Shown piece by piece: positions 1-64,000 of a DNA stretch of 64,000 bases. The stretch lies in contig NZ_CP015136.1 in NCBI RefSeq assembly GCF_001618865.1, positions 4,127,001 to 4,191,000 of the forward strand. Reading direction: 5' to 3'. The position numbers were made by a program, and so were the translations under genes. The DNA is from Luteitalea pratensis. Its GTDB lineage: Bacteria > Acidobacteriota > Vicinamibacteria > Vicinamibacterales > Vicinamibacteraceae. The stretch's first letter is position 1. The number at the start of each line of letters is the position of its first letter. Under the pieces are notes generated by a model. The model saw nothing but the letters and a program-made list of their open reading frames with translations, did not search any database and was not told where the DNA came from.

Positions 1-248
1 GTCTGTTCATGCACCAGGGCATCGCCGATCGGCCGCTGCTGCTGTTCGGCATCCTGCTCGTCTCATCCGGCCTGCAATTGTTGACGATGGGACTGCTGGC
101 GGAACTGCAGGCACGCACGTACCACGAGTCGCAGGACAAGCCGACCTACGCGATCCGCGAGATCGTCGAGGCGACGGCGGAACATCCCGAGCCGATGCAC
201 CTGGCCGTGAACATCAGCGCCGGCCCCCGGGAGCTGTCACGGGGGTGA
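1..248 (+). CDS. Glycosyltransferase family 2, C-terminal fragment (5' end outside window)
   Basis: Only about the last 80 residues are visible, in the frame that ends at TGA 246-248. They hold one hydrophobic segment (residues rich in L, F, G, I, V) followed by a cytoplasmic tail with the sequence QARTYHESQDKPTYAIREI. That tail is typical of membrane-anchored GT2 (DPM/GtrB-like) transferases, which move sugars from nucleotide-sugar or polyprenyl-phosphate donors at the inner face of the membrane. The stop codon overlaps the GTG start of the next gene (GTGA), so the two are probably translationally coupled. The catalytic GT-A domain is not in the window, so the family call rests on the tail only. 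Confidence 0.6.
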   Translation, partial: LFMHQGIADRPLLLFGILLVSSGLQLLTMGLLAELQARTYHESQDKPTYAIREIVEATAEHPEPMHLAVNISAGPRELSRG

Positions 249-1006
249 AGCCGCCGCGCGAGCACGACGCGCGGATCACCGTGATCCAGCGCGAGCTGTT
301 CGACGAGAAGAAGTCGAAGGCGCAGCGGTACGCCGAGCTGGTCGTTGGCAAACCCGGCCTCCTCCCGTTGTTCAAGCACGAAGTGATCACGCTCATCTGC
401 TGGGGGCTGCCGGGGGCGCTCGGGCTCTTCATCCGGTCGAAGCTGTACCCGTGGCTGCTCGGCTCGTGCGGGCGGGGCGTGGCATTCGGCGCCGGCGTGG
501 TCCTGCGCCATCCCCACAAGATCCACATCGCCGACAACGTGGTCGTCGACGATGGCTGCTGCCTCGATGCCAAGGGGACCGACAACGACGGCATCCGGAT
601 CGGCAGCGGCGTGTTCCTCGGCCGCAACGCGATCCTCAGTTGCAAGAACGGCGACATCATCGTCGATGACGAAGCCAACATCGGCTTCAACACCGAGATC
701 TTCTCGGCCTCACGAGTGCGGGTCGGCAAGAAGGTCCTGATCGCCGCGTATACCTACCTGGTGGGCGGGGATCATCTCTACGATCGGGTGGACATCCCGG
801 TGCTCGATCAGGGGCGGACAGCCGCCGGCATCGACATCGGCGATCACGCGTGGCTCGGCGCGCACGTGGTCGTGACCGACGGCTCCCGTGTCGGGCGCGA
901 TGCGATCGTGGGCGCGGGTGCTGTCGTCGTCGGCGAGATCCCGGAATTCGCGATCGCCGTCGGCACGCCAGCGAAGGTGGTGCGCGACCGGCGAACGCCG
1001 GCCTGA
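245..1006 (+). CDS. Acyltransferase, left-handed beta-helix (hexapeptide repeat) family
   Basis: The 253-aa protein has an N-terminal alpha-helical and hydrophobic part (residues 1-80), then a run of imperfect hexapeptide repeats (about 85-245) with the turns typical of left-handed beta-helix acetyltransferases. It ends in the usual GTPAKVVRDR capping segment. Such enzymes (WbbJ/LpxA superfamily) transfer an acetyl or acyl group from acyl-CoA to sugars. The GTG start at 245 overlaps the stop of the upstream glycosyltransferase, and an asparagine-synthetase-like amidotransferase follows, so a role in decorating a surface glycan is likely. The exact acceptor cannot be read from the sequence. 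A REP-like palindrome begins at the base after its stop codon. Confidence 0.8.
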   Translation: MKPPREHDARITVIQRELFDEKKSKAQRYAELVVGKPGLLPLFKHEVITLICWGLPGALGLFIRSKLYPWLLGSCGRGVAFGAGVVLRHPHKIHIADNVVVDDGCCLDAKGTDNDGIRIGSGVFLGRNAILSCKNGDIIVDDEANIGFNTEIFSASRVRVGKKVLIAAYTYLVGGDHLYDRVDIPVLDQGRTAAGIDIGDHAWLGAHVVVTDGSRVGRDAIVGAGAVVVGEIPEFAIAVGTPAKVVRDRRTPA

Positions 1007-1174
1007 GTGTCGAGCAAGCTCGACACCTACGACAGCCTGTGTGGCCGTCGGTCCTGGCCGGCGGACATGCGACAACAGCATGTGTAGCCGTCGACCTTGG
1101 TCGACGGACAGTGATGTTCGAGGTGGGCTGTCATCGAGCCCGCAGCCAGCGCGCGGGACAAGTCCCGCGCCTAC
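1007..1174. repeat. Cluster of four REP-like palindromes with GTAG foot
   Basis: The gap before the amidotransferase gene is filled with hairpins of one architecture: tetranucleotide GTAG, a 9-bp arm, a 2-nt loop, then the complementary arm. Copies are at 1007-1030 (minus; arm GTGTCGAGC), 1084-1107 (plus; arm CCGTCGACC) and 1151-1174 (minus; arm GCGCGGGAC). A degenerate copy with GTGG instead of GTAG is at 1041-1064. The stem sequences differ completely but each remains self-complementary. The first copy starts directly after the stop codon of the acyltransferase. Confidence 0.8.
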
Positions 1175-1192
1175 GTGTCGAGTCCAGACCCA

Positions 1193-3121
1193 ATGTGCGG
1201 CATCGTCGCCATCGCCCATCGTGATCTCCGCGCCCCCGTGAGCGAGGCCGCCCTGCGCGGCATGGCGCGCACGCTCGTCCACCGCGGCCCGGAAGACGAA
1301 GGCGTGCTCGCGGGTTGCGGCGGTGGACTCGGCTTCCGGCGCCTGTCGTTCATGGACATCCCCGGCGGCCAGCAGCCGTTCACCAACGAAGCGGGCAACG
1401 TCCACGTCGTCGGCAACGGCGAGATTTACAACTACCCGGAATTGCGCGGTGAGCTCGAAGCACTGGGTCACCGCTTCCGATCCGGGTCGGACATCGAGGC
1501 CGCCCTCCACGCCTACGAGCAGTGGGGCTGCGACGCGTTCACCCACCTGCGCGGCATGTTCGCGCTGGCGCTGTACGACGAACGCACGCACGCACTCGTG
1601 GCGGCTCGCGATCGCGCAGGCGAGAAGCCGCTGTTCTACGCCGACACGACTGACGGCCTTTTCCTCGCGTCCGAGGTCAAGGCCCTGCTGGTGCGGCCCG
1701 AGGTCTCACGCGAGTTCGATCTGCAGGCGCTGGACCAGTTCCTGACCTACGAGTACGTCATCGCACCGCGGACGCTGTTTGCACAGATCCGCAGCCTTCC
1801 GGCCGCACATTACCTTGTCTATCGCGACGGGAAGGTGCGCGTCGAGCGCTACTGGGACGTGGCCGAGGTACCGGTTCGCGAGTGGGCTGCGGCCGACGCG
1901 GCCACTGCGGTGCGTACGGCCCTGGCGACGGCCGTCGATCGGCAGATGATGTCGGATGTGCCGCTCGGGGTGTTCCTGTCGGGCGGGATCGACTCGAGCG
2001 CGATCGCCGCGTTCATGGCCGACGCCGCGGTGCGGCGCGGCGTCACGGTCACGAGCTTCAGCATGGGGTTCCGCGACCAGAGCTACAACGAGCTCCCGTA
2101 CGCGCGCGAGATTGCGACGCGCTTCGGCCTGACGCACGTCGAGGACCTGGTCACCGCCGACGTCGCCAGCCTGTTCGATCCGCTGGTCGCGCATCTCGAC
2201 CAGCCCTTCGCCGACGTGTCGTTCTTTCCCACCTACCTCGTGTCGCGACTGGCGCGGCAACACGTCAAGGGCGTGCTCGCCGGCGATGGCGGCGACGAGT
2301 TGTTCGGCGGCTACGACGCGTACGCCGCCCAGGCCCTGGCGGCACGGCTCTCGCGCCTGACGCCGGACGCCGCGTGGCAGCTGGCCGATCGGGTCGCGCA
2401 GTTGGTGCCGCCGGCGGCGCAGAAGAAGGGCGCGCTGAACAAGGTCAAGCGCTTCCTCGCCGGGATCACGTCCAACACCGCGGACCTCGGGCACTACCGC
2501 TGGATGACGTTCATGGATCCGCCCTCACGTCGGCGGCTCTACTCGCCGGCCATGCTCGACGCCGCCCTCGGCGGCGACGTGCATCGGGAAGTACGCGAGG
2601 CGTTTGGCGCGTATCGCTCCGACGATGCGATGAACCGCGAGCTCTATGCGGATCTCCGCGTGTACCTCGCAGACGACATCCTGGTGAAGGTCGATCGCAT
2701 GAGCATGGCGACTTCGCTCGAAACGCGAGCGCCCTTCCTCGACACCGACCTGATGGAGCTGGCCTTTTCCATGCCCGGACATCTCAAGGTGCGCGGCGAC
2801 CAGCGCAAGATCGTCCTGAAGCAGGCATTGCGCGGCGTGCTGCCCGAGAGCATCCTCTTGCGCAGGAAGGAGGGCTTCAGCATTCCGATGAAGAACTGGC
2901 TGCGACGCGAGTTGCAGCCGCTGATGCGCGACCTGCTCTCCGCGGAGCGACTCACTCGGCGCGGGCTGTTCCAACCCACGGAAGTCGCGCGACTCATGCA
3001 GGAGCACGTGGACGGCCGCGCCAATCATGCGCACCAGTTGTTCTCGCTGATGGTGTTCGAGCGCTGGGCCGATGCGCTCGAGGCGCCGGTTCAGATGCCG
3101 GGTATCGTTGCCGCGTCGTAG
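1193..3121 (+). CDS. asnB: Asparagine synthetase (glutamine-hydrolysing)-like amidotransferase
   Basis: The enzyme would hydrolyse glutamine and pass the ammonia to an adenylated carboxylate (aspartate, or a sugar or peptide acid in glycan clusters). The start is set at ATG 1193 because class II glutaminases need Cys at position 2 after Met removal; the protein then begins MCGIVAIAHRD. The N-terminal Ntn glutaminase domain (about 1-200) contains GNGEIYN and the HRGPEDEG segment. The synthetase domain (about 220-620) has the ATP pyrophosphatase loop SGGIDSS at about 263-269 and GDGGDELFGGYD. The length of 642 aa matches the AsnB family. Position next to a GT2 and a glycan acyltransferase suggests a polysaccharide-linked paralogue rather than housekeeping asparagine synthesis, but this is inference. 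Its 3' end overlaps the convergent dehydrogenase gene by 31 bp. Confidence 0.9.
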   Translation: MCGIVAIAHRDLRAPVSEAALRGMARTLVHRGPEDEGVLAGCGGGLGFRRLSFMDIPGGQQPFTNEAGNVHVVGNGEIYNYPELRGELEALGHRFRSGSDIEAALHAYEQWGCDAFTHLRGMFALALYDERTHALVAARDRAGEKPLFYADTTDGLFLASEVKALLVRPEVSREFDLQALDQFLTYEYVIAPRTLFAQIRSLPAAHYLVYRDGKVRVERYWDVAEVPVREWAAADAATAVRTALATAVDRQMMSDVPLGVFLSGGIDSSAIAAFMADAAVRRGVTVTSFSMGFRDQSYNELPYAREIATRFGLTHVEDLVTADVASLFDPLVAHLDQPFADVSFFPTYLVSRLARQHVKGVLAGDGGDELFGGYDAYAAQALAARLSRLTPDAAWQLADRVAQLVPPAAQKKGALNKVKRFLAGITSNTADLGHYRWMTFMDPPSRRRLYSPAMLDAALGGDVHREVREAFGAYRSDDAMNRELYADLRVYLADDILVKVDRMSMATSLETRAPFLDTDLMELAFSMPGHLKVRGDQRKIVLKQALRGVLPESILLRRKEGFSIPMKNWLRRELQPLMRDLLSAERLTRRGLFQPTEVARLMQEHVDGRANHAHQLFSLMVFERWADALEAPVQMPGIVAAS

Positions 3122-4770
3122 ACACGCCCGAGCGACTGCACTTCGCGAGCCCGTTGCGCGTCGGTCCAGCCCAGTTCCTTGCCCATGAGCGTGGCGGCGG
3201 CCAGAACGGCGTCCTGGCCCGGATGGCCACGGGTCCCGGCCTCGGTGCGTCGCAGCAGCGCGTCCGCGAGTGTGATGGCCATCTCCTCGCGCACCGCATA
3301 CAGCACTTCCGCGGCGGTGACATCGCAGTGCGCCCCCAACGGTCGTAATGACGAGTCCTCTGGTGCCTCGGCATCCGCCGTGCCGGCAGCGTGAGGTCGC
3401 GTCGCGATCACGTCCCTCCACGCCGTGCCGTAGCTGCAGACGAGCCGTTCGATCAGCGACGCTGGCACGTCGGGTGTGGCCTGCCGCCTCGCTTCGGCCA
3501 CGAACGTATCGAATCGCTCGATGTCCCCGCCATCGAGTTTCGTCGTGGCGGTGGCACCCGGCTTCGCGACGATGTCGAGCACGCGGACGATCGCGTCCAC
3601 GGCACGTTCCGCGGAGTGGCGTGCTGTCGTATAGCGCACCCCGACGAGCGAGAAGAGGTTCGCGCAGCCGTCCTCGCCGTGGTCGATGAAGGGACTCTCG
3701 CGCAGCAGCGTGACGCGCCGTGCCGAGGCTTCGGTGGCCGGCAGCAGCCCTCGATGCACGAGCCGGATGTCGGTCGCCTGCACGGCCGCCCGCGGGAACG
3801 CCGCATTGACATCGTCGAGCAGCTGATCGACGAATTCGCGCCGCGGCACCAGTTGATCTGCCGTACCCGTCCATGGGTCATGGCTGGTTCCGGCGATGGT
3901 GGCGCCGCGCCACGGCGCCAGGAAGAACAGGCGGCCACGTGCGGTGCCGCCGACGGCATGCGTGCCGCCGCGGCCGGCGATCACGAGATTCATCGCCACC
4001 GACCACTGCGGCACGCGCCGCCCGAAGGCCGATGCACCCCACGCGCGAAGCGCCTCCGCTGTCCAGCCGCCGGTGGCCATGAGCACCGCACGCGCGCGGA
4101 TGGGGAAGGGCGGTGCTTCTGGCCGCAGCGACTGCGCCATCACGCCCGCCACCCGACCCTCGTCCTGCCGGATCAGCCCCAGGGCCTGCACGTGGTTGGC
4201 GGCCTCGAGCCCGTGCCGAACCGCAGTGCGAATGAAGGCCAGTTCGGCGCGCGAGCTGTTGGAGAACTGAGCGTCATGCCACTCGATGGCACCCGTGACC
4301 CCGTCGGGATCCAGCCACGGCGCCAGCCGCAGGCATTCCTCCCGCGAGACAACGCGGCTGGCCGGCAGGTGCTTGCTCGGGTCGGGCAAATCGTTGCGGT
4401 CGTGCGCCAGCAGGTCGTTGAACCGGAAGTAGACGCCGAGCAACAGCTTGTGCCGTGTCAGCCGGCGACTTGTGGGCAGCAGGAACGGCAGCGGGTGGAC
4501 GAGGTGGGGCAGGATGTACGAGAGAGCGCGACGCTCGCGCAGGTACTCGCGCATTTCGCCGAGGTGCCCGCGCTGCAGCGAGCGCACGCCCCCGTGCACC
4601 GTCTTGGCATTGTTGAACGACGTGCCGCTGCCGAAGTCTCCCTTGTCGATCAGGGCCACCTTGAGGCCGCGCTGCGTCGCATCCCACGCCACGGTGGCAC
4701 CGTAGATGCCGGCGCCGACGATGAGCAGGTCGAACTCGGAGGTCGTGAGCCGACTCGGATCGCGTCGCAC
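3091..4770 (-). CDS. glpD: FAD-dependent glycerol-3-phosphate dehydrogenase
   Basis: The 559-aa protein starts with a Rossmann FAD-binding motif (IVGAGIYGA, about residues 17-25) and the family-typical segment around SGTSFNNAKTVHGGVRSL. It continues with the conserved G3P-oxidase core and a C-terminal helical domain (about 440-555). It would oxidise sn-glycerol 3-phosphate to dihydroxyacetone phosphate and hand electrons to quinone at the inner membrane. The GTG start at 4770 has no Shine-Dalgarno sequence. A -10-like TAAAAT on the minus strand (4780-4785) ends 9 nt before it, which would leave almost no leader. The gene faces asnB and their coding ends overlap by 31 bp. No glycerol kinase or facilitator is adjacent. 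Confidence 0.88.
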   Translation of the reverse strand: MRRDPSRLTTSEFDLLIVGAGIYGATVAWDATQRGLKVALIDKGDFGSGTSFNNAKTVHGGVRSLQRGHLGEMREYLRERRALSYILPHLVHPLPFLLPTSRRLTRHKLLLGVYFRFNDLLAHDRNDLPDPSKHLPASRVVSREECLRLAPWLDPDGVTGAIEWHDAQFSNSSRAELAFIRTAVRHGLEAANHVQALGLIRQDEGRVAGVMAQSLRPEAPPFPIRARAVLMATGGWTAEALRAWGASAFGRRVPQWSVAMNLVIAGRGGTHAVGGTARGRLFFLAPWRGATIAGTSHDPWTGTADQLVPRREFVDQLLDDVNAAFPRAAVQATDIRLVHRGLLPATEASARRVTLLRESPFIDHGEDGCANLFSLVGVRYTTARHSAERAVDAIVRVLDIVAKPGATATTKLDGGDIERFDTFVAEARRQATPDVPASLIERLVCSYGTAWRDVIATRPHAAGTADAEAPEDSSLRPLGAHCDVTAAEVLYAVREEMAITLADALLRRTEAGTRGHPGQDAVLAAATLMGKELGWTDAQRAREVQSLGRVYDAATIPGI

Positions 4771-4778
4771 GTGCCGTG

Positions 4779-4789
4779 TATTTTACGAT
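4779..4789. promoter_or_regulatory. Divergent, overlapping -10-like elements for glpD and the methyltransferase
   Basis: Between the two divergent starts (GTG 4770 minus, ATG 4796 plus) lie only 25 bp, locally AT-rich. On the minus strand TAAAAT (4785-4780) is 9 nt from the glpD start. On the plus strand TACGAT (4784-4789) is 6 nt from the methyltransferase ATG. Either would start transcription at or within a few bases of the start codon. No convincing -35 boxes were seen, so this is a pattern-based guess. Confidence 0.35.
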
Positions 4790-4795
4790 AGCGGC

Positions 4796-5590
4796 ATGCA
4801 CCCGCCCGCGAGCCGGCCGCACGGCCCCGCCTCTGCCGCCGACGTCGCCGCCTACTGGAACACGCGCATCCACGATCTCGAGATGACCACCCACCCGGTG
4901 GGCACGCGCGAATTCTTCGACGACCTCGACGACTACCGCTTCGACAAGCTGCATTACCTGCCGCTTCTGGTCGACTTCAACGGCTTTGCAGGCAAGCGCG
5001 TGCTCGAGATCGGCTGCGGTATCGGGACCGACCTGGCGCGGTTCGCCCGCGGCGGGGCGCGCGTCACCGGCATCGACCTGGCGCAAGCGTCCATCGACCT
5101 GGCCCGGAAGAACTTCGAGTTGCATGGGCTGCAGGCCGAGGATCTGCGCGTGGCCGACGGAGCAGCCCTGCCATTCGACCAGGCGTCCTTCGACGTCGTC
5201 TACTGCCATGGGGTACTGCAGTACGCCGCCGATGCCGCGGCCATCGTCGCCGAGGCTCGACGAGTGCTGCGGCCGGACGGTCTGGCCGTCTTCATGGTCT
5301 ACAACCGCGTCTCGTGGCTGCAGGCGATGTCCAGGGTCATGAAGGTGGGGCTCGAGCACGGTGACGCGCCCGTGCTCCAGCTCTATTCCATCCCCGAGTT
5401 CAGGGCGCTCCTCTCCCCCTTTGGCGACGTGGAGATCGTGCCTGAGCGGTTTCCCGTCGCATCGAGGCTGCACAAGGGATGGAAGGCTACTGCGTACAAC
5501 TCGTTCTTCGTCGGCACCTTCAACGCCTTGCCGAAGGCGTGGGTGCGACCCTACGGCTGGCATCTCATGGCGTTCTGCCGGCCAGCCTGA
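4796..5590 (+). CDS. Class I SAM-dependent methyltransferase
   Basis: The 264-aa protein (from ATG 4796) has the Rossmann methyltransferase fold. Motif I VLEIGCGIGTDLARFA lies near residue 68, an acidic residue after strand 2 sits in GIDLAQASIDLARKN, and there is a motif II/III region with LPFDQASFDVVYCHGVLQY. The Methyltransf_11/25 family includes small-molecule, quinone and sugar methylases, and the substrate cannot be inferred here. An upstream in-frame ATG at 4706 exists, but its extra 30 residues are unlike the family and would lie inside glpD. The last 52 bp overlap the next gene. There is no clear ribosome-binding site; see the putative leaderless promoter just upstream. Confidence 0.82.
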   Translation: MHPPASRPHGPASAADVAAYWNTRIHDLEMTTHPVGTREFFDDLDDYRFDKLHYLPLLVDFNGFAGKRVLEIGCGIGTDLARFARGGARVTGIDLAQASIDLARKNFELHGLQAEDLRVADGAALPFDQASFDVVYCHGVLQYAADAAAIVAEARRVLRPDGLAVFMVYNRVSWLQAMSRVMKVGLEHGDAPVLQLYSIPEFRALLSPFGDVEIVPERFPVASRLHKGWKATAYNSFFVGTFNALPKAWVRPYGWHLMAFCRPA

Positions 5591-6648
5591 TTCTGTTGGC
5601 CGCGTGCGGCGAGTCGGCCGCGCCGCCGGCACGTGCGACCGGTGCATCGTCGAGTTGGCCGCCAGGCGCGTCCGCGCCAGCTGGGTCGGCCGCGGGCGAG
5701 TCGCCGGCCGCTCTGGTAGCGGCCGCTGAGGCGGCTCCGCCTCCCGGGCCGTTGCCCCAGGTCGTGCAGCCCTACCACGGCGTCACCGCCGGCACGCTCG
5801 TGTTCCAGTCCGACGTCGCCGGTCGACCGAAGGTTTTCACGCTCGAGATCGCAACCGGCCTGGTGCGGCAGCTGACGCATGGCGGGGAGTGGCGTGACGA
5901 GTCGCCACGGTGGTCGCCGGACGGGCAGTGGATCGCCTTCACCTCCAACCGCGCGCATTACGGCGCGCAACCCGAGACCGGCACACCGGATGTCGATGTC
6001 TACGTGATGCGCACCGACGGTTCGGCGGTCCGCCGGATCACGACCGATCCGGGCAACGACTACGACCCGAGTTGGTCGCCGGACGGACAGGGACTCGTGT
6101 TCTCGTCGGACCGTGCGTCGCGCGGCGACCTGTACCGTGTCCGCATCGCCGATGGGCACACCGATCGACTCACCACGAACTTCGTCGGCCGGGCCATCAT
6201 GCCCGCCGTGTCGCCAGACGGGTCGAAGGTCGCCTTCGCCGCGCAGACGTTGCGGCTGGGCGCATTCTGGGTCTTCCAGCTCCACGTGCTCGACCTGGCT
6301 TCCGGACGCACGGAGCCGCTGCCCGCGAGCGGCGGCGCCTGCTGGCCCTCCTGGTCGCCGGACGGCCGAGCGCTGTACAACGTGCAACTGGACCGGGAGC
6401 CCTCGTTCATCCAGCGGCGCGACATGACGAGCGGCGGGGTCTCGCTGGCGCACTCCAATCCGTCGCTGTGGAGTTACTACCCGCGTGTCTCTCCGGACGG
6501 CCAGTGGCTGGTCGTGTCGCTCAGCCCGGAGCATCACGAAGGCGAGAACTGGGATCTGGCGCTGGTTTCGACCAGCGACCCGGGGCGCCGGGTCCCGCTC
6601 ACCACCGGTGCGGGCAACGATCGTCTCGCCGACTGGCGGCCCCGGTAA
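5539..6648 (+). CDS. TolB-like WD40/PD40 beta-propeller lipoprotein
   Basis: Residues of the form W-S-P-D-G recur five times (near 5910, 6070, 6210, 6350 and 6490 in nucleotide position), the signature of PD40/TolB-type propeller blades. With the GTG start at 5539 the N-terminus is a short basic stretch, a hydrophobic core and a lipobox ILLAAC, so the protein is probably exported and lipidated. A low-complexity Ala/Pro/Ser linker follows. An upstream ATG at 5479 would put 20 extra residues before the signal and is less likely. The propeller probably binds protein or glycan in the periplasm. It is not the tol-pal TolB itself, because no tol genes are near. It overlaps the methyltransferase by 52 bp. 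Confidence 0.72.
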   Translation: MGATLRLASHGVLPASLILLAACGESAAPPARATGASSSWPPGASAPAGSAAGESPAALVAAAEAAPPPGPLPQVVQPYHGVTAGTLVFQSDVAGRPKVFTLEIATGLVRQLTHGGEWRDESPRWSPDGQWIAFTSNRAHYGAQPETGTPDVDVYVMRTDGSAVRRITTDPGNDYDPSWSPDGQGLVFSSDRASRGDLYRVRIADGHTDRLTTNFVGRAIMPAVSPDGSKVAFAAQTLRLGAFWVFQLHVLDLASGRTEPLPASGGACWPSWSPDGRALYNVQLDREPSFIQRRDMTSGGVSLAHSNPSLWSYYPRVSPDGQWLVVSLSPEHHEGENWDLALVSTSDPGRRVPLTTGAGNDRLADWRPR

Positions 6649-6706
6649 ACTTTCGCCTTGTATTCGCCTGAGGCCTGCGCTAGGTTACGGCGCGGAGGGG
6701 TCGCCC

Positions 6707-7198
6707 ATGACGCTTGCGGAATTGTTCCTGCCCGAGTTCGACCAGGAAGTGGCCAAGACGCGGACGATGCTCGAGCGCGTGCCCGAAGATCGATTCGACT
6801 ACGCGCCGCACGCGAAGTCGATGAAGCTCGGCCGCCTCGCCTCGCACCTGGCCGAGATGCCGCAGTGGCTCACGGTCACGGTCACCACAGAGGAACTCGA
6901 GCCAACCCCCGACATGAAGGGGTTCAACGCCTCATCACGTCAGGATTTGCTGGACGAACTCGACTCGCGAACGGTCGCGGCGCGTGAGCATCTCGCGAAG
7001 GCGACCGACGAGGCTCTCGCCATCACCTGGACCTTCAAATGGCAAGGGAAGGTCATCTTCGCACTGCCTCGCCACGTGGTGATTCGCAGCATGGTGATGA
7101 GTCACATGATCCATCACCGGGCGCAGCTGGGCGTCTATCTCCGCCTCCTCGATATCCCGATCCCTGGCCCCTACGGTCCATCCGCTGACGAAATGTAG
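6707..7198 (+). CDS. DinB family protein
   Basis: The 163-aa protein matches the DinB/YfiT-like four-helix bundle: an N-terminal MTLAELFLPEFDQEVAKT helix, a first metal-site histidine in LASHLAEMP (about residue 47), and the paired histidines in SHMIHHRAQLGVYL (about 130-135). These proteins are metal-dependent hydrolases or thiol transferases with few known substrates. ATG 6707 is preceded by a good ribosome-binding site (GGAGGGG about 6 nt upstream). A weak TTGTAT-17-TAGGTT promoter-like pair precedes it. The long upstream reading-frame extension lies inside the propeller gene and is not used. Confidence 0.82.
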   Translation: MTLAELFLPEFDQEVAKTRTMLERVPEDRFDYAPHAKSMKLGRLASHLAEMPQWLTVTVTTEELEPTPDMKGFNASSRQDLLDELDSRTVAAREHLAKATDEALAITWTFKWQGKVIFALPRHVVIRSMVMSHMIHHRAQLGVYLRLLDIPIPGPYGPSADEM

Positions 7199-7229
7199 AC
7201 GCCAGGGGTACGGACTCTGCCAGCCCGGG

Positions 7230-10200
7230 TCAGCGCAGCCGGGTGCCGGTCGTATTGATGCCGCCGGCCCAGTGCTGGCCCACGGCATCCCAGTACATCG
7301 CGCGCTCGACCACGATCGGCACAGAGTTGGTGGCCTCGACGAGAACACCGAAATTGGCATTGGCCAACTCGGGAATCGCACTCGCCCATACCGTGAATCG
7401 TGAGTTGGGCAGCACGGTCGCCGTCCGGACGACCGGTGGCCCGATCTCACCGAGGAACGTCAGCGTGACCTCGGCGGCTTGGGCCGAACTCGGGTTGGCG
7501 ATCAGCACGAACGTCTCGTAATTGCTCGAGGTCCCGGCCCGGCCTTCGGCGAGCATCCATGCCAGCCCGGTGTCAGTCACGCCAAAGCTGTTGTGCGCGT
7601 CCTGCCACGTGCTCGAGTTGCCTGGCCAGTACATGGCGCGCTCGACCACGATCGGCTCGCCGGAGACGACGCGCACGGACACTTCCGCCTGACGAAGGCG
7701 CGGGTCCTGGTCCTCGACGTTGATCGTCAGTCGACGACGCGCCGGCACATCGTAGGTGCGATCGACGGTCGTCCCGTCGGAAAGCAGGTAGGTCACCGTC
7801 GCCGTCGTCGCATCCACGCCCGGGTTGCCGAGGAGCACGTACATGTCGAAGTAGTCGCCGGTCGCACCTTCGGCAAGGAACCAGAAGGTGGAGAGCGCAG
7901 AGACGCCCGCCGAATCGTGGCCGCCGTTCCAGTACCGGCCCTGGCTGCTCCAGTACATCGCGCGCTCGGCCATCACGGGCGTATCCGCGTCGACCTCGAT
8001 GGAGAACGAGCGACCGACGAGCGCCGCATGGGAACCGGCCCAGATCGTCTCGCGCGCGTGCGCCGGAATGGTGAGGGCAACCGTGTAGGCCGGCTCGTGT
8101 TCCCGCAGGAAGCTGACCTGCATCGTCGCGGGAGTGTCCCCCGGATTCGCGAGCAGCACCCACGTGTCGAAGAACCCCTGTGATCCCTCGGCGAAGTACC
8201 ACCGGTTGGCCGGGGCCTCCACGGCCGACCCACCATGGCCGCCGTAATGCGTGGCCTGGTCCCAGAACATCGTCCGCTCTACCGCCAGCGGCAGCCCCGA
8301 GGGCACGGTGACGACCGTCGACACGGCACTCTCGCCGGCGAGCGCCCGTTCGTCGTTGACGCGAATGGTGCGTCGCGACCGGGCGGGGATGGTGAGGTCG
8401 CGGATCACCTGCCGGCCAGACGGCGTCAGATACGTGAGCACATAGGGCACGTCCTCGTCGTGCGGGTTGGCCACGAGGACGTCCATATCGAAGAACCAGC
8501 CGGTGGCGCCTTCCGCCAACAGGCTCGACGCCGGCACGACGACCTGCGTGCTCGCGGCCGCGAACCCGCCGCAGTTGGTCACGGTCACGTTTACGGGCTG
8601 GACGCCTCCAGCCGACCAGGCGTACGTCGCTGCCGGCGTGCCCTGGCCAGCGAGCGGCTGCGGTGCCCACACGTAGGCGACAGGTGAGGATGTGGTTACG
8701 GGTGAGAGTGATGCCGTCAAGGTCACGGTCGCCCCGGCAGGCGCGTGGGTGGGTCCCGTGACGGTCAGGTCCTGAACCGGCTCCACGCACCCCACCGGCA
8801 GCACACGGAAGAGCCCCAGTACGTCATCGGCCTGGATCGCCCCTGCCTCGTTGTCGACTTCGAAACGCACGTCGTAGACGCCGACGGCCTCAGGCCCGAA
8901 CGTCACTACCGGCCGCATCATCGCCGTGTCTCCGGATCCGGCAAACGTGCTGGCGGCCAGGTCGAGCGAGACCATACCAGGGATTTCCAGCGTGTTGCCC
9001 GAACCTGGAAGCCCTTCGCCGACGACCGCGCCGGCCGCGTTGATCAGGCGGAACACGCTCGCGGTGCCGGGCCGCTCGACCACGCGAATCCATGCCGCCA
9101 CGTCGCCGGCGTCGTTCGCGAGCTTCATGTCCATGTGCTGCATGGTGCGCCAGGACAGCCCGCCTGGCGTTATCCACCGGGCTTCCATCGTGACCGACAC
9201 GCCCACCGGCGCGTGACGGACGGTCGGCTGGAGCAACTCGAAGGTTCCGAGGATCGGCGACGTGATCGACAAGTGCACCGCACTCAGCCCTCCTCCCGGC
9301 GATGGATTGCGTACCACGATCAAGGGCGTGCGCGGGGCCGGGAAGGTCACGTCCCGGGCCAGCACGCGGATGTAGACCAGGGCCGGGCTCGAGTAGTACA
9401 CCGCGCGATTCTGGGCATCCCATTGGGCCTGCGTCTCGCGTGTGAAGCCGGATCCGCGCACGGCCAGCCAGAAGTCGGCACCGAACACCGTCGCTGAGAT
9501 CGACGCTGGCTCGAGATTCGTGATCCGTGGCACGGGATAGGTCGCGAGGGCCTCGCGTGCGACCGTGAGCGTGTACGAACCGGTGCGCGTCGCGTTGCCC
9601 GCGTCGCGTACGACAAGCAGGTAGGGGCCGGTGCGCGGCAAGCTGAGACCGGTGACCTGCGCGTTGTTGCCATCGCCGCCGTTGTCGTCGACGGCGATGC
9701 GCACGCCGCTCGGATCGCGCACCTCCAGCAGGGGGTCGAGCGTCCCTGTGCGCTGATTCAGGCGCACCGTGATGCGATCGCCCGCCGACCCGTTGTACCT
9801 GTAGAAATCACGGTCGCTCGTGGTCGCGATCGTGCCGATCGTCGGCTCCACGACGTCGAAGATGGTGCGGAAGTCATCCGCATCACAGTTCACGACGCCG
9901 CACAGGGCGGCCAACGCATCGACACGCCGAATCGAGTTCACCAGGCCACCGGGTCGCTGATCGGTGATCAGGGGGCCGGTGGTGCGGATGCGGGTCGCCA
10001 GTTCGCTCACGATCGACCCTGCCCCGACGCCTTTCAACTCCTGTCGGAGCAGGGCGAACACGCCAGCCACATGCGGGGCTGCCATCGAGGTGCCGCTCTT
10101 GGACAGGCGTGTCGGCGTGCTTGACGACGAGTCCTGTGGCACCGCGGCAAAGATCCCGCGACCCGGCGCAAGCACCGTGGTCAAGGGGGAGATGTTGCTG

Positions 10201-11318
10201 AACGTCGCAACCTGGTCGACGTCGTTGGTGGCACCGACGCTGATCGCGTTGGACAGGCACGCGGGGAAGGACATCAGGTTGCGAAAACCATCGTTGCCTG
10301 CGGCGGCGACCACGGCGATCCCCAGTGCCCGCAGCAGCGCGACGGTGTCGCGCATGCTCGTGAAACTGGCGTCGCAGGGGCCAGCGAACACAGCAGCGCC
10401 GAGGCTCATGTTGACCGCGGCGATCGTCCGCGTGGCGCTCAGCGCGACGACCCGGTTGAGCCCGGCGATCGTGTCGGATTCGAAGCTGCCGACGCAGGGG
10501 CTCGTGCGATTGTCATCGGCACACGGCGTCTGCAATCCATCGTCGCGTCTGGAAAACACCTGGATGGCGATGATGTCGGCCTGCGGCGCGACGGCGGCGG
10601 CGATGCTGGCCACATGTGTGCCATGATCGCACCCCGACACGTTCGACGGACAGTCTTCGCCAGACCCCACGGCGGTGGACGACGCGGCGGCTCCCGGGCA
10701 CATCGAGGAAGCGCCGATGAAGTTGTTGGTGGTCGAGAAGCACGCTTCGCTGACCACGCGGCCGGCGAGATCGGGATGTGTCTTGTCGACGCCGGTATCG
10801 AGGATCGCGATGGCGACGTTGTCGCCCGTCGTGCCGAGCTGGACGACACGATCGGCTTGCACCAGCGGAACGCTGACGTCGAGCATTGGCTCGACGAACG
10901 CGTCTTCCTTGATCGCGATCACGTTGGGGAGCGCGTCGAGGCGGTCGATCGCCAGCACCCCGATCGTCATCGCCATGCCGGGGGTGAATTCGAAGCGGCG
11001 GAGTTCGGTGAGCAGCAGTCCCTCGAGCGCGTCGATCACAAGCCCCTGCGCCGCCGCGACCGCGTCACGCCGCTGCTGCAGGCCGCCGGGGGTAGCCAGG
11101 CTGCTGTCAGGTGATTCGACGTCGAGGCGCAGCGAGACAATGACCCGCACCTGTGCCTGTTGCAGGGCCTTCTGGCGTACGGCGTCGAACTGGGCAGCCC
11201 TGTCCGAGTCGGTGGGCGCCTGCTGGCCGAGGAGCGGTTGCGCGGGCCGCAAGAGCGCCAGGACGACGAGCGCCGCGACGGCGGCCAGCATGCGGGCCTG
11301 AGCAAGACGACGGTGCAT
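7230..11318 (-). CDS. Secreted S8 (subtilisin) peptidase with PPC domain and four tandem C-terminal modules
   Basis: The 1362-aa protein starts with a signal peptide (residues 1-33). The subtilase domain (about 165-430) has catalytic Asp174 in AILDTGVD, His232 in DHGTHVAS, oxyanion Asn342 in AAAGND and Ser411 in SGTSMAAPHVAG. A pre-peptidase C-terminal (PPC) domain (about 485-590) and Ig/IPT-like beta domains (about 600-950) follow. The last 400 residues are four modules of about 100-115 aa, each opening with AEG plus an aromatic or acidic turn and closing with VERAMYW or a variant (VERTMFW, AERAMYW). The start at 11318 has a strong ribosome-binding site (GGAGGGG). The protein probably acts outside the cell or on its surface, with the modules as adhesion or carbohydrate-binding stalks; that role is inference. 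Confidence 0.9.
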   Translation of the reverse strand: MHRRLAQARMLAAVAALVVLALLRPAQPLLGQQAPTDSDRAAQFDAVRQKALQQAQVRVIVSLRLDVESPDSSLATPGGLQQRRDAVAAAQGLVIDALEGLLLTELRRFEFTPGMAMTIGVLAIDRLDALPNVIAIKEDAFVEPMLDVSVPLVQADRVVQLGTTGDNVAIAILDTGVDKTHPDLAGRVVSEACFSTTNNFIGASSMCPGAAASSTAVGSGEDCPSNVSGCDHGTHVASIAAAVAPQADIIAIQVFSRRDDGLQTPCADDNRTSPCVGSFESDTIAGLNRVVALSATRTIAAVNMSLGAAVFAGPCDASFTSMRDTVALLRALGIAVVAAAGNDGFRNLMSFPACLSNAISVGATNDVDQVATFSNISPLTTVLAPGRGIFAAVPQDSSSSTPTRLSKSGTSMAAPHVAGVFALLRQELKGVGAGSIVSELATRIRTTGPLITDQRPGGLVNSIRRVDALAALCGVVNCDADDFRTIFDVVEPTIGTIATTSDRDFYRYNGSAGDRITVRLNQRTGTLDPLLEVRDPSGVRIAVDDNGGDGNNAQVTGLSLPRTGPYLLVVRDAGNATRTGSYTLTVAREALATYPVPRITNLEPASISATVFGADFWLAVRGSGFTRETQAQWDAQNRAVYYSSPALVYIRVLARDVTFPAPRTPLIVVRNPSPGGGLSAVHLSITSPILGTFELLQPTVRHAPVGVSVTMEARWITPGGLSWRTMQHMDMKLANDAGDVAAWIRVVERPGTASVFRLINAAGAVVGEGLPGSGNTLEIPGMVSLDLAASTFAGSGDTAMMRPVVTFGPEAVGVYDVRFEVDNEAGAIQADDVLGLFRVLPVGCVEPVQDLTVTGPTHAPAGATVTLTASLSPVTTSSPVAYVWAPQPLAGQGTPAATYAWSAGGVQPVNVTVTNCGGFAAASTQVVVPASSLLAEGATGWFFDMDVLVANPHDEDVPYVLTYLTPSGRQVIRDLTIPARSRRTIRVNDERALAGESAVSTVVTVPSGLPLAVERTMFWDQATHYGGHGGSAVEAPANRWYFAEGSQGFFDTWVLLANPGDTPATMQVSFLREHEPAYTVALTIPAHARETIWAGSHAALVGRSFSIEVDADTPVMAERAMYWSSQGRYWNGGHDSAGVSALSTFWFLAEGATGDYFDMYVLLGNPGVDATTATVTYLLSDGTTVDRTYDVPARRRLTINVEDQDPRLRQAEVSVRVVSGEPIVVERAMYWPGNSSTWQDAHNSFGVTDTGLAWMLAEGRAGTSSNYETFVLIANPSSAQAAEVTLTFLGEIGPPVVRTATVLPNSRFTVWASAIPELANANFGVLVEATNSVPIVVERAMYWDAVGQHWAGGINTTGTRLR

Positions 11319-11407
11319 TCGAACCCCTCCGGTTAGAGGTCCTGCGCGGTTTAGCTCATCTGTAATGGCGCAATGCTAGCACAACCGTACCGTGCGTCTG
11401 GTAGGCG

Positions 11408-13447
11408 TCAATGCGTGATCGTCACGTTGGCAGGTACTGGGGTCCCGAGGTGCGCCGGCAGGGTCGTGGCGGTGATCGCGGCGCCAGCAGCCGTGCGCGG
11501 GCTGAGCAGTCGCACGGGCACGGGCGCGACGCGCGCCATCAGTTCCGGCAGGTCCGTTGTCTGCAGGACGCCGGGCAGAACCGCGAGGGTGAGCCCGTCG
11601 TGCGTGTCGGCGGATGCGAAATCCAGGTAGCTGACCAGGCCATCCTCGAGCGTGAGGGCGGCAGGCCGATCGAATTGTGCGGCAAGCAGCGCGGCCGGGA
11701 CCGTCTGGCCTTGCGCCCGCACCGACGGGCCACGGGCCGCCGCTGCACCGGCCTCGACGCGGAGCACCGCCAGACCGTGCAGCAGATCGTGCGTCTGCCA
11801 GGCGACGACGCTGGTGCCGAGTAGCCAGGCACGAGCGGCGAACTGGTAGGCGCCCGAGTACCCGCTCACGCCTGCCGCCGGTGCGAGGTCGCCCGTACCT
11901 CGCACGTCGATGGCGAGCAGCGTCTGGCCCTCGCTGACCAGGCGCTCGATCAATTCGGTACGGGAGGTGGCGCCTCGTTCGTCGGCCAGGAGCGTGAACG
12001 ACACGGCGGCACTCGCCGGGCGACGGAGCCGGGCCTGGACCCGCACGCCGGGTTCGACCTCGAGCAGCAGTCGCTCGCCGGCCGGACTCCACGGATTGCC
12101 TGCACGCAGGACGACGCGTGGCTCCGTCGCGGCAGTCGATAGCCCTGCCAGGACGCGTAGCTTCGCCTCGGTGACCGGCGCACGACTCGACGCCAGCGCA
12201 CGCGCATGGTCGGCGTTGATGGCACGCACCGTCCGTGTGCCAAGGGACGTCGCCAGCTGACCTGTGGGCGTGACTCGCAATGCCGCGTCCGCTTCGGCGA
12301 CCACGGGCAGTTCTGTCGGGTGGAGACCGGGCCGGCCCAGCCAGGTGCCGAGTGCGCGATACGCGCCTTCGCGCAGCGGCTGCGACCAGCCATGCGTCGC
12401 GTCGTTCTCCACGCGCGCCAACCGATCCGGCGCCTCGAGGGCGGCAAACACCGGCGCCAGTTCCTCTGAGGCGGCGCGCGATCCGGCAATGGGGAAGAAG
12501 TCCTTGATGGCGCTACTCACCAGGACGCCCCTCGGCGCCGCGGCCACTGCGAAGTCCGCGAAGTCGAAGCCGCGGCCGACGAAGCCCGGCAGGATCTGCT
12601 CGGCATCCTGTGGACCGGGCACGTTCCACATGTCGGCCCACGACGTCATGTAACAGGAGATCACGACAGCGGCGAGCCTGGGCTCGACGGCGCCCAGCAA
12701 TGCTGCCTGCGTGCCGCCGCCCGAGTTGCCGGCCACCGCCAGCCGGGTCCGATCCACGTCAGTGCGACTCTCCAGGTAGTCGAGCGCACGACGCATGTCC
12801 TGCACCATATAGGCGCCCAGCGTCCGCCCCGACAGCAGCAGCTGTTGACCCGTCATCGAATGCTCACGCGTCCCGATGCCGACACGCGAGCCGCCCTTCA
12901 CCGGGTCGAGGTACTCGACGCGCTCGCCCTGGCCGAACGGGTCGTACGCGAGCACGACGAACCCGCGCCGCGCCAGCGACACCCAGACGTTCTGGTACGT
13001 GGGAGACGCCTTGCCCTCGTTGGCGTGCCCGGCAGTCCCGAGCACGGCCGGGAATGGCCCCGGACCGTCCGGTACGTAGACGAGTGCCGTGACCTTGAAT
13101 CCGGGAAGGCTCTGGAACACCAGGTGCTCGATGCGATAGCCGTCACGCGGCGTCGTGCGAGTGACGATGGCGTCGAGGGGCCCGTTCGAGCCGGGCAGCA
13201 CGCCGAGCATGTCGGCGATCCCGGCGCGAACCTCCTGTTGGCGCGCCTCGATGTTCTCGCGAGTCTTCAGGGCCGCGACCCGCGCACGACGAGTGTCGAG
13301 CGCGCTCTTTGCCTGCCCATCGACCCACGCATCGAAGGCGACGCGCTCGGCCGAGACCGTAGGTGAGGACTGGAGCGCGAACAGGGAAGCGCTGCCGGCG
13401 GCGAGCACCGCAACGCAGATGCGGAAGATGGTGGGCGCGCCTGCCAT
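11408..13447 (-). CDS. Secreted alpha/beta hydrolase (acetyl xylan esterase / dienelactone hydrolase-like)
   Basis: The 679-aa protein has a signal peptide (residues 1-25), a helical lead (40-85) and an alpha/beta hydrolase domain (about 100-390). The nucleophile elbow is VAGNSGGGTQ with Ser242, and a catalytic His lies in NDATHGWSQ. A second beta-rich region (about 400-679) resembles a degenerate hydrolase fold without a clear Ser elbow. Family members deacetylate xylan or other glycans. It reads in the same direction as the protease 89 bp downstream, but that gap and a separate ribosome-binding site suggest independent translation. A plausible role is hydrolysis of plant-derived ester-substituted polysaccharides. 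Confidence 0.78.
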   Translation of the reverse strand: MAGAPTIFRICVAVLAAGSASLFALQSSPTVSAERVAFDAWVDGQAKSALDTRRARVAALKTRENIEARQQEVRAGIADMLGVLPGSNGPLDAIVTRTTPRDGYRIEHLVFQSLPGFKVTALVYVPDGPGPFPAVLGTAGHANEGKASPTYQNVWVSLARRGFVVLAYDPFGQGERVEYLDPVKGGSRVGIGTREHSMTGQQLLLSGRTLGAYMVQDMRRALDYLESRTDVDRTRLAVAGNSGGGTQAALLGAVEPRLAAVVISCYMTSWADMWNVPGPQDAEQILPGFVGRGFDFADFAVAAAPRGVLVSSAIKDFFPIAGSRAASEELAPVFAALEAPDRLARVENDATHGWSQPLREGAYRALGTWLGRPGLHPTELPVVAEADAALRVTPTGQLATSLGTRTVRAINADHARALASSRAPVTEAKLRVLAGLSTAATEPRVVLRAGNPWSPAGERLLLEVEPGVRVQARLRRPASAAVSFTLLADERGATSRTELIERLVSEGQTLLAIDVRGTGDLAPAAGVSGYSGAYQFAARAWLLGTSVVAWQTHDLLHGLAVLRVEAGAAAARGPSVRAQGQTVPAALLAAQFDRPAALTLEDGLVSYLDFASADTHDGLTLAVLPGVLQTTDLPELMARVAPVPVRLLSPRTAAGAAITATTLPAHLGTPVPANVTITH

Positions 13448-13544
13448 AGGCAGGAAGCCTATCGCACCCGCGTCAGGTCGTGTCGCCTGCTCCGTGCTAG
13501 GCTGAAGCCTCTTTCAAAGCTTGCAGGCTCGGGGTTTGGTCCGC

Positions 13545-14510
13545 ATGACGATGCCTTTCAGGCGTGTTCGCATCCCCGTTGCGATCGTTGGGGTGATCGC
13601 GCTGTCGTCCGGGATTGCCATCGCCGGCCACGGCGACAAGTACGGCTCTTTCTGGACGGACGCAAGGGCTGCGTTGGAATGGAACAATCCGCTTTGTACG
13701 CACATGGCCGCGCTGCGTGGAATGATCAAGGCCAGGGCAGTGAAGCGCCGAACCGACGAGATCAAAGCGGCAAGCCATCTGGTTCGCGAGAATGCCGAAG
13801 GGCTGTTTCTCTATGCGACCCCGTTTGGTCAATTCTGGATGCCACAAGCCGATGACCTGTGGAGCCTCGCCGTCGTGCTCGCCGAGCAGGATCAGGAAAT
13901 GTACGGCTCCGCTGGAGGCTTGGGCATACACAACGGAGACGTGGTGATCGACGCAGGTGCGCACGTCGGCCTCTTCACGCGCACTGCTCTCGCTGCCGGC
14001 GCCAGCAAGGTCATCACGTTTGAGGTCACGCCGAAGTCGAACCTTGCACTTCGACTCAACTTCGCGCGTGAGATCGCCGAGGGCCGCGTCATCGTCGTGG
14101 AAAAAGGCGTCTGGTTCGAGGAATCGATATTGCCGCTCGTCATCGTCGATGGCTGCTCGGTATGCAACAGCGTGTCCCATCCGTGGATGCGCGCGACGAT
14201 GAACGTACCGCTAACGACGATCGATAACGCTGTGGCGGAATTGAAGCTCGACCGCGTGGACTTCATCAAGCTCGATATCGAAAATGCGGAGGCCAACGCG
14301 CTCCGCGGCGCAAGAAGGACGCTCGTCGCGTATCACCCTCGCGTCGCGGTCGCGCTCGAAAACTCGAAGACACGAATCGCGTATGGTCATGAGGTGCTTG
14401 GTGTGATGCAGGAGGCCTACGCCGGCTATCGGTACGTCTGCGGCGCCTGCACGAACCCCGAGTCGAGCGCGCGCATCCTCCCGGAGGTTCTGCACTTCTA
14501 CGCTGACTAG
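13545..14510 (+). CDS. FkbM family methyltransferase with N-terminal membrane anchor
   Basis: Starting from ATG 13545 the protein has 321 aa. An N-terminal hydrophobic helix (about 9-28) is followed by a linker and an FkbM-type SAM-binding domain. The SAM-binding motif is VVIDAGAHVGLFTRTAL, and the later segment DFIKLDIENAEANALRGA carries the typical acidic pair. FkbM enzymes methylate hydroxyls of polyketides or surface sugars. A TTG at 13521 would extend it by 8 residues. The base composition is visibly less GC-rich than the neighbours (many AA/TT-ending codons), and it stands alone between two opposite-strand genes, which hints at horizontal acquisition. Confidence 0.78.
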   Translation: MTMPFRRVRIPVAIVGVIALSSGIAIAGHGDKYGSFWTDARAALEWNNPLCTHMAALRGMIKARAVKRRTDEIKAASHLVRENAEGLFLYATPFGQFWMPQADDLWSLAVVLAEQDQEMYGSAGGLGIHNGDVVIDAGAHVGLFTRTALAAGASKVITFEVTPKSNLALRLNFAREIAEGRVIVVEKGVWFEESILPLVIVDGCSVCNSVSHPWMRATMNVPLTTIDNAVAELKLDRVDFIKLDIENAEANALRGARRTLVAYHPRVAVALENSKTRIAYGHEVLGVMQEAYAGYRYVCGACTNPESSARILPEVLHFYAD

Positions 14511-14625
14511 CCGCGGGAACGGTGGTCGCGGTGGGACAACGCGCGCCCTCGAGACGGACCTGTCGCAAGTCGTCGCCGATGTCGCATGGAGGTGAGACGG
14601 CCGCCCGGGCGGGCGGCATGGATGG

Positions 14626-15774
14626 CTACAGCGCGGCCGCGATGATCGGCCGCCGGGCAGCCCGGCGCTTCTCGGCACTGGCGCGCACGAGGAACTTCGC
14701 GTAGGGCACCACTTGCTTGATGGCTGCCACGTTCATCTGGCAGGGGCTCAGGCAGGTCGGGCACTTCTCGTCGCGGATGTAGTTCCGGTGCTCCTGAGAG
14801 GCCTGCTTGAAGTAGACCGCGGCCGGGTCCTCGGTCACGGCATTGCCGACGACGTCGCTGTTCTCGCAGAAGAACATGCCGCCATCGGGATTGAGCATCA
14901 CGCCCTGGGTCTGGAACGGGCAGGGCGCCATCCGGTGATAGCCGTTGCCGATCATGTCGGCGTAATGCATGTAGATGTAGTTCTGACCGTCCAGCAGCGG
15001 ATCGTGGCGCACCCGCTCGAGGAAGAACTCGCGCATCCGCTGTTCTTCGGCGTTGACCGGCTTGATGTCCTTGGCAAGATCCGCGTTGCCCAGCATGGCT
15101 TCGGTGAACCGGACCATGTTGAACACGATGTCGAGCTTCTCCCGGCGCGCCCAGGCCAGGATGTTCTCGGCGTCGTTCAGGTTCATCGAGAAGATGGTCG
15201 TCGAGATGCCGAAGTTGAAGGGGTAGCTCTTCTGCAGTTCCTTCATGGCCGCGATGGTCTGCTCGGCCTTGTCGAACCCGCGCTTCACCCGGCGCACCTC
15301 GTTGTGCATGTCGCCGACGCCGTCCACCGACACGCGGGTGCTGAAGATCACCCCACGCTCGTGGCACATCTGGACAATCTTGGTCAGCATCGGGATGCCC
15401 CGATGCGGCGTCAGGCCGGTGGTGTTCAGCGTCAGCTTGCGTAGTTTCGGCAGCTTGTCGATCATCACCCGGACGATGTCGACGAGGTCGTTTCGGGTCG
15501 TCGGCTCTCCCCCGGAGATGCTGGCGTTCTCGATGCGCTTCCACAGCGGCGAGCTGAAGACCTGCTCGATCTGCTCGAGACTCATGTCCTCCTTGCGGTT
15601 GCCGCGCGTCCAGTTGCTGCACATATTGCAGCGGGCATCGCAGACGAACGTCACATGGAAGATCAGGACCGTCGGATAGAGCGGGGTGACCCGGCCAACG
15701 TAGCTGTTGACGAAATCGCGGGGGGCACTGAGAGCAGCTTTTGCGAGGTACTTGGCCGCGTATACTTGCGCCAT
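14626..15774 (-). CDS. Radical SAM protein with SPASM-type C-terminus
   Basis: The 382-aa protein carries the radical SAM signature CxxxCxxC as Cys45, Cys49, Cys52 (VCDARCNMC), then SISGGEPTTRNDL and a TIM-barrel core. The C-terminal region (about 275-360) has further cysteines (CPFQ, FFCENSD, CPTCLSPC) that would ligate one or two extra Fe-S clusters, as in SPASM or twitch domains. Such enzymes modify peptides or small molecules, or act in lipid and cofactor pathways. No precursor peptide gene was seen near it. It probably forms a minus-strand group with the flippase-like protein and methyltransferase upstream, although a 97-bp gap with a REP element lies between. Confidence 0.85.
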   Translation of the reverse strand: MAQVYAAKYLAKAALSAPRDFVNSYVGRVTPLYPTVLIFHVTFVCDARCNMCSNWTRGNRKEDMSLEQIEQVFSSPLWKRIENASISGGEPTTRNDLVDIVRVMIDKLPKLRKLTLNTTGLTPHRGIPMLTKIVQMCHERGVIFSTRVSVDGVGDMHNEVRRVKRGFDKAEQTIAAMKELQKSYPFNFGISTTIFSMNLNDAENILAWARREKLDIVFNMVRFTEAMLGNADLAKDIKPVNAEEQRMREFFLERVRHDPLLDGQNYIYMHYADMIGNGYHRMAPCPFQTQGVMLNPDGGMFFCENSDVVGNAVTEDPAAVYFKQASQEHRNYIRDEKCPTCLSPCQMNVAAIKQVVPYAKFLVRASAEKRRAARRPIIAAAL

Positions 15775-15847
15775 AAGTAATTGAGTCTACTGCCTATTGT
15801 GGTCCCAGGTCAAAGTCGGACCGTCTCGCTCGGCTTTTTGGGTGGCT

Positions 15848-15871
15848 GTAGGCGTCGAGCTTGCTCGACGC
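15848..15871 (+). repeat. REP-like palindrome with GTAG foot
   Basis: GTAG is followed by 9-bp arms (GCGTCGAGC and its exact complement) around a TT loop. The element abuts the stop codon of the minus-strand flippase gene (stop at 15872-15874), as at 1007. Same family as the copies near 1.0, 30.6, 38.1, 51.1 and 62.8 kb. Confidence 0.8.
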
Positions 15872-16807
15872 TCAAGGATGCCGCTCGCGCAGGTACAGCC
15901 AGGCTCCCGGAAGGTTGCCGAACAGTCCGGACAGGACGATCAGCGTCGACAGGGCCAGCGACAATTCGTCCGGCACGCCGAGCGGGCGGAGCAGCCACAC
16001 CATCACGCCCTGGGGCAGTCCGAAGCCGCTGATCGAGATCGGCAACAGGAGCATCAACAAGCCGATCGGCATGAAGACGAGGTAATACGCAAACGGGACC
16101 GTCAACCCGAGCCCGAGGCCCAGACCGAACGCCTGCAGGATCCGGAGCAACTGGACGAGCACGGAGAGGCCGAACACCACGACCAGCGTGCCCGGCTGCT
16201 GACGGTACCCGGCCATCGCGTCCGCGATGCGCAGCGGCAGCCGCACCCCGGCCCAGGCGTGCCAGGACGAGGGCAGCCACCGGATCCACCGGTCCGCCCA
16301 CACGGCCGCGACCGACCCGACCAGAACGGCCGCCGCACTCGAGACCGCCACCAATTGCACCTTGGGATCGGGATGGCTGCGCGCGTAGGCGGCGATGCCG
16401 ATCCCACCCATCAGGGCAATCGCAATGACGCCCAGGATCCGGTCGATGGCCACCGACGCGACCGCCGCGCCGCGCTGGGCGGTCCGCTGCCCGAGCGCAT
16501 AGGCGCGGGCCGCATCGCCACCGACGCCGGCCGGCAGGAAGCTGCCGACAAATGAACTGACGAGAAAGATCCTGGCGGCCGTCATCGTCCCGACAGCGGT
16601 GCCACTGGCACGCAGCAGGAGCACCCAACGCCAGATCATCACGACGCGATCGAGCAGGACGAGGACCGCGACGACGACCAGGGCCAACGGGTTGGCCTGC
16701 ACCATCGCGCGCAGCGCGGCGCCGGTGTCGACCTGCCGCCAGAGATACGCGAGGATGAATACCGTGATGCCCGCCCGCACCCAGACCGAGCGGAGCCAGC
16801 GCGTCAT
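15872..16807 (-). CDS. Lysylphosphatidylglycerol synthase TM region / UPF0104 family membrane protein
   Basis: The 311-aa integral membrane protein has about eight hydrophobic segments and the UPF0104 (PF03706) landmarks: RVVMIWRWVLLLRA, FVGSFLPAGVGGDAARAY (about 75-95) and the late motif LPISISGFGLPQGVMVW (about 255-271). The family includes the flippase domain of MprF and proteins found in glycolipid loci. It has no cytosolic synthase domain. Its ATG (16807) overlaps the stop of the methyltransferase upstream by ATGA, so the two are coupled. A second member of the family lies at 23834-24832. Confidence 0.85.
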   Translation of the reverse strand: MTRWLRSVWVRAGITVFILAYLWRQVDTGAALRAMVQANPLALVVVAVLVLLDRVVMIWRWVLLLRASGTAVGTMTAARIFLVSSFVGSFLPAGVGGDAARAYALGQRTAQRGAAVASVAIDRILGVIAIALMGGIGIAAYARSHPDPKVQLVAVSSAAAVLVGSVAAVWADRWIRWLPSSWHAWAGVRLPLRIADAMAGYRQQPGTLVVVFGLSVLVQLLRILQAFGLGLGLGLTVPFAYYLVFMPIGLLMLLLPISISGFGLPQGVMVWLLRPLGVPDELSLALSTLIVLSGLFGNLPGAWLYLRERHP

Positions 16808-17523
16808 GTCCGGGGCTTGCGCGCCACGAACGCCAGGGTCTCGAACAGGTTCTTGCGCACCTTGAAGAGCACGTCTTCGGTGCCGGTCCAGCGCGAGAGC
16901 GTGTCGAGGCCCGGCACGTTGGCGAACACGGCGGCGGCGGCCAGGGCGTCACGGCGCAGCCCGGTGGCCACGCCGATGCTGCGCACGACCCGTTCCACGA
17001 CGAATCCTCCGTCATTGAAGAGCTGGCGCATGCGGCGTTCGGTGGTGACGAAATTGTGCGTGTAGTCCACGTCCCAGAAGAAGGTCCGCTCCTTCAAGTA
17101 ATCGGGGACCACGACAAAGAACACGCCTCCAGGCCGAAGCAACCGCAGTGCGTCAGCCGTGAACGCCCGGGCGGCATCGATGCCCGGCATGTGCTCCATG
17201 ACCTGGTCGGCATAGACGACGTCAAGCGACCCGTCCTCGCCGGGAATCGGCGGCGTGAACGCCTTGACGACCTTGAATCCCTTCTTCTTCAGGACGTCGA
17301 TCAACAGGTCGCTGGCCTCGATAGCCGTGTAGTCCCAGCCGCCTGCGACGGCCAGTTCGCCGAGGGTGCCGTGTCCGGGGCCGATCTCGACGAACCGTCC
17401 AGGGGGCTGGATGGCCTGCTGGAGCAGGCCGAGCCGGCTGCGCTCGATACGGCTGCGCCGCGCTGCGCCGTACCCGGTCAGCTGCTTCTCGGAAAACGAC
17501 TTGTAAAACGTGTCCTCGGCCAC
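16804..17523 (-). CDS. Class I SAM-dependent methyltransferase
   Basis: The 239-aa protein has SAM motif I as GRFVEIGPGHGTLGELA (about 44-59), then AIEASDLLIDVLKKKG and DVVYADQVMEHMPG (motif II/III), and LRLLRPGGVFFVVVPDYL. It belongs to the Methyltransf_23/11 type, with unknown substrate. The start is GTG 17523, with no ribosome-binding site. An extended -10 (TGTTATGAT, 17540-17532) places the probable transcription start at the start codon. It is the first gene of a coupled pair with the UPF0104 protein, so a lipid or lipid-linked sugar substrate is plausible. Confidence 0.82.
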   Translation of the reverse strand: MAEDTFYKSFSEKQLTGYGAARRSRIERSRLGLLQQAIQPPGRFVEIGPGHGTLGELAVAGGWDYTAIEASDLLIDVLKKKGFKVVKAFTPPIPGEDGSLDVVYADQVMEHMPGIDAARAFTADALRLLRPGGVFFVVVPDYLKERTFFWDVDYTHNFVTTERRMRQLFNDGGFVVERVVRSIGVATGLRRDALAAAAVFANVPGLDTLSRWTGTEDVLFKVRKNLFETLAFVARKPRT

Positions 17524-17531
17524 GGCGCCGG

Positions 17532-17540
17532 ATCATAACA
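17532..17540 (-). promoter_or_regulatory. Extended -10 promoter, leaderless start of methyltransferase
   Basis: Reading the minus strand, TGTTATGAT fits the extended -10 pattern TGnTATAAT with one mismatch in the hexamer. It ends 8 nt before GTG 17523. No good -35 was seen, as expected for an extended -10 promoter. There is no ribosome-binding site, so a leaderless transcript is likely. Confidence 0.45.
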
Positions 17541-17582
17541 GGCGCGTCACAGGTGGCCGCGCATTTGGTTCCGGCAAATGCA

Positions 17583-17611
17583 TTGACGAGGGAATTTTCC
17601 TGTATTCAAAT
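17583..17611 (+). promoter_or_regulatory. Sigma-70 type promoter, leaderless start of AT-hook-like protein
   Basis: TTGACG (17583-17588) and TCAAAT (17606-17611) are separated by 17 nt. The expected start, about 7 nt after the -10, coincides with GTG 17618. The gene has no ribosome-binding site at a useful distance. Confidence 0.45.
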
Positions 17612-17617
17612 CCCCGG

Positions 17618-18133
17618 GTGTCCCCGCGCGGTCGCCCCCCAAAGTTCGGACGCCCCGCGCAACTGGTGGCGCTGACGCTGCCACAGGACACGATCGAATA
17701 CCTGCAGGGCGTCGACACCGATCTGGGCTGGGCCATCGTCAAGCTCGCCGACAGTGGAGAAGGCGGCGACCCTGACTTGCCGCCACCCCAGACGGCGCCC
17801 CCCGACGTGGCCCTCGTGCCGATCGCGAAGCACCAGTTCCTGATCGTCGTTCGTGCGCACGAGGCATTCGCGTCGCTGCCTGGGGTCGACCTCGTGCCGC
17901 TCGGCCATGGCCAGGCCTTCCTGGCGTTCCGTTCGCACAGCACGATCGAGGGACTCGAGTTGAGCCTGATCGATCGCCTCGAGGGCGAGATTCCGTCGAC
18001 AGGTGACACCGCGCGCCTGAGGGCGCTGCGCGACGTCCTCCGCTCGTGGCGTCGGGATCAGGCCTTGACCTTCCATGAACGGTCCATCGTGGTGGTCGAG
18101 CGGCGGTCCCGGGCGCGCAAGGTGGCCCGGTGA
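17618..18133 (+). CDS. Uncharacterised protein with AT-hook-like N-terminus
   Basis: I do not recognise this 171-aa protein. It opens with RGRPPKFGRP (residues 4-13), which contains the RGRP core of AT-hooks, then LVALTLPQDTIEYLQG, which resembles the strand-helix start of a ribbon-helix-helix DNA-binding segment. The rest is an alpha/beta region and a basic C-terminus (RRSRARKVAR). A sequence-specific or minor-groove DNA-binding regulator is the best guess. GTG 17618 was chosen because the conserved-looking part starts there and a promoter places the transcript start on it. A longer reading frame from 17510 crosses the divergent promoter region. It is divergent from the methyltransferase and upstream of a large membrane protein. 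Confidence 0.6.
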   Translation: MSPRGRPPKFGRPAQLVALTLPQDTIEYLQGVDTDLGWAIVKLADSGEGGDPDLPPPQTAPPDVALVPIAKHQFLIVVRAHEAFASLPGVDLVPLGHGQAFLAFRSHSTIEGLELSLIDRLEGEIPSTGDTARLRALRDVLRSWRRDQALTFHERSIVVVERRSRARKVAR

Positions 18134-18176
18134 GTAGTTGCCGCCACCAGCACCGCGAATTAATTCGAGAAATCAG

Positions 18177-18205
18177 TTGCCGGGTGGTTTTTCATAGATG
18201 AAAAT
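18177..18205 (+). promoter_or_regulatory. Possible promoter of the GT-C-like membrane protein, leaderless
   Basis: TTGCCG (18177-18182) and GAAAAT (18200-18205) are 17 nt apart and predict a start at about 18212, the GTG start codon. The match is 4 of 6 in each box, so it is weak alone; the identical geometry at 17583 supports it. A palindrome GAATTAATTC lies just upstream at 18157-18166. Confidence 0.35.
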
Positions 18206-18211
18206 TCACTC

Positions 18212-20314
18212 GTGGCACTGTTGAGCGCCAGGTCGCGATCCCACGCGCCGGTGGTTGCCGCGACGGCCTCGTTTCTTGCCGTGGCCGCCACGGCCTGGCT
18301 GTGTGTGGCCACCTGGCGTGTCGCATGGCTCGTCGCGGTCGGCCTCCTCTGGGTGGCTCCCGGCGTCATCGCGATGGCCCGCGCCTTCCGCGAGTACCGG
18401 TCGAGGTGGGCGATGGCCTTCCTGCTGGGCGGCCCATTCGGATTCGCGCTCAGCAGCGTGGGTCTGCTCCCGTTCTGGTTGCTGGGTGTCCGGTCCGGGT
18501 TCCTGCTGGTCGCCGTGCCACTGGCCGCGAGCGTCCTGGCCTGGCTGACGCCCTCGCTCGGTCGCGGCCTCGACGTCCCCAGGTACGGCCGGCGCGACCT
18601 GCTGGCCTTGGCGCTGCTGATTCTGCTCGTCCCGCTCGTCGTGGCGCGCCCGTATTCGCAGGTGGGCAAGGACCTGCCCGAAGGGCGCGCCTACCGTGCG
18701 TACTTCACGGCGGACTTCGTGTGGGCGATGGCGGTCGTGTCGGAAGTGAGCAAGGGCGACGGTGGCCTTCCGGCCAATCCGTTTCACGTCGACATGCGGT
18801 TGCATTACTACTGGCTCGCGCACCTGTTGCCGTCGCTGGAATACCGGACACTGCAGCGGGAAGTACGGCTGGACCACCTCCTGTTGGCCGACGCCGTCAT
18901 GAGCGGCGTGATGTTCCTCGGGTTCCTCTACGCGCTCGGCAAGCAGTTCGCACGTGGCGCCGCCGCCACACTGATCGGCTGTGTGGTGACCGTGCTGTTC
19001 ACCAGTCCCGAGGGACTGTATGCCCTGTTCGACTTGTGGCGGCAGGACCGGCCACTGTCGCTGGTCCGCTATCTCAACATCGACGCCGTGAGTCGCTGGA
19101 TGTTCGGGGCGCTGCCGATCGATGGTCTGCAGAGAGTCTTGCTGTATCAGCCGCAGCACCAGATCGGCTACGCGCTGGCCTGCACGGCGCTGCTGGTGAT
19201 GGTCCAGCAGGTGCGGCGGCCTCGCGTCGGCGCCGCCGCGCTCGCCGGCGCGCTGCTCGGCTGCGGACTGCTTGTCAGCACGTTCTCCGCCCTCATGGTC
19301 GGGATCATGGTGGGGGGCATCTCCAGCATCGCCATCGTGCACGCGCGCGCCTGGCGCATCGGGATTGTCCAGGCCGTGGCCGCGGCGGTCCCGATCGCGG
19401 CCGCCGTGTGGTTGAGCCGTGCGCTGGAGTACGTGGCCGCGGGCGGACAGTTGATCGACATTACACCCAATCCGCTGGCGACTCGCCATCCCATCTCGGG
19501 CCCGCTGATCAGCATTGGTCCGGTCCTGCTCGTGCTGGCACTCGGAGCCTGGCTATGGGCGCGTCGCGGCTGTGCATACCAGCGGGTGCTCGTGCCCGGC
19601 ATCGCGCTGGTCGTGTGCACGCTGTTCTACTTCTTCGTGGATGTCCGCGATCACCAGGACGTCTACGTCGGCTGGCGGGCGGGCCACCTCTTCTTCATCA
19701 CGTCCGGCGGCATGGTCGGCTGGACGTGGTGGCGTCTCACACATGCGGCGGCCCGCCGGTGGCACAGTGTCGGCCTCGCCTCGCTGGCTGTCGCCGCGCT
19801 CGTGACGCTACCGACGGTCGCCATCGACCTGTACAACACGCAGGACCTCACGAATCGCCAGATGGCCGCCGGCTTCCCCTGGACGCTGGTGCTGGGCCAC
19901 GACGAGGTGAACGCGCTGCGGTGGATCGCCACGCAGACGCCGACCGATGCCCGCGTGCAGGTGGAAGCCCTCGCGCGCGACCCCGGCACATGGGCCTACA
20001 TCCCGGCCTTCGCCGAGAGGCGGATGAGCGGTGGCCTTCCGATCTCGATGATTCCGCTGCGGCCCTATGAGGAGATCAGCCGCCGCGTGCGGCGCCTGTA
20101 CGAGGCGCCGGATGCCGAGGCCGCCTTTCGGCAGGCGGAGGCGCTGCGCATCGACGTGCTCGTCGTTGGCGGCGAGGAGAACAAGCGGCACCCGAACTTC
20201 CGCGCGCTGCTCGATCAGAGTCCGCAGATGTTCCCGCCACTGTACCGAACCCGCAACATCACCCTGTACGCCACGAGCGGCCGGATGCGCGCGTGGATGC
20301 ACGAGCACCACTGA
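18212..20314 (+). CDS. Large polytopic membrane protein, GT-C glycosyltransferase-like
   Basis: The 700-aa protein has about 12 hydrophobic segments between residues 10 and 550 and a soluble C-terminal part (about 560-700). After an early membrane segment comes an extracytoplasmic stretch with YFTADFVWAMAVVSEVSKGD and NPFHVDMRLHYYW. The first loop thus holds an acidic residue where GT-C enzymes (GT39/GT83, DUF2298-like) keep their catalytic acid. Such proteins transfer sugars from polyprenyl phosphate carriers in the periplasm. The start is GTG 18212, without a ribosome-binding site. No neighbour fixes its substrate. It could instead be a non-catalytic relative. Confidence 0.65.
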   Translation: MALLSARSRSHAPVVAATASFLAVAATAWLCVATWRVAWLVAVGLLWVAPGVIAMARAFREYRSRWAMAFLLGGPFGFALSSVGLLPFWLLGVRSGFLLVAVPLAASVLAWLTPSLGRGLDVPRYGRRDLLALALLILLVPLVVARPYSQVGKDLPEGRAYRAYFTADFVWAMAVVSEVSKGDGGLPANPFHVDMRLHYYWLAHLLPSLEYRTLQREVRLDHLLLADAVMSGVMFLGFLYALGKQFARGAAATLIGCVVTVLFTSPEGLYALFDLWRQDRPLSLVRYLNIDAVSRWMFGALPIDGLQRVLLYQPQHQIGYALACTALLVMVQQVRRPRVGAAALAGALLGCGLLVSTFSALMVGIMVGGISSIAIVHARAWRIGIVQAVAAAVPIAAAVWLSRALEYVAAGGQLIDITPNPLATRHPISGPLISIGPVLLVLALGAWLWARRGCAYQRVLVPGIALVVCTLFYFFVDVRDHQDVYVGWRAGHLFFITSGGMVGWTWWRLTHAAARRWHSVGLASLAVAALVTLPTVAIDLYNTQDLTNRQMAAGFPWTLVLGHDEVNALRWIATQTPTDARVQVEALARDPGTWAYIPAFAERRMSGGLPISMIPLRPYEEISRRVRRLYEAPDAEAAFRQAEALRIDVLVVGGEENKRHPNFRALLDQSPQMFPPLYRTRNITLYATSGRMRAWMHEHH

Positions 20315-20347
20315 TCGGCCACCCTCCAAGGGACGAGGTAGAACTCC

Positions 20348-20396
20348 TTACTCTTGATTCCCTCATGACTTCTTCCTTCTCGCTTCTCCCTTGATC
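20348..20396. repeat. Degenerate heptanucleotide tandem array
   Basis: Seven consecutive 7-bp units can be laid out in the convergent gap, the last four being CTTCTTC, CTTCTCG, CTTCTCC and CTTGATC. The strand is almost pure pyrimidine. It belongs with the other period-7 arrays in this window, although the unit sequence is unrelated. Downstream (about 20409-20444) GGGCCG and CGGCCC could form a hairpin between the convergent genes. Confidence 0.55.
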
Positions 20397-20480
20397 GCTC
20401 CAAACAGTTCGGGCCGCCTGCCCCGCGAGTGGACAGTCGGCCCGAGGAACCTGCAGACGGGGCAGCGCACCCCGTGAACG

Positions 20481-21371
20481 TCAGTTGGTGAAGCGGCCGC
20501 GACCGGTCCAGCGCCCGATGGTGCCGGAACTGGCCGTCACACCCGTCTGGTCGATCCATGCAGGAGACGGCGATCCGCAGTGCCCCAGCATGATGTCGAT
20601 GATGTAGACCCCGGTGCTGTTCTCGCTGGGACCACCGCCCCAGTGGTAGTCGACGATGTCCTGGCTCGGGTCGTTTGCGTTGCCGCGCTTGCCGTTGTAG
20701 CCCCAGCGGTTGTCCTCCTTGCGGAGCTCGTCGACGAGGTAGTCCATAAACTCCCACGTGCCTCCACGGTCCTGACACGAGCGACTCACGAGATCGGGGC
20801 GTGCACTGAACGCCGCCTGGACCACACGCGAGCGGTCGGGGAGCGGCAGGCGCGACCCGGCCGGCGGATCCGGTGTGCGGCTGGCGCCGGACACAGGCGC
20901 CGCCGCCGTCTTGAACGTCCAGTTGGACGACCACGCCGCGTAGCCATCGGTGAGTTCCGCACGCACACGCCACGTGTACGTCGTGTCGAACTTCAGCTGC
21001 GTCGTGACCGTCCAGCTCGTACGACCGCCCCCGCCCGCCGGCACGAGCGGCTCGGCCAACAGGGTGCTGCCTTCGAACAGCTGGAAGCGGTGCGACAGCG
21101 CCACGGCGTTGGCGTGCGTCGCCACGGCGGTGGATACCGACAGCGTCACCGGGAGGGTGTTTTGCGGACCGAGCTCGGTCGTCGCACCGGAGCCAGGCGA
21201 CGGGCTGCCAGGCGTGTTGGCCTTCAGCGTCGGGGTGCCCTCGGGCACGGCCGCGACGGTGCCGGCTCCCGGCGTCGCCGACGGCGACATCGGATTGTTG
21301 TTGCTGCTACAGGCGGCACTCGCTGCAAGCAGCGCCACAAGTCCAAGTTGAATCGTGTACTTCGTCATCAT
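20481..21371 (-). CDS. Lipoprotein with Ig/fibronectin-like region and unrecognised C-terminal domain
   Basis: From ATG 21371 (GAGGA ribosome-binding site, 5 nt) the protein has 296 aa. The signal is MMTKYTIQLGLVALL with lipobox AASAAC, so lipidation is at about Cys21. A Pro/Gly/Ser-rich linker follows, then a beta-sandwich-like region with TTYTWRVRAEL. The C-terminal 115 residues are unusual: SCQDRGGTWEFMDYLVDEL, then RWGYNGKRGN, DPSQDIVDYHWG, VYIIDIMLGHCG and finally SGTIGRWTGRGRF. The same domain ends the lipoprotein at 22509-23786. Two conserved cysteines could form a disulfide. The gene follows the beta-barrel gene by 25 bp on the same strand. I know no function for the C-terminal domain. 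Confidence 0.8.
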   Translation of the reverse strand: MMTKYTIQLGLVALLAASAACSSNNNPMSPSATPGAGTVAAVPEGTPTLKANTPGSPSPGSGATTELGPQNTLPVTLSVSTAVATHANAVALSHRFQLFEGSTLLAEPLVPAGGGGRTSWTVTTQLKFDTTYTWRVRAELTDGYAAWSSNWTFKTAAAPVSGASRTPDPPAGSRLPLPDRSRVVQAAFSARPDLVSRSCQDRGGTWEFMDYLVDELRKEDNRWGYNGKRGNANDPSQDIVDYHWGGGPSENSTGVYIIDIMLGHCGSPSPAWIDQTGVTASSGTIGRWTGRGRFTN

Positions 21372-21396
21372 TCGTCCTCGTTGCATCCCCACGCGA

Positions 21397-22185
21397 TCAG
21401 AAGGCGACCCGGAGGCCGCCCCAGAACTGCACGCCGCCATACTTCACATCGACATCACCGGCGCTGTTCGGAAGGGTGACCTCGCCGCCGGCGTAGCGGA
21501 ATCCGAGCGTGGCGCCAAGGCGGCCCACTTGGCCGAGGTCGACGGGCAGCTTGTAGGTGAGGTCGGCCCCGATATTGACGGTGGTGCCCGTCTTCCTGCC
21601 GCGAGCGAGGGTGACGTCCTGAATCGCCACGGTGGCGAACTCCGGCGGGACGCCGGTTTCCTGCACCTGTGCCGACCCCACGAACTCGTGCGAGACGTTG
21701 ACGAAGGACGGGCCGCCGCCGAAACCGAGCGTCAGATCCTCGTTGAGCGGGACCATCCACATCGCCGAGAGATGGTAGGCGTTCTCGCTGTGTTTCAGGT
21801 CCCCGATCGTCTGGCTCGTCTGGCGGGGTCGGTTGGCAAACAACGGGTGCGGCACGCTCGCCACGACGGCGGCATCGATCGAGTCGCTCTTGCGCGTGTA
21901 GTTCAGCGTCGCGACGAGGTTCTTCCACACGCGTGCGCCACCGCCGATGTTCCAGATGGCGCCGCCGCTGTATTCCTGCGCGCCGGCGACGGTGCCCGGC
22001 TCGTCGTAGATGGTGAAGGTGGAGGTGCTGGTGAGCGTGTGCGATCCGCTCTGCCCGCCGCCGCCGACCTGGACGAAGCCGCGCTGCTCGTACGGAGTCG
22101 ACAGGGTGGATGTCATCGACGTTTGTGCCGACGCGAGTGTGGGTGTCAGCAACAGTCCCAGAATCAGTAGTGCTCGTTTACTCAT
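21397..22185 (-). CDS. Outer-membrane beta-barrel protein
   Basis: Starting at ATG 22185 the protein has 262 aa with a clear signal peptide (MSKRALLILGLLLTPTLASA, cleavage before QTS). The rest alternates polar and hydrophobic residues in short strands separated by Gly/Asn/Asp turns, and it ends in a C-terminal phenylalanine (GLRVAF). That is the usual signal for BAM-assisted outer-membrane insertion. Repeated phrases such as GFGGGPSFVN and LGFRYAGGEVTL fit the OmpW/opacity-like class of small barrels. It lies between two lipoproteins that share a C-terminal domain, all on one strand, so the three may form one surface assembly. No ribosome-binding site is obvious. Confidence 0.78.
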   Translation of the reverse strand: MSKRALLILGLLLTPTLASAQTSMTSTLSTPYEQRGFVQVGGGGQSGSHTLTSTSTFTIYDEPGTVAGAQEYSGGAIWNIGGGARVWKNLVATLNYTRKSDSIDAAVVASVPHPLFANRPRQTSQTIGDLKHSENAYHLSAMWMVPLNEDLTLGFGGGPSFVNVSHEFVGSAQVQETGVPPEFATVAIQDVTLARGRKTGTTVNIGADLTYKLPVDLGQVGRLGATLGFRYAGGEVTLPNSAGDVDVKYGGVQFWGGLRVAF

Positions 22186-22362
22186 AGGAAAACAGTCGAA
22201 CTCCCGCTCCGAGCCAGGTCGGATGGTTCTCATGGGCGATGGGTTGAAATCTGACGTGGGCCTCAGGCAACCACGCCACGGATGTCCGCCGGGAGTCGGA
22301 CACGAGATTGTTCGTTAGGGAGGAAAGGATGTCAACCGGGAGGAAGAATACCCGGCCGGGTA

Positions 22363-22436
22363 ATGCCTGATGCCTCATGCCTGATGCCTCATGCCTGATG
22401 CCTCATGCCTGATGCATCATGGCCGATGCCTGATGC
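22363..22436. repeat. Tandem repeat array, 14-bp unit made of two 7-mers
   Basis: ATGCCTGATGCCTC is repeated perfectly three times (22363-22404), then once with one change (22405-22418), then decays. The 14-mer is itself two related heptamers. The array lies 178 bp upstream of the beta-barrel start, in a 323-bp gap that holds no gene. This gap otherwise contains a hairpin at 22470-22494 and the likely promoter of the barrel gene. Confidence 0.85.
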
Positions 22437-22469
22437 CGTCATTGCGCCGTGGGCAGGGTGTCGACGTGC

Positions 22470-22494
22470 GGCAGGAGGCGTGACGCCTCCTGCC
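22470..22494 (-). terminator. Perfect 11-bp hairpin after the second lipoprotein gene
   Basis: Arms GGCAGGAGGCG and its complement enclose a 3-nt loop, 15 bp past the stop of the minus-strand lipoprotein gene. There is no T-tract, so it could be a Rho-independent terminator of weak type, an mRNA stabiliser or a REP relative without the GTAG foot. Confidence 0.45.
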
Positions 22495-22508
22495 CTCAGT
22501 GGGGTGTG

Positions 22509-23786
22509 TCAGAAGCGGCCGCGGCCGGTCCAGCGGCCGATCGTGCCGCTGTTCGCCGTCACCTGGGTCTGGTCGATCCACGCCGGCGACGGGTTGCTCC
22601 CGCAGTGGCCACCCATCACATCGATGATGTAGACGTTGGTCGTGCCCTCGTCGCGGTCCGAGCCCCAGTTGTAGTCGACCACGTCCTGGGATGGATCGCT
22701 GCTGTTGCCACGCTTGCCGTTGTAGCCCCAGCGCGTGTCGTACTGCCGAAGCCGATCGACGACGCGGTCCATGAATTCCCACGTGCCCCCGCCCGATTGG
22801 CAGGAATTGCGCAGGGCGCCGGGGTACTGGCGCGCCACTTCCTCGACCACCCAGGCCATGTTCGGCAACGGGAGCCGCTGCCCCGGCCCCGGATTGGGCG
22901 CGCGTGCGCCGCCGCTGGGAGCCGGTGCCGGTGCCGGTGCCGGTGCCGGTGCAGGACTCGGCGTTGGCGACGGCGTGGGGGGAGTCGGAGTGGGTGCCGG
23001 TGGCGTCGGGGTCGGCGTGGCCGCCGCCGCAGGCGTGCGGAACGACCAGGTCGGGCCGAGCGGCGACTGGACCACGCCGTCGGACGCGCTCACACGCCAG
23101 TAGTAGACGGTGTTGTACGCCAGAGCCGTGAGCCGGGTCGCCGTCGTGCTGCCGCCACTGCGCGGCACGGTCAGGACCGCCACCATCTGCGCGAATCCGC
23201 TGTCGGTAGCGATGTCGAACCGGTAGGACACCGGGCCGGCCAGCGATCCGGAGATCGCCCCGTTGGTCACCGTCAGGTCGGGCGACACGGTGTCGATGGT
23301 CGCGCCGATGGCCGGGTACGCGACCGTCGGAATCGCCAGGTGGACCGGGTCATTGAGTACGAAGCTGGCCGTCGCCGAGAATTCGCCGGTATTGGCGCCG
23401 TCGAGCGCGCGAACGTGCCAGTAGTACCGTGCCCCTGCGGCCGGCAGGTTGACCTGGTACGACGTGCGTCCATTTGACCCCGGCGACACCTTGTCGGCGA
23501 TGTGAACCTTGTTCTGGAACCCGCCATCGCTGGCAATCTCCACCTGCAACCAGATCGGGCGCTCGCCCGTCGTCGACGCGTTCTCGATCAGCAGCGTGAC
23601 GGCCCCGGTCTGGGTCAGGGTCTGGTTGTTGACAGGCTCGAGCGGCTTGGGCGCGGTGATGGTCACGCCCGCGATCGGGCCGGCCACGGTGGGGCTGAGG
23701 GGATTGCGGCTCTTGTTCGCTTCACACCCCCCGACGGAGACGCAGAGGGCGAGTGTGGCCAGGGCCTGGAGGTGGATCGTCTTCAT
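22509..23786 (-). CDS. Lipoprotein with fibronectin-type III-like repeats and unrecognised C-terminal domain
   Basis: The 425-aa protein has a lipoprotein signal with lipobox SVGGC (Cys21). Two Ig/FnIII-like units (about 40-145 and 150-250) each end in a YYWHVRA or YYWRVSA strand. A long Pro/Ala/Thr linker (about 252-293) leads to the C-terminal domain (about 303-425) shared with the lipoprotein at 20481-21371: SCQSGGGTWEFMDRVVDRL, RWGYNGKRGN, DPSQDVVDYNWG, VYIIDVMGGHCG, SGTIGRWTGRGRF. ATG 23786 has a GAGGA site 5 nt upstream. The architecture, a lipid anchor, spacer repeats, a flexible linker and a compact conserved domain, suggests a surface-displayed binding or enzymatic module. Confidence 0.82.
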   Translation of the reverse strand: MKTIHLQALATLALCVSVGGCEANKSRNPLSPTVAGPIAGVTITAPKPLEPVNNQTLTQTGAVTLLIENASTTGERPIWLQVEIASDGGFQNKVHIADKVSPGSNGRTSYQVNLPAAGARYYWHVRALDGANTGEFSATASFVLNDPVHLAIPTVAYPAIGATIDTVSPDLTVTNGAISGSLAGPVSYRFDIATDSGFAQMVAVLTVPRSGGSTTATRLTALAYNTVYYWRVSASDGVVQSPLGPTWSFRTPAAAATPTPTPPAPTPTPPTPSPTPSPAPAPAPAPAPAPSGGARAPNPGPGQRLPLPNMAWVVEEVARQYPGALRNSCQSGGGTWEFMDRVVDRLRQYDTRWGYNGKRGNSSDPSQDVVDYNWGSDRDEGTTNVYIIDVMGGHCGSNPSPAWIDQTQVTANSGTIGRWTGRGRF

Positions 23787-23833
23787 TTACGTCCTCGCAC
23801 AGATCGGGAGGACCGCGGCCTTGTTGGCGCGGG

Positions 23834-24832
23834 CTACACCTCCTCTTTCTGCATATCGGACGACGGCGCCGACACCATCAGTCCTTCCTTGCGGAGCAGG
23901 AACACGAGCCCGCCCGGAAGCGACGCAAGGATGAGCAGGGCAGCGCCAGCGATGGATAGAGCAAGGCCCGCATCCACCGGGTGTCCAAGGCGTCGAAAGA
24001 GGTAGGAAAACACGGCTTCGCGGACGCCGAATCCGTTGATGGAGACCGGCGCCAGCTGGATCACGAGACTGACCGGGACGATCACCAGGGCGTCACGGAG
24101 TGGCAGATCGATGTGCAGGCCCCACGCGACGCAGAGGTAGAACAGAACGACGAGGAACTGCACGACGAGGGCCCCGGCGAAGGCCTTGGCGAGGCGAGAG
24201 CGGTCGTTGCCGACGCGCCCCAGCATGTCCTCGAGACGTCCGAGCCTTTCGGTGACCCAGTCTTCCCGGACCCGCGTCAACGGCCGCAACAGCCACGGCA
24301 CGAGCGCCGGACGCGAGATGACAACCGCGGCCCCGACGGCGCCCAGGACCAGCAGGATCCAGAGATAACCGGTTCCGGGAAGGGCGTGCCGCAGCATCAG
24401 GGACCCGCTGGCCGCGATGGCGAACAGGGCGATCAGCCCCAGTACGCGATCGAGCAGCACAACGGCCGTCGCGACGGTGCGGGAGCCGGTCAATCCGGCG
24501 GTGTCGGCGATCCGGACGAAGTCGCCGCCGATGTTGCTGGGGAGAAAATTGTTGAAGAAATTGGCGACCAGGCAGGTCACGGTCAGTTGCCAGGTAGACA
24601 CGTGAACGTTCTGCGTCACCAGCAGGCGCCGCCAACGCCATCCGCTCACCAGCAACAAGGCGCCGTGCACCAGCAGGGCCAGCACGATCCAGCCGGGCTC
24701 GACCTGACGCAACCGGCCGAACACCGCACCGACGTCGGTCTGGCGGAACAGGACCCACAGCAGGCCGGCGCTGATGCTGAGTTTGAGGACGAACGAGGAC
24801 GCGCGGCGAACGCGCCCGGGCACGGGCGACAT
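23834..24832 (-). CDS. Lysylphosphatidylglycerol synthase TM region / UPF0104 family membrane protein
   Basis: The 332-aa polytopic protein shares the family landmarks of the gene at 15872: SGWRWRRLLVTQ, ANFFNNFLPSNIGGDFVRIADT and PVSINGFGVREAVFSYLF. It is probably a lipid-linked substrate flippase, or at least acts in glycolipid assembly. ATG 24832 gives the family-typical N-terminus; ATG 24886 would add 18 residues. The reading frame stays open far upstream through the divergent glycosyltransferase, but that extension is not coding. It is divergent from a GT4-epimerase-GT4 operon, which supports a shared pathway. Confidence 0.83.
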   Translation of the reverse strand: MSPVPGRVRRASSFVLKLSISAGLLWVLFRQTDVGAVFGRLRQVEPGWIVLALLVHGALLLVSGWRWRRLLVTQNVHVSTWQLTVTCLVANFFNNFLPSNIGGDFVRIADTAGLTGSRTVATAVVLLDRVLGLIALFAIAASGSLMLRHALPGTGYLWILLVLGAVGAAVVISRPALVPWLLRPLTRVREDWVTERLGRLEDMLGRVGNDRSRLAKAFAGALVVQFLVVLFYLCVAWGLHIDLPLRDALVIVPVSLVIQLAPVSINGFGVREAVFSYLFRRLGHPVDAGLALSIAGAALLILASLPGGLVFLLRKEGLMVSAPSSDMQKEEV

Positions 24833-24956
24833 GGTGATGGCACCGGCCGCGGCAGCCGGCGGTCGGAAGGTGACAGACGGTACCATGCGGCCACGTGCCC
24901 GGGCAAAGGGCGGCCGCATGGCCGAGGCCGGTCGGCCCGGACACCGTCGAGGCTGG

Positions 24957-24964
24957 TTTATACT
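24957..24964. promoter_or_regulatory. Overlapping divergent -10-like elements between flippase and glycan operon
   Basis: TTTATACT reads TATACT (24959-24964) on the plus strand and TATAAA (24962-24957) on the minus strand, each 5 of 6 to the -10 consensus. It sits in the only AT-rich patch of the divergent gap. No good -35 was seen on either side. Confidence 0.35.
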
Positions 24965-25033
24965 TGAGAGCTTTGTGGCCGCGCTGCCCGCCATCGGGTG
25001 GGCTGCCTCGTCTCCGCAGGTCGCCCAGCCATC

Positions 25034-26293
25034 GTGACGCCCCCCGCCGCACCGCTCAGGATCCTGATGCTCGCGCCCGAGCCGTTCTTCGAGCCGCGTG
25101 GCACGCCGTTCAGCGAATTCCACCGTATCAAGGCCCTCGTCGAGGATGGCCACCATGTCGACCTGGTGACCTACCCGATCGGCCGCGACGTCGACCTGCC
25201 GAACCTGTGCATCATCCGTACCTGGCGGCCGCCGTTGGTCAGCAAGGTGCCGATCGGGCCGTCGGCCGTCAAGGTGCTGCTGGACGCGCTTCTGACCCTG
25301 ACGATCCTCCGCGTGGCGCTGCTTGGCGGACGCAGGTATGACGCCATCCACTCGCACGAGGAGATGGGCGTCCTCGGCGTGTGGCTCGGCCGCCGGCTCG
25401 GCATCCCGCATCTCTACGACATGCACTCGAGCCTGCCGCAGCAACTCGGGAACTTCCGGTTCTCGCGCTCGAAAGCGCTGCGCTGGGGGTTCGAGAAGGC
25501 CGAAGGCTACATGGTGCGCGGGTCGCAGGTGGTGATCACCATCTGCCAGGAGTTGCAGGACACCGTTCATGAGATGGGCGTGGGCGACCGCGCCGTGCTC
25601 ATCGAGAACGTCATGGGCGGTGACGTCGACCCCACGCCTGGCCCAGGCCGCGACGCGGTGCGGGCCGCCTGGGGGTTGACCCCGACGCAACCGGTCGTGC
25701 TGTACACGGGCACGTTCGAGCAGTACCAGGGCCTCGACCTGTTGCTGGAGGCGAGCGTGCGCCTGAAGGCGTTGGTGCCCGACCTGGCCGTGCTGGTCGT
25801 CGGCGGCGACGCGGCACAGGTCAGCGAGCTGGCCGCAAGAGCCGAAAGCGCGGGCGCCCCGCTCGTCTTCACGGGCCAACGTCCACCGAGCGACGTGCCG
25901 CACTTTGTCGACGCCTGCGATGCCCTCGTGTCGCCCCGTATCTCCGGGACGAACACACCCCTCAAGATCTACTCGTACCTGCGGTCGGGCCGGCCGATCG
26001 TCGCGACCAACCTGCGTACGCACACGCAGGTGCTCACCGCCGACTCCGCGGTGCTCGTCGAGCCGACTCCCGACGCGCTCGCCGCAGGCCTCGCCGAGGT
26101 CCTGCAAGATCGCCAGGCCGCGGCGCGGCTTGCCGCATCGGCGCACCAACTCGCCGACGCGCGCTACAGCCGGCAGTCCTATCTCTCGCGCACGCGCCAG
26201 GCGTACGCGCTGTTGCTCGAGTCCATGCGTCCGCGCCCCCGTACAGTCCCTCTCGCCGGGGCCGCCCCGTCGGGGGGACGAGAGCCGCGGTGA
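25034..26293 (+). CDS. Glycosyltransferase family 4
   Basis: From GTG 25034 the protein has 419 aa and the GT-B fold of GT4. The N-terminal domain opens with LRILMLAPEPFFEPRGTPFS and contains DAIHSHEEMGVLGVWLG. The C-terminal donor domain has VVLYTGTFEQYQGLDLLL and the late CDALVSPRISGTNTPLKIYSYL, in place of the usual EGFG-type motif. These enzymes transfer sugars from nucleotide-sugar donors to lipid or glycan acceptors. GTG 24998 would add 12 residues. It is the first gene of a four-gene run (25034-30499), and its stop overlaps the next start (GTGA). Confidence 0.83.
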   Translation: MTPPAAPLRILMLAPEPFFEPRGTPFSEFHRIKALVEDGHHVDLVTYPIGRDVDLPNLCIIRTWRPPLVSKVPIGPSAVKVLLDALLTLTILRVALLGGRRYDAIHSHEEMGVLGVWLGRRLGIPHLYDMHSSLPQQLGNFRFSRSKALRWGFEKAEGYMVRGSQVVITICQELQDTVHEMGVGDRAVLIENVMGGDVDPTPGPGRDAVRAAWGLTPTQPVVLYTGTFEQYQGLDLLLEASVRLKALVPDLAVLVVGGDAAQVSELAARAESAGAPLVFTGQRPPSDVPHFVDACDALVSPRISGTNTPLKIYSYLRSGRPIVATNLRTHTQVLTADSAVLVEPTPDALAAGLAEVLQDRQAAARLAASAHQLADARYSRQSYLSRTRQAYALLLESMRPRPRTVPLAGAAPSGGREPR

Positions 26294-27285
26294 CGGCGGC
26301 GCTGGTCACGGGCGTCACCGGTTTCACCGGCGGACACCTTGCGCGTCACCTGGTGCATCGGGGAATCACCGTGCGCGGCCTGGTCCGGCCGCGGAGCCTG
26401 GGGCGGCCCGAAGTGGCCACCTTGCGCGAGGCGGGCATCGACATCGCCAGTGGCGACCTGACCGACGCCGCCGCTGTCGCGGCCGCCTGCGAGGGAGTCG
26501 ACGTCGTCTACCACATCGCGGCGACCTACCGTGAGGCGGGTCAACCCGACAGCGCCTACCGCGCCATCAACGTCCAGGGCGTCGAGCACGTCATCGACGG
26601 TGCGCGCGCGGGCGGCGCGCGTCGCGTCGTCCACTGCAGTACCGGTGGCGTCCATGGCCACGTCGCCAATCCGCCCGCCAACGAGGACGCTCCTTTCAAT
26701 CCCGGCGACGTCTACCAGGACACCAAGCTCGAAGGCGAACAACTTGCGCGCGCCGCAGGGCAGGCCGGCGGCCTCGAGGTCGTGATCGCCCGCCCCATCG
26801 GCATCTACGGGCCAGGCGATCTTCGTTTCCTCAAGATGTTCCGGGGCATTTCGCGGCGACGCTTCCCGGTGTTGGGTGCAGGCGAGGTCTTCTACCACCT
26901 GACGTACATCGACGACCTTTGCGAGGGCTTCCGCCTGTGCGGCGAAGTCCCTGCCGCCGCCGGTGGCACGTACATCCTCGGTGGGCCGCGTTACACGACA
27001 CTCAACACGCTCGTGGACCTCATCGCCGCCGAACTGAAGGTCAAGCCGCTGCCGGTGCACCTGCCGGTCTGGCCGTTCTGGCTGGCCGGCGCCGCCTGCG
27101 AGGCGATCTGTGTTCCGCTGCGGGTGCAGCCGCCGCTGTATCGTCGGCGCGTGGACTTCTACACGAAGAGCCGCGCCTTCGACATCACGCGCGCGCGCAC
27201 CGAACTCGGGTTCGCACCCGCCGTCGATTTGCCGGAGGGCATCCGGCGCACCATCGCGTGGTACCGCGCGCAGGGGCTGTTGTGA
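26290..27285 (+). CDS. NAD-dependent epimerase/dehydratase (SDR family, HpnA-like)
   Basis: The 331-aa extended SDR has the nucleotide-binding GVTGFTGGH (8-16), the active-site YQDTK (Y-x-x-x-K, about 146-150) and the ARPIGIYGPGD segment. A long C-terminal part resembles the hopanoid-associated sugar epimerase group. It would convert a nucleotide sugar or a dihydroflavonol-like substrate. GTG 26290 overlaps the GT4 stop, and its own stop overlaps the next GTG, so translation of the operon is tightly coupled. Because the flanking genes are glycosyltransferases, a nucleotide-sugar substrate is the most likely. Confidence 0.82.
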   Translation: MTAALVTGVTGFTGGHLARHLVHRGITVRGLVRPRSLGRPEVATLREAGIDIASGDLTDAAAVAAACEGVDVVYHIAATYREAGQPDSAYRAINVQGVEHVIDGARAGGARRVVHCSTGGVHGHVANPPANEDAPFNPGDVYQDTKLEGEQLARAAGQAGGLEVVIARPIGIYGPGDLRFLKMFRGISRRRFPVLGAGEVFYHLTYIDDLCEGFRLCGEVPAAAGGTYILGGPRYTTLNTLVDLIAAELKVKPLPVHLPVWPFWLAGAACEAICVPLRVQPPLYRRRVDFYTKSRAFDITRARTELGFAPAVDLPEGIRRTIAWYRAQGLL

Positions 27286-28517
27286 GCGAGAAGATTTCGG
27301 TGTTGCACGTGTGCGATCACCTCGGCTGGGCCGGGTCACGCATGCATGGCGTCAAGCGCCTGTTCGCGTGGACGCTGCCGCGCTTCGACAAGAGCCGCTT
27401 CGACGTCTCGCTCGTCAGTCTGCGACAGAAGGACTCGTCGGAGGACACGCTCGAGCAGTTCGGCATCGACGTCACGTACCTCCACAAGGGCAAGTTCGAT
27501 CCCGCGACGCTGACCGCGCTCCTGAAGGTGATGGACCGCAAGCGCACCCAAGTCCTGCACCTGCACGGATATGGCGCGACGACCTTCGGGCGCCTCGCGG
27601 CCGCGATGCGCGGCACCGCGGTCCTCCTGCACGAGCACGCGAACCACACGACGACGCCGTGGTTCCAGCAGGTGGCTGACACGACGCTGGCGCGCTACAC
27701 CGACCTCGCAATCGCGGTTTCGGCCTCGACGGCGGAATTCACCATTCGCGCCCGGAAGATCCCAGCCGAGCGTACGAAGGTCGTATACCTCGGCGCGCCG
27801 CTCGAGGAGTTCGGCCGCGCGCGCAGCGGCCAGGAGATCGCGGCGGCCCGTGAGACGCTGGGCATCGCCCGGGGGACGTTCGCCATCGGCACGGTCACAC
27901 GATTGATGCCGGCGAAGGGCAATCAGTACCTCATCGATGCGGTCCGTCCGATCGTCGACCAGGTCCCCGAGGCGCACGTATACATCGCCGGCGAGGGGGA
28001 ACTGCAGGCACAACTCGGGGCGCAGGCGCGTGACCTGGGTGTCGCCGATCGCGTGCACTTCCTCGGCTTCCAGCGCGACGTGGCCAGCGTGCTCTCGGCG
28101 TTCGACCTGGTGGTGTTCCCGTCGCTCTGGGAGGGGACGCCGTTGACGTCGTTCGAAGCGCTGGCGATGGGTAAGCCCATCGTGTCGACCGACGCCGACG
28201 GTCTGTGCGAAATCCTCCGCGATGGCGTCGACGCCGCGATCGTGCCGAGGGAAAGCGGACGCGCAATCGCCGATGCCGTCGTGGCGCTCGAGGCGGACCC
28301 GGCGCGCCGCGCATCGCTCGGGGCCGAAGCGCAGCGCACCAGCCGGCGTTACGACATCGCCGTGTGGGTGCGCAAGATGGAACGCCTCTACGAACTGATG
28401 GCGCGCGTGTCGAAGCCGACCAGGCGGCAGGGCCTGTTGCGAGAGGACCTCTCGTTCCTCGACGCCGGCCAGCCTTCGCCGCTGCCCGGCTCCCGCTTGC
28501 CAGGGGCGCAGCCGTGA
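27282..28517 (+). CDS. Glycosyltransferase family 4
   Basis: The 411-aa protein starts SEKISVLHVCDHLGWAGS, a typical GT4 opening. It has the donor-domain elements GTFAIGTVTRLMPAKGNQYLI, AHVYIAGEGELQAQL and VVFPSLWEGTPLTSFEALA, the last including the E-x7-E motif. GTG 27282 is fixed by the GTGA overlap with the epimerase. The longer frame from 26919 is inside that gene. It probably adds a second sugar in the pathway started by the GT4 at 25034. Confidence 0.87.
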   Translation: MSEKISVLHVCDHLGWAGSRMHGVKRLFAWTLPRFDKSRFDVSLVSLRQKDSSEDTLEQFGIDVTYLHKGKFDPATLTALLKVMDRKRTQVLHLHGYGATTFGRLAAAMRGTAVLLHEHANHTTTPWFQQVADTTLARYTDLAIAVSASTAEFTIRARKIPAERTKVVYLGAPLEEFGRARSGQEIAAARETLGIARGTFAIGTVTRLMPAKGNQYLIDAVRPIVDQVPEAHVYIAGEGELQAQLGAQARDLGVADRVHFLGFQRDVASVLSAFDLVVFPSLWEGTPLTSFEALAMGKPIVSTDADGLCEILRDGVDAAIVPRESGRAIADAVVALEADPARRASLGAEAQRTSRRYDIAVWVRKMERLYELMARVSKPTRRQGLLREDLSFLDAGQPSPLPGSRLPGAQP

Positions 28518-30499
28518 ACATGCCGCGGGCGGCCCGGCTCGGTCGCCTGTGGAGCGATCCCGGCGCGGTGGCGACACTCATCCTGGGTGCGCTCCTGCTC
28601 GGGTTCGCCCTGACCGTGCAGTTCCCGGTCGTGGCGTTCGGCTTCCAGAGTGACGAGGCCACCTACTACAGCCTCGGGCACAGCTTCGCGCGTGACTGGG
28701 ACATGCAGTTCCAGCGCAAGGACCTGGTCCGCGTGTGGAAGGAGTTCCCGACCGGACCCGAGGGCATCTTCCTGAAGCGCGGCCGAAGCGTCCATCTCGA
28801 ACCACAGGCGAGGCCGCCCTTTGTCCGTTGGGTCAAGAGTCCGGACCCACGGACAGACCGGCTGTACTACGGCAAGTCCTTCATCTATCCGCTGCTGGCG
28901 TCGCCCTTCATCACGCTGTGGGGCACCAACGGGTTCCTGGTGCTGCACGCGTTGTTGCTGACTGCGTGTTTCGGGGCCGTGTACGCGTTCGTTCGCGCGA
29001 GGTCCGGGCAGGCCGCGGCGCTGGCCTATGCCGTGGCGTTCCTCTTCGCCTCTGCCGCGCCCGTGTACTTCGTGTGGCTGACCCCGGAGCTCTTCAATCT
29101 GTCACTGGTACTCCTCGGGCTCTTCTTCTGGGCCTACAAGGAAGTGGCGCCGGCGGCGGTGCCGACGGCCACCTGGCTCGACCGGTGGGCGTCCCTGCTC
29201 CGCAGTCCCTGGTCCGATGTCATCGCTTGCGCGCTGCTCGGCATCGCCACGTTCTCCAAGCCTCTCAACGTTCTGGCTGCCGCCCCCATTCTCTGGCTCG
29301 CGATCCTGCGGCGTCAGTGGGGGCGCGTCGCGATCGTCAGCCTCGCCTTCGTCGCGGCCACGGGAGGACTCTTCCTGATCAACGGGATCAGCAGCGGCGA
29401 CATGAACTACCAGGGCGGTGGGCCCGACCGGTCCACGTTCTACGGCCGCTTCCCGTTCCAGACGCCCGAGTCCACCTTCGACAACACCGGCATCGCCCGC
29501 GCGACCGACGGCCTGCTCACCGAAGTCATCTTCAATCAGGATGCCCTGACCACGGTGCTGCGCCACAACTTGGTGTACTTCCTGGTGGGCCGGCACACCG
29601 GCCTGGTGCCGTACTTCTTTCCGGGAATCCTCACCCTCGTGTTGTTCCTGTTTGCTGGCCGGCATCGCCGCGAGCCCTTCCAGTGGCTCATCCTGCTCGC
29701 CCTCGTGCTGGCATCGGTCAGCCTGCTGATCTACATGCCCTTCACGTACTCGGGCGGCGGCGGTCCCGTCGGCAACCGGTACTTCATGGGCTACTACGCC
29801 CTGTTTCTCTTCCTGGTGCCAGCGGTCATCACGGTACGCGCCGCGGTCGTGGCGGCAGTGGTGGGCGGGCTGTTCACCGCGCAGTTGATCGCCAACCCGT
29901 TCTACTCGTCGTTCAACCCGGCGACGCACCCGAAGTACGGACTGTTCACGCGGCTGCCAATCGAGCTGTCGCTGGTGAACGACCTGCCGGTCAACGTGAC
30001 GCCGTCCCGCGCCAAGCAGCCCCTGGCGGGAAATCCGCCGGTGCTGGCGTACTTCATCGACGACAACGCCTACAACCGTGAAGGCGAGTGGTTCTGGGTG
30101 CGAGGCGAGTCGCGCGCCGACCTCATTCTCCGCGCGCCGGCGCGACCGCATGCCGATGGCGCCTTCACGTCGCTCGCGATCGACACGATCGAGGTCGAGG
30201 TCGCGACGGGCGCCGCCGCGTCGGTCGTCAGCATCGACACCGGCGCGGAGCGCGTCAGGGTGGCGCCGGGCGCCCGCAGTGGCGACACCGTGCGGGTGAA
30301 GATGCCGGAGGGATTTCCCTACAAGGCGATCCCCGGCCAGCCGCTCAATCGCGTCTACAGCATCTCGATCGCCTCCAGCGAGGGCTTCGTGCCGCTCTTC
30401 GATGAAGGCGTCCGCGACAACCGCTTTCTGGGTGCCCGGATCCGGATCACGCCGTTGTATCGTGACGATCGGTACCAGCCGCCACGGGCGGCACATTGA
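28514..30499 (+). CDS. Polytopic membrane protein, GT-C (ArnT/PMT-like) glycosyltransferase candidate
   Basis: Starting at GTG 28514 (GTGA overlap with the GT4 stop) the protein has 661 aa. There are about 10 transmembrane segments (20-460) and a soluble beta-rich C-terminal domain (about 480-661). After the first helix comes VAFGFQSDEATYYSLGHSFA. The acidic pair in SDEATYY matches the D/E in the first periplasmic loop of GT39/GT83 enzymes. It would use a polyprenyl-phosphate sugar made by the cytosolic enzymes of the same operon. No closer family can be assigned by eye. Confidence 0.7.
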   Translation: MNMPRAARLGRLWSDPGAVATLILGALLLGFALTVQFPVVAFGFQSDEATYYSLGHSFARDWDMQFQRKDLVRVWKEFPTGPEGIFLKRGRSVHLEPQARPPFVRWVKSPDPRTDRLYYGKSFIYPLLASPFITLWGTNGFLVLHALLLTACFGAVYAFVRARSGQAAALAYAVAFLFASAAPVYFVWLTPELFNLSLVLLGLFFWAYKEVAPAAVPTATWLDRWASLLRSPWSDVIACALLGIATFSKPLNVLAAAPILWLAILRRQWGRVAIVSLAFVAATGGLFLINGISSGDMNYQGGGPDRSTFYGRFPFQTPESTFDNTGIARATDGLLTEVIFNQDALTTVLRHNLVYFLVGRHTGLVPYFFPGILTLVLFLFAGRHRREPFQWLILLALVLASVSLLIYMPFTYSGGGGPVGNRYFMGYYALFLFLVPAVITVRAAVVAAVVGGLFTAQLIANPFYSSFNPATHPKYGLFTRLPIELSLVNDLPVNVTPSRAKQPLAGNPPVLAYFIDDNAYNREGEWFWVRGESRADLILRAPARPHADGAFTSLAIDTIEVEVATGAAASVVSIDTGAERVRVAPGARSGDTVRVKMPEGFPYKAIPGQPLNRVYSISIASSEGFVPLFDEGVRDNRFLGARIRITPLYRDDRYQPPRAAH

Positions 30500-30600
30500 A
30501 ATGCCGGGATGCCGAGAATGCCGAACAATTCGGCCCACCACGTCCAGCCTCTGGCGCGTTGCCTCCACAATGGACGTGAGCGATCGTGATACGAGGAGTT

Positions 30601-30625
30601 GGCCCGCTCGGAGAGCGGCCCCTAC
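30601..30625 (-). repeat. REP-like palindrome upstream of ttcA
   Basis: On the minus strand: GTAG, then 9-bp arms with one mismatch (GGCCCGCTC / GAGCGGCCC on the plus strand) and loop TCC. It ends 16 bp before the ttcA start. Just downstream of the membrane-protein stop (30500-30525), ATGCCG recurs three times with period 8, another short tandem array. Confidence 0.7.
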
Positions 30626-30641
30626 CGGAGAGACGTAACCG

Positions 30642-31520
30642 ATGCCCTACGCAAGTCCTCTCGAAGCACGAATCGCGAAGAAGGTCGCGCGCGCCTCGAT
30701 CGAGCACTCGCTGATCGAGCCGAACGACCGCGTCATGGTCGGCCTGTCGGGCGGCAAGGACAGCTGGGCCCTGCTGCAGATCCTCGACGTCATCGGCAAG
30801 CGGGCGCCCTTTCCGTTCACCGTCGTCGCCGTGAACGTCGACTCGGGCTACAAGGACTTCAAGCACGGCGTCATCAAGCGCGCCTGCGAGGATCGTGGCT
30901 GGGACATCCGTATCGAGCACACCGAGATCGGTGAGGTCATGGACGACCTGCTCGAAGCCAACGCGACCCCATGCTCGCTGTGCGCACGCCTGCGTCGCGG
31001 CGTGCTCTATCGGATTGCCGAAGAGGAGGGCGCGACCAAGATCGCCCTCGGCCATCACCTCGACGATTTCATCGAGACCCTGCTGCTCAACCTGTTCTTC
31101 GGGGGCGCACTCAAGGCGATGCCCGCGCGCCTGGTGTCCGACGATCAGCGGCACGTGGTGATTCGACCGCTCGTGTACGTCTCCGAGCAGGAAGCGCTCG
31201 AGTACGCCATGGCCTGCGAACTGCCCATCGTCGGCTGCTGCTGTCCCGCGTGTGGCGACCTCGGGCTGCAACGCCAGCGTCTCAAGCGTCTCATCGGCGA
31301 CCTCGAGCGCGAGCATCCAGGCATCAAGTCGTCGATGCTCAAGGCCATCCAGAACGTGCATCCGCGGCACCTCCTGGACCGCCGCCTCAACCCGCTCGAC
31401 GTGATGGCCCGCACCGGGCATGTCGACGGCGACGACGACGGTGAGGCGGTGTCGACGGCCGCGCACCCGCTGCCCGTGCTGCGTCGAACGGGCACATCGG
31501 GTGCCGACCGCGTGTCGTGA
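30642..31520 (+). CDS. ttcA: tRNA 2-thiocytidine(32) synthetase TtcA
   Basis: The 292-aa protein has the PP-loop SGGKDS (36-41). Cysteine pairs are Cys111/Cys114 (CSLC) and the cluster at 199-204 (CCCPAC), as in TtcA, where three cysteines hold a 4Fe-4S cluster. ALGHHLDDFIETLLLNLFF is the family's ATP/tRNA segment. It thiolates C32 in certain tRNA anticodon loops using ATP and a sulfur carrier in the cytoplasm. ATG 30642 gives the usual length. REP-like elements flank the gene on both sides. Confidence 0.9.
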   Translation: MPYASPLEARIAKKVARASIEHSLIEPNDRVMVGLSGGKDSWALLQILDVIGKRAPFPFTVVAVNVDSGYKDFKHGVIKRACEDRGWDIRIEHTEIGEVMDDLLEANATPCSLCARLRRGVLYRIAEEEGATKIALGHHLDDFIETLLLNLFFGGALKAMPARLVSDDQRHVVIRPLVYVSEQEALEYAMACELPIVGCCCPACGDLGLQRQRLKRLIGDLEREHPGIKSSMLKAIQNVHPRHLLDRRLNPLDVMARTGHVDGDDDGEAVSTAAHPLPVLRRTGTSGADRVS

Positions 31521-31540
31521 TCGTGTGCCACGCACCGAGG

Positions 31541-31597
31541 GTAGGGCCGGCTCTCCCTTGGGCGCCGAAGCCTTGGCGGAGGCGGCGAGCCCGGCCC
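31541..31597 (+). repeat. Long-loop variant of the GTAG-foot REP element
   Basis: GTAG and arm GGCCGGCTC (31541-31553) are followed by a second palindromic insert, centred on CGCCGAAGCCTTGGCG-like sequence. Then comes the closing arm GAGCCCGGCC (31587-31596), which has one extra C. It reads as a REP whose loop has been filled by another repeat. Confidence 0.5.
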
Positions 31598-31668
31598 ACG
31601 CGACACCTCCTAGCCCATTCCCACCCAACCTGGCGCACAGACGCTGCCGCCGTCCGACTATCCAGGCC

Positions 31669-32118
31669 ATGAGAGCGGTGCTCCAGCGGGTCCGCTCCGC
31701 CTCGGTGACGGTGGAGCAGCGCATCGTCGGCGAGATCGGCGTCGGCTTCGTCGTGCTGCTCGGCGTCGTCGTGGGAGACGACGCCGCTGATCTTGCCTAC
31801 ATCGTGGACCGCACGGCGGGGCTGCGCGTGTTCCCGGATGCTGGTGGGCGAATGAACGTGGACCTCCGCGCGGTCTCTGGCGCCCTGCTCGTGGTTTCAC
31901 AGTTCACGATTGCCGGCGATTGCCGCAGGGGCCGTCGTCCCTCATGGGACGGCGCGGCCCCGGCCGAGGAGGCGCAGGCCTGGTTCGAACGCGCGCTCGC
32001 GGCATGGCGCGCCCTGGGTATCGACGTGCAATCCGGAATCTTCCGGGCCGACATGCAGGTGGCACTCGTCAACGATGGTCCTGTGACGTTGCTGCTCGAC
32101 AGTCGCAAGCAGTTCTGA
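31669..32118 (+). CDS. dtd: D-aminoacyl-tRNA deacylase
   Basis: The 149-aa protein matches bacterial DTD over its full length: MRAVLQRVRSASVTV at the N-terminus, the active-site SQFT in VVSQFTIAGDCRRGRRPSW, and the cross-subunit NDGPVTLLLD near the C-terminus (Gly-cisPro motif). It removes D-amino acids and mischarged glycine from tRNA. ATG 31669 is the conserved start; the longer frame from 31420 overlaps ttcA in another frame. It lies 112 bp upstream of dapF. Confidence 0.95.
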   Translation: MRAVLQRVRSASVTVEQRIVGEIGVGFVVLLGVVVGDDAADLAYIVDRTAGLRVFPDAGGRMNVDLRAVSGALLVVSQFTIAGDCRRGRRPSWDGAAPAEEAQAWFERALAAWRALGIDVQSGIFRADMQVALVNDGPVTLLLDSRKQF

Positions 32119-32180
32119 GACGCTGTGCCTCGATCACGCGCTTGCGTGTCTGCGTCGACCATCGCGAGCCCCACGACCCC

Positions 32181-32226
32181 GTTTCCCGGTTCCCGTTACC
32201 CGATTCCCGTTTCCCAACCGTTCCCC
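32181..32226. repeat. Degenerate heptanucleotide array directly upstream of dapF
   Basis: Consecutive 7-mers GTTTCCC, GGTTCCC, GTTACCC, GATTCCC, GTTTCCC run from 32181 to 32215, followed by a decayed unit to 32226, only 4 bp before the dapF ATG. The array takes the place of a ribosome-binding site. Confidence 0.8.
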
Positions 32227-32230
32227 GCCC

Positions 32231-33022
32231 ATGCACTTCTGGAAAGCCCACGCGTACGGCAACGATTTCCTGTACGCAGCCTTGGCCGACGTCGTCAGCG
32301 GCGATCTCGCCGAGCTCGCTAGACACATGTGCGCCCGCACGACCGGAATCGGCGCTGACGGCCTGATCCTCTTCGAGAGGCGCCCTGGCGGCGCACGCAT
32401 GCGTCTTCACAACGCTGACGGGTCTATTGCCGAGGTTTCCGGCAACGGCGTTCGTGGTCTCGCGGCGCTCTTGGCGCACCAGCAGCCATCGCCGGTCGGC
32501 ACCGCCTTCGACATCGACACCGACGCCGGCACCAAACATCTGGCCCTGGTATCGCGCGACGAGCAGGGACGGCCCGTCTTCCGCGCCGCCATGGGACGCC
32601 CCGAACGCCTCGCGCAACAGGACGTCCCACTCGGTGACGAGACGCTGCCGCTGGCGACGCTCTGGATGGGCAACCCACAGGCCGTCTGGCTGGTGGAGAC
32701 TCTCGACACGCGAGAGATGCTCCGTGTCGGTGCGGCCCTGCAACAACATCCGGCATTTCCCGACGCGGTCAACCTCGAGCTGGCGCACGTCGTGTCGCCT
32801 GGCGAGGTCGAGATCCTGATCTACGAACGGGGCGTCGGTCCCACGCACTCCTCGGGCACCGGCTCCTGCGCCGCGGCCGTCGCGGCCGCCGCGTATGGTG
32901 GCGCTGCGCGCGTCGTCGACGTGGTCGCTCCGGGAGGCCGTCAGCACGTCGAATGGCTCGACGATGGGGTGTACTTGACGGGGTGGGCGGAGGTCCTGTG
33001 TCAAGGGACCTGGCTGGCGTGA
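32231..33022 (+). CDS. dapF: Diaminopimelate epimerase-like protein with both catalytic Cys replaced by Ser
   Basis: The 263-aa protein has the paired-barrel DapF fold: AYGNDFLY (8-15), the first active-site loop EVSGNGVRG (68-76), and the second, YERGVGPTHSSGTGSC (198-213). DapF would interconvert LL- and meso-diaminopimelate for lysine and peptidoglycan. In characterised DapF the two catalytic residues are Cys in CGNG and CGSG/CGTG (Cys73 and Cys217 in H. influenzae and E. coli). Here both positions are Ser (Ser70, Ser208). The rest of the loops is intact, so this may be a lineage variant, a racemase of different mechanism, or inactive. A heptamer array precedes it, and the transporter gene follows with a GTGA overlap. 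Confidence 0.8.
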   Translation: MHFWKAHAYGNDFLYAALADVVSGDLAELARHMCARTTGIGADGLILFERRPGGARMRLHNADGSIAEVSGNGVRGLAALLAHQQPSPVGTAFDIDTDAGTKHLALVSRDEQGRPVFRAAMGRPERLAQQDVPLGDETLPLATLWMGNPQAVWLVETLDTREMLRVGAALQQHPAFPDAVNLELAHVVSPGEVEILIYERGVGPTHSSGTGSCAAAVAAAAYGGAARVVDVVAPGGRQHVEWLDDGVYLTGWAEVLCQGTWLA

Positions 33023-34545
33023 GGACGCTCGACGAGGCAAGTCGCGCCGTCGAGAGCTACTCGCCTGCGGAAGAGGCGTTCAATCGCAAGCGCCGCACCT
33101 GGGGTCTGTTCCTCGGGCCGCTCATCTTCGGGCTCATGTGGCTGGCGCCGCTGCCTGTGCCTGGCCCGGCCCATCGGCTGGCCGCCATCCTTGCGATGGT
33201 CGTCGTGCTCTGGATCAGCGAGGCGCTGCCGATGGCCGTGACCGCGATGCTCGGGCCGATCCTCGCGGTCGTGTTCCGGGTGGCCCCGGCACGGGGGGCG
33301 CTCGCGCCGTTCGCCGACCCGATCATCTTCCTGTTCATCGGCAGCTTCATCCTGGCCGAGGCGATGTTCGTGCACGGCTTGGACCGGCGGATCGCGTTCA
33401 CCGCCCTCGCGTCGCGGTGGGTCGGCACGAGCGGGACGCGGATTCTCGTCGTCTACGGCCTGGTCGGCACCTGCATCTCGATGTGGATGAGCAACACCGC
33501 GACCACCGCGATGATGTTTCCGATCGGGTTGTCGATCGTCGCGCAGTTGCGCAGGGGATCGGCGGGGCAGGAGGAAGCACTGCGCAAGTTCGCGACGGTG
33601 ATGATGCTCATCACGTCGTTCGGCGCCTCGGTGGGCGGGATGGCAACGCCGGTAGGGACGCCGCCGAACCTGATCGGCATCGGACTCATCGAGCGCATCA
33701 CCGGCACGCACATCGGCTTCTTCCGCTGGATGGCCATCGGCGTGCCGCTGGTCCTGATCCTTTTCACCATCCTCGCCACGTTCTTCGTGCTGACCAGTAC
33801 CCGCGGGGTACACGTCGGGGAGGCAGGCGCCCGCATCGTGCGCGAGGAACTCGATCGTCTCGGCCCCATGAACAAGGCGCAACGGAACGTCTGCGTCGCG
33901 TTCGGCGCGACGGTGCTGCTGTGGACGTTTCCCGGCGTGCTCGCCATCGCCGGCCTGTCGAACACGAGTCTCGCGAAGGCCTACCTGACCTCGGTGCCCG
34001 AAGGCGTGGCGGCGATGCTGGGGGCGATGCTGCTGTTCGTACTGCCGGTGCACTGGGCGGCCCGCAAGTTCACTATCACGTGGGAGGAAGCGGCACGGAT
34101 CGACTGGGGCATCGTGCTGCTGTACGGCGGCGGGCTGGCGATGGGCGACCTGGCCTTCTCGACCGGCCTGGCGACGGCGATGGGCCATGGACTGACGTCG
34201 TGGCTGCCGGGCGCTGGGCCGATGCTGTTGACCACGGTCTTCACCGGTGCCGCCATCCTGCTCTCGGAGACGACATCGAACACCGCTTCGGCCAACATGG
34301 TGGTGCCGGTGGCCATTGCCGTGGCCACCGCGTCGAAGGTCGATCCGATGCTGCCGGCCCTTGGCGCCACCCTCGGCGCGTCGATGGGCTTCATGATGCC
34401 CATCTCCACCGCCCCTAACGCCATCGTCTACAGCAGCGGCCATGTGCCGATCAGCGCCATGATCCGCTACGGCATCGTCCTCGACCTCGCCGGGTTCGTG
34501 GTGATCGTCGCGCTGCTCGGCCTGCTCGGCCCGCTGCTGTTCTGA
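33019..34545 (+). CDS. DASS family sodium:dicarboxylate/sulfate symporter
   Basis: The 508-aa polytopic protein (from GTG 33019) matches the DASS/SLC13 family. It has the first SNT motif in WMSNTATTAMMFPI, the second in SETTSNTASANMVVPVAIAV, and the late PISTAPNAIVYSSG. An early segment holds WISEALPMAVTAMLGP. It would import dicarboxylates (succinate, malate) or sulfate with sodium. Its GTG overlaps the dapF stop; GTG 32998 is an alternative with 7 more residues. Linkage to dapF is positional only. Confidence 0.88.
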   Translation: MRTLDEASRAVESYSPAEEAFNRKRRTWGLFLGPLIFGLMWLAPLPVPGPAHRLAAILAMVVVLWISEALPMAVTAMLGPILAVVFRVAPARGALAPFADPIIFLFIGSFILAEAMFVHGLDRRIAFTALASRWVGTSGTRILVVYGLVGTCISMWMSNTATTAMMFPIGLSIVAQLRRGSAGQEEALRKFATVMMLITSFGASVGGMATPVGTPPNLIGIGLIERITGTHIGFFRWMAIGVPLVLILFTILATFFVLTSTRGVHVGEAGARIVREELDRLGPMNKAQRNVCVAFGATVLLWTFPGVLAIAGLSNTSLAKAYLTSVPEGVAAMLGAMLLFVLPVHWAARKFTITWEEAARIDWGIVLLYGGGLAMGDLAFSTGLATAMGHGLTSWLPGAGPMLLTTVFTGAAILLSETTSNTASANMVVPVAIAVATASKVDPMLPALGATLGASMGFMMPISTAPNAIVYSSGHVPISAMIRYGIVLDLAGFVVIVALLGLLGPLLF

Positions 34546-34620
34546 GTGCCGATGACGCGGCAATTCCCGCCTGTCCGGGGCAGCGAACGCGAGGCAGTTT
34601 CTGCGTGGCGTGCGGGGGCG

Positions 34621-35259
34621 TCAGCGAGCCCGGCGCGCGCTGCGGGCAGGCGGGGAGCCGGCCTTCGTCGCATCGAACGTCCGTGTCGCCGCCAGAATCT
34701 GCGCCTGCACCGGCGCCGCTGTCGTCCGCGCGTCGTCGAAGCGCTGCTCCTGCAGCTGTGAGCGTGCTTCTTGCAACGCTTCGTTGGCGGAGGCGGCGAC
34801 CGCCTGCAGCGCCTGGAAAGCGGCGGCGTGTGGAGCCGTCCGGCGGCTGGTCGGAAGCGGTGTGGCGACTTCTGCGCCCAGGCGCTGTTGCGCCGTGGCC
34901 AGCGCCAGTTCTCCCGCGGTGATGACGCGCTCGGCCAGGCCGCGGGCAACAGCCTTCTTGTCGGCTGCTTCGCGGGCCGCGGTCTGCGCGCGCTCCCGGG
35001 CGTCGAGCGCGTGATTGAGGGACTGCCGGAAGTCGCGCTGGGCGGCCGCTTCGCGGGATCGCTGCAGCGCGGTCTCGGCGGCAGCGAATTCCGCGGCGGC
35101 GTACTGGGCGGCGCCGGCGGCGCGGGCCGTGGCGATGGCGCCTTCGGCCTGATCCATTTCCTTCTGTGGCGGCGTGGCGCACCCCGAGAGGGCGGCCAGG
35201 ACGAGGGCCGCGCAGGCGGCACGCAGCACGGTACGCACCGTGCCGGGACGATCGGACAT
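34621..35259 (-). CDS. DUF4398-type coiled-coil lipoprotein
   Basis: The 212-aa protein starts MSDRPGTVRTVLRAACAALV with lipobox AALSGC (Cys27) and then PPQKEMDQAEGAIATARAAGAAQYAAAEFAAAET. That pattern of Ala-rich helices is seen in DUF4398 lipoproteins, which are thought to sit in the outer membrane or periplasm. The body is a long alpha-helical/coiled-coil rod ending in a basic tail. The frame stays open for another 740 codons upstream, but that part is antisense to radC and metG and is not used. It is divergent from radC by 81 bp. Confidence 0.78.
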   Translation of the reverse strand: MSDRPGTVRTVLRAACAALVLAALSGCATPPQKEMDQAEGAIATARAAGAAQYAAAEFAAAETALQRSREAAAQRDFRQSLNHALDARERAQTAAREAADKKAVARGLAERVITAGELALATAQQRLGAEVATPLPTSRRTAPHAAAFQALQAVAASANEALQEARSQLQEQRFDDARTTAAPVQAQILAATRTFDATKAGSPPARSARRAR

Positions 35260-35340
35260 GCGCAGGAGTATACCGAGTGGGCGTAGTACGATGAGGGGCT
35301 TGGCCCAGTCGGCGCGGGCCGGTACAGGAGCGTGAGCGCC

Positions 35341-36015
35341 ATGATTGGGCTCGCACCACAGGATCGGCCGCGCGAGAAACTCGCCGAACAGGGCAAGGCC
35401 GCGCTCGGGGACAACGAACTGCTCGCCGTGCTTCTCGGGCATGGCGCGGCCGGCATCACGGCGCTGGATCTCGCAAATCGGCTGCTCGCCGATCTCGGAG
35501 GCTTGCGGGGGCTCGCGCGCGTGTCGCCGGTGGAATTGTCGCGGCGACGTGGGGTGGGCCCGGCCACCGCCAGTCGACTGGTGGCGGCGATCGAACTCGG
35601 ACGCCGCAGCGTCGTCCGGGCGGGCCCGGCGAGGCTGCAGATCGCGGCGGCGGTGGATGCCGCGCGTTACCTGCTGCCGCGATTCGGCACGGCCGAGGTG
35701 GAGCAGGGCGGCGTGCTCCTGCTCGACGCGCGACACCGGGTGCTGCATGCCCGGGTGTTGACCCGTGGGACGGCGGACGCCACGCCGATGCACCCGCGCG
35801 ACGTGTTCCGCGAGGCGGCGCTGGCTGGCGCCGCGGCGCTCGTGTTGTTCCACAACCATCCGTCGGGCGACCCGCTGCCGAGTACGGAGGACCTGCAGTT
35901 GACCAAGCGGATGATCGAGGCCGGCGAACTGATGGGGATCACGGTCGTGGACCACGTGATCCTGGGCGACACGAGCTACTGCAGCCTTCGCGACCTCGGC
36001 AAGCTGACCCGCTGA
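35341..36015 (+). CDS. radC: RadC family JAB/MPN domain protein
   Basis: The 224-aa protein has N-terminal helix-hairpin-helix-like sequence (LSRRRGVGPATASRLVAAIELGRR). The JAB1/MPN metalloprotease-like RadC domain carries FHNHPSGDPLPSTEDLQLT (His-x-His-x7-Asp type) preceded by RGTADATPMHPRDVFREA. RadC was once linked to DNA repair, but its biochemical role remains open. ATG 35341 is preferred because AGGAG lies 10 nt upstream; GTG 35332 would leave only 1 nt. metG follows after 9 bp, so the two are probably co-transcribed. Confidence 0.9.
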   Translation: MIGLAPQDRPREKLAEQGKAALGDNELLAVLLGHGAAGITALDLANRLLADLGGLRGLARVSPVELSRRRGVGPATASRLVAAIELGRRSVVRAGPARLQIAAAVDAARYLLPRFGTAEVEQGGVLLLDARHRVLHARVLTRGTADATPMHPRDVFREAALAGAAALVLFHNHPSGDPLPSTEDLQLTKRMIEAGELMGITVVDHVILGDTSYCSLRDLGKLTR

Positions 36016-36024
36016 CACCACACC

Positions 36025-38061
36025 ATGCCGCGTTTCTACCTCACGACCGCCATCGACTACGTCAACAGCCGTCCGCATCTCGGTACCGCGTACGAGAAGA
36101 TCACGGCCGACGTGATCGCGCGTTTCAAGCGCCTCAGCGGAGTGCAGACCCATTTCGTGATGGGCAACGACGAGCACTCGCAGAACGTGTTTCGACGCGC
36201 TCGCGACCTCGGCCAGGATCCGCTCGCGTATTGCGACCGCATGGAGCAGGAGTTCCGCGAAGTCTGGGGGGCGCTCGACCTGTCGTTCGACGACTTCATC
36301 CGGACCACGCAGCCTCGGCACAAGGCCGCTGTCGAGACGATCGTCAATCGCATCGCAGCTGCAGGTGACCTGTACCAGGCAGACTACGAGGGCTGGTACT
36401 GCGTGGGCTGTGAGGCCTTCAAGCAGGAGAAGGACCTGGTCGACGGTCTCTGCCCCATCCACCGCACGAAACCGGACTGGATCAAGGAGCGGAACCACTT
36501 CTTCAAGCTCTCGGCGTATCGCGATCGCCTGCTCGCGCACTTCGCCGAGCATCCGGAGTTCCTGCAACCCGACGTCCGCCGCAACGAGATCCTGCGTCTG
36601 CTCGAAGCAGGCCTCGACGACATCTCGATCAGCCGCGCCGGCCAGTCGTGGGGGATCCCGCTGCCCACCGATCCGTCCAGCGTCGTCTATGTATGGTTCG
36701 ACGCGCTGATCAACTACGCATCGGCAGTGGGCCTCGGCACCGATCCCGCGCTGTTGGACACGTGGTGGCCGGCGGACCTGCACGTGATCGGCAAGGACAT
36801 CACACGCTTCCACAGCGTGATCTGGCCGGCGATGCTGATGAGCGCTGGCCTGCCCGTGCCGCGACAGGTCTTCGGCCATGGCTGGGTGCACCTGCGCGGC
36901 GAGAAGATGAGCAAGTCGCTCGGTACCGCCATCGATCCGCTGGAGGCCGCGCAGCGCTTCGGCACTGACGCCCTGCGCCTCTTCCTGACGAAGGAAATTC
37001 CGTACGGTGCCGACGGGGACTTCAGCTACGAACGGTTCGAAGAGCGGTACAACACGGACCTGGCCAACAACCTCGGCAACCTGGTGAATCGCGTGGCCGC
37101 GATGGCGGTCCGCTACCGCCGGGGTCGGCTGACGCCCACTGGATCGCCGTCGCGACTGCAGGATCTGGCGGCGACCACGGTGCGCGAGTACGGCGACGCG
37201 ATGGAGAGCTATGCCCTCCATCAGGGCGTCGCCTCTGTCTACCGACTGCTCGACGCCACCAACGAGTACCTGGCCGAACGCGCGCCGTGGACCCTGGCAA
37301 AGGATCCGGCCAACGACGCGGCCCTGGACGAAGTGCTGTTCACCGCGGCCGAAAGCCTGCGCCTGGCCACAGTCCTCCTGGGTCCCGTGATGCCGGCATC
37401 GACGCAGGCGATCCTTGCGCGCCTCGGCGACCACGCATCGATTGCTGCGCGCCGCCTCGCCACTGACGGCGCATGGCACAACGGCGATGCGCGCACCGTG
37501 ACCAGTGGGGAGGCGCTGTGGCCGCGCGCCGAGCCACGCCCCGAACCATCCGGGACGCCCGTCGTAATCGCCATCCCCCAGGAAAAGGCAGGAGCATCGT
37601 CCGTGTCCGAAGATCAGCCGTCAGTCGCCCCCGTTCCCGCCGCCGCGCCTCCGGCCGGCAGCACCGCGCACGTGCCCGGCGCCACCCCGGTACAGGTCTC
37701 GGTGCCGGCACCCGTCGCACCGGCCGGTGAAGACGGCATCATCACCATCGACGATTTCATGAAGGTCGAACTCCGCGTCGGCAAGGTCCTGGCCGCCGAG
37801 GCGATCCCGAAGTCGAAGAAGCTGCTGAAGCTGACGGTGCAGGACGGGCCCGAGTCCGAGCGCACGATCCTCGCGGGTATCGCCGAGTCCTACGCGCCTG
37901 ACGCCATCGTGGGCCGCACGATCGCGTTCGTCGCCAACCTCGCGCCGCGTCCGATGATGGGCCTGGTGTCGCACGGGATGGTCCTGGCCGCCGACACCGA
38001 CGGCAAGGCTCAGTTGATCAGTTTCGAGACGCCGCCTGCGCCGGGCACTCGTGTCAGGTAG
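36025..38061 (+). CDS. metG: Methionyl-tRNA synthetase
   Basis: The 678-aa class I synthetase has the HIGH-equivalent PHLGTAYEKI (17-26), KMSKS in GEKMSKSLGT (about 294-303), and the editing/zinc-region cysteines around YCVGCEAFKQE. A C-terminal tRNA-binding (EMAP/Trbp111-like) domain (about 572-678) begins IITIDDFMKVELRVGKVL. A Pro/Ala-rich linker (about 515-570) joins the two. It charges tRNA-Met in the cytoplasm and is presumably essential. The stop codon TAG is part of the GTAG foot of a REP-like element. Confidence 0.96.
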   Translation: MPRFYLTTAIDYVNSRPHLGTAYEKITADVIARFKRLSGVQTHFVMGNDEHSQNVFRRARDLGQDPLAYCDRMEQEFREVWGALDLSFDDFIRTTQPRHKAAVETIVNRIAAAGDLYQADYEGWYCVGCEAFKQEKDLVDGLCPIHRTKPDWIKERNHFFKLSAYRDRLLAHFAEHPEFLQPDVRRNEILRLLEAGLDDISISRAGQSWGIPLPTDPSSVVYVWFDALINYASAVGLGTDPALLDTWWPADLHVIGKDITRFHSVIWPAMLMSAGLPVPRQVFGHGWVHLRGEKMSKSLGTAIDPLEAAQRFGTDALRLFLTKEIPYGADGDFSYERFEERYNTDLANNLGNLVNRVAAMAVRYRRGRLTPTGSPSRLQDLAATTVREYGDAMESYALHQGVASVYRLLDATNEYLAERAPWTLAKDPANDAALDEVLFTAAESLRLATVLLGPVMPASTQAILARLGDHASIAARRLATDGAWHNGDARTVTSGEALWPRAEPRPEPSGTPVVIAIPQEKAGASSVSEDQPSVAPVPAAAPPAGSTAHVPGATPVQVSVPAPVAPAGEDGIITIDDFMKVELRVGKVLAAEAIPKSKKLLKLTVQDGPESERTILAGIAESYAPDAIVGRTIAFVANLAPRPMMGLVSHGMVLAADTDGKAQLISFETPPAPGTRVR

Positions 38062-38220
38062 GGACGCCTCTCCGAGGCGTCCATCTCCGCGTGTGCACCA
38101 ATGCTGTCGCAGATGGACGGCTCGGAGAGCCGTCCCTACCAACGCTGATGCAGATGGACCGATCGGATGCACGGACGGCTCGGAGAGCCGTCCCTACCAA
38201 CGATGCCGTCCCTACCAACG
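38058..38220. repeat. Array of three REP-like palindromes plus partial copy between metG and tatD
   Basis: Complete copies are 38058-38082 (plus; arm GGACGCCTC), 38115-38139 (minus; arm GGACGGCTC) and 38173-38197 (minus; identical arms). Each has loop TCC/GGA and the GTAG/CTAC foot. A truncated copy (CCGTCCCTACC) at 38206-38216 ends 4 bp before the tatD start. The first copy shares its GTAG with the metG stop codon (38059-38061). The spacer CAACG(CTG)ATG is also repeated. Confidence 0.85.
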
Positions 38221-39009
38221 ATGCTGATTGACACCCACTGCCACATTGCCGGCGACGAGTTCGTCGACGATCTCGCGCAGGTCGTGTCCCGTGCGCAGGA
38301 CGCGGGCGTCGACCAGGCGATCTGCATTCTCGATGCGACCGCTCGCGTCGAGCTCGACAGGGTCGCCACGGTGCGGGCGGCGTGGCCGTCGGTCCGCTTC
38401 GTGGCCGGCGTGCATCCTCATCACGCCGGCGCGGTGGCACTCGACGAACTCGGGCGCGTTGTGTCGTCCGCCCTCGAGGCCTCATCCGCGATCGCCGTGG
38501 GGGAAATCGGTCTCGATTACCACTATGACTTCGCGCCGCGCACGGTGCAGCGCGAGGTCTTCGGCCGGCAAGTGGCCATGGCCGTGCAACGAGGCCTTCC
38601 AGTGGTGATCCACACTCGGGAGGCCGATGCCGATACGCTCGAGGTGCTCGACGCGGCAGGAACCGGGCGGGCGCGCGGCGTCTTCCACTGCTTCACGGGG
38701 GATCAGGCGCTGGCCGACGCGGCCGTTGCGCGTGGGTTCCACGTGTCGTTCTCAGGCATCGTGACATTTCCGCGCGCCGAGGCACTGCGCGCGGTGGCGG
38801 CCACGATCCCGCCGGACCGCTGGTTGGTAGAGACAGACAGCCCGTACCTGTCGCCGGCCCCCGGGCGTGGCGGACGAAACGAACCGGCGCGGGTGGTGCG
38901 CGTCCTTGAAACAATGGCCAGCGTGCGAGGGTTACCCGTAGCAGAGGCGGCCGCGCAAGCCCTCGCCAACGCGGCGGCCGTGTTCGGCGACGTCGGCCCC
39001 AACAGGTAG
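38221..39009 (+). CDS. tatD: TatD family hydrolase
   Basis: The 262-aa protein is a metal-dependent TIM-barrel hydrolase. It shows DTHCH (His6, His8), AVGEIGLDYHYD (Glu ligand), VIHTREAD (His), GVFHCFTGD (His) and LVETDSPYLSP (Asp). TatD proteins are 3'-5' exonucleases and DNases acting on DNA or RNA. ATG 38221 opens MLIDTHCH as in homologues; an upstream GTG/ATG would run into the REP array. It lies between metG and a polyprenyl synthase; the metG-tatD order is common in bacteria. Confidence 0.92.
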   Translation: MLIDTHCHIAGDEFVDDLAQVVSRAQDAGVDQAICILDATARVELDRVATVRAAWPSVRFVAGVHPHHAGAVALDELGRVVSSALEASSAIAVGEIGLDYHYDFAPRTVQREVFGRQVAMAVQRGLPVVIHTREADADTLEVLDAAGTGRARGVFHCFTGDQALADAAVARGFHVSFSGIVTFPRAEALRAVAATIPPDRWLVETDSPYLSPAPGRGGRNEPARVVRVLETMASVRGLPVAEAAAQALANAAAVFGDVGPNR

Positions 39010-39061
39010 GCGCGCGTTGACAGCGCCACCCCAATGTGTTGAGATTCCTGAGGTTTCGCAC

Positions 39062-40063
39062 GTGCAGCCTTCCTCGTCTCCCTCCGATCTAGCGCAGCTG
39101 TTCGAGCCCGTCAGGGAAGACCTTGAACGCGTCAACCAGGCCTTCCTGCGGCACATCGACTCGCGCGTCGAGCTGATTCCGGAGATCGGCAAGTACCTGC
39201 AGAACACCGGCGGCAAACGCGTGCGGCCTGCGGTGATGCTGATGGCCAGCCGGCTCGCGGGTGGCGAGGCGCAGAGCGACATGGCCGTCCTCTACGCCTC
39301 GGTCATCGAGTTCATCCACACCGCGACGCTCGTTCACGACGACATCATCGACGACTCGGAACTCCGGCGAGGCCGCCTGGCGGTGCATGCCCGGTGGGGC
39401 AACGACGTCACGGTCCTGCTTGGTGACTACCTCTACATCAAGTCGCTGGGGATGGCCCTGGAGTACGACCGCATCGACGTCCTGCGCGTGCTGTGCGACA
39501 TCACGCTCAAGATGATCGAGGGTGAGCTCTATCAGCTCACCAAGAACGGCGACACCGAGATCACCGAAGACGAGCACTTCGACATCATCCGCCGCAAGAC
39601 CGCGTACCTGTTTGCGGGCGCCGCCCGAATCGGCGGCATGGTGGGCACCATCACGCCAGCCCAGGAGCAGGCGCTCTGGGACTATGGCTTCAATCTCGGT
39701 GTCGCATTCCAGCTGGTCGACGACCTGCTGGACTACACGGCCGACCAGGTGGCACTCGGCAAGCCAGTCGGGAGCGATCTGCGCGAAGGCAAGCTGACGC
39801 TGCCGATCATCCTCCTGCGCGACCGCGTCCCCGAGCAGGCGCGGCCGATCATCGAGCAGGTCGTGCGCGACGCCGAGATCAGCGACGAAGCCTGGCGGCA
39901 GCTGCTCGGCCTCCTGCGCGAGTACGACATCGTCCCGCAGGTCACGCGGCGTGCCGGCGAGTACGTCGAACAAGCCCGACGGCAGCTCGTCTCGTTCCCC
40001 GAGAGCCGCGAGCGCGACGCCCTCCTCGGGCTCGCCGACTACGTGCTCGCCCGCGACCGGTAG
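39062..40063 (+). CDS. Polyprenyl diphosphate synthase (trans-isoprenyl)
   Basis: The 333-aa protein has both aspartate-rich motifs: LVHDDIIDDSELRRG (first DDxxD) and FQLVDDLLDY (second), plus GGKRVRP near the N-terminus. It condenses isopentenyl diphosphate onto allylic primers to make the side chain of quinones or similar (octaprenyl/solanesyl type); chain length cannot be read by eye. GTG 39062 has GAGG 8 nt upstream and is preferred to TTG 39017. ligA starts 9 bp downstream. Confidence 0.9.
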   Translation: MQPSSSPSDLAQLFEPVREDLERVNQAFLRHIDSRVELIPEIGKYLQNTGGKRVRPAVMLMASRLAGGEAQSDMAVLYASVIEFIHTATLVHDDIIDDSELRRGRLAVHARWGNDVTVLLGDYLYIKSLGMALEYDRIDVLRVLCDITLKMIEGELYQLTKNGDTEITEDEHFDIIRRKTAYLFAGAARIGGMVGTITPAQEQALWDYGFNLGVAFQLVDDLLDYTADQVALGKPVGSDLREGKLTLPIILLRDRVPEQARPIIEQVVRDAEISDEAWRQLLGLLREYDIVPQVTRRAGEYVEQARRQLVSFPESRERDALLGLADYVLARDR

Positions 40064-42266
<2,203 letters not shown>

Positions 42267-42268
42267 GT

Positions 42269-43771
42269 ATGAGTGGACGCATCCTGGTAATCGACGATGA
42301 GGCCGGCATCCGCGAGAGCTTGCGGATGATCCTCGAATACGAGGGATACACCTGCCTGCTGGCGGCGACGGGCGAGGAAGGTCTCGCCATGGCGCGCACC
42401 GAAGCGCCCGACCTGGTCTTCTCCGACATCAAGATGCCCGGGCTCGACGGCCTGGAGGTGTTGACACGGATGAAGGCACTGGACGAGTCGCTGCCCGTCG
42501 TGATGATTTCCGGGCATGGGACCGTGGCCACCGCCGTCGAAGCCACAAAGCTCGGCGCGATGGACTTCATCGAGAAGCCGCTCTCGACCGAGCGCGTGTT
42601 GCTCACCGTACGCAATGCGATCAACGCGAGCCGCCTCGAGCACGAGAATCGACGTCTGAGGGGCGCCGAGGACGCGCGCTACAACATCGTCGGGCAGAGC
42701 CCGGTGCTGTTGCAGGTGCTCGATGCCATTGGCCGCGCGGCGCCGACCAACGCCACCGTGCTCGTGCTCGGCGAGAGTGGCGTCGGCAAGGAACTCGTCG
42801 CGCGCGCCATCCATCGCAACAGCCTCAGATCCCGCGAGCGATTCGTGCAGGTCAACTGCGCCGCCATTCCCGAGGAACTGATCGAGAGCGAGCTCTTCGG
42901 CCATGAGAAGGGCAGCTTCACGGGGGCAACCGACAAGCAGATCGGCAAGTTCGAACTGGCCGATCGCGGCACGATCTTCCTCGACGAAGTCGGCGACATG
43001 AGCCAGAAGACGCAGGCCAAAGTGCTGCGCGTGCTGCAGGAGGGCGAGGTCGAGCGTATCGGCTCACAGCGGACGCTGAAGGTGGACGTACGTGTCATCG
43101 CCGCCACCAACAAGGACCTCGAGGCGGCGATCGGCGAAGGCACGTTTCGCGAGGATCTCTACTTCCGGCTCAGCGTGATTCCGGTGCACGTGCCGCCGCT
43201 GCGCGAGCGGCCCGACGACATCCCGCTGCTCGTGAAACACTTCGCGGAGCTGTTTGCCGCCGACGGCGGACGCACCCGGCGATTCACGCCCGAGGCCCTC
43301 GGCGTGCTGCAGCAGCACCGGTGGCGCGGCAACATCCGCGAGTTGAAGAACACTATCGAACGTGTGTTGATCATGGCCCGTGGCGACGTCGTCGACGTCC
43401 AGGACGTCCGGCAGTTCCTGCGTGTCGAGGGGACACCGTTGGCCCTTCCCCCGGCCGCCGCCGTGTCGATGGCCCTGACGCCAGCCGCGCCGCAACCGAT
43501 GCCGGGAGCTGCCGTCGACGGTTTTGCCGGCCTGTCCACGGTGACACCCCCCGTGACTGTCGGCCCGTCGGCCGACGAAGGACGTCCGGCGCCGCCGAAG
43601 CCGACGACGTTGCGGGAGTTCAAGGAGCAGGTGGAGCGGGAATTCCTTGTGGATAAGCTGCGGGAGCACGGCTGGAACATCTCCCGTACGGCCGAGGTTA
43701 TTGACACGCCGCGCAGTAACCTCTACAAGAAGCTCGAACAGTACGAAATCAGTCAGGAGCGCGACGGATGA
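42269..43771 (+). CDS. Sigma-54-dependent response regulator (NtrC family)
   Basis: The 500-aa protein has a receiver domain (1-120; phospho-acceptor Asp53 in VFSDIKMPG). The AAA+ domain (about 138-370) has Walker A GESGVGKE (168-175), the sigma-54 contact loop GSFTGA (215-220, Ser for the usual Ala) and Walker B GTIFLDE (234-240). A Pro/Ala-rich linker follows, then a Fis-type helix-turn-helix at the C-terminus (EHGWNISRTAEVIDTPRSNLYKKL). It would activate RNA polymerase-sigma54 when phosphorylated. No partner kinase is adjacent, so its signal is unknown. Confidence 0.93.
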   Translation: MSGRILVIDDEAGIRESLRMILEYEGYTCLLAATGEEGLAMARTEAPDLVFSDIKMPGLDGLEVLTRMKALDESLPVVMISGHGTVATAVEATKLGAMDFIEKPLSTERVLLTVRNAINASRLEHENRRLRGAEDARYNIVGQSPVLLQVLDAIGRAAPTNATVLVLGESGVGKELVARAIHRNSLRSRERFVQVNCAAIPEELIESELFGHEKGSFTGATDKQIGKFELADRGTIFLDEVGDMSQKTQAKVLRVLQEGEVERIGSQRTLKVDVRVIAATNKDLEAAIGEGTFREDLYFRLSVIPVHVPPLRERPDDIPLLVKHFAELFAADGGRTRRFTPEALGVLQQHRWRGNIRELKNTIERVLIMARGDVVDVQDVRQFLRVEGTPLALPPAAAVSMALTPAAPQPMPGAAVDGFAGLSTVTPPVTVGPSADEGRPAPPKPTTLREFKEQVEREFLVDKLREHGWNISRTAEVIDTPRSNLYKKLEQYEISQERDG

Positions 43772-43829
43772 CTGATGCGCGCTGCGTTGGCTGACTGACA
43801 GCGTTCAAGGTCGCGAGAAGGGTGCCGAT

Positions 43830-44435
43830 ATGCCGACCAACGAGCCGAAAAGCTCGCAGGGGGATGGCCAGGTGTACGCCGAGACGACCGACTACTACGA
43901 GTTGCTGCAGATCAGTCCGAATGCCGATCCCGACACGGTCACCCGTGTGTTCCGCCTCCTGGCGCGTCGTTATCACCCGGATCAGCCGGACACCGGCAAC
44001 GAAGAGAAGTTTCGCGAGATCCTGGCCGCGTACGCCGTCCTGAACGATCCCGAGAAGCGCGCGCACTACGACGTCAACCATACGGGCATTCGCCGGGAGC
44101 GCTGGCGGTTCGTCGCGGAGGGGGCGCCCACTGCTGGCGACTACGTGGCCGAGCAGCAGGTGCGCCTCGTCGTGCTCGAGATCCTCTACTCGCGCCGGCG
44201 GACCGAACCGCACAAGCCCGGTCTGTCGCTGCTCGATCTCGCCGAGTTGATGGGGCAGCCGCTCGAGCACCTCGAGTTCTCGTCGTGGTACCTGGTGATG
44301 AAGAAGCTGGTCGTCCGCAACGACCAGTCGCAGCTGCAGATCACGGCGGATGGTGTGGACTACCTCGAGGAGCATCGGCGCAACGAGTCGCCACGCTTGC
44401 GACTCACCGAGAGGACCACGCTCGGGTCTCACTGA
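43830..44435 (+). CDS. J-domain protein with C-terminal winged-helix-like region
   Basis: The 201-aa protein has a J domain at residues 21-85 (DYYELLQISPNADPDTVTR), with the essential HPD at 49-51. It lacks the Gly/Phe and zinc-finger regions of DnaJ. Residues 105-190 (LLDLAELMGQPLEHLEFSSWYLVMKKLVVRND) look like a winged-helix fold. J domains stimulate ATP hydrolysis by DnaK-type Hsp70; here the extra domain may direct it to a nucleic acid or protein partner. ATG 43830 has an AAGGG site 8 nt upstream. rnpB begins 32 bp after its stop. Confidence 0.83.
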   Translation: MPTNEPKSSQGDGQVYAETTDYYELLQISPNADPDTVTRVFRLLARRYHPDQPDTGNEEKFREILAAYAVLNDPEKRAHYDVNHTGIRRERWRFVAEGAPTAGDYVAEQQVRLVVLEILYSRRRTEPHKPGLSLLDLAELMGQPLEHLEFSSWYLVMKKLVVRNDQSQLQITADGVDYLEEHRRNESPRLRLTERTTLGSH

Positions 44436-44455
44436 AGCGGCGATTGGCCGCCGTG

Positions 44456-44461
44456 TAGAAT
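44456..44461 (+). promoter_or_regulatory. -10 element of rnpB
   Basis: TAGAAT lies 6 bp before the first base of the P1 stem of RNase P RNA (44468), exactly where a transcription start is expected. The -35 region (about 44432) matches the consensus poorly (CTGAAG). Confidence 0.55.
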
Positions 44462-44467
44462 CGAGAC

Positions 44468-44880
44468 GCGGCAGTCGTCCAGGCGATCGCTGGCAGAGGG
44501 ACGCGAGTCCGCTGTTCAGAGGAAAGTCCGAACTCCGCAGGGCAGTGCGCCGGGTAACGCCCGGGCGGGGCAACCCGACGGAAAGTGGCACAGAAAACAT
44601 ACCGCTCGCCGTAGCTCGAGCCCGCAAGGGCGAGAGCGAAGGCGAGTAAGGGTGAAAAGGTGCGGTAAGAGCGCACCGCGCGGCCGGCAACGGACGTGGC
44701 AGGCAAAACCCCGCACGGAGCAAGACCAAATAGGGAGGCGCTCGAGGACGGCCCGTCCGAAGCCTCCGGGTAGGTTGCTCGAGGCCGTCAGCAATGCCGG
44801 TCCCAGAGGAATGATCGCCCGCCCGCGTGGCTGCAAGGCTGCGCGGGTCGACAGAATTCGGCTTACCGGACGACTGCCGC
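44468..44880 (+). ncRNA. rnpB: RNase P RNA, bacterial type A
   Basis: The ends form a 13-bp P1 stem (GCGGCAGTCGTCC, 44468-44480, with its complement at 44868-44880). Inside are the universal conserved blocks GAGGAAAGTCCGAACTCC (from about 44518), AAGGGTGAAAAGGTG (about 44648), AGACCAAATAGG (about 44724), GAATGATCGCCC (about 44809) and ACAGAATTCGGCTTAC (about 44851). The 413-nt length fits type A. The RNA is the catalytic subunit that trims tRNA 5' ends, with RnpA. Open reading frames crossing it in both strands are spurious. Confidence 0.97.
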
Positions 44881-44935
44881 ACTTGCTCGAAATCCCCGGT
44901 GGTCGCGCCGACGCGGCCAGGAGACAGCAGACGAT

Positions 44936-45880
44936 ATGGCGTTCTATCTGGTGACGGGCGGCGCGGGCTTCATCGGCTCCCACATGGTCGAGGCCTTGCG
45001 CAAGCGCGGCGACCGTGTGCGCGTCGCCGACAGCCTGGTCACCGGCAAGCGGACCAACCTTGCGCACGTGGACGAGGTCGAGCTCCTCGAAGGCGATCTC
45101 GCCGACGAGGCGTTCGCCCGAAAGGCCGTCGAGGGCGTCGAGTACGTCCTCCATCAGGCCGCCATCCCGTCGGTGCCGCGTTCGGTCGACGATCCGATCA
45201 CATCCAATCGCGCCAACATCGACGCGACGCTGAGCCTGCTCGTCGCGGCACGAGATGCCGGCGTCAGGCGAGTCGTCTACGCCGGCAGTTCGTCGGCCCA
45301 CGGCAACATCGCAACGCTGCCCAAGCGCGAGGACATGCCGACGGCGCCAGTCTCGCCGTACGCCCTGCAGAAACTCGTGGGCGAGCAGTACATGAAGATG
45401 TTCACCGACCTCTACGGTCTCTCGACCGTGACCATCCGCTATTTCAACGTCTTCGGCCCGAGGCAGGATCCGGGGTCGGCGTATTCCGGCGTCATCTCGC
45501 TCTTCATCAGGTACCTCGTGGAGGGGCAGGCCCCCACCATCCACGGTGATGGCGGGCAGACGCGCGATTTCACCTATGTGGCCAACGTCGTGGACGGCGC
45601 CTTGCGCGCGTCGCAGGCGGAGACGCCGGTGAGTGGCAAGGTGATCAACGTCGCCACTGGCACGCGGATCTCCCTGAACGACCTGTTCAACACGCTGAAG
45701 GCGATCACCGGGGCCCACGTGGAGCCCGTGTACGGGCCAACGCGCGCTGGTGACGTACGCGATTCACTCGCCGACATCACGCTGGCCCGGGACCTCCTGG
45801 GCTACCGCCCTCTCGTCGGGCTCGAAGAGGGACTGCGCGAGACGGTGGCATGGTACGCCTCGACGCAGCAGCCCGCGTGA
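44936..45880 (+). CDS. NAD-dependent epimerase/dehydratase, UDP-sugar 4-epimerase type
   Basis: The 314-aa extended SDR has the Rossmann motif TGGAGFIGSH (7-16), the QAAIPSVPRSVDDP loop, the active-site YALQK (Y-x-x-x-K, about 142-146) and FNVFGPRQDPGSAYSGVI, as in WbpP/GalE-type epimerases. It would interconvert UDP-GlcNAc/GalNAc or UDP-Glc/Gal, or the uronates. AGGAGA lies 11 nt upstream of ATG 44936. It is followed 16 bp later by the ethanolamine permease gene, but a functional link is not evident. Confidence 0.88.
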   Translation: MAFYLVTGGAGFIGSHMVEALRKRGDRVRVADSLVTGKRTNLAHVDEVELLEGDLADEAFARKAVEGVEYVLHQAAIPSVPRSVDDPITSNRANIDATLSLLVAARDAGVRRVVYAGSSSAHGNIATLPKREDMPTAPVSPYALQKLVGEQYMKMFTDLYGLSTVTIRYFNVFGPRQDPGSAYSGVISLFIRYLVEGQAPTIHGDGGQTRDFTYVANVVDGALRASQAETPVSGKVINVATGTRISLNDLFNTLKAITGAHVEPVYGPTRAGDVRDSLADITLARDLLGYRPLVGLEEGLRETVAWYASTQQPA

Positions 45881-45896
45881 GGCGTCGCCTGTCGTC

Positions 45897-47267
45897 GTGA
45901 ACGCACCCGGGGCGCCCGCGCCGACGCTGACCCGGACCCTGGGGACGTTCCAACTCTGGGGCATCGCGGTGGGCCTCGTCATCTCCGGCGAGTACTTCGG
46001 CTGGAGCTACGGGTGGGCCTCGGCGGGCACGCTCGGCTTCCTGGTGTCGTCGGCATTCGTGGCCCTGATGTACGCCACGTTCATCTTCAGCTTCACGGAA
46101 CTCACCACCGCCATCCCGCACGCCGGCGGCCCGTTCGAATACAGCCGCCGCGCGTTCGGCCCGATCGGCGGTGTCGTGGCCGGCCTGGCCACCCTCATCG
46201 AGTTCCTGTTCGCCCCGCCCGCCATTGCCCTTGCCATCGGAGCCTACATGCACGTGCAGTACGCGTGGCTCGAGCCACGCTGGGTGGCCGTCGGTGCCTA
46301 CGGCGTGTTCATGGCCCTCAACATCGCCGGCATGCGGATCGCAGCGAGCGTGGAACTCGTGGTGACGCTGGTCGCCATCTTCGAGCTGCTGGTCTTCATG
46401 GGTGTGGTCGCTCCGGGCTTCTCCCTGCAGGCGTTCTTGCGAGGCGGCTGGGCCGGCCGCGACACATTTTCGATCGCCAGCATCGGCGGCATCGTCGCAG
46501 CCCTGCCATTCGCGATCTGGTTCTTCCTGGCCATCGAAGGCGTCGCAATGGCGGCCGAGGAGGTCCACGACCCGAAGCGCTCGATTCCGCGCGCCTACAT
46601 CGGCGGCATCATCACGCTCCTGGTCCTGGCCGCAGGGGTGATGGTCTTTGCCGGCGGTGTCGGCGACTGGACGCAGCTGGCCAACATCAACGATCCACTG
46701 CCGCAGGCGATGAAGCGGGTGGTGGGCGCCGACAGCGGCTGGCTGCACATGCTCCTGTGGCTCGGGCTCTTCGGCCTCGTGGCCTCGTTCCACGGCATCA
46801 TCATCGGGTACTCGCGGCAGATGTTCGCGCTGGCTCGTGCCGGCTACCTGCCGCACGTCCTCGCACGCATCCACCCGCGGTTTCACACGCCGCACGTCGC
46901 GATCCTCGCTGGCGGAGTCGTCGGCCTCGCGGCGGTCTTCAGCGACGGGCTGGTGCACATCGCCGGGCAGACGCTGACGGCCACGATCGTGACCATGTCG
47001 GTGTTTGGCGCGATCGTGATGTACATCATCAGCATGGCGAGCCTGTTCCGCCTGAGGCGGAGCCAGCCGGACCTGCCGCGGCCGTTCCGCGCCCCCGGGT
47101 ACCCGTGGGTTCCCGGCTTCGCGCTCGCGTGCGCGGTGATCTGCCTGCTCACGATGGTCTACTACAACCCCCAGGTGGCCCTCTGGTTCGGTCTCATGAT
47201 GGCCGCCGGACTGGGCGCGTACCTTCTCGTCCGCGGCACGGGCGAGACGACCTCTGGCGCCCACTGA
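45897..47267 (+). CDS. APC family permease, probable ethanolamine importer
   Basis: The 456-aa protein has 12 predicted membrane helices and the APC-family pattern: an N-terminal FQLWGIAVGLVISGEYFGWSYGW, then TAIPHAGGPFEYSRRAFG, and the mid-protein EGVAMAAEEVHDPKRSIPRAY. EYFGWSYGW and the whole layout resemble the ethanolamine permease group (TC 2.A.3.5). It precedes eutB by 13 bp, so ethanolamine is the likely cargo. GTG 45897 was chosen because it follows the epimerase stop and gives the family N-terminus. Confidence 0.85.
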   Translation: MNAPGAPAPTLTRTLGTFQLWGIAVGLVISGEYFGWSYGWASAGTLGFLVSSAFVALMYATFIFSFTELTTAIPHAGGPFEYSRRAFGPIGGVVAGLATLIEFLFAPPAIALAIGAYMHVQYAWLEPRWVAVGAYGVFMALNIAGMRIAASVELVVTLVAIFELLVFMGVVAPGFSLQAFLRGGWAGRDTFSIASIGGIVAALPFAIWFFLAIEGVAMAAEEVHDPKRSIPRAYIGGIITLLVLAAGVMVFAGGVGDWTQLANINDPLPQAMKRVVGADSGWLHMLLWLGLFGLVASFHGIIIGYSRQMFALARAGYLPHVLARIHPRFHTPHVAILAGGVVGLAAVFSDGLVHIAGQTLTATIVTMSVFGAIVMYIISMASLFRLRRSQPDLPRPFRAPGYPWVPGFALACAVICLLTMVYYNPQVALWFGLMMAAGLGAYLLVRGTGETTSGAH

Positions 47268-47280
47268 GGACGGTCGAGCA

Positions 47281-48714
47281 ATGGCGACCTACGCGCACGT
47301 GATCGACGGCACGCGTCACGTGTTCGACGACCTGCGGACACTGCTGGCGTGCGCCACACCCGAGCGCTCGGGTGACCGGCTGGCAGGTGTCGGCGCCGGA
47401 TCCGCCGTCCAGCGCGCCGCCGCGCAAATGGCCCTGGCCGACGTCCCGCTCGGCGCGTTCCTCCAGGAGGCCCTCGTTCCCTACGAAGCCGACGAGGTCA
47501 CGCGCCTCATCGTGGACAGCCACGACGCGGCCGCGTTCGCACCGATCGCCCACCTGACCGTCGGCAGCTTCCGCGAGTGGCTCCTCTCCGACGACGTGGA
47601 CAGCGACGTGCTGGCACGCGTGGCTCCGGGTATCACACCAGAGATGGCGGCAGCCGTCGCGAAGATCATGCGGGCGCAGGATCTCGTGCTGGCGGCACGC
47701 AAGGCCCGTGTCGTCACCCGGTTCCGCAATACCATCGGCCTCGCTGGGCGTATGGCGACGCGGTTGCAGCCGAACCACCCGACCGACGACCTCGCGGGCA
47801 TCGCTGCCAGCGTGCTCGACGGCCTGCTCTATGGCAGCGGCGATGCCGTCATCGGCATCAACCCTGCGCTCGACAACGTCGCGCACGTGGTGCGGTTGCT
47901 CGAGATGCTCGACGCCGTCATCACCCGCTACGAGGTGCCCACGCAGGCCTGCGTGCTGACGCATGTGACGAGTACGCTCCGGGCCATCGAGCGCGGGGCG
48001 CCTGTGGACCTGGTCTTCCAGTCAATCGGCGGCACCCAGGGCACCAACGCGAGCTTCGGCGTGTCGCTGTCGCTACTGGCCGAGGCGCGGGACGCGGCGC
48101 TCTCGTTGCATCGGGGCGCGACGTTTGCAGAGGGTCCCGGGCAAAACGTCATGTACTTCGAAACAGGGCAGGGCAGCGCGCTCTCGGCCGGCGCGCATCA
48201 CGGCTGCGACCAACAGACGCTCGAAGCCCGCGCGTACGGCGTGGCGCGGCACTTCGCCCCCCTCCTCGTGAACTCGGTGGTCGGCTTCATCGGGCCCGAA
48301 TACCTCTACGACGGCAAGCAGATCACGCGCGCTGGGCTCGAGGATCACTTCTGCGGCAAGCTGCTGGGCCTGCCGATGGGCGTGGACATCTGCTACACGA
48401 ACCACGCCGAGGCGGATCAGGACGACATGGATGTCCTGCTCACCGTCCTTGGCGCTGCGGGTTGCACCTTCATCATGGGCGTGCCCGGTGCAGACGATGT
48501 GATGCTGAACTACCAGAGCACGTCGTTCCACGATGCGCTGTACGCGCGGCGCGTCCTCGGCTTGCGGCCGGCGCCGGAGTTCGAGGCGTGGCTCGAGCGG
48601 ATGGCCATCTTCGCGCCCGGAAGCGGGGCGCGTCTGCTGGAGCACGCAGGAGGGCTGCCCCCGGCCTTCGCGCGCGCATTGCACCTCGAACCCCGGTCTC
48701 GCAATGATGTCTGA
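47281..48714 (+). CDS. eutB: Ethanolamine ammonia-lyase heavy chain
   Basis: The 477-aa protein matches EutB over its length: VGAGSAVQRAAAQMALADVPL, RFRNTIGLAGRMATRLQPNHPTDD, DAVIGINPALDN, FQSIGGTQGTNASFGVSL, YFETGQGSALSAGAHHGCDQ and DICYTNHAEADQDDMD. With EutC and adenosylcobalamin it splits ethanolamine into acetaldehyde and ammonia by a radical mechanism. GAGGA precedes ATG 47281. The stop codon lies inside the first unit of a heptamer array, and an IS element separates the gene from eutC. Confidence 0.96.
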   Translation: MATYAHVIDGTRHVFDDLRTLLACATPERSGDRLAGVGAGSAVQRAAAQMALADVPLGAFLQEALVPYEADEVTRLIVDSHDAAAFAPIAHLTVGSFREWLLSDDVDSDVLARVAPGITPEMAAAVAKIMRAQDLVLAARKARVVTRFRNTIGLAGRMATRLQPNHPTDDLAGIAASVLDGLLYGSGDAVIGINPALDNVAHVVRLLEMLDAVITRYEVPTQACVLTHVTSTLRAIERGAPVDLVFQSIGGTQGTNASFGVSLSLLAEARDAALSLHRGATFAEGPGQNVMYFETGQGSALSAGAHHGCDQQTLEARAYGVARHFAPLLVNSVVGFIGPEYLYDGKQITRAGLEDHFCGKLLGLPMGVDICYTNHAEADQDDMDVLLTVLGAAGCTFIMGVPGADDVMLNYQSTSFHDALYARRVLGLRPAPEFEAWLERMAIFAPGSGARLLEHAGGLPPAFARALHLEPRSRNDV

Positions 48715-48766
48715 GTCTTGAGCGTGAGACTGGAGACCTGAGACCTGACACCTGAGACCTGAGACG
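48711..48766. repeat. Heptanucleotide array between eutB and the IS element
   Basis: Eight period-7 units of the type TGAGACC run from the eutB stop codon to 7 bp before the left end of the IS. A short remainder of the same repeat (GACCTGAGATTGAGACGTG) continues on the far side of the IS at about 50139-50157. The IS therefore seems to have inserted into the array. Confidence 0.8.
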
Positions 48767-48847
48767 GCTCAGTCCGAGGACATGGGTGACAAAGCAGTCT
48801 GGAGACATGGGTAACACGTTCGGCCATGGTGTCGCAGGAGGAACGCG

Positions 48848-50017
48848 ATGCCGTGGCGGGAGAAGTCACCTGTGGATCTACGTGTGCAGTTCATCAGTGA
48901 GTACCTGGCGGATCGGTTCACCATGACGGCGCTCGCGGCCCAGTACGGCATCAGCCGCAAGACGGCGTACAAATGGGTCGCCCGCTACGACGCGGCGGGG
49001 CCCGCGGCGTTGGGGGATCGCTCGCGTCGGCCGCATCAGCATCCGGCGGCGACGGCCCCGGCGCTGGTGGAGGCCCTGTTGCGCGTCCGGCGGCGTCATC
49101 CGCAGTGGGGGGCCAAGAAGCTGCTGGCGCTGGGGCGCCGGCAGCAGCCCGACGCCGCGTGGCCGAGTCGATCGACCGTGTGTGATCTGCTGCAGCGCCA
49201 CGGGCTGATCGTGCCGCGCCGGCGCCGGCGGCCGGTGCCGCACGGGAGCCACAGGCTGGCGCCCCTCACCGGGCCCAACGTCACGTGGACGACCGACTTC
49301 AAGGGCGAATTCCGCACGGGAGACCGCGCCTATTGCTATCCGTTGACGCTGCGCGACGGTTTCAGTCGGTATGTGCTGCGCTGCGATGCCCTGCTCAGCC
49401 GCACGACCGCGGAGACGCGCCGTTGCTTCGCGCGCGCGTTCGCGGCCTATGGGCTGCCCGAGCGGATCCGCAGTGACAATGGGAGCCCGTTTGCCGGGCC
49501 GGGCCTGGGCCGCCTCTCGCGGCTGAATGTCTGGTGGATGCGGCTCGGGATTGTCCCGGAGCGCACCGGCCTTGGGCGCCCCGATCAGAATGGGTCGCAT
49601 GAACAGTTCCACCGCGTGCTCAAGGCCGAGACGACCCGGCCGCCCGCGCGGACCGCGCGCGCGCAACAGGAGCGCTTCCGAACGTTCTGCCGCGAGTACA
49701 ACGGCATCCGCCCCCATGAAGCGCTCGACAATCAGCCGCCCGCGACGGTGTATCAGCCCTCGCCGCGCGCGCTGCCGGCGCGAGTCCCGGCCCTCGTGTA
49801 TCCCGGCCACTGGGAGGTACGCCGCGTGGACAGCAATGGCTGCATCGCCTGGGGCGGCGCGCCGCTGTTTCTGACCGAAGTACTCGACGGCGAGTCGGTC
49901 GCCCTCGAAGCGGTCGATGATGGGGTCTGGACGCTGCATTTTGCGTCGGTCAGTCTGGGGCGTGTTCATGATCGCACTCGCACCATCACGGCGCTGCCGC
50001 CCGCGCAGCATCCGTGA
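48848..50017 (+). CDS. IS481 family transposase
   Basis: The 389-aa protein has an N-terminal helix-turn-helix (MTALAAQYGISRKTAYKWVA, 26-45). A second DNA-binding region follows, with HPQWGAKKLLALG, then an rve integrase core with the DDE triad Asp150 (WTTDFKGEF), Asp210 (IRSDNGSPF) and Glu252 (SHEQFHRVLKAE). A C-terminal beta-rich tail (about 310-389) completes it. The gene is intact and could be active. GGAGGA lies just upstream of ATG 48848. Confidence 0.93.
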   Translation: MPWREKSPVDLRVQFISEYLADRFTMTALAAQYGISRKTAYKWVARYDAAGPAALGDRSRRPHQHPAATAPALVEALLRVRRRHPQWGAKKLLALGRRQQPDAAWPSRSTVCDLLQRHGLIVPRRRRRPVPHGSHRLAPLTGPNVTWTTDFKGEFRTGDRAYCYPLTLRDGFSRYVLRCDALLSRTTAETRRCFARAFAAYGLPERIRSDNGSPFAGPGLGRLSRLNVWWMRLGIVPERTGLGRPDQNGSHEQFHRVLKAETTRPPARTARAQQERFRTFCREYNGIRPHEALDNQPPATVYQPSPRALPARVPALVYPGHWEVRRVDSNGCIAWGGAPLFLTEVLDGESVALEAVDDGVWTLHFASVSLGRVHDRTRTITALPPAQHP

Positions 50018-50022
50018 GCGCC

Positions 50023-50079
50023 GGCCTGTGAAGGCCGTCCCGACCGCACAGACCGCGGTCGGCACCGCCTTCACAGGCC
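50023..50079 (+). terminator. Two-part hairpin downstream of the transposase gene
   Basis: A 13-bp outer stem (GGCCTGTGAAGGC and complement) encloses an 8-bp inner stem (CCGACCGC / GCGGTCGG). It lies 5 bp after the transposase stop and inside the IS. There is no T-run, so termination is probable but not certain. Confidence 0.5.
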
Positions 50080-50177
50080 CCAACCAACTGTTACCCATGT
50101 TCCCGGACTAATCTGTTACCCATGTTTCCGGCCGCCCGGACCTGAGATTGAGACGTGAAGCCTTGCCCCGTGAGCCC

Positions 50178-51035
50178 GTGATTGCCAACCCGTGGAGTGC
50201 ACTGCGACGGTTCACGCCCGCCCACGTCGGGCTCGGTCGAGCCGGCGTGAGTCTGCCGACCATGACGCACCTCGCGTTCCAACTCGCGCATGCCCGCGCC
50301 CGCGACGCGGTACACGACCCCCTCGACGTCGCCCGGGTGCGAGGCGAACTGGCGGCGCTTGGCCTGACGACGCTGGTCCTCCGGAGTGCCGCGGTGGATC
50401 GCGCCACGTACCTTCAGCGACCGGACCTCGGACGGCGGCTGGACGAGGTGTCGCAGCGCACGATCGACGCCCTGGGATTGCCGTATCGCGCTGACCGCTT
50501 CGATGTCGCGTTTGCGGTGGTCGATGGACTTTCGTCGAACGCGATCCATCGGCACGCTGCGCCGTTCCTGCGAGAGGTGCTGACGGCCTTGCCCGGCGCC
50601 CGTACTGCGCCGGAACAGGAACACAGGAACACAGGAGTACAGGAGCACAGGTCAGAACCGGCCGTCCGCGCGACGTGGAGCGTGGCTCCCGTCGCGGTAG
50701 TGGAGCAGGGCCGCGTCGCGATCGGCGATGCGATCGGAGAGGCTCTGCACGCCCGACTCGTGGTGGTGCTGATTGGCGAGCGCCCCGGACTCAGTTCGCC
50801 CGACAGCCTTGGTGCCTATCTCACCTGGGAGCCCGTGCCGGGGCGTACCGACGCGGAGCGCAACTGCCTCTCGAACATCCGCCCCGAAGGCCTGGACTAC
50901 GGCGACGCTGCTGTGCGGCTGGTCGGCCTCCTTCGCGAGGCACGTCGCCGCGAGCTGTCTGGCGTCGCCCTCAAGGACGAGCACGACGCACTGCCGCGCG
51001 CATCATCGTCTCCGTCCTTCCTGCTCGACCCGTAA
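50178..51035 (+). CDS. eutC: Ethanolamine ammonia-lyase light chain
   Basis: From GTG 50178 the protein has 285 aa. It matches EutC: NPWSALRRFTPAHVGLGRAGVSLPT, HLAFQLAHARARDAVHD, VVDGLSSNAIHRHA, LIGERPGLSSPDSLGAYLTW, and the late RNCLSNIRPEGLDYGDAA. EutC completes the B12-dependent lyase. A TTG at 50148 or 50163 is possible. A hydrophilic insert (QEHRNTGVQEHRSEP, about 149-163) comes from a period-8 tandem array within the gene and lies in a loop before the B12-binding part. The reading frame is intact, so the enzyme is probably functional. Confidence 0.93.
   Translation: MIANPWSALRRFTPAHVGLGRAGVSLPTMTHLAFQLAHARARDAVHDPLDVARVRGELAALGLTTLVLRSAAVDRATYLQRPDLGRRLDEVSQRTIDALGLPYRADRFDVAFAVVDGLSSNAIHRHAAPFLREVLTALPGARTAPEQEHRNTGVQEHRSEPAVRATWSVAPVAVVEQGRVAIGDAIGEALHARLVVVLIGERPGLSSPDSLGAYLTWEPVPGRTDAERNCLSNIRPEGLDYGDAAVRLVGLLREARRRELSGVALKDEHDALPRASSSPSFLLDP
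50613..50655. repeat. Octanucleotide array inside eutC
   Basis: GAACACAG, GAACACAG, GAGTACAG, GAGCACAG run in tandem (50619-50650) with partial units on both sides. The translated insert has no counterpart that I recall in EutC. The frame is kept. Confidence 0.75.
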
Positions 51036-51081
51036 CTGCCCGACTCTCCTGGACCTGTAGCTGCCGGACTCTGTCCGGCAG
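51032..51081 (+). repeat. REP-like palindrome and a decayed copy after eutC
   Basis: The complete copy is at 51057-51081: GTAG, arm CTGCCGGAC, loop TCT, exact complement. A decayed copy at 51032-51056 (GTAA, CTGCCCGAC, TCT) supplies the eutC stop codon TAA within its foot. Confidence 0.75.
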
Positions 51082-51415
51082 TGGCCAGTCGTGCGACTCG
51101 CAGTCGCCGTCAAGGTGGCCCGGTAACACCAGTTGCCGATGTCTCCCCGAGTTCACGCAATGTCGGCGTCTCCTGGTGGCCAGGCGTCCACGCACTGCGG
51201 CGTCCGTCCGGCCTCAACTCCTACGTAGGCCATGGGTTACGCGTGTCGTACGTCCCTACCGCGACAGCTGGCGTGGGCCTTGCTCTGGAACAGCGCGTGC
51301 GCGGCCCGGCACCATCGCACGATTGATTGCGGGCCAACTTCCCGGCGATGCCGGAGTCGCGCACACCACCTCGCGACGCCTGTCCACGGGCGCCGCGCTT
51401 CCGAGGAGGAATGCC
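51082..51415. other. Intergenic stretch without recognisable gene
   Basis: Apart from the REP element at its left end I see no gene, tRNA or convincing promoter in these 334 bp. Phrases resembling broken REP stems (CGTACGTCCCTACC at about 51247-51260) suggest eroded repeats. The ribosome-binding site of the next gene (GAGGAGG) is at its right end. Confidence 0.5.
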
Positions 51416-51751
51416 ATGACCGGTTCGATGCTTGTCCTGCTGCTTGCGCTGTCCCATCCCCCCACCCCTGTCACGTTACCGGCCGCCTACGCCTTCGTGC
51501 AGGACGCGCGTCCGGCTGCGCCGGCGCAGTCGGTCAACGTCAACACCGCGACCGTGGCGCAGTTCGAGGCCCTGCCCGGGATCGGCCCCAGCATGGCGCA
51601 GCGCATCGTGGCCTACCGCGACAAGAACGGGCCCTTCAAGAAGCTCGAGGACCTGATGAACGTCCAGGGCATCGGCGAGAAGTCTTTCCTGAAGCTGCGT
51701 CCCTTGCTCACCATCAGCGGCCAGGGCGATGCGAAGGCCTCGAAGAACTGA
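51416..51751 (+). CDS. Helix-hairpin-helix protein, ComEA-like, exported
   Basis: The 111-aa protein has a signal peptide (about 1-30) and a ComEA-type helix-hairpin-helix unit: SVNVNTATVAQFEALPGIGPSMAQRIVAYRDKNGPFKKLEDLMNVQGIGEKSF. In competence systems ComEA binds DNA in the periplasm, but many single-domain relatives have no proven role. ATG 51416 has GAGGAGG 6 nt upstream. It overlaps the pseudopilin gene by 23 bp, which supports a DNA-uptake or type IV pilus connection. Confidence 0.88.
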   Translation: MTGSMLVLLLALSHPPTPVTLPAAYAFVQDARPAAPAQSVNVNTATVAQFEALPGIGPSMAQRIVAYRDKNGPFKKLEDLMNVQGIGEKSFLKLRPLLTISGQGDAKASKN

Positions 51752-52343
51752 TCGCCGCGAGCCGAGGCGTCCCTCCCGGGGCGCCTCGCTACCCGAACTG
51801 GTCCTGGTCCTCGGCCTGCTCGCTATCGTCTCCGGCGGTGCGTGGCGAACGCTGAGCGAGTTGCGGGACGCTCGCGCCAGCCGGGAGGCCGCGCGGGGGT
51901 TGACCGCCGACCTGCGAGGCGTGGCCCAGCAAGCGCGGCGGCAGCGCCGAAGCCTCGCCGTGGAGTTCGACCTGCAGGCGCCGGAGCGCTGGAGGGTGCT
52001 GGCCGACGGCAACGGCAATGGGATCACCACCGCCGACGTCAGCCTCGGCATCGATGCGCCCCAGACGCCCTGGACGCTGGTCTTTCGCGAGGGGCGCGCG
52101 CGCCTTGCCGTGACGCGCGATCTGCCCGGCGCCGACGGCACAGGGACGGTGCCGCGGGGAAGCACGCCAATCCAGCTCGGGGTGGCGTCGCGGTTGGTCT
52201 TCACGCCCCGGGGCACCAGTGCCGCGGGGTCGGTGTACGTGGCTGGCCGCGGGGACCGGGCCTACGCCATCCGTGTCCTCGGGACAACGCAACGGATTCG
52301 CCTGTCGTGCCTCGGAACGAGTGGCACATGGGAGACCTGCTGA
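51729..52343 (+). CDS. FimT/GspH-type pseudopilin
   Basis: The 204-aa protein has a basic 18-aa leader, then the prepilin peptidase site G-ASLPE with Glu5 of the mature protein and a hydrophobic helix ELVLVLGLLAIVSGGAW. The globular part includes GLTADLRGVAQQARRQRRSLAVEF and a C-terminal Cys pair. FimT-like minor pilins initiate type IV pili or bind DNA during uptake. It overlaps the upstream comEA-like gene and the downstream PilZ-like gene (TGATG), so all three are probably one unit. Confidence 0.83.
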   Translation: MRRPRRTDRREPRRPSRGASLPELVLVLGLLAIVSGGAWRTLSELRDARASREAARGLTADLRGVAQQARRQRRSLAVEFDLQAPERWRVLADGNGNGITTADVSLGIDAPQTPWTLVFREGRARLAVTRDLPGADGTGTVPRGSTPIQLGVASRLVFTPRGTSAAGSVYVAGRGDRAYAIRVLGTTQRIRLSCLGTSGTWETC

Positions 52344-52657
52344 TGGCCGCCCTCGTGATCAACGAGAGACGACGGGAAGAGCGGCGAGGTGCGCCGGCAC
52401 AGAGCCACGGGCCGGAGCCGCAGGTGCCGGGCGCGCGTGTCCTGGAAATCATCGACACGTCCCCGCACGGCCTGCGCTGCCGTCTGTCGCAGGCGGTGCG
52501 ACCAGGCCGAGCCATGCCCCTGCGCCTGCCTTTGGCCGGCGGACTCGTCGTCCAGTCCGCGTTCGTGGTGCGGTGCGTTGTGTGCCGGCTGAGCAGGCAG
52601 GGGGTGCAGTACGAAGCCGCGTGGGCCGTCGAGGGCCGCTGGAGCCATGAGTACTAA
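52343..52657 (+). CDS. PilZ-like domain protein (putative c-di-GMP binding)
   Basis: The 104-aa protein shows the two PilZ hallmarks: an N-terminal RRREERRG (RxxxR region) and IDTSPHGLRCRL (D/N-x-S-x-x-G). A beta-barrel-like remainder follows (AMPLRLPLAGGLVVQSAFVVRCVV). It may bind c-di-GMP and couple pilus or motility output to it. The start overlaps the pseudopilin stop (TGATG) and has GGGAGA 7 nt upstream. The sequence is short and divergent, so the family call is moderate. The 168-bp gap downstream (52658-52825) shows no gene. Confidence 0.65.
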   Translation: MAALVINERRREERRGAPAQSHGPEPQVPGARVLEIIDTSPHGLRCRLSQAVRPGRAMPLRLPLAGGLVVQSAFVVRCVVCRLSRQGVQYEAAWAVEGRWSHEY

Positions 52658-52825
52658 GTACACATCGCCCGTCTCGCCCGGACATCAACTCACCCTCATC
52701 GCTGACGCCCCCTCGTCGAAAGGGCCATCGCGGCCGCGGCGTCCTGGCGCGCGGCTTGGAAGCGCTGACTGGCACGGGCCCATCCGATCTCAGCCGCGGC
52801 TGGCCATGCCCCTGGGGATCTGCTC

Positions 52826-54277
52826 ATGACCGACCGTGCTCCGTCGATGCCTGCCCTCCGCGCCGACTTGTCATCGTCTCTGACCCGGTTCCTGCAGCAG
52901 GCGATCGTGATCCTCCGGGCCGAGACTCAGGCACGCGAAGGCCTCGAGCGGCTGATGGCCCAGGCATTCGGCCTCGGCCATCCGACTCTGCATCTGGCAG
53001 GCGAGCCCCTGGACCTCGGCCACGGCCGGGCGGTGGTGCCCGGAGGGTCCGAGACCTTGCGGCTGACGGCGACAGGAGGCCCCGACGAGCTCGCGGCCGC
53101 AAGTCCCGCGGTCGGCGTGCTGCAGGCGCTCGAGCCCCTGCTGCGCGACCTGGAACGCAAGGCCGACACCAGGCACGTCCTGCGCGCCATGAGCCTGAAC
53201 CAGGGGGATCTCGTCGGCACCACGCCGGTGATGCGTCAACTCCACGAACGCATTGCGCGCGCGGCGGGGAAGAACTTCATCGTCCTGATTCAGGGCGAGA
53301 GCGGATCGGGCAAGGAACTGGTCGCCCGACGCGTACACGCGCTGAGTGATCGCGCTGACGGGCCCTTCGTGCCGCTGAACTGTGCGGCTATCGTGGAGTC
53401 CCTGCTCGAGGCGGAGTTGTTCGGGATCGAGGAACGTACGGCGACCGGTGTACGAGGCCGGCGCGGCAAGTTCGAACTGGCCGACCGGGGCACGCTGTTT
53501 CTCGACGAAGTCTCGGACCTCTCGTCGTCTGCGCAGGCCAAGCTGCTGCGAGTCATCCAGGACCCGACGGTGGAACGAGTCGGCGGCCACGGCAGTCGCC
53601 GCGTCGACGTCCGCATCGTGGTGGCCACCAACCGTCCGCTCGAGGCGCTCAGCCGAAGCGGCGAGTTCCGTCGTGACCTGTTCTATCGCCTGAACGCGAT
53701 CGAAATCGCCGTGCCGCCCCTGCGTGCCCGAAGAGACGACATTCCGTACCTCGTGGAGGCGATCCTGCAGCGATCGTCGGGCGGACAGCCGTATCGGTTG
53801 TCGGGGAATGCGATCGAAGCGCTGATGGTCTACGAATGGCCCGGGAACGTGCGCGAACTGGAGCGCGTGATCGAACGCGCCATCACGTTGGCGCAGTCGC
53901 ACGTCATCGATGTCCCCGATCTGCCGGAGGTCGTGACTGGCCGTTATCGTGAGGCCTTCGTGCCGAGCGATTGTGGTGACGACTCCATGAGAGGCTGGGG
54001 CAGCCGCTACGCGCGCTACGTCCTCAGGCAGGCCGGCGGCAACAAGCGAGAGGCCTGTCGAATCCTCGGCATCAGCTATCACACGCTATGCGCCTTCCTC
54101 GCCTATACCGGACCTCGCCGCGATCTCAGGCGCGGACGCGGCACATCGTCGAGCGCGCAGCCGCCAGCGGCCATCACCGGAGCGGGAACCCCTTCCACCT
54201 ACGAACCGCGCCGCCCGGAAGGCGGACGGCCCGCGATCGTGCTCCACGAAGGGCCTGCGGCCAGGCTCGACACCTAG
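52826..54277 (+). CDS. AAA+ enhancer-binding-protein-like regulator lacking the GAFTGA loop
   Basis: The 483-aa protein has an N-terminal sensory-like helical region (1-120), then a sigma-54 activator-type AAA+ domain: Walker A GESGSGKE (157-164), NCAAIVESLLEAELFGIEE, Walker B GTLFLDEVSD (222-231) and YEWPGNVRELERVIERA. A Fis-like HTH (GGNKREACRILGISYHTL) and a disordered tail end the protein. The loop that should read GAFTGA is RTATGV (204-209) and is followed by RGRRGKFELAD. GAFTGA contacts sigma-54 in known activators, so this protein may work without sigma-54. It has no receiver domain. It follows the comEA-fimT-pilZ unit. Confidence 0.85.
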   Translation: MTDRAPSMPALRADLSSSLTRFLQQAIVILRAETQAREGLERLMAQAFGLGHPTLHLAGEPLDLGHGRAVVPGGSETLRLTATGGPDELAAASPAVGVLQALEPLLRDLERKADTRHVLRAMSLNQGDLVGTTPVMRQLHERIARAAGKNFIVLIQGESGSGKELVARRVHALSDRADGPFVPLNCAAIVESLLEAELFGIEERTATGVRGRRGKFELADRGTLFLDEVSDLSSSAQAKLLRVIQDPTVERVGGHGSRRVDVRIVVATNRPLEALSRSGEFRRDLFYRLNAIEIAVPPLRARRDDIPYLVEAILQRSSGGQPYRLSGNAIEALMVYEWPGNVRELERVIERAITLAQSHVIDVPDLPEVVTGRYREAFVPSDCGDDSMRGWGSRYARYVLRQAGGNKREACRILGISYHTLCAFLAYTGPRRDLRRGRGTSSSAQPPAAITGAGTPSTYEPRRPEGGRPAIVLHEGPAARLDT

Positions 54278-54295
54278 GAGCGAGTGCACTACAGT
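54267..54295 (+). promoter_or_regulatory. Sigma-70 type promoter of the DUF1080 gene
   Basis: TCGACA (54267-54272, 5 of 6 to consensus) and TACAGT (54290-54295, 4 of 6) are 17 bp apart; the start would be near 54302. The -35 lies in the last codons of the AAA+ regulator gene. Confidence 0.5.
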
Positions 54296-54350
54296 GGCGG
54301 AGATATCGCATCACGCGAGGCCGACACGATGTGCGGCGGAGGAGTGCTTC

Positions 54351-55169
54351 ATGGCGCAATCTGCTACGACTTCCCGTTTACAGGTCTCTCTCGTCGCGCT
54401 TGCCGCGACCGCCGCGCTCGGCGCCGGCTTGCTGGCCACCGCCCCCGCCGCTCCGAGCGGCACCGCGGTCGCTGCGGCTCAGGCCGACAACACGCTCAAT
54501 GCGCAGGAAAAGGCTGCGGGCTGGCGCCTCCTGTTCGACGGCAGCACCACCAAGGGATGGCGCAACGCCCACGCCGACGCGTTCCCTGACAAGGGCTGGG
54601 TGGTCAAGGACGGCCTGCTCTCGGTGGTCGAGTCCGGCGGCGCCGAATCGGCCCACGGCGGCGACATCGTGACGATGGACGAGTACGGCGACTTCGAACT
54701 CAAGGCCGACGTGAAGCTGACCAAGGGTGCCAACAGCGGCATCAAGTACTTCGTCACCGAGAAGCTGGGCACCCCCGGACGTGGCTCGGCGATCGGCCTC
54801 GAGTTCCAGCTCCTGGACGATGCCGTGCATCCCGACGCGAAGGCGGGGCGTGATGGCAACCGGACGTTCGGGTCGTTGTACGACCTCATCGCTGCGCCTG
54901 CCACCAAGCCGGTCAAGCCGATTGGCGAATGGAACACCGCCCACATCGTCTCGAAGGGAACGAAAGTGGAGCATTGGCTCAACGGCACGAAGCTGATCGA
55001 GTTCGACCGCGCGAGCGAGTCGTTCAAGAAACTCGTGGCCATCAGCAAGTACAAGGAGTACGCCGGATTCGGGCAGGCCAAGAGCGGCCATCTGCTGCTG
55101 CAGGATCACGGCAACACCGTGTACTTCCGCAACATCAAGGTGAAGGGCACGGCACTCCCCAACACCTAG
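54351..55169 (+). CDS. DUF1080 (3-keto-disaccharide hydrolase) family, exported
   Basis: The 272-aa protein has a signal sequence (about 1-43, ending near VAAAQA) and one DUF1080 domain (about 50-265). It shows WRLLFDGSTTKGWRN, WVVKDGLLSVVESGG, GDFELKADVKLTKGANSGIKYF and a late GHLLLQDHGNTVYFRNIKVK. DUF1080 has a jelly-roll fold, and members hydrolyse 3-keto sugars or bind glycans. ATG 54351 has GGAGGAG 6 nt upstream. It is a likely periplasmic or surface sugar-processing protein. Confidence 0.88.
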   Translation: MAQSATTSRLQVSLVALAATAALGAGLLATAPAAPSGTAVAAAQADNTLNAQEKAAGWRLLFDGSTTKGWRNAHADAFPDKGWVVKDGLLSVVESGGAESAHGGDIVTMDEYGDFELKADVKLTKGANSGIKYFVTEKLGTPGRGSAIGLEFQLLDDAVHPDAKAGRDGNRTFGSLYDLIAAPATKPVKPIGEWNTAHIVSKGTKVEHWLNGTKLIEFDRASESFKKLVAISKYKEYAGFGQAKSGHLLLQDHGNTVYFRNIKVKGTALPNT

Positions 55170-55183
55170 GCGCGTCCCCTTTC

Positions 55184-55212
55184 TTGAGCGTCTGCCCCTG
55201 AGGCTGTATTGT
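55184..55212 (+). promoter_or_regulatory. Sigma-70 type promoter of the gcv operon
   Basis: TTGAGC (55184-55189) and TATTGT (55207-55212) are separated by 17 bp. A start near 55219 would give a leader of about 33 nt that contains most of a hairpin. Confidence 0.5.
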
Positions 55213-55213
55213 T

Positions 55214-55246
55214 GAAGGGTTGCGGTCCACCCGGACCGCGCCCTTC
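55214..55246 (+). promoter_or_regulatory. Hairpin in the gcvT leader
   Basis: GAAGGG + GCGGTCC (with 2-nt bulge) pairs with GGACCGC + CCCTTC around the 4-nt loop ACCC. The hairpin ends 5 bp before the gcvT ATG, and no Shine-Dalgarno sequence is present. It could act as an operator or modulate translation. It is not a glycine riboswitch; those are longer and have different conserved bases. Confidence 0.5.
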
Positions 55247-55251
55247 ACGGC

Positions 55252-56367
55252 ATGTCCGACACCCAGACCGCCCTCAAGCAGACCCCGCTGCACGCCACGC
55301 ACCTCGGCCACAAGGCTCGCATGGTGCCGTTCGGCGGCTGGGACATGCCCGTCGAGTATTCCGGGATCACCGACGAGCACATGGCCGTCCGGACACGGGC
55401 CGGCCTGTTCGACGTGAGCCACATGGGCGAGATCGAGATCGCGGGCGCCGACGCCCTTGCGGCCGTCCAGAAGATCTCCTCCAACGACGCCGCGCGCCTC
55501 GCCATCGGGCAGATTCATTACTCCGCACTCACGACGCCAGCCGGCACGTTCGTCGACGACCTGCTCGTGTATCGCCTGGCCGACGACCACTTCCTGCTTG
55601 TCGTCAACGCGTCCAACATCGAGAAGGACTACGCCTGGATCCGCGGCCAGGTGGCCGAGTTCGCCGACGCCCCGGCCGTGAACACGAGCAACCGGTACGC
55701 GCTGCTGGCGTTGCAGGGGCCTGCAGCGCTGGAAGTGCTGCAGACGCTCACGTCGGTGCCGCTGGCGGAGATGAAGTACTACTGGTTCGCCACCGGCGAA
55801 GTCGCCGGCGTGCGCGTCACGATCTCGCGCACCGGCTATACCGGCGAGGACGGCTTCGAGGTGTTCGTGCCGCCGGCCCAGGCTGCGCACGTCTGGCAGG
55901 CGATGCTGCGGGCGGGCGAAGCCGCCAACGTCATTCCGGCCGGTCTCGGCGCCCGCGACACGCTGCGCCTCGAGGCGTCCATGCGCCTGTTCGGCAACGA
56001 CATGGACGAGACCACGACCGTACTCGAGGCGGGACTCGGCTGGATCGTCGGCTGGAAGAAGGACGCGTTCAATGGCGCCGAGGTGTTGCGCGCCCAGAAA
56101 GCGGCCGGCGCCGATCGGACACTCGTCGGCCTCGAGATGGTCGACCGTGCCATCGCCCGCCACGGTTATCCGGTGATGATCGATGGCGAGGCCCTCGGAA
56201 CCGTCACGAGCGGCACGCAGACGCCGTTCCTGAAGAAGGCCATCGGCATGGCCTATGTGCCCGCGGCCATGGCCGAGCCCGATCGCCAGATCCACGTCGA
56301 CGTGCGCGGCCGGCTCGCTGCCGCCCGTATCGTCCCCATGCCGTTCTACAAGCGGCCGAGGAGCTGA
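55252..56367 (+). CDS. gcvT: Aminomethyltransferase (glycine cleavage T-protein)
   Basis: The 371-aa protein matches GcvT: LHATHLGHKARMVPFGGWDMPVEYSGI at the N-terminus, the DVSHMGEI segment (folate site), GYTGEDGFEVFVPP, GLGARDTLRLEA and GLGWIVGWKKDAFNG. It moves the methylene of the lipoyl-bound aminomethyl to tetrahydrofolate and releases ammonia. It is the first gene of gcvT-gcvH-gcvP; gcvH follows after 7 bp. Confidence 0.96.
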   Translation: MSDTQTALKQTPLHATHLGHKARMVPFGGWDMPVEYSGITDEHMAVRTRAGLFDVSHMGEIEIAGADALAAVQKISSNDAARLAIGQIHYSALTTPAGTFVDDLLVYRLADDHFLLVVNASNIEKDYAWIRGQVAEFADAPAVNTSNRYALLALQGPAALEVLQTLTSVPLAEMKYYWFATGEVAGVRVTISRTGYTGEDGFEVFVPPAQAAHVWQAMLRAGEAANVIPAGLGARDTLRLEASMRLFGNDMDETTTVLEAGLGWIVGWKKDAFNGAEVLRAQKAAGADRTLVGLEMVDRAIARHGYPVMIDGEALGTVTSGTQTPFLKKAIGMAYVPAAMAEPDRQIHVDVRGRLAAARIVPMPFYKRPRS

Positions 56368-56374
56368 TCCCGCG

Positions 56375-56746
56375 ATGTATCCCGCCGACCTGAAGTACAC
56401 GAAGGACCACGAGTGGATCCGCACGACCGGCGACACCGCCGACGTCGGCATCACCGACTATGCCCAGCAGCAACTCGGTGACGTCGTGTTCGTCGAGTTG
56501 CCGCAGGTGGGCCGTGTCCTCGCCCAGGGCGAGGTGTTCGGCACCATCGAATCGGTCAAGGCCGTGTCGGAGTTGTTCTCGCCGGTCGCCGGGGAAGTCG
56601 TGGCCATCAACGACGCGTTGACGAGCGCGCCCGAGCAGGTCAACAGCGACCCGCACGGATCGTGGATCATCCGGGTTCGTCCGAGCAGCCCGGGCGACCT
56701 CGCCGCCCTGCTCGACGCGGCGGCCTACACGCAGCAGGTCGGCTGA
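56375..56746 (+). CDS. gcvH: Glycine cleavage H-protein
   Basis: The 123-aa protein has KYTKDHEWI near the N-terminus and the lipoyl-attachment lysine Lys62 in GTIESVKAVSELFSPVAGEVV. It shuttles the aminomethyl group between GcvP, GcvT and the L-protein. ATG 56375 is preceded by GAGGAG about 11 nt upstream, within the gcvT end. The frame extending upstream to 56255 overlaps gcvT and is not used. Confidence 0.96.
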   Translation: MYPADLKYTKDHEWIRTTGDTADVGITDYAQQQLGDVVFVELPQVGRVLAQGEVFGTIESVKAVSELFSPVAGEVVAINDALTSAPEQVNSDPHGSWIIRVRPSSPGDLAALLDAAAYTQQVG

Positions 56747-56844
56747 CCGCGCCGCGTTTCCAAACCGGGCCCCGGAGATCTCGTACGACGTGGTGTCGCC
56801 GGCGCGGCGCCCATCTCCTGACGTGCCTTGATACCCATGGTCCC

Positions 56845-56864
56845 GGCCGGCGCGAACGCCGGCC
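56845..56864 (+). terminator. GC-rich hairpin between gcvH and gcvP
   Basis: An 8-bp perfect stem (GGCCGGCG) with loop CGAA, 28 bp before the gcvP start. It lacks a T-tract; it may be an mRNA-stabilising or attenuating element rather than a terminator. Confidence 0.4.
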
Positions 56865-56892
56865 GTTCCCCTAGCACAAGACCCTGTTCCAC

Positions 56893-59763
<2,871 letters not shown>

Positions 59764-59770
59764 CGCATCC

Positions 59771-59876
59771 AAATTTCAAGAATTTCAAGAATTTCAGAAG
59801 TTCACCACCATTGTCAGCAGCTCGAGGCTGGTGGTGGTATTGAAATTCTGAGATTCTGAAATTTCCAATTTCAATT
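59771..59876. terminator. AT-rich inverted repeat between convergent gcvP and aminotransferase genes
   Basis: The left arm holds three direct 9-bp units (AATTTCAAG, AATTTCAAG, AATTTCAGA at 59772-59798) and CACCACCA (59803-59810). The right arm holds TGGTGGTG (59829-59836) and complements of the units (for example TTCTGAAATT at 59854-59863). The two arms fold toward each other around a central GC-rich loop. The sequence is far more AT-rich than the surroundings. It is well placed to act as a bidirectional terminator. Confidence 0.65.
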
Positions 59877-60763
59877 TATGTGAGCCGTCCGGGGACGCCG
59901 GCGGTGAAGGCGTCCATCAACTGGCGCGTCACGCACCCGGGTCGGCCCTCGCCGATCGTGTACGTTCCGATTCGGACCACCGGGACGATCTCTCGCGTCG
60001 TGCTGGTGAGGAAGGCCTCGCGCACGGAGGCCAGGTCGTCCTCCAGCAGCACGCGTTCTTCCGTGCGTCGGCCCGACGCGGCCGCCAGTTCCAGCACGAA
60101 CCCCCGCGTCACGCCGACCAGCAGCCCGGCATCCACGGGTGGCGTGAGCAGCACCCCGTCACGCACGAAGAAGATGTTGGACTGGGCGCATTCGCACAGC
60201 TCACCGCGATGGTTCTTCATCAGCGCCTCGAAGGCGCCTTCGCGATAGGCCTGCTGCATGGCCAGCGCGTTGTTCAGCAGGTTGTTCGACTTGATCGCCG
60301 GGTCGACGCTGCCAGGATGATTGCGAACCACTGAGGCGAGCGAGAGCCCGACACCATTGACCATGGCTTCCGCGGGCGGATCGGCATGCGCCTTGACGAT
60401 GATGACGACCGTGGGAGAGGGGCATGCCTTCGGGTCGTACACGATTTCGCCTTCGCCGCGCGTGAGCAGGATCCGCACGTACGCGTCGCCCTCGAGTACC
60501 GCCGCTGCCACGGTCTCGCGGATACGCGCCAGCAGCGCCTCGTCGGTCAGCGGACACGCCAACGCGATGCGCGCGGCTGACGCCCTCAACCGCTTCATGT
60601 GTTCGGGGAACAGGAACGGCCGGCGATCGTAGGTGCGGAGCACTTCGTAGACACCTTCGCCGAACAGGAAGCCATGGTCGAACACCGAGACCCTGGCATT
60701 GTCCTGGCCGTACAACACGCCGTCGATGTTCACCGCGACTGGCACAGCGGGGGAGGGTACCAT
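59876..60763 (-). CDS. Class IV PLP aminotransferase (branched-chain / D-amino acid type)
   Basis: From ATG 60763 the protein has 295 aa. It shows FDHGFLFGEGVYEVLRTY (25-42) and the PLP lysine in VDPAIKSNNLLNNALAMQQA. It continues with NHRGELCECAQSNIFFVRDG and LEDDLASVREAFLTSTTREIVPV. It could be IlvE, D-amino-acid aminotransferase or 4-amino-4-deoxychorismate lyase; the sequence alone does not decide. Its start lies 6 bp from the start of the divergent nnr gene. A much longer frame through that gene is not real. Confidence 0.87.
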   Translation of the reverse strand: MVPSPAVPVAVNIDGVLYGQDNARVSVFDHGFLFGEGVYEVLRTYDRRPFLFPEHMKRLRASAARIALACPLTDEALLARIRETVAAAVLEGDAYVRILLTRGEGEIVYDPKACPSPTVVIIVKAHADPPAEAMVNGVGLSLASVVRNHPGSVDPAIKSNNLLNNALAMQQAYREGAFEALMKNHRGELCECAQSNIFFVRDGVLLTPPVDAGLLVGVTRGFVLELAAASGRRTEERVLLEDDLASVREAFLTSTTREIVPVVRIGTYTIGEGRPGCVTRQLMDAFTAGVPGRLT

Positions 60764-60769
60764 GCATCC

Positions 60770-62356
60770 ATGCGAGTGCTGACTGCGGCGCAAATGCGCG
60801 AGGCCGACCGGATCACGATCGAGGAACTCGGCATCCCGTCGCTCGTCCTGATGGAGAACGCCGGTCGCCAGGTGGTGGCGGCCATCGAGGCGCTGTTCCC
60901 GAACCTGGAGTCGCGGCGGGTGGCGGTCCTGGCGGGTCGGGGCAACAACGGCGGGGACGGCTTCGTCATTGCGCGCACGCTGCTCGAGCGCGTCGTCGAA
61001 GTACCGGTGTTCGTGATCGGATCGCTGTCGGAGGTCCGCGGCGATGCGCGTCACAACCTGGAGGTGCTTGGGCGGCTCGGCGCCTCGGTGGTGGAAATCG
61101 CCGACGAGCAGGCGTGGGAACTCCATTTCTCCGAGATCTCGCAGTGCGACCTCGTGGTCGATGCCATCTTCGGGACGGGTTTGCGCCAGGCGCTGGACGG
61201 CATGTACCCGACCATCGTCGGCGACCTGAACGGCAGTGGCCTGCCGGTGGTGGCCGTCGACGTCCCGAGCGGCCTGCTTGCCGACACGCACGAGGTGCAG
61301 GGCGAGGCGATCCGGGCAGCGGTCACGGTGACACTGGCCGCGCCGAAGATCTGCCACATCCTGCCGCCTGCGCAACGTGTTTGCGGGGAACTGGTCGTCG
61401 CCGACATCGGTATCCCGGAAGCCATCATCGAGCGGCTCGACGGACCGTATGTCGAAGTGATCACGCGCGGGGTCATGCGCTCGGTGCTCGAGCCACGTGA
61501 CCCTGAGGCGCACAAGGGCGAATTCGGACGCGTCCTGATCGTCGCCGGGTCGATGGGCAAGAGCGGCGCGGCGCACCTCGCGGCAATGGCGGCATTGCGG
61601 TCGGGCGCAGGACTGGTCACGGTGGCCACACCGCGGTCGGTGCAGCCCATCCTCGCCGCCATGGCCCCGGAGTACATGACCATCGGCCTGCCGGAGGATG
61701 CAGACGGACAGGTGACGCCCGACGCGATCGAGCGCGTCCTGGACACCGCGAGCGATGTCATCGCGATGGGCCCCGGCCTCGGGACCGGGCCCGGCGTGCG
61801 TGCCTTCGTGCATGGGGTGATGGAACGGGTAGGTGTGCCCATCGTCCTCGATGCCGATGCGCTGAATGCCTTCGCAGGCGAACACGCGCGGCTGCTCGCC
61901 GGACGTGATGGCCACGACGTGATCATCACGCCACATCCGGGCGAGATGGCGCGGCTGCTGGGCACCACGACCGAGGACGTGCAACGCGATCGCGTGGCCG
62001 CGGCGCGGACGTTCGCCGAGAAGCACCAGTTGCATGTCGTGCTCAAGGGCCACCGCACGTTGGTCGCCGCGCCCGAAGGCACCATCGCCATCAACATGAC
62101 GGGCAATCCGGGGATGGCGACTGGCGGCACCGGCGATGTCCTCACCGGCGTCATCGCCGGCTGGTTCGGCCAGTTGCTCGATGCCGAGGGCGCCTCGCGC
62201 CTCGGCGTGTACCTGCATGGACACGCCGGTGATCTCGCCATGGCGGATCTGGGTGAGGCGGCGCTCACCGCGTCCGACCTGCTCACCTATCTCGGCGACG
62301 CGGTCCTGGAACTCTCCGCGGAGCGGACGTCCAAGGGCGACGACCACGACGAGTGA
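60770..62356 (+). CDS. nnr: Bifunctional NAD(P)H-hydrate epimerase / ADP-dependent NAD(P)H-hydrate dehydratase
   Basis: The 528-aa protein joins the YjeF N-terminal epimerase domain (1-220; VLTAAQMREADR, GRGNNGGDGFVIAR at 57-70, DAIFGTG) with the ribokinase-like dehydratase domain (about 240-520; HKGEFGRVLIVAGS, MGPGLGTG, TPHPGEMARLLG, GNPGMATGGTGDVLTG). It repairs hydrated NAD(P)H. ATG 60770 is chosen; GGGAGGG lies 12 nt upstream. The tsaE gene overlaps its stop (GTGA), a common pairing in bacteria. Confidence 0.95.
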   Translation: MRVLTAAQMREADRITIEELGIPSLVLMENAGRQVVAAIEALFPNLESRRVAVLAGRGNNGGDGFVIARTLLERVVEVPVFVIGSLSEVRGDARHNLEVLGRLGASVVEIADEQAWELHFSEISQCDLVVDAIFGTGLRQALDGMYPTIVGDLNGSGLPVVAVDVPSGLLADTHEVQGEAIRAAVTVTLAAPKICHILPPAQRVCGELVVADIGIPEAIIERLDGPYVEVITRGVMRSVLEPRDPEAHKGEFGRVLIVAGSMGKSGAAHLAAMAALRSGAGLVTVATPRSVQPILAAMAPEYMTIGLPEDADGQVTPDAIERVLDTASDVIAMGPGLGTGPGVRAFVHGVMERVGVPIVLDADALNAFAGEHARLLAGRDGHDVIITPHPGEMARLLGTTTEDVQRDRVAAARTFAEKHQLHVVLKGHRTLVAAPEGTIAINMTGNPGMATGGTGDVLTGVIAGWFGQLLDAEGASRLGVYLHGHAGDLAMADLGEAALTASDLLTYLGDAVLELSAERTSKGDDHDE

Positions 62357-62772
62357 TCGTGATGCAGACCGAGTCGGAGGCGCAGACGCGGCGCGTCGCG
62401 ATCGCCCTGGCGGACCGGCTCACGCCAGGCACCGTGCTGCTCCTGCATGGCGATCTTGGTGCCGGCAAGACGGCATTCGTGCGCGGGCTCGCCGAGGCGC
62501 TGGGTTTCACCGACGATCCGGTGAGCAGCCCCACCTTCACGCTGGTGCACGAATATAAGGGCGGCCGTGTTCCGCTCTACCACGCGGATCTGTACCGCCT
62601 GCCTGACGGTGGCGCAAGCCTCGACGACCTGGGGCTGGACGAGGTCGCGCAGGACGGCGTGCTCGCGATCGAGTGGCCCGAGCGCCTGGCGCGCGGTGTG
62701 CCGGGCGCGATCGACGTCCGCATCGACATCGTCTCCGACACCGGTCGCCGGATCACGATCGAATACCGGTAG
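62353..62772 (+). CDS. tsaE: tRNA threonylcarbamoyladenosine biosynthesis ATPase TsaE
   Basis: The 139-aa protein has Walker A GDLGAGKT (33-40), SPTFTLVHEY and LYHADLYRLPDG, then EWPERL, as in TsaE (YjeE). It supports the TsaBDE complex in making t6A37 on tRNAs and is usually essential. GTG 62353 fits the GTGA overlap with nnr; ATG 62362 is an alternative that removes three residues. Its stop codon TAG is part of the GTAG foot of a REP-like element. Confidence 0.95.
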   Translation: MIVMQTESEAQTRRVAIALADRLTPGTVLLLHGDLGAGKTAFVRGLAEALGFTDDPVSSPTFTLVHEYKGGRVPLYHADLYRLPDGGASLDDLGLDEVAQDGVLAIEWPERLARGVPGAIDVRIDIVSDTGRRITIEYR

Positions 62773-62826
62773 GGCCCGCTCTCCGAGCGCGGCCCTCGTC
62801 GGCCGGGTTCGGAGAACCGGCCCTAC
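62769..62826. repeat. Inverted pair of REP-like palindromes after tsaE
   Basis: One copy at 62769-62795 (plus; GTAG, arm GGCCCGCTC, loop TCC, arm with a 1-nt insertion) and one at 62801-62826 (minus; arm GGCCGGGTTC with a 1-nt deletion on the other side). The pair faces inwards, as BIMEs of enterobacteria do. The tsaE stop codon (62770-62772) lies in the first foot. The rest of the 194-bp convergent gap shows no gene. Confidence 0.75.
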
Positions 62827-62966
62827 CTTCGAGTTTCTTGCCGCACGCGACTGCGGCACGGCTGACTGCAACACGTCACGCTGGTCGGCAGACCGCGGCC
62901 GCGGACCGTTGACTACAGTCGACGGCTATAACCGGTCAGCCAAAGGCTACACGCAGGACGACTGAC

Positions 62967-63248
62967 CTACGCCGCTTCGGCTTCCGCGGCCACGCCGCGG
63001 TCCGGCCGCGGCGACGGCGCGACCGATATCCGCCTCTCGCGCCGATAGCGGTGCTCCGCCCACACGGCCGCCCCCAGCACGAGGACGTTGGAACCGATGA
63101 CCGGCGCGGCCTGCGTCACCAGGCCATAGGTGAGCCACAAGCACGCGCCCGACATCTGGACGCGTCGAAGTGCGGACTGGCCACGCGTGAGGTACGACGC
63201 GGTGAAGACGGCGGTCGCCGTCCATCCGATGGCGTCCGCGAGGGTCAT
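62967..63248 (-). CDS. Small membrane protein, SemiSWEET/YgjV-like
   Basis: The 93-aa protein has three hydrophobic helices: AIGWTATAVFTASYL, ALRRVQMSGACLWLTYGLVT and GSNVLVLGAAVW. A charged tail follows. This three-helix layout recalls the SemiSWEET/PQ-loop and YgjV-type small membrane proteins, but I am not certain of the family. The ATG overlaps the stop of the phosphatase gene upstream on this strand (ATGA), so they are co-translated. Confidence 0.6.
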   Translation of the reverse strand: MTLADAIGWTATAVFTASYLTRGQSALRRVQMSGACLWLTYGLVTQAAPVIGSNVLVLGAAVWAEHRYRRERRISVAPSPRPDRGVAAEAEAA

Positions 63249-64000
63249 GCCGACTCCGCGCGCACGAGCGCCGGCATCTCCCGTAACGTCACGCGATCGG
63301 TCCGCGCCCGTTCCCAGTCCTGCATGGTGAGCCCGTAGCTGGCGAAGAGTTCGCGGATGCGCGTCGAACTCCAGCCGGCGACGTGGCCGAGAATCGGCAC
63401 CATCACGCTCAACGCACTGTCGCTCAGCACGGTGCGCCGTGCGATCCGCGCCAGGTGACGGTTCTCGGAGACCGCGATCGTGAAGCCGTCACGGTTGTTC
63501 ACGTGCAGCATGACGTGGACGTCCGAGCTGCCGTCGCCCACGTAGATCGTGTGCTCCGGGCGGCTGCTGACCCGCGCCTCGAGCTGCTCGAGCACCGCCA
63601 CCTTGCCATAGCCGGCCGGGACGTGCGTGACCGCGGTGACCTCGCCGCTCGTGGCGTCGAACTCGAGCTCGGTCCCGAAGATGTGGTCAGGAGGAACCAC
63701 GCCCGCGAGCGCCGCTTCGATGACCGGCCGCGGTGCGGCCGAGATGACAAAGAACGAGAACTGGCAGCCGGGGATGCCCTTGGCGAGCACGTCCACCAGC
63801 TGCGGGATGTCCTGCTTGAGGCGGACCCGACGCCCGGCCTCGATGAGGTGCTCGCGCCTGACGGCCCGGAACTCCGGATCGTGGCGCAGCAGGTACGCGA
63901 GTTCGCCTCCCTGATGCACGAGGTTACTGCGGGCCAGGCCCGCCACCTTCTCCTCGAACCCGGAAGCTCCGATGAGTTGGCTCAGCACCACGCCAGAGTC
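63245..64000 (-). CDS. HAD-family phosphatase-like protein, N-terminus outside window
   Basis: The visible 251 residues (from the window edge to the TGA at 63245) contain SFFVISAAPRPVIEAAL (a motif II/cap position), YGKVAVLEQLEARV and TIYVGDGSSDVHVML. The GDGSSD motif IV is typical of HAD phosphatases of the phosphoserine-phosphatase type. Motif I (DxDGT) should lie beyond the right edge. A GTG at 63991 is a poor start because the frame continues to the end. The C-terminal part (about 175-248) is helical. Its ATGA overlap couples it to the small membrane protein. Confidence 0.75.
   Translation of the reverse strand, partial: DSGVVLSQLIGASGFEEKVAGLARSNLVHQGGELAYLLRHDPEFRAVRREHLIEAGRRVRLKQDIPQLVDVLAKGIPGCQFSFFVISAAPRPVIEAALAGVVPPDHIFGTELEFDATSGEVTAVTHVPAGYGKVAVLEQLEARVSSRPEHTIYVGDGSSDVHVMLHVNNRDGFTIAVSENRHLARIARRTVLSDSALSVMVPILGHVAGWSSTRIRELFASYGLTMQDWERARTDRVTLREMPALVRAESA

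Follow-up and report, generated by a model that had tools for sequence, protein, structure and literature searches.

Sus-like glycan-binding systems of the Bacteroidota (SusC/D/E/F) combine an outer-membrane barrel with lipoproteins, some of which have Ig-like stalks, and carbohydrate genes lie alongside. The receptor-binding tips and swappable tail-fibre heads of phages present an interchangeable tip on a conserved stalk. Llp of phage T5 is a phage-borne outer-membrane lipoprotein for superinfection exclusion that acts on FhuA from the periplasm, according to the accessible part of PMC9586334. Here we analysed a locus of Luteitalea pratensis within a window of 64,000 nucleotides (the whole stretch of DNA studied, to which all positions refer). 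Sequence analysis established a shared C-terminal domain, its conserved neighbourhood, the repeated exchange of such domains, hereafter called heads, their presence in phage contigs and a K-G-SxD-D signature. Like the Sus-like systems, the locus encodes a barrel and lipoproteins with Ig-like stalks beside carbohydrate genes. However, its barrel belongs to a family of about 240 aa, putatively of the OMP_b-brl type, and is not a TonB-dependent SusC-type transporter, its neighbours look biosynthetic instead of degradative, and its heads are swapped. No SusD-type lipoprotein was found by Pfam among both lipoproteins and ten neighbouring genes. With tail fibres it shares the swappable tip on a conserved stalk, and one type A domain (L079, see below) lies in a tail-like gene region, but in bacteria the heads belong to predicted lipoproteins encoded in a glycan cluster on the chromosome, and among the phage copies some carry signal peptides and neighbour lysis genes. 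Llp likewise pairs an outer-membrane lipoprotein with a barrel and has a phage link; its phage origin and periplasmic action on FhuA set it apart (PMC9586334, accessible part).

As the earlier note had claimed, two lipoprotein genes flank a barrel gene, and both reading frames were recovered with the barrel in between. Lipoprotein 1 (20481..21371, minus strand) comprises one Ig/Fn3-like stalk domain and a head that we call type A (20484..20879, minus strand). Lipoprotein 2 (22509..23786, minus strand) has two Ig/Fn3-like stalk domains, a Pro-rich linker from stalk to head (22908..23036, minus strand, read from the sequence) and again a type A head (22512..22904, minus strand). The outer-membrane beta-barrel protein (21397..22185, minus strand) has a signal peptide and a C-terminal Phe. 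As listed, the open reading frames extend to 21440 for lipoprotein 1 and to 22233 for the barrel; the likely starts, M24 (about 21371) and M17 (about 22185), were placed by eye from the signal peptides. A PROSITE-type lipobox pattern, coded for this analysis, matched both lipoproteins (Cys21, counted from the likely starts). Both are predicted bacterial lipoproteins with a signal peptide and a lipobox Cys. Their C-terminal domains share 66% identity across 131 aa (E=5e-55) and contain all motifs listed in the earlier note, which was also right that the N-terminal parts are of unequal length. The shared domain is real, but at about 125–131 aa it is larger than the 115 aa first given.

The same genome (7.48 Mb) encodes two more type A copies at other places (45% and 48% identity). 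The domain was found in 17 of 60 genomes, source genome included, and in 42 GTDB loci, mostly titled Acidobacteria; a search of plasmids gave no match. It had been called unrecognised, and sequence and profile searches returned nothing significant in Pfam, NCBIfam, PHROGs or PDB sequences (best E 0.12 for the profile against the latter). All 71 type A members gave scattered matches only, the best being 0.023 in Pfam and 0.0043 in PHROGs. Seven of the 71 weakly matched phrog_12792 (best 0.0062). The suggestion of a folded unit is borne out by an AlphaFold2 model of high confidence (mean pLDDT 97, pTM 0.91). This model had no match below E 1.8 among PDB folds, from which novelty of the fold does not follow, and its best VIA match was to a myosin (Z 3.5). 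A conserved His and two Cys had also been pointed out. Among 77 distinct A heads, Cys35 and Cys101 co-vary (both present in 69, neither in 4, only one in 4), which is the pattern expected of a disulfide. His100 is kept in only 68 of the 77 and is thus not essential.

We then scanned 76 loci: 42 from GTDB, 33 fetched around barrels, and the window. On sequence comparison, type A belongs to a set of at least four heads (A, B, C and E) that interchange on a conserved lipoprotein-barrel-lipoprotein scaffold; L, a domain of about 210 aa, was typed on lipoprotein 1 only. A barrel with two typed lipoproteins is present in 28 of the 76 loci, where the heads (lipoprotein 2/lipoprotein 1) are A/A in 12, A/E in 2, E/E in 3, B/L in 5, C/L in 5 and C/C in 1. 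The barrel lies between the two lipoproteins in 26 of these 28 modules, and all three genes are on one strand in only six (strands entered by hand). Excluded from the count were a barrel beside two A lipoproteins (L058) and a locus with one typed lipoprotein (L060); L148 was dropped as a duplicate of L056. The 33 fetched regions, 13 of which are not a random sample because they were picked mostly for GT4a near the barrel, comprise 14 fully typed modules and 14 barrels without such lipoproteins, and four loci (L128, L130, L132 and L138) are incomplete or differ in make-up. The barrel family, which therefore also occurs without the lipoproteins, weakly matches OMP_b-brl, the Pfam family hit most often (PF13505; E<=0.1 in 25 of 32 members, best 1.3e-8). 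The window barrel itself matched no Pfam family, a TonB-receptor family is absent among the 11 Pfam families listed for barrel members, and the barrel profile had no match among PDB sequences. Within the 42 GTDB-derived loci, many on short contigs, a barrel was found in 21, and in 11 of these it sits between two domain genes. Homologues of the domain do co-occur with a barrel and no strong match to a known domain emerged from the libraries searched, and the earlier note withstood both checks.

Polymorphic toxins, too, would combine conserved N-terminal parts with C-terminal domains that vary. We consider it very improbable that the heads are toxin heads: the proteins carry a predicted lipid anchor, both heads are of the same type in 16 of the 28 modules, and inspection of ten listed neighbourhoods by eye revealed no recurrent small partner gene. 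On a tree of the stalks without heads (35 rows), 10 or more changes of head type were counted, with a minimum of 3, a number that hidden paralogy could inflate since stalk orthology was assigned by position and profile. A single origin on this tree was rejected by the AU test for E (p 1.4e-6), B (7.6e-5) and C (1.4e-4), and the barrel tree gave 11 changes. On both the head tree and the stalk tree, the labels B, C and E clustered no more than shuffled labels. As the stalks of both are Ig-like, profiles separate lipoproteins 1 and 2 only approximately. In one pair of loci from close relatives, L048 (A) and L125 (E), the stalks are 68% identical over 248 aa and the barrels 53%, whereas the heads do not align (best E 0.07). 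One lipoprotein carries E and A heads in tandem. Repeated exchange of heads on a conserved stalk is thus well supported by the sequences.

Profile comparison indicated that the A and C heads are homologous (hhalign probability 94.7, E=6e-8; fewer sequences gave 75.7 and 2.9e-6). The comparisons A-B, A-E, B-C, B-E and C-E were not significant: A-C scored 48.4, these five pairs 11.8–19.6 and seven reversed controls 9.0–21.4, the A-E score (19.6) being below one reversed control (21.4). In a viral fold library, the A model matched A0A6J5QSJ9 (E 2.4e-7) and A0A6J5MLQ7 (E 0.19, probability 0.91), and the E model matched A0A6J5MLQ7 (E 3.9e-11) and A0A6J5QSJ9 (E 0.023, probability 0.99); the other matches listed for these models had a probability of 0.23 or less. 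The second match of each model has an E above 0.001. As both models match the same two uncultured-phage proteins, the A and E heads probably share a fold. The head types as a set probably have one fold. The profiles of the B, C and E heads had no match among PDB sequences, nor did PHROGs yield anything for the head types. For L, the best PDB sequence match had only E 0.13. We do not claim that L is a lectin; a single sub-threshold match to Laminin_G_3 (E 0.0023) was obtained with one of five L heads scanned.

All four types A, B, C and E contain the signature K-G...SxD...D, with patterns drawn up after inspection of the sequences. In A heads, K (K64) is present in 73, S in 68 and each of the two D (D74 and D95) in all 77; the signature was found in 6 of 6 B, 7 of 7 C and 10 of 10 E heads, one E having A for S. 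Such a nearly unchanging set of polar residues, shared by heads that cannot otherwise be aligned, resembles an active site more than it does a binding site that varies. The main rival to a binding function is that the heads are small enzymes, with K, SxD and D as catalytic residues and the swapped body setting specificity for a substrate such as the glycan of the cluster. The E model has a weak VIA match to the papain-like protease domain of the Marasmius oreades agglutinin (Z 4.6, 3.7 Å, 92 residues), its best match outside that lectin family having Z 3.0. However, Z 4.6 falls in the range that the tool terms a common arrangement and may reflect chance, the type A model lacks this resemblance, the catalytic Cys/His pair is not kept, and the Asp and Lys could form a structural salt-bridge network. 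An enzymatic role is thus a serious but rather unlikely alternative. A papain-like cysteine protease requires a catalytic Cys and His; in A heads Cys35 co-varies with Cys101 and His100 is incompletely conserved, and four modelled E sequences have no invariant Cys column.

Heads were also found in eight phage contigs, A in six and E in two. Since the domain sequences of L005 and L006 are identical and those of L007 and L008 are 91% alike, the A copies represent four distinct phage lineages. On a head tree blurred by long branches, the phage A heads are not monophyletic. In L079, a short protein within an apparent tail-gene region ends in a type A domain; its N terminus looks fibre-like from a sequence motif, and the genes before it look like tail genes. 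This protein matched no family in PHROGs or Pfam. No A, E, B or C head was found in INPHARED phages; scans of viral contigs with B and C patterns gave no relative, and those starting from the phage copies returned the same contigs only. By eye, the A copies L005, L007 and L008 and the E copy L149 have signal peptides, and two of these four directly follow a Pfam-confirmed endolysin gene. The gene just before the head gene is a phage lysozyme in L080 and a cell-wall hydrolase in L083; the endolysin-adjacent products, with their signal peptides, are not clearly virion parts. This position would fit an enzyme with which phages breach the envelope on entering or lysing the cell. It would also suit a periplasmic tether, in which the lipoproteins face inwards, the default for outer-membrane lipoproteins, and the heads bind peptidoglycan as in Pal or OmpA. 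But peptidoglycan is nearly constant, so that a tether would account neither for the repeated exchange of heads nor for the tie to a glycan cluster, and we regard it as quite improbable.

Heads common to phages and bacteria may alternatively indicate receptor masking, in which bacteria display phage-type heads so that the phage receptor glycan is already occupied, and phages would use the same heads against re-adsorption to cells or debris. The scattered phage A heads and the signal peptides beside endolysin genes fit this idea, and Llp demonstrates phage use of lipoproteins for superinfection exclusion (PMC9586334, accessible part). However, Llp is located in the periplasm and its target is a protein receptor. 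We judge masking improbable.

By gene content, the module lies in a conserved glycan-biosynthesis cluster. On one side follow an LPG_synthase_TM-like membrane protein (23837..24985, minus strand), for which BLAST showed copies close to the module in other loci too, the family 4 glycosyltransferase GT4a (24998..26290, plus strand), an NAD-dependent epimerase/dehydratase (26290..27282, plus strand), a second GT4 glycosyltransferase (27282..28514, plus strand) and a putatively GT-C-like 659-aa protein with many hydrophobic stretches (28520..30496, plus strand, no Pfam match), all conserved neighbours. On the other side, a 700-aa protein of the same putative kind (18212..20311, plus strand, no Pfam match) adjoins the module, and a methyltransferase (16807..17523, minus strand), a second LPG_synthase_TM-like membrane protein (15875..16807, minus strand) and a radical SAM protein (14629..15774, minus strand) are recurrent neighbours. 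Thus, the small lipoprotein-barrel system proposed earlier exists, but as part of a bigger unit, a head-swapping module within a glycan cluster. A, B, C or E heads occur in 29 of 38 genomes with GT4a versus 2 of 22 without (Fisher p 4e-7, ignoring kinship). These counts omit a weak B match in G059 (7.7e-4) and, in G006, the C cross-match of an A head (2.6e-4). Where E is in the module, the genome has A at another place as well; hence head type does not simply denote one glycan per species.

From these data we infer binding and surface exposure of the heads, and likewise any catalysis. Lipid anchor and Pro-rich linker would bring the head to the cell surface or close to it, with the barrel as the presumed membrane partner. 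The head would bind a ligand that varies from species to species, most likely a surface glycan that the cluster produces or modifies. Phages may have the same heads because both act on the same ligand, and exchange would let a lineage track change in it. The full reading, that exchangeable heads on this scaffold recognise an envelope ligand that varies, in all probability the glycan of the surrounding cluster, is tentative, and we put it slightly short of an even chance.

In the open-licence PMC literature we found no paper on Acidobacteria outer-membrane lipoproteins or exopolysaccharide, on a Vicinamibacter lipoprotein barrel or on receptor masking, and the accessible part of PMC5900883, on Luteitalea pratensis, contains neither the word lipoprotein nor exopolysaccharide. 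Our results point to the lipoprotein-barrel-lipoprotein module of the Acidobacteriota as a recognition system not described before. To our knowledge, phage receptors and surface recognition have been little studied in this dominant soil phylum. It is conceivable, if rather doubtful, that bacteria of this group and their phages draw on one pool of exchangeable recognition heads, mounted in pairs on a scaffold inside the cluster that makes the recognised glycan, and that exchange re-tunes self-recognition or receptor masking. With no confident structural relative in the PDB, a solved head structure would be informative by itself. The defined heads A, B, C and E, the stalk pair L048/L125 and phage copies of two types make it a testable question what is targeted by exchangeable surface domains common to soil bacteria and phages.

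The module lies on the minus strand at 20481-23786 and comprises lipoprotein 1 (20481..21371), a barrel protein (21397..22185) and lipoprotein 2 (425 aa, 22509..23786). The two lipoproteins do share a C-terminal domain around the barrel, as the earlier note had claimed (125-131 aa, 66% identity, E=5e-55); we refer to it as the type A head. Counted from the likely starts, the lipobox Cys is at position 21 in both proteins, by a PROSITE-type pattern. Their N-terminal stalks are Ig/Fn3-like (Pfam gave weak, sub-threshold families only, nearly all of this kind), and a long Pro-rich linker precedes the head in lipoprotein 2. The host genome, a single contig of 7,480,314 bases, encodes two more type A copies at ~3.77 Mb (L003 1420-3306; L004), each C-terminal on a large protein. 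These proteins are long and secreted-looking (open frames of 740 and 846 aa) and lie outside the barrel module; the one in L003 contains repeats and a presumably TIG/IPT-like segment.

Searches of Pfam, NCBIfam, PHROGs and PDB sequences, by profile and by sequence, found nothing significant for the type A domain, in agreement with its description as unrecognised. A profile search detected it in 17 of 60 genomes, the window's own among them, and one pattern scan yielded 42 loci from GTDB contigs. Their titles name mostly Acidobacteria, a few Myxococcota and one each of Elusimicrobia, Cyanobacteria and Acidimicrobiia; the cyanobacterial title (L056) is doubtful, since this locus belongs to a genome (G030) of the same order as the window's. 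AlphaFold2 modelled the domain with high confidence (pLDDT 97, pTM 0.91; 71 aligned sequences) as three helices and then five strands, the fifth preceded by a further helix, in line with the folded unit that had been proposed. Among the residues that the earlier note listed as conserved are Trp, Asp and two Cys. D74 and D95 are identical in all 77 distinct heads compared, W59 is Trp in 74 and position 64 is Lys (K64) in 73. The pair Cys35 and Cys101 is complete in 69 heads and missing altogether in 4, and 4 heads have one of the two; this joint presence and absence suggests that they form a disulfide. A PDB fold search with the model returned nothing useful. Its one match with E below 0.001 in the viral library was A0A6J5QSJ9 (TM 0.69), and a further match was A0A6J5MLQ7 (probability 0.91, E 0.19); both are uncharacterised proteins of uncultured phages.

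Homologues co-occur with a barrel: in our neighbourhood survey 21 of the 42 GTDB loci contained the barrel, and in 11 of these it lay between two domain genes, from which it differed in strand in 10 cases. Recurrent neighbours were two GT4 glycosyltransferases, an epimerase, two LPG_synthase_TM-type proteins, a methyltransferase, a radical SAM protein and a large membrane-type protein (window; ten GTDB loci by eye; most of 13 further loci by BLAST). These 13 regions were fetched around further barrels, nine of them from genomes lacking type A. They showed the same cluster and lipoprotein-barrel-lipoprotein order, with homologous stalks but different C-terminal heads. The glycosyltransferase GT4a (24998..26290 in the window) occurs in 38 of the 60 genomes, own included; a head of type A, B, C or E was found in 29 of these 38 versus 2 of the 22 others, counts uncorrected for kinship.

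Across 76 scanned loci, 28 modules had a barrel and both heads typed: 12 A/A, 2 A/E, 3 E/E, 5 B/L, 5 C/L and 1 C/C, where L is a ~210-aa domain typed only on lipoprotein 1. The barrel lay between the lipoproteins in 26 of the 28, and all three genes shared one strand in 6 (strands entered by hand). One lipoprotein (L033, genome G042) carries E and A heads in tandem. In L128, a lipoprotein-1-like protein (10972-13056) adjoining an A-head lipoprotein 2 ends without a typed head, in repeats that we take to be FG-GAP/VCBS-like. The protein at L130 680-2353 has a lipoprotein 2 stalk and a C-terminal part to which none of the five typed heads corresponds, which makes further head types probable.

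Heads are exchanged on conserved stalks. Between L048 (A) and L125 (E), stalk identity is 68% over 248 aa and barrel identity 53%, whereas no match was obtained between the heads (best E 0.07). A tree built from 35 lipoprotein 2 stalks, stripped of their heads, requires at least 10 switches of head type (minimum possible 3), to which hidden paralogy may contribute. Constraining a head type to a single clade was rejected for E (p 1.4e-6), B (7.6e-5) and C (1.4e-4). A quick stalk tree gave 9 changes, and the barrel tree, many of whose forks are weak, requires 11. L041 and L058 each have two A heads that are mutual closest relatives in the head tree, unlike the window pair, which suggests that such pairs change in concert.

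Whether the head types share one fold was addressed by profiles and models. Profile comparison shows A and C to be homologous (probability 94.7, E 6e-8), and the C profile struck a type A head in genome G006 at 2.6e-4. The A-E and A-B comparisons were not significant, and one reversed control scored above A-E. In the type E model (pLDDT 85, built from four sequences) helices come first, followed by four strands ordered as in A, and K62 lies on strand 1, D73 beside strand 2 and D85 on strand 3. As confident viral matches this model had the same two phage proteins in reversed rank, A0A6J5MLQ7 (E 3.9e-11) and A0A6J5QSJ9 (0.023). By patterns drawn up after the sequences were seen, K-G...SxD...D is kept in A, B, C and E, one E head having A for S. 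This conserved K/SxD/D set would fit heads that are enzymes, a serious rival to ligand recognition. The E model also weakly resembles the papain-like domain of Marasmius oreades agglutinin, perhaps by accident.

Six IMG/VR contigs, representing four distinct lineages, also carry type A heads, and two carry type E, phage status being taken from the collection and from visible tail-like and lysis genes; INPHARED gave no match to either at E<=0.1. By eye, six of the seven phage copies with a complete C terminus combine the head with a Pro-rich linker and a coiled-coil-like stalk. In L080 the head gene comes immediately after a gene for a phage lysozyme; in L083 a cell-wall hydrolase gene precedes it and a gene for a small membrane-type protein, which may be a holin, comes next; downstream of it in L082 are a gene for a sub-threshold C92-type amidase and a GH108 gene. 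Upstream candidate genes in L149 and L150 had no clear endolysin family. The L079 head forms the C-terminal end of a short protein encoded downstream of tail-like genes. Phage type A heads do not form one clade in the head tree, though some of its branches are long. Large ORFs near tail-like genes (L079 471-2072, L083 3073-4731, L082 7153-7995) have signal-peptide-like starts, which is odd for virion proteins.

No matching described system was found in the libraries searched or in open-licence literature. The view of the module as a system unlike described ones is supported, and enlarged by swappable heads, a glycan cluster and phage copies. Since genomes whose module has an E head hold A at other sites as well, a scheme of one head per glycan is an oversimplification. 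We propose that the heads would recognise a ligand that varies between lineages, which fits the repeated exchange of tips, two heads per module, the glycan cluster and the heads in phages; judged from sequence, this ligand would most likely be the glycan of the surrounding cluster.
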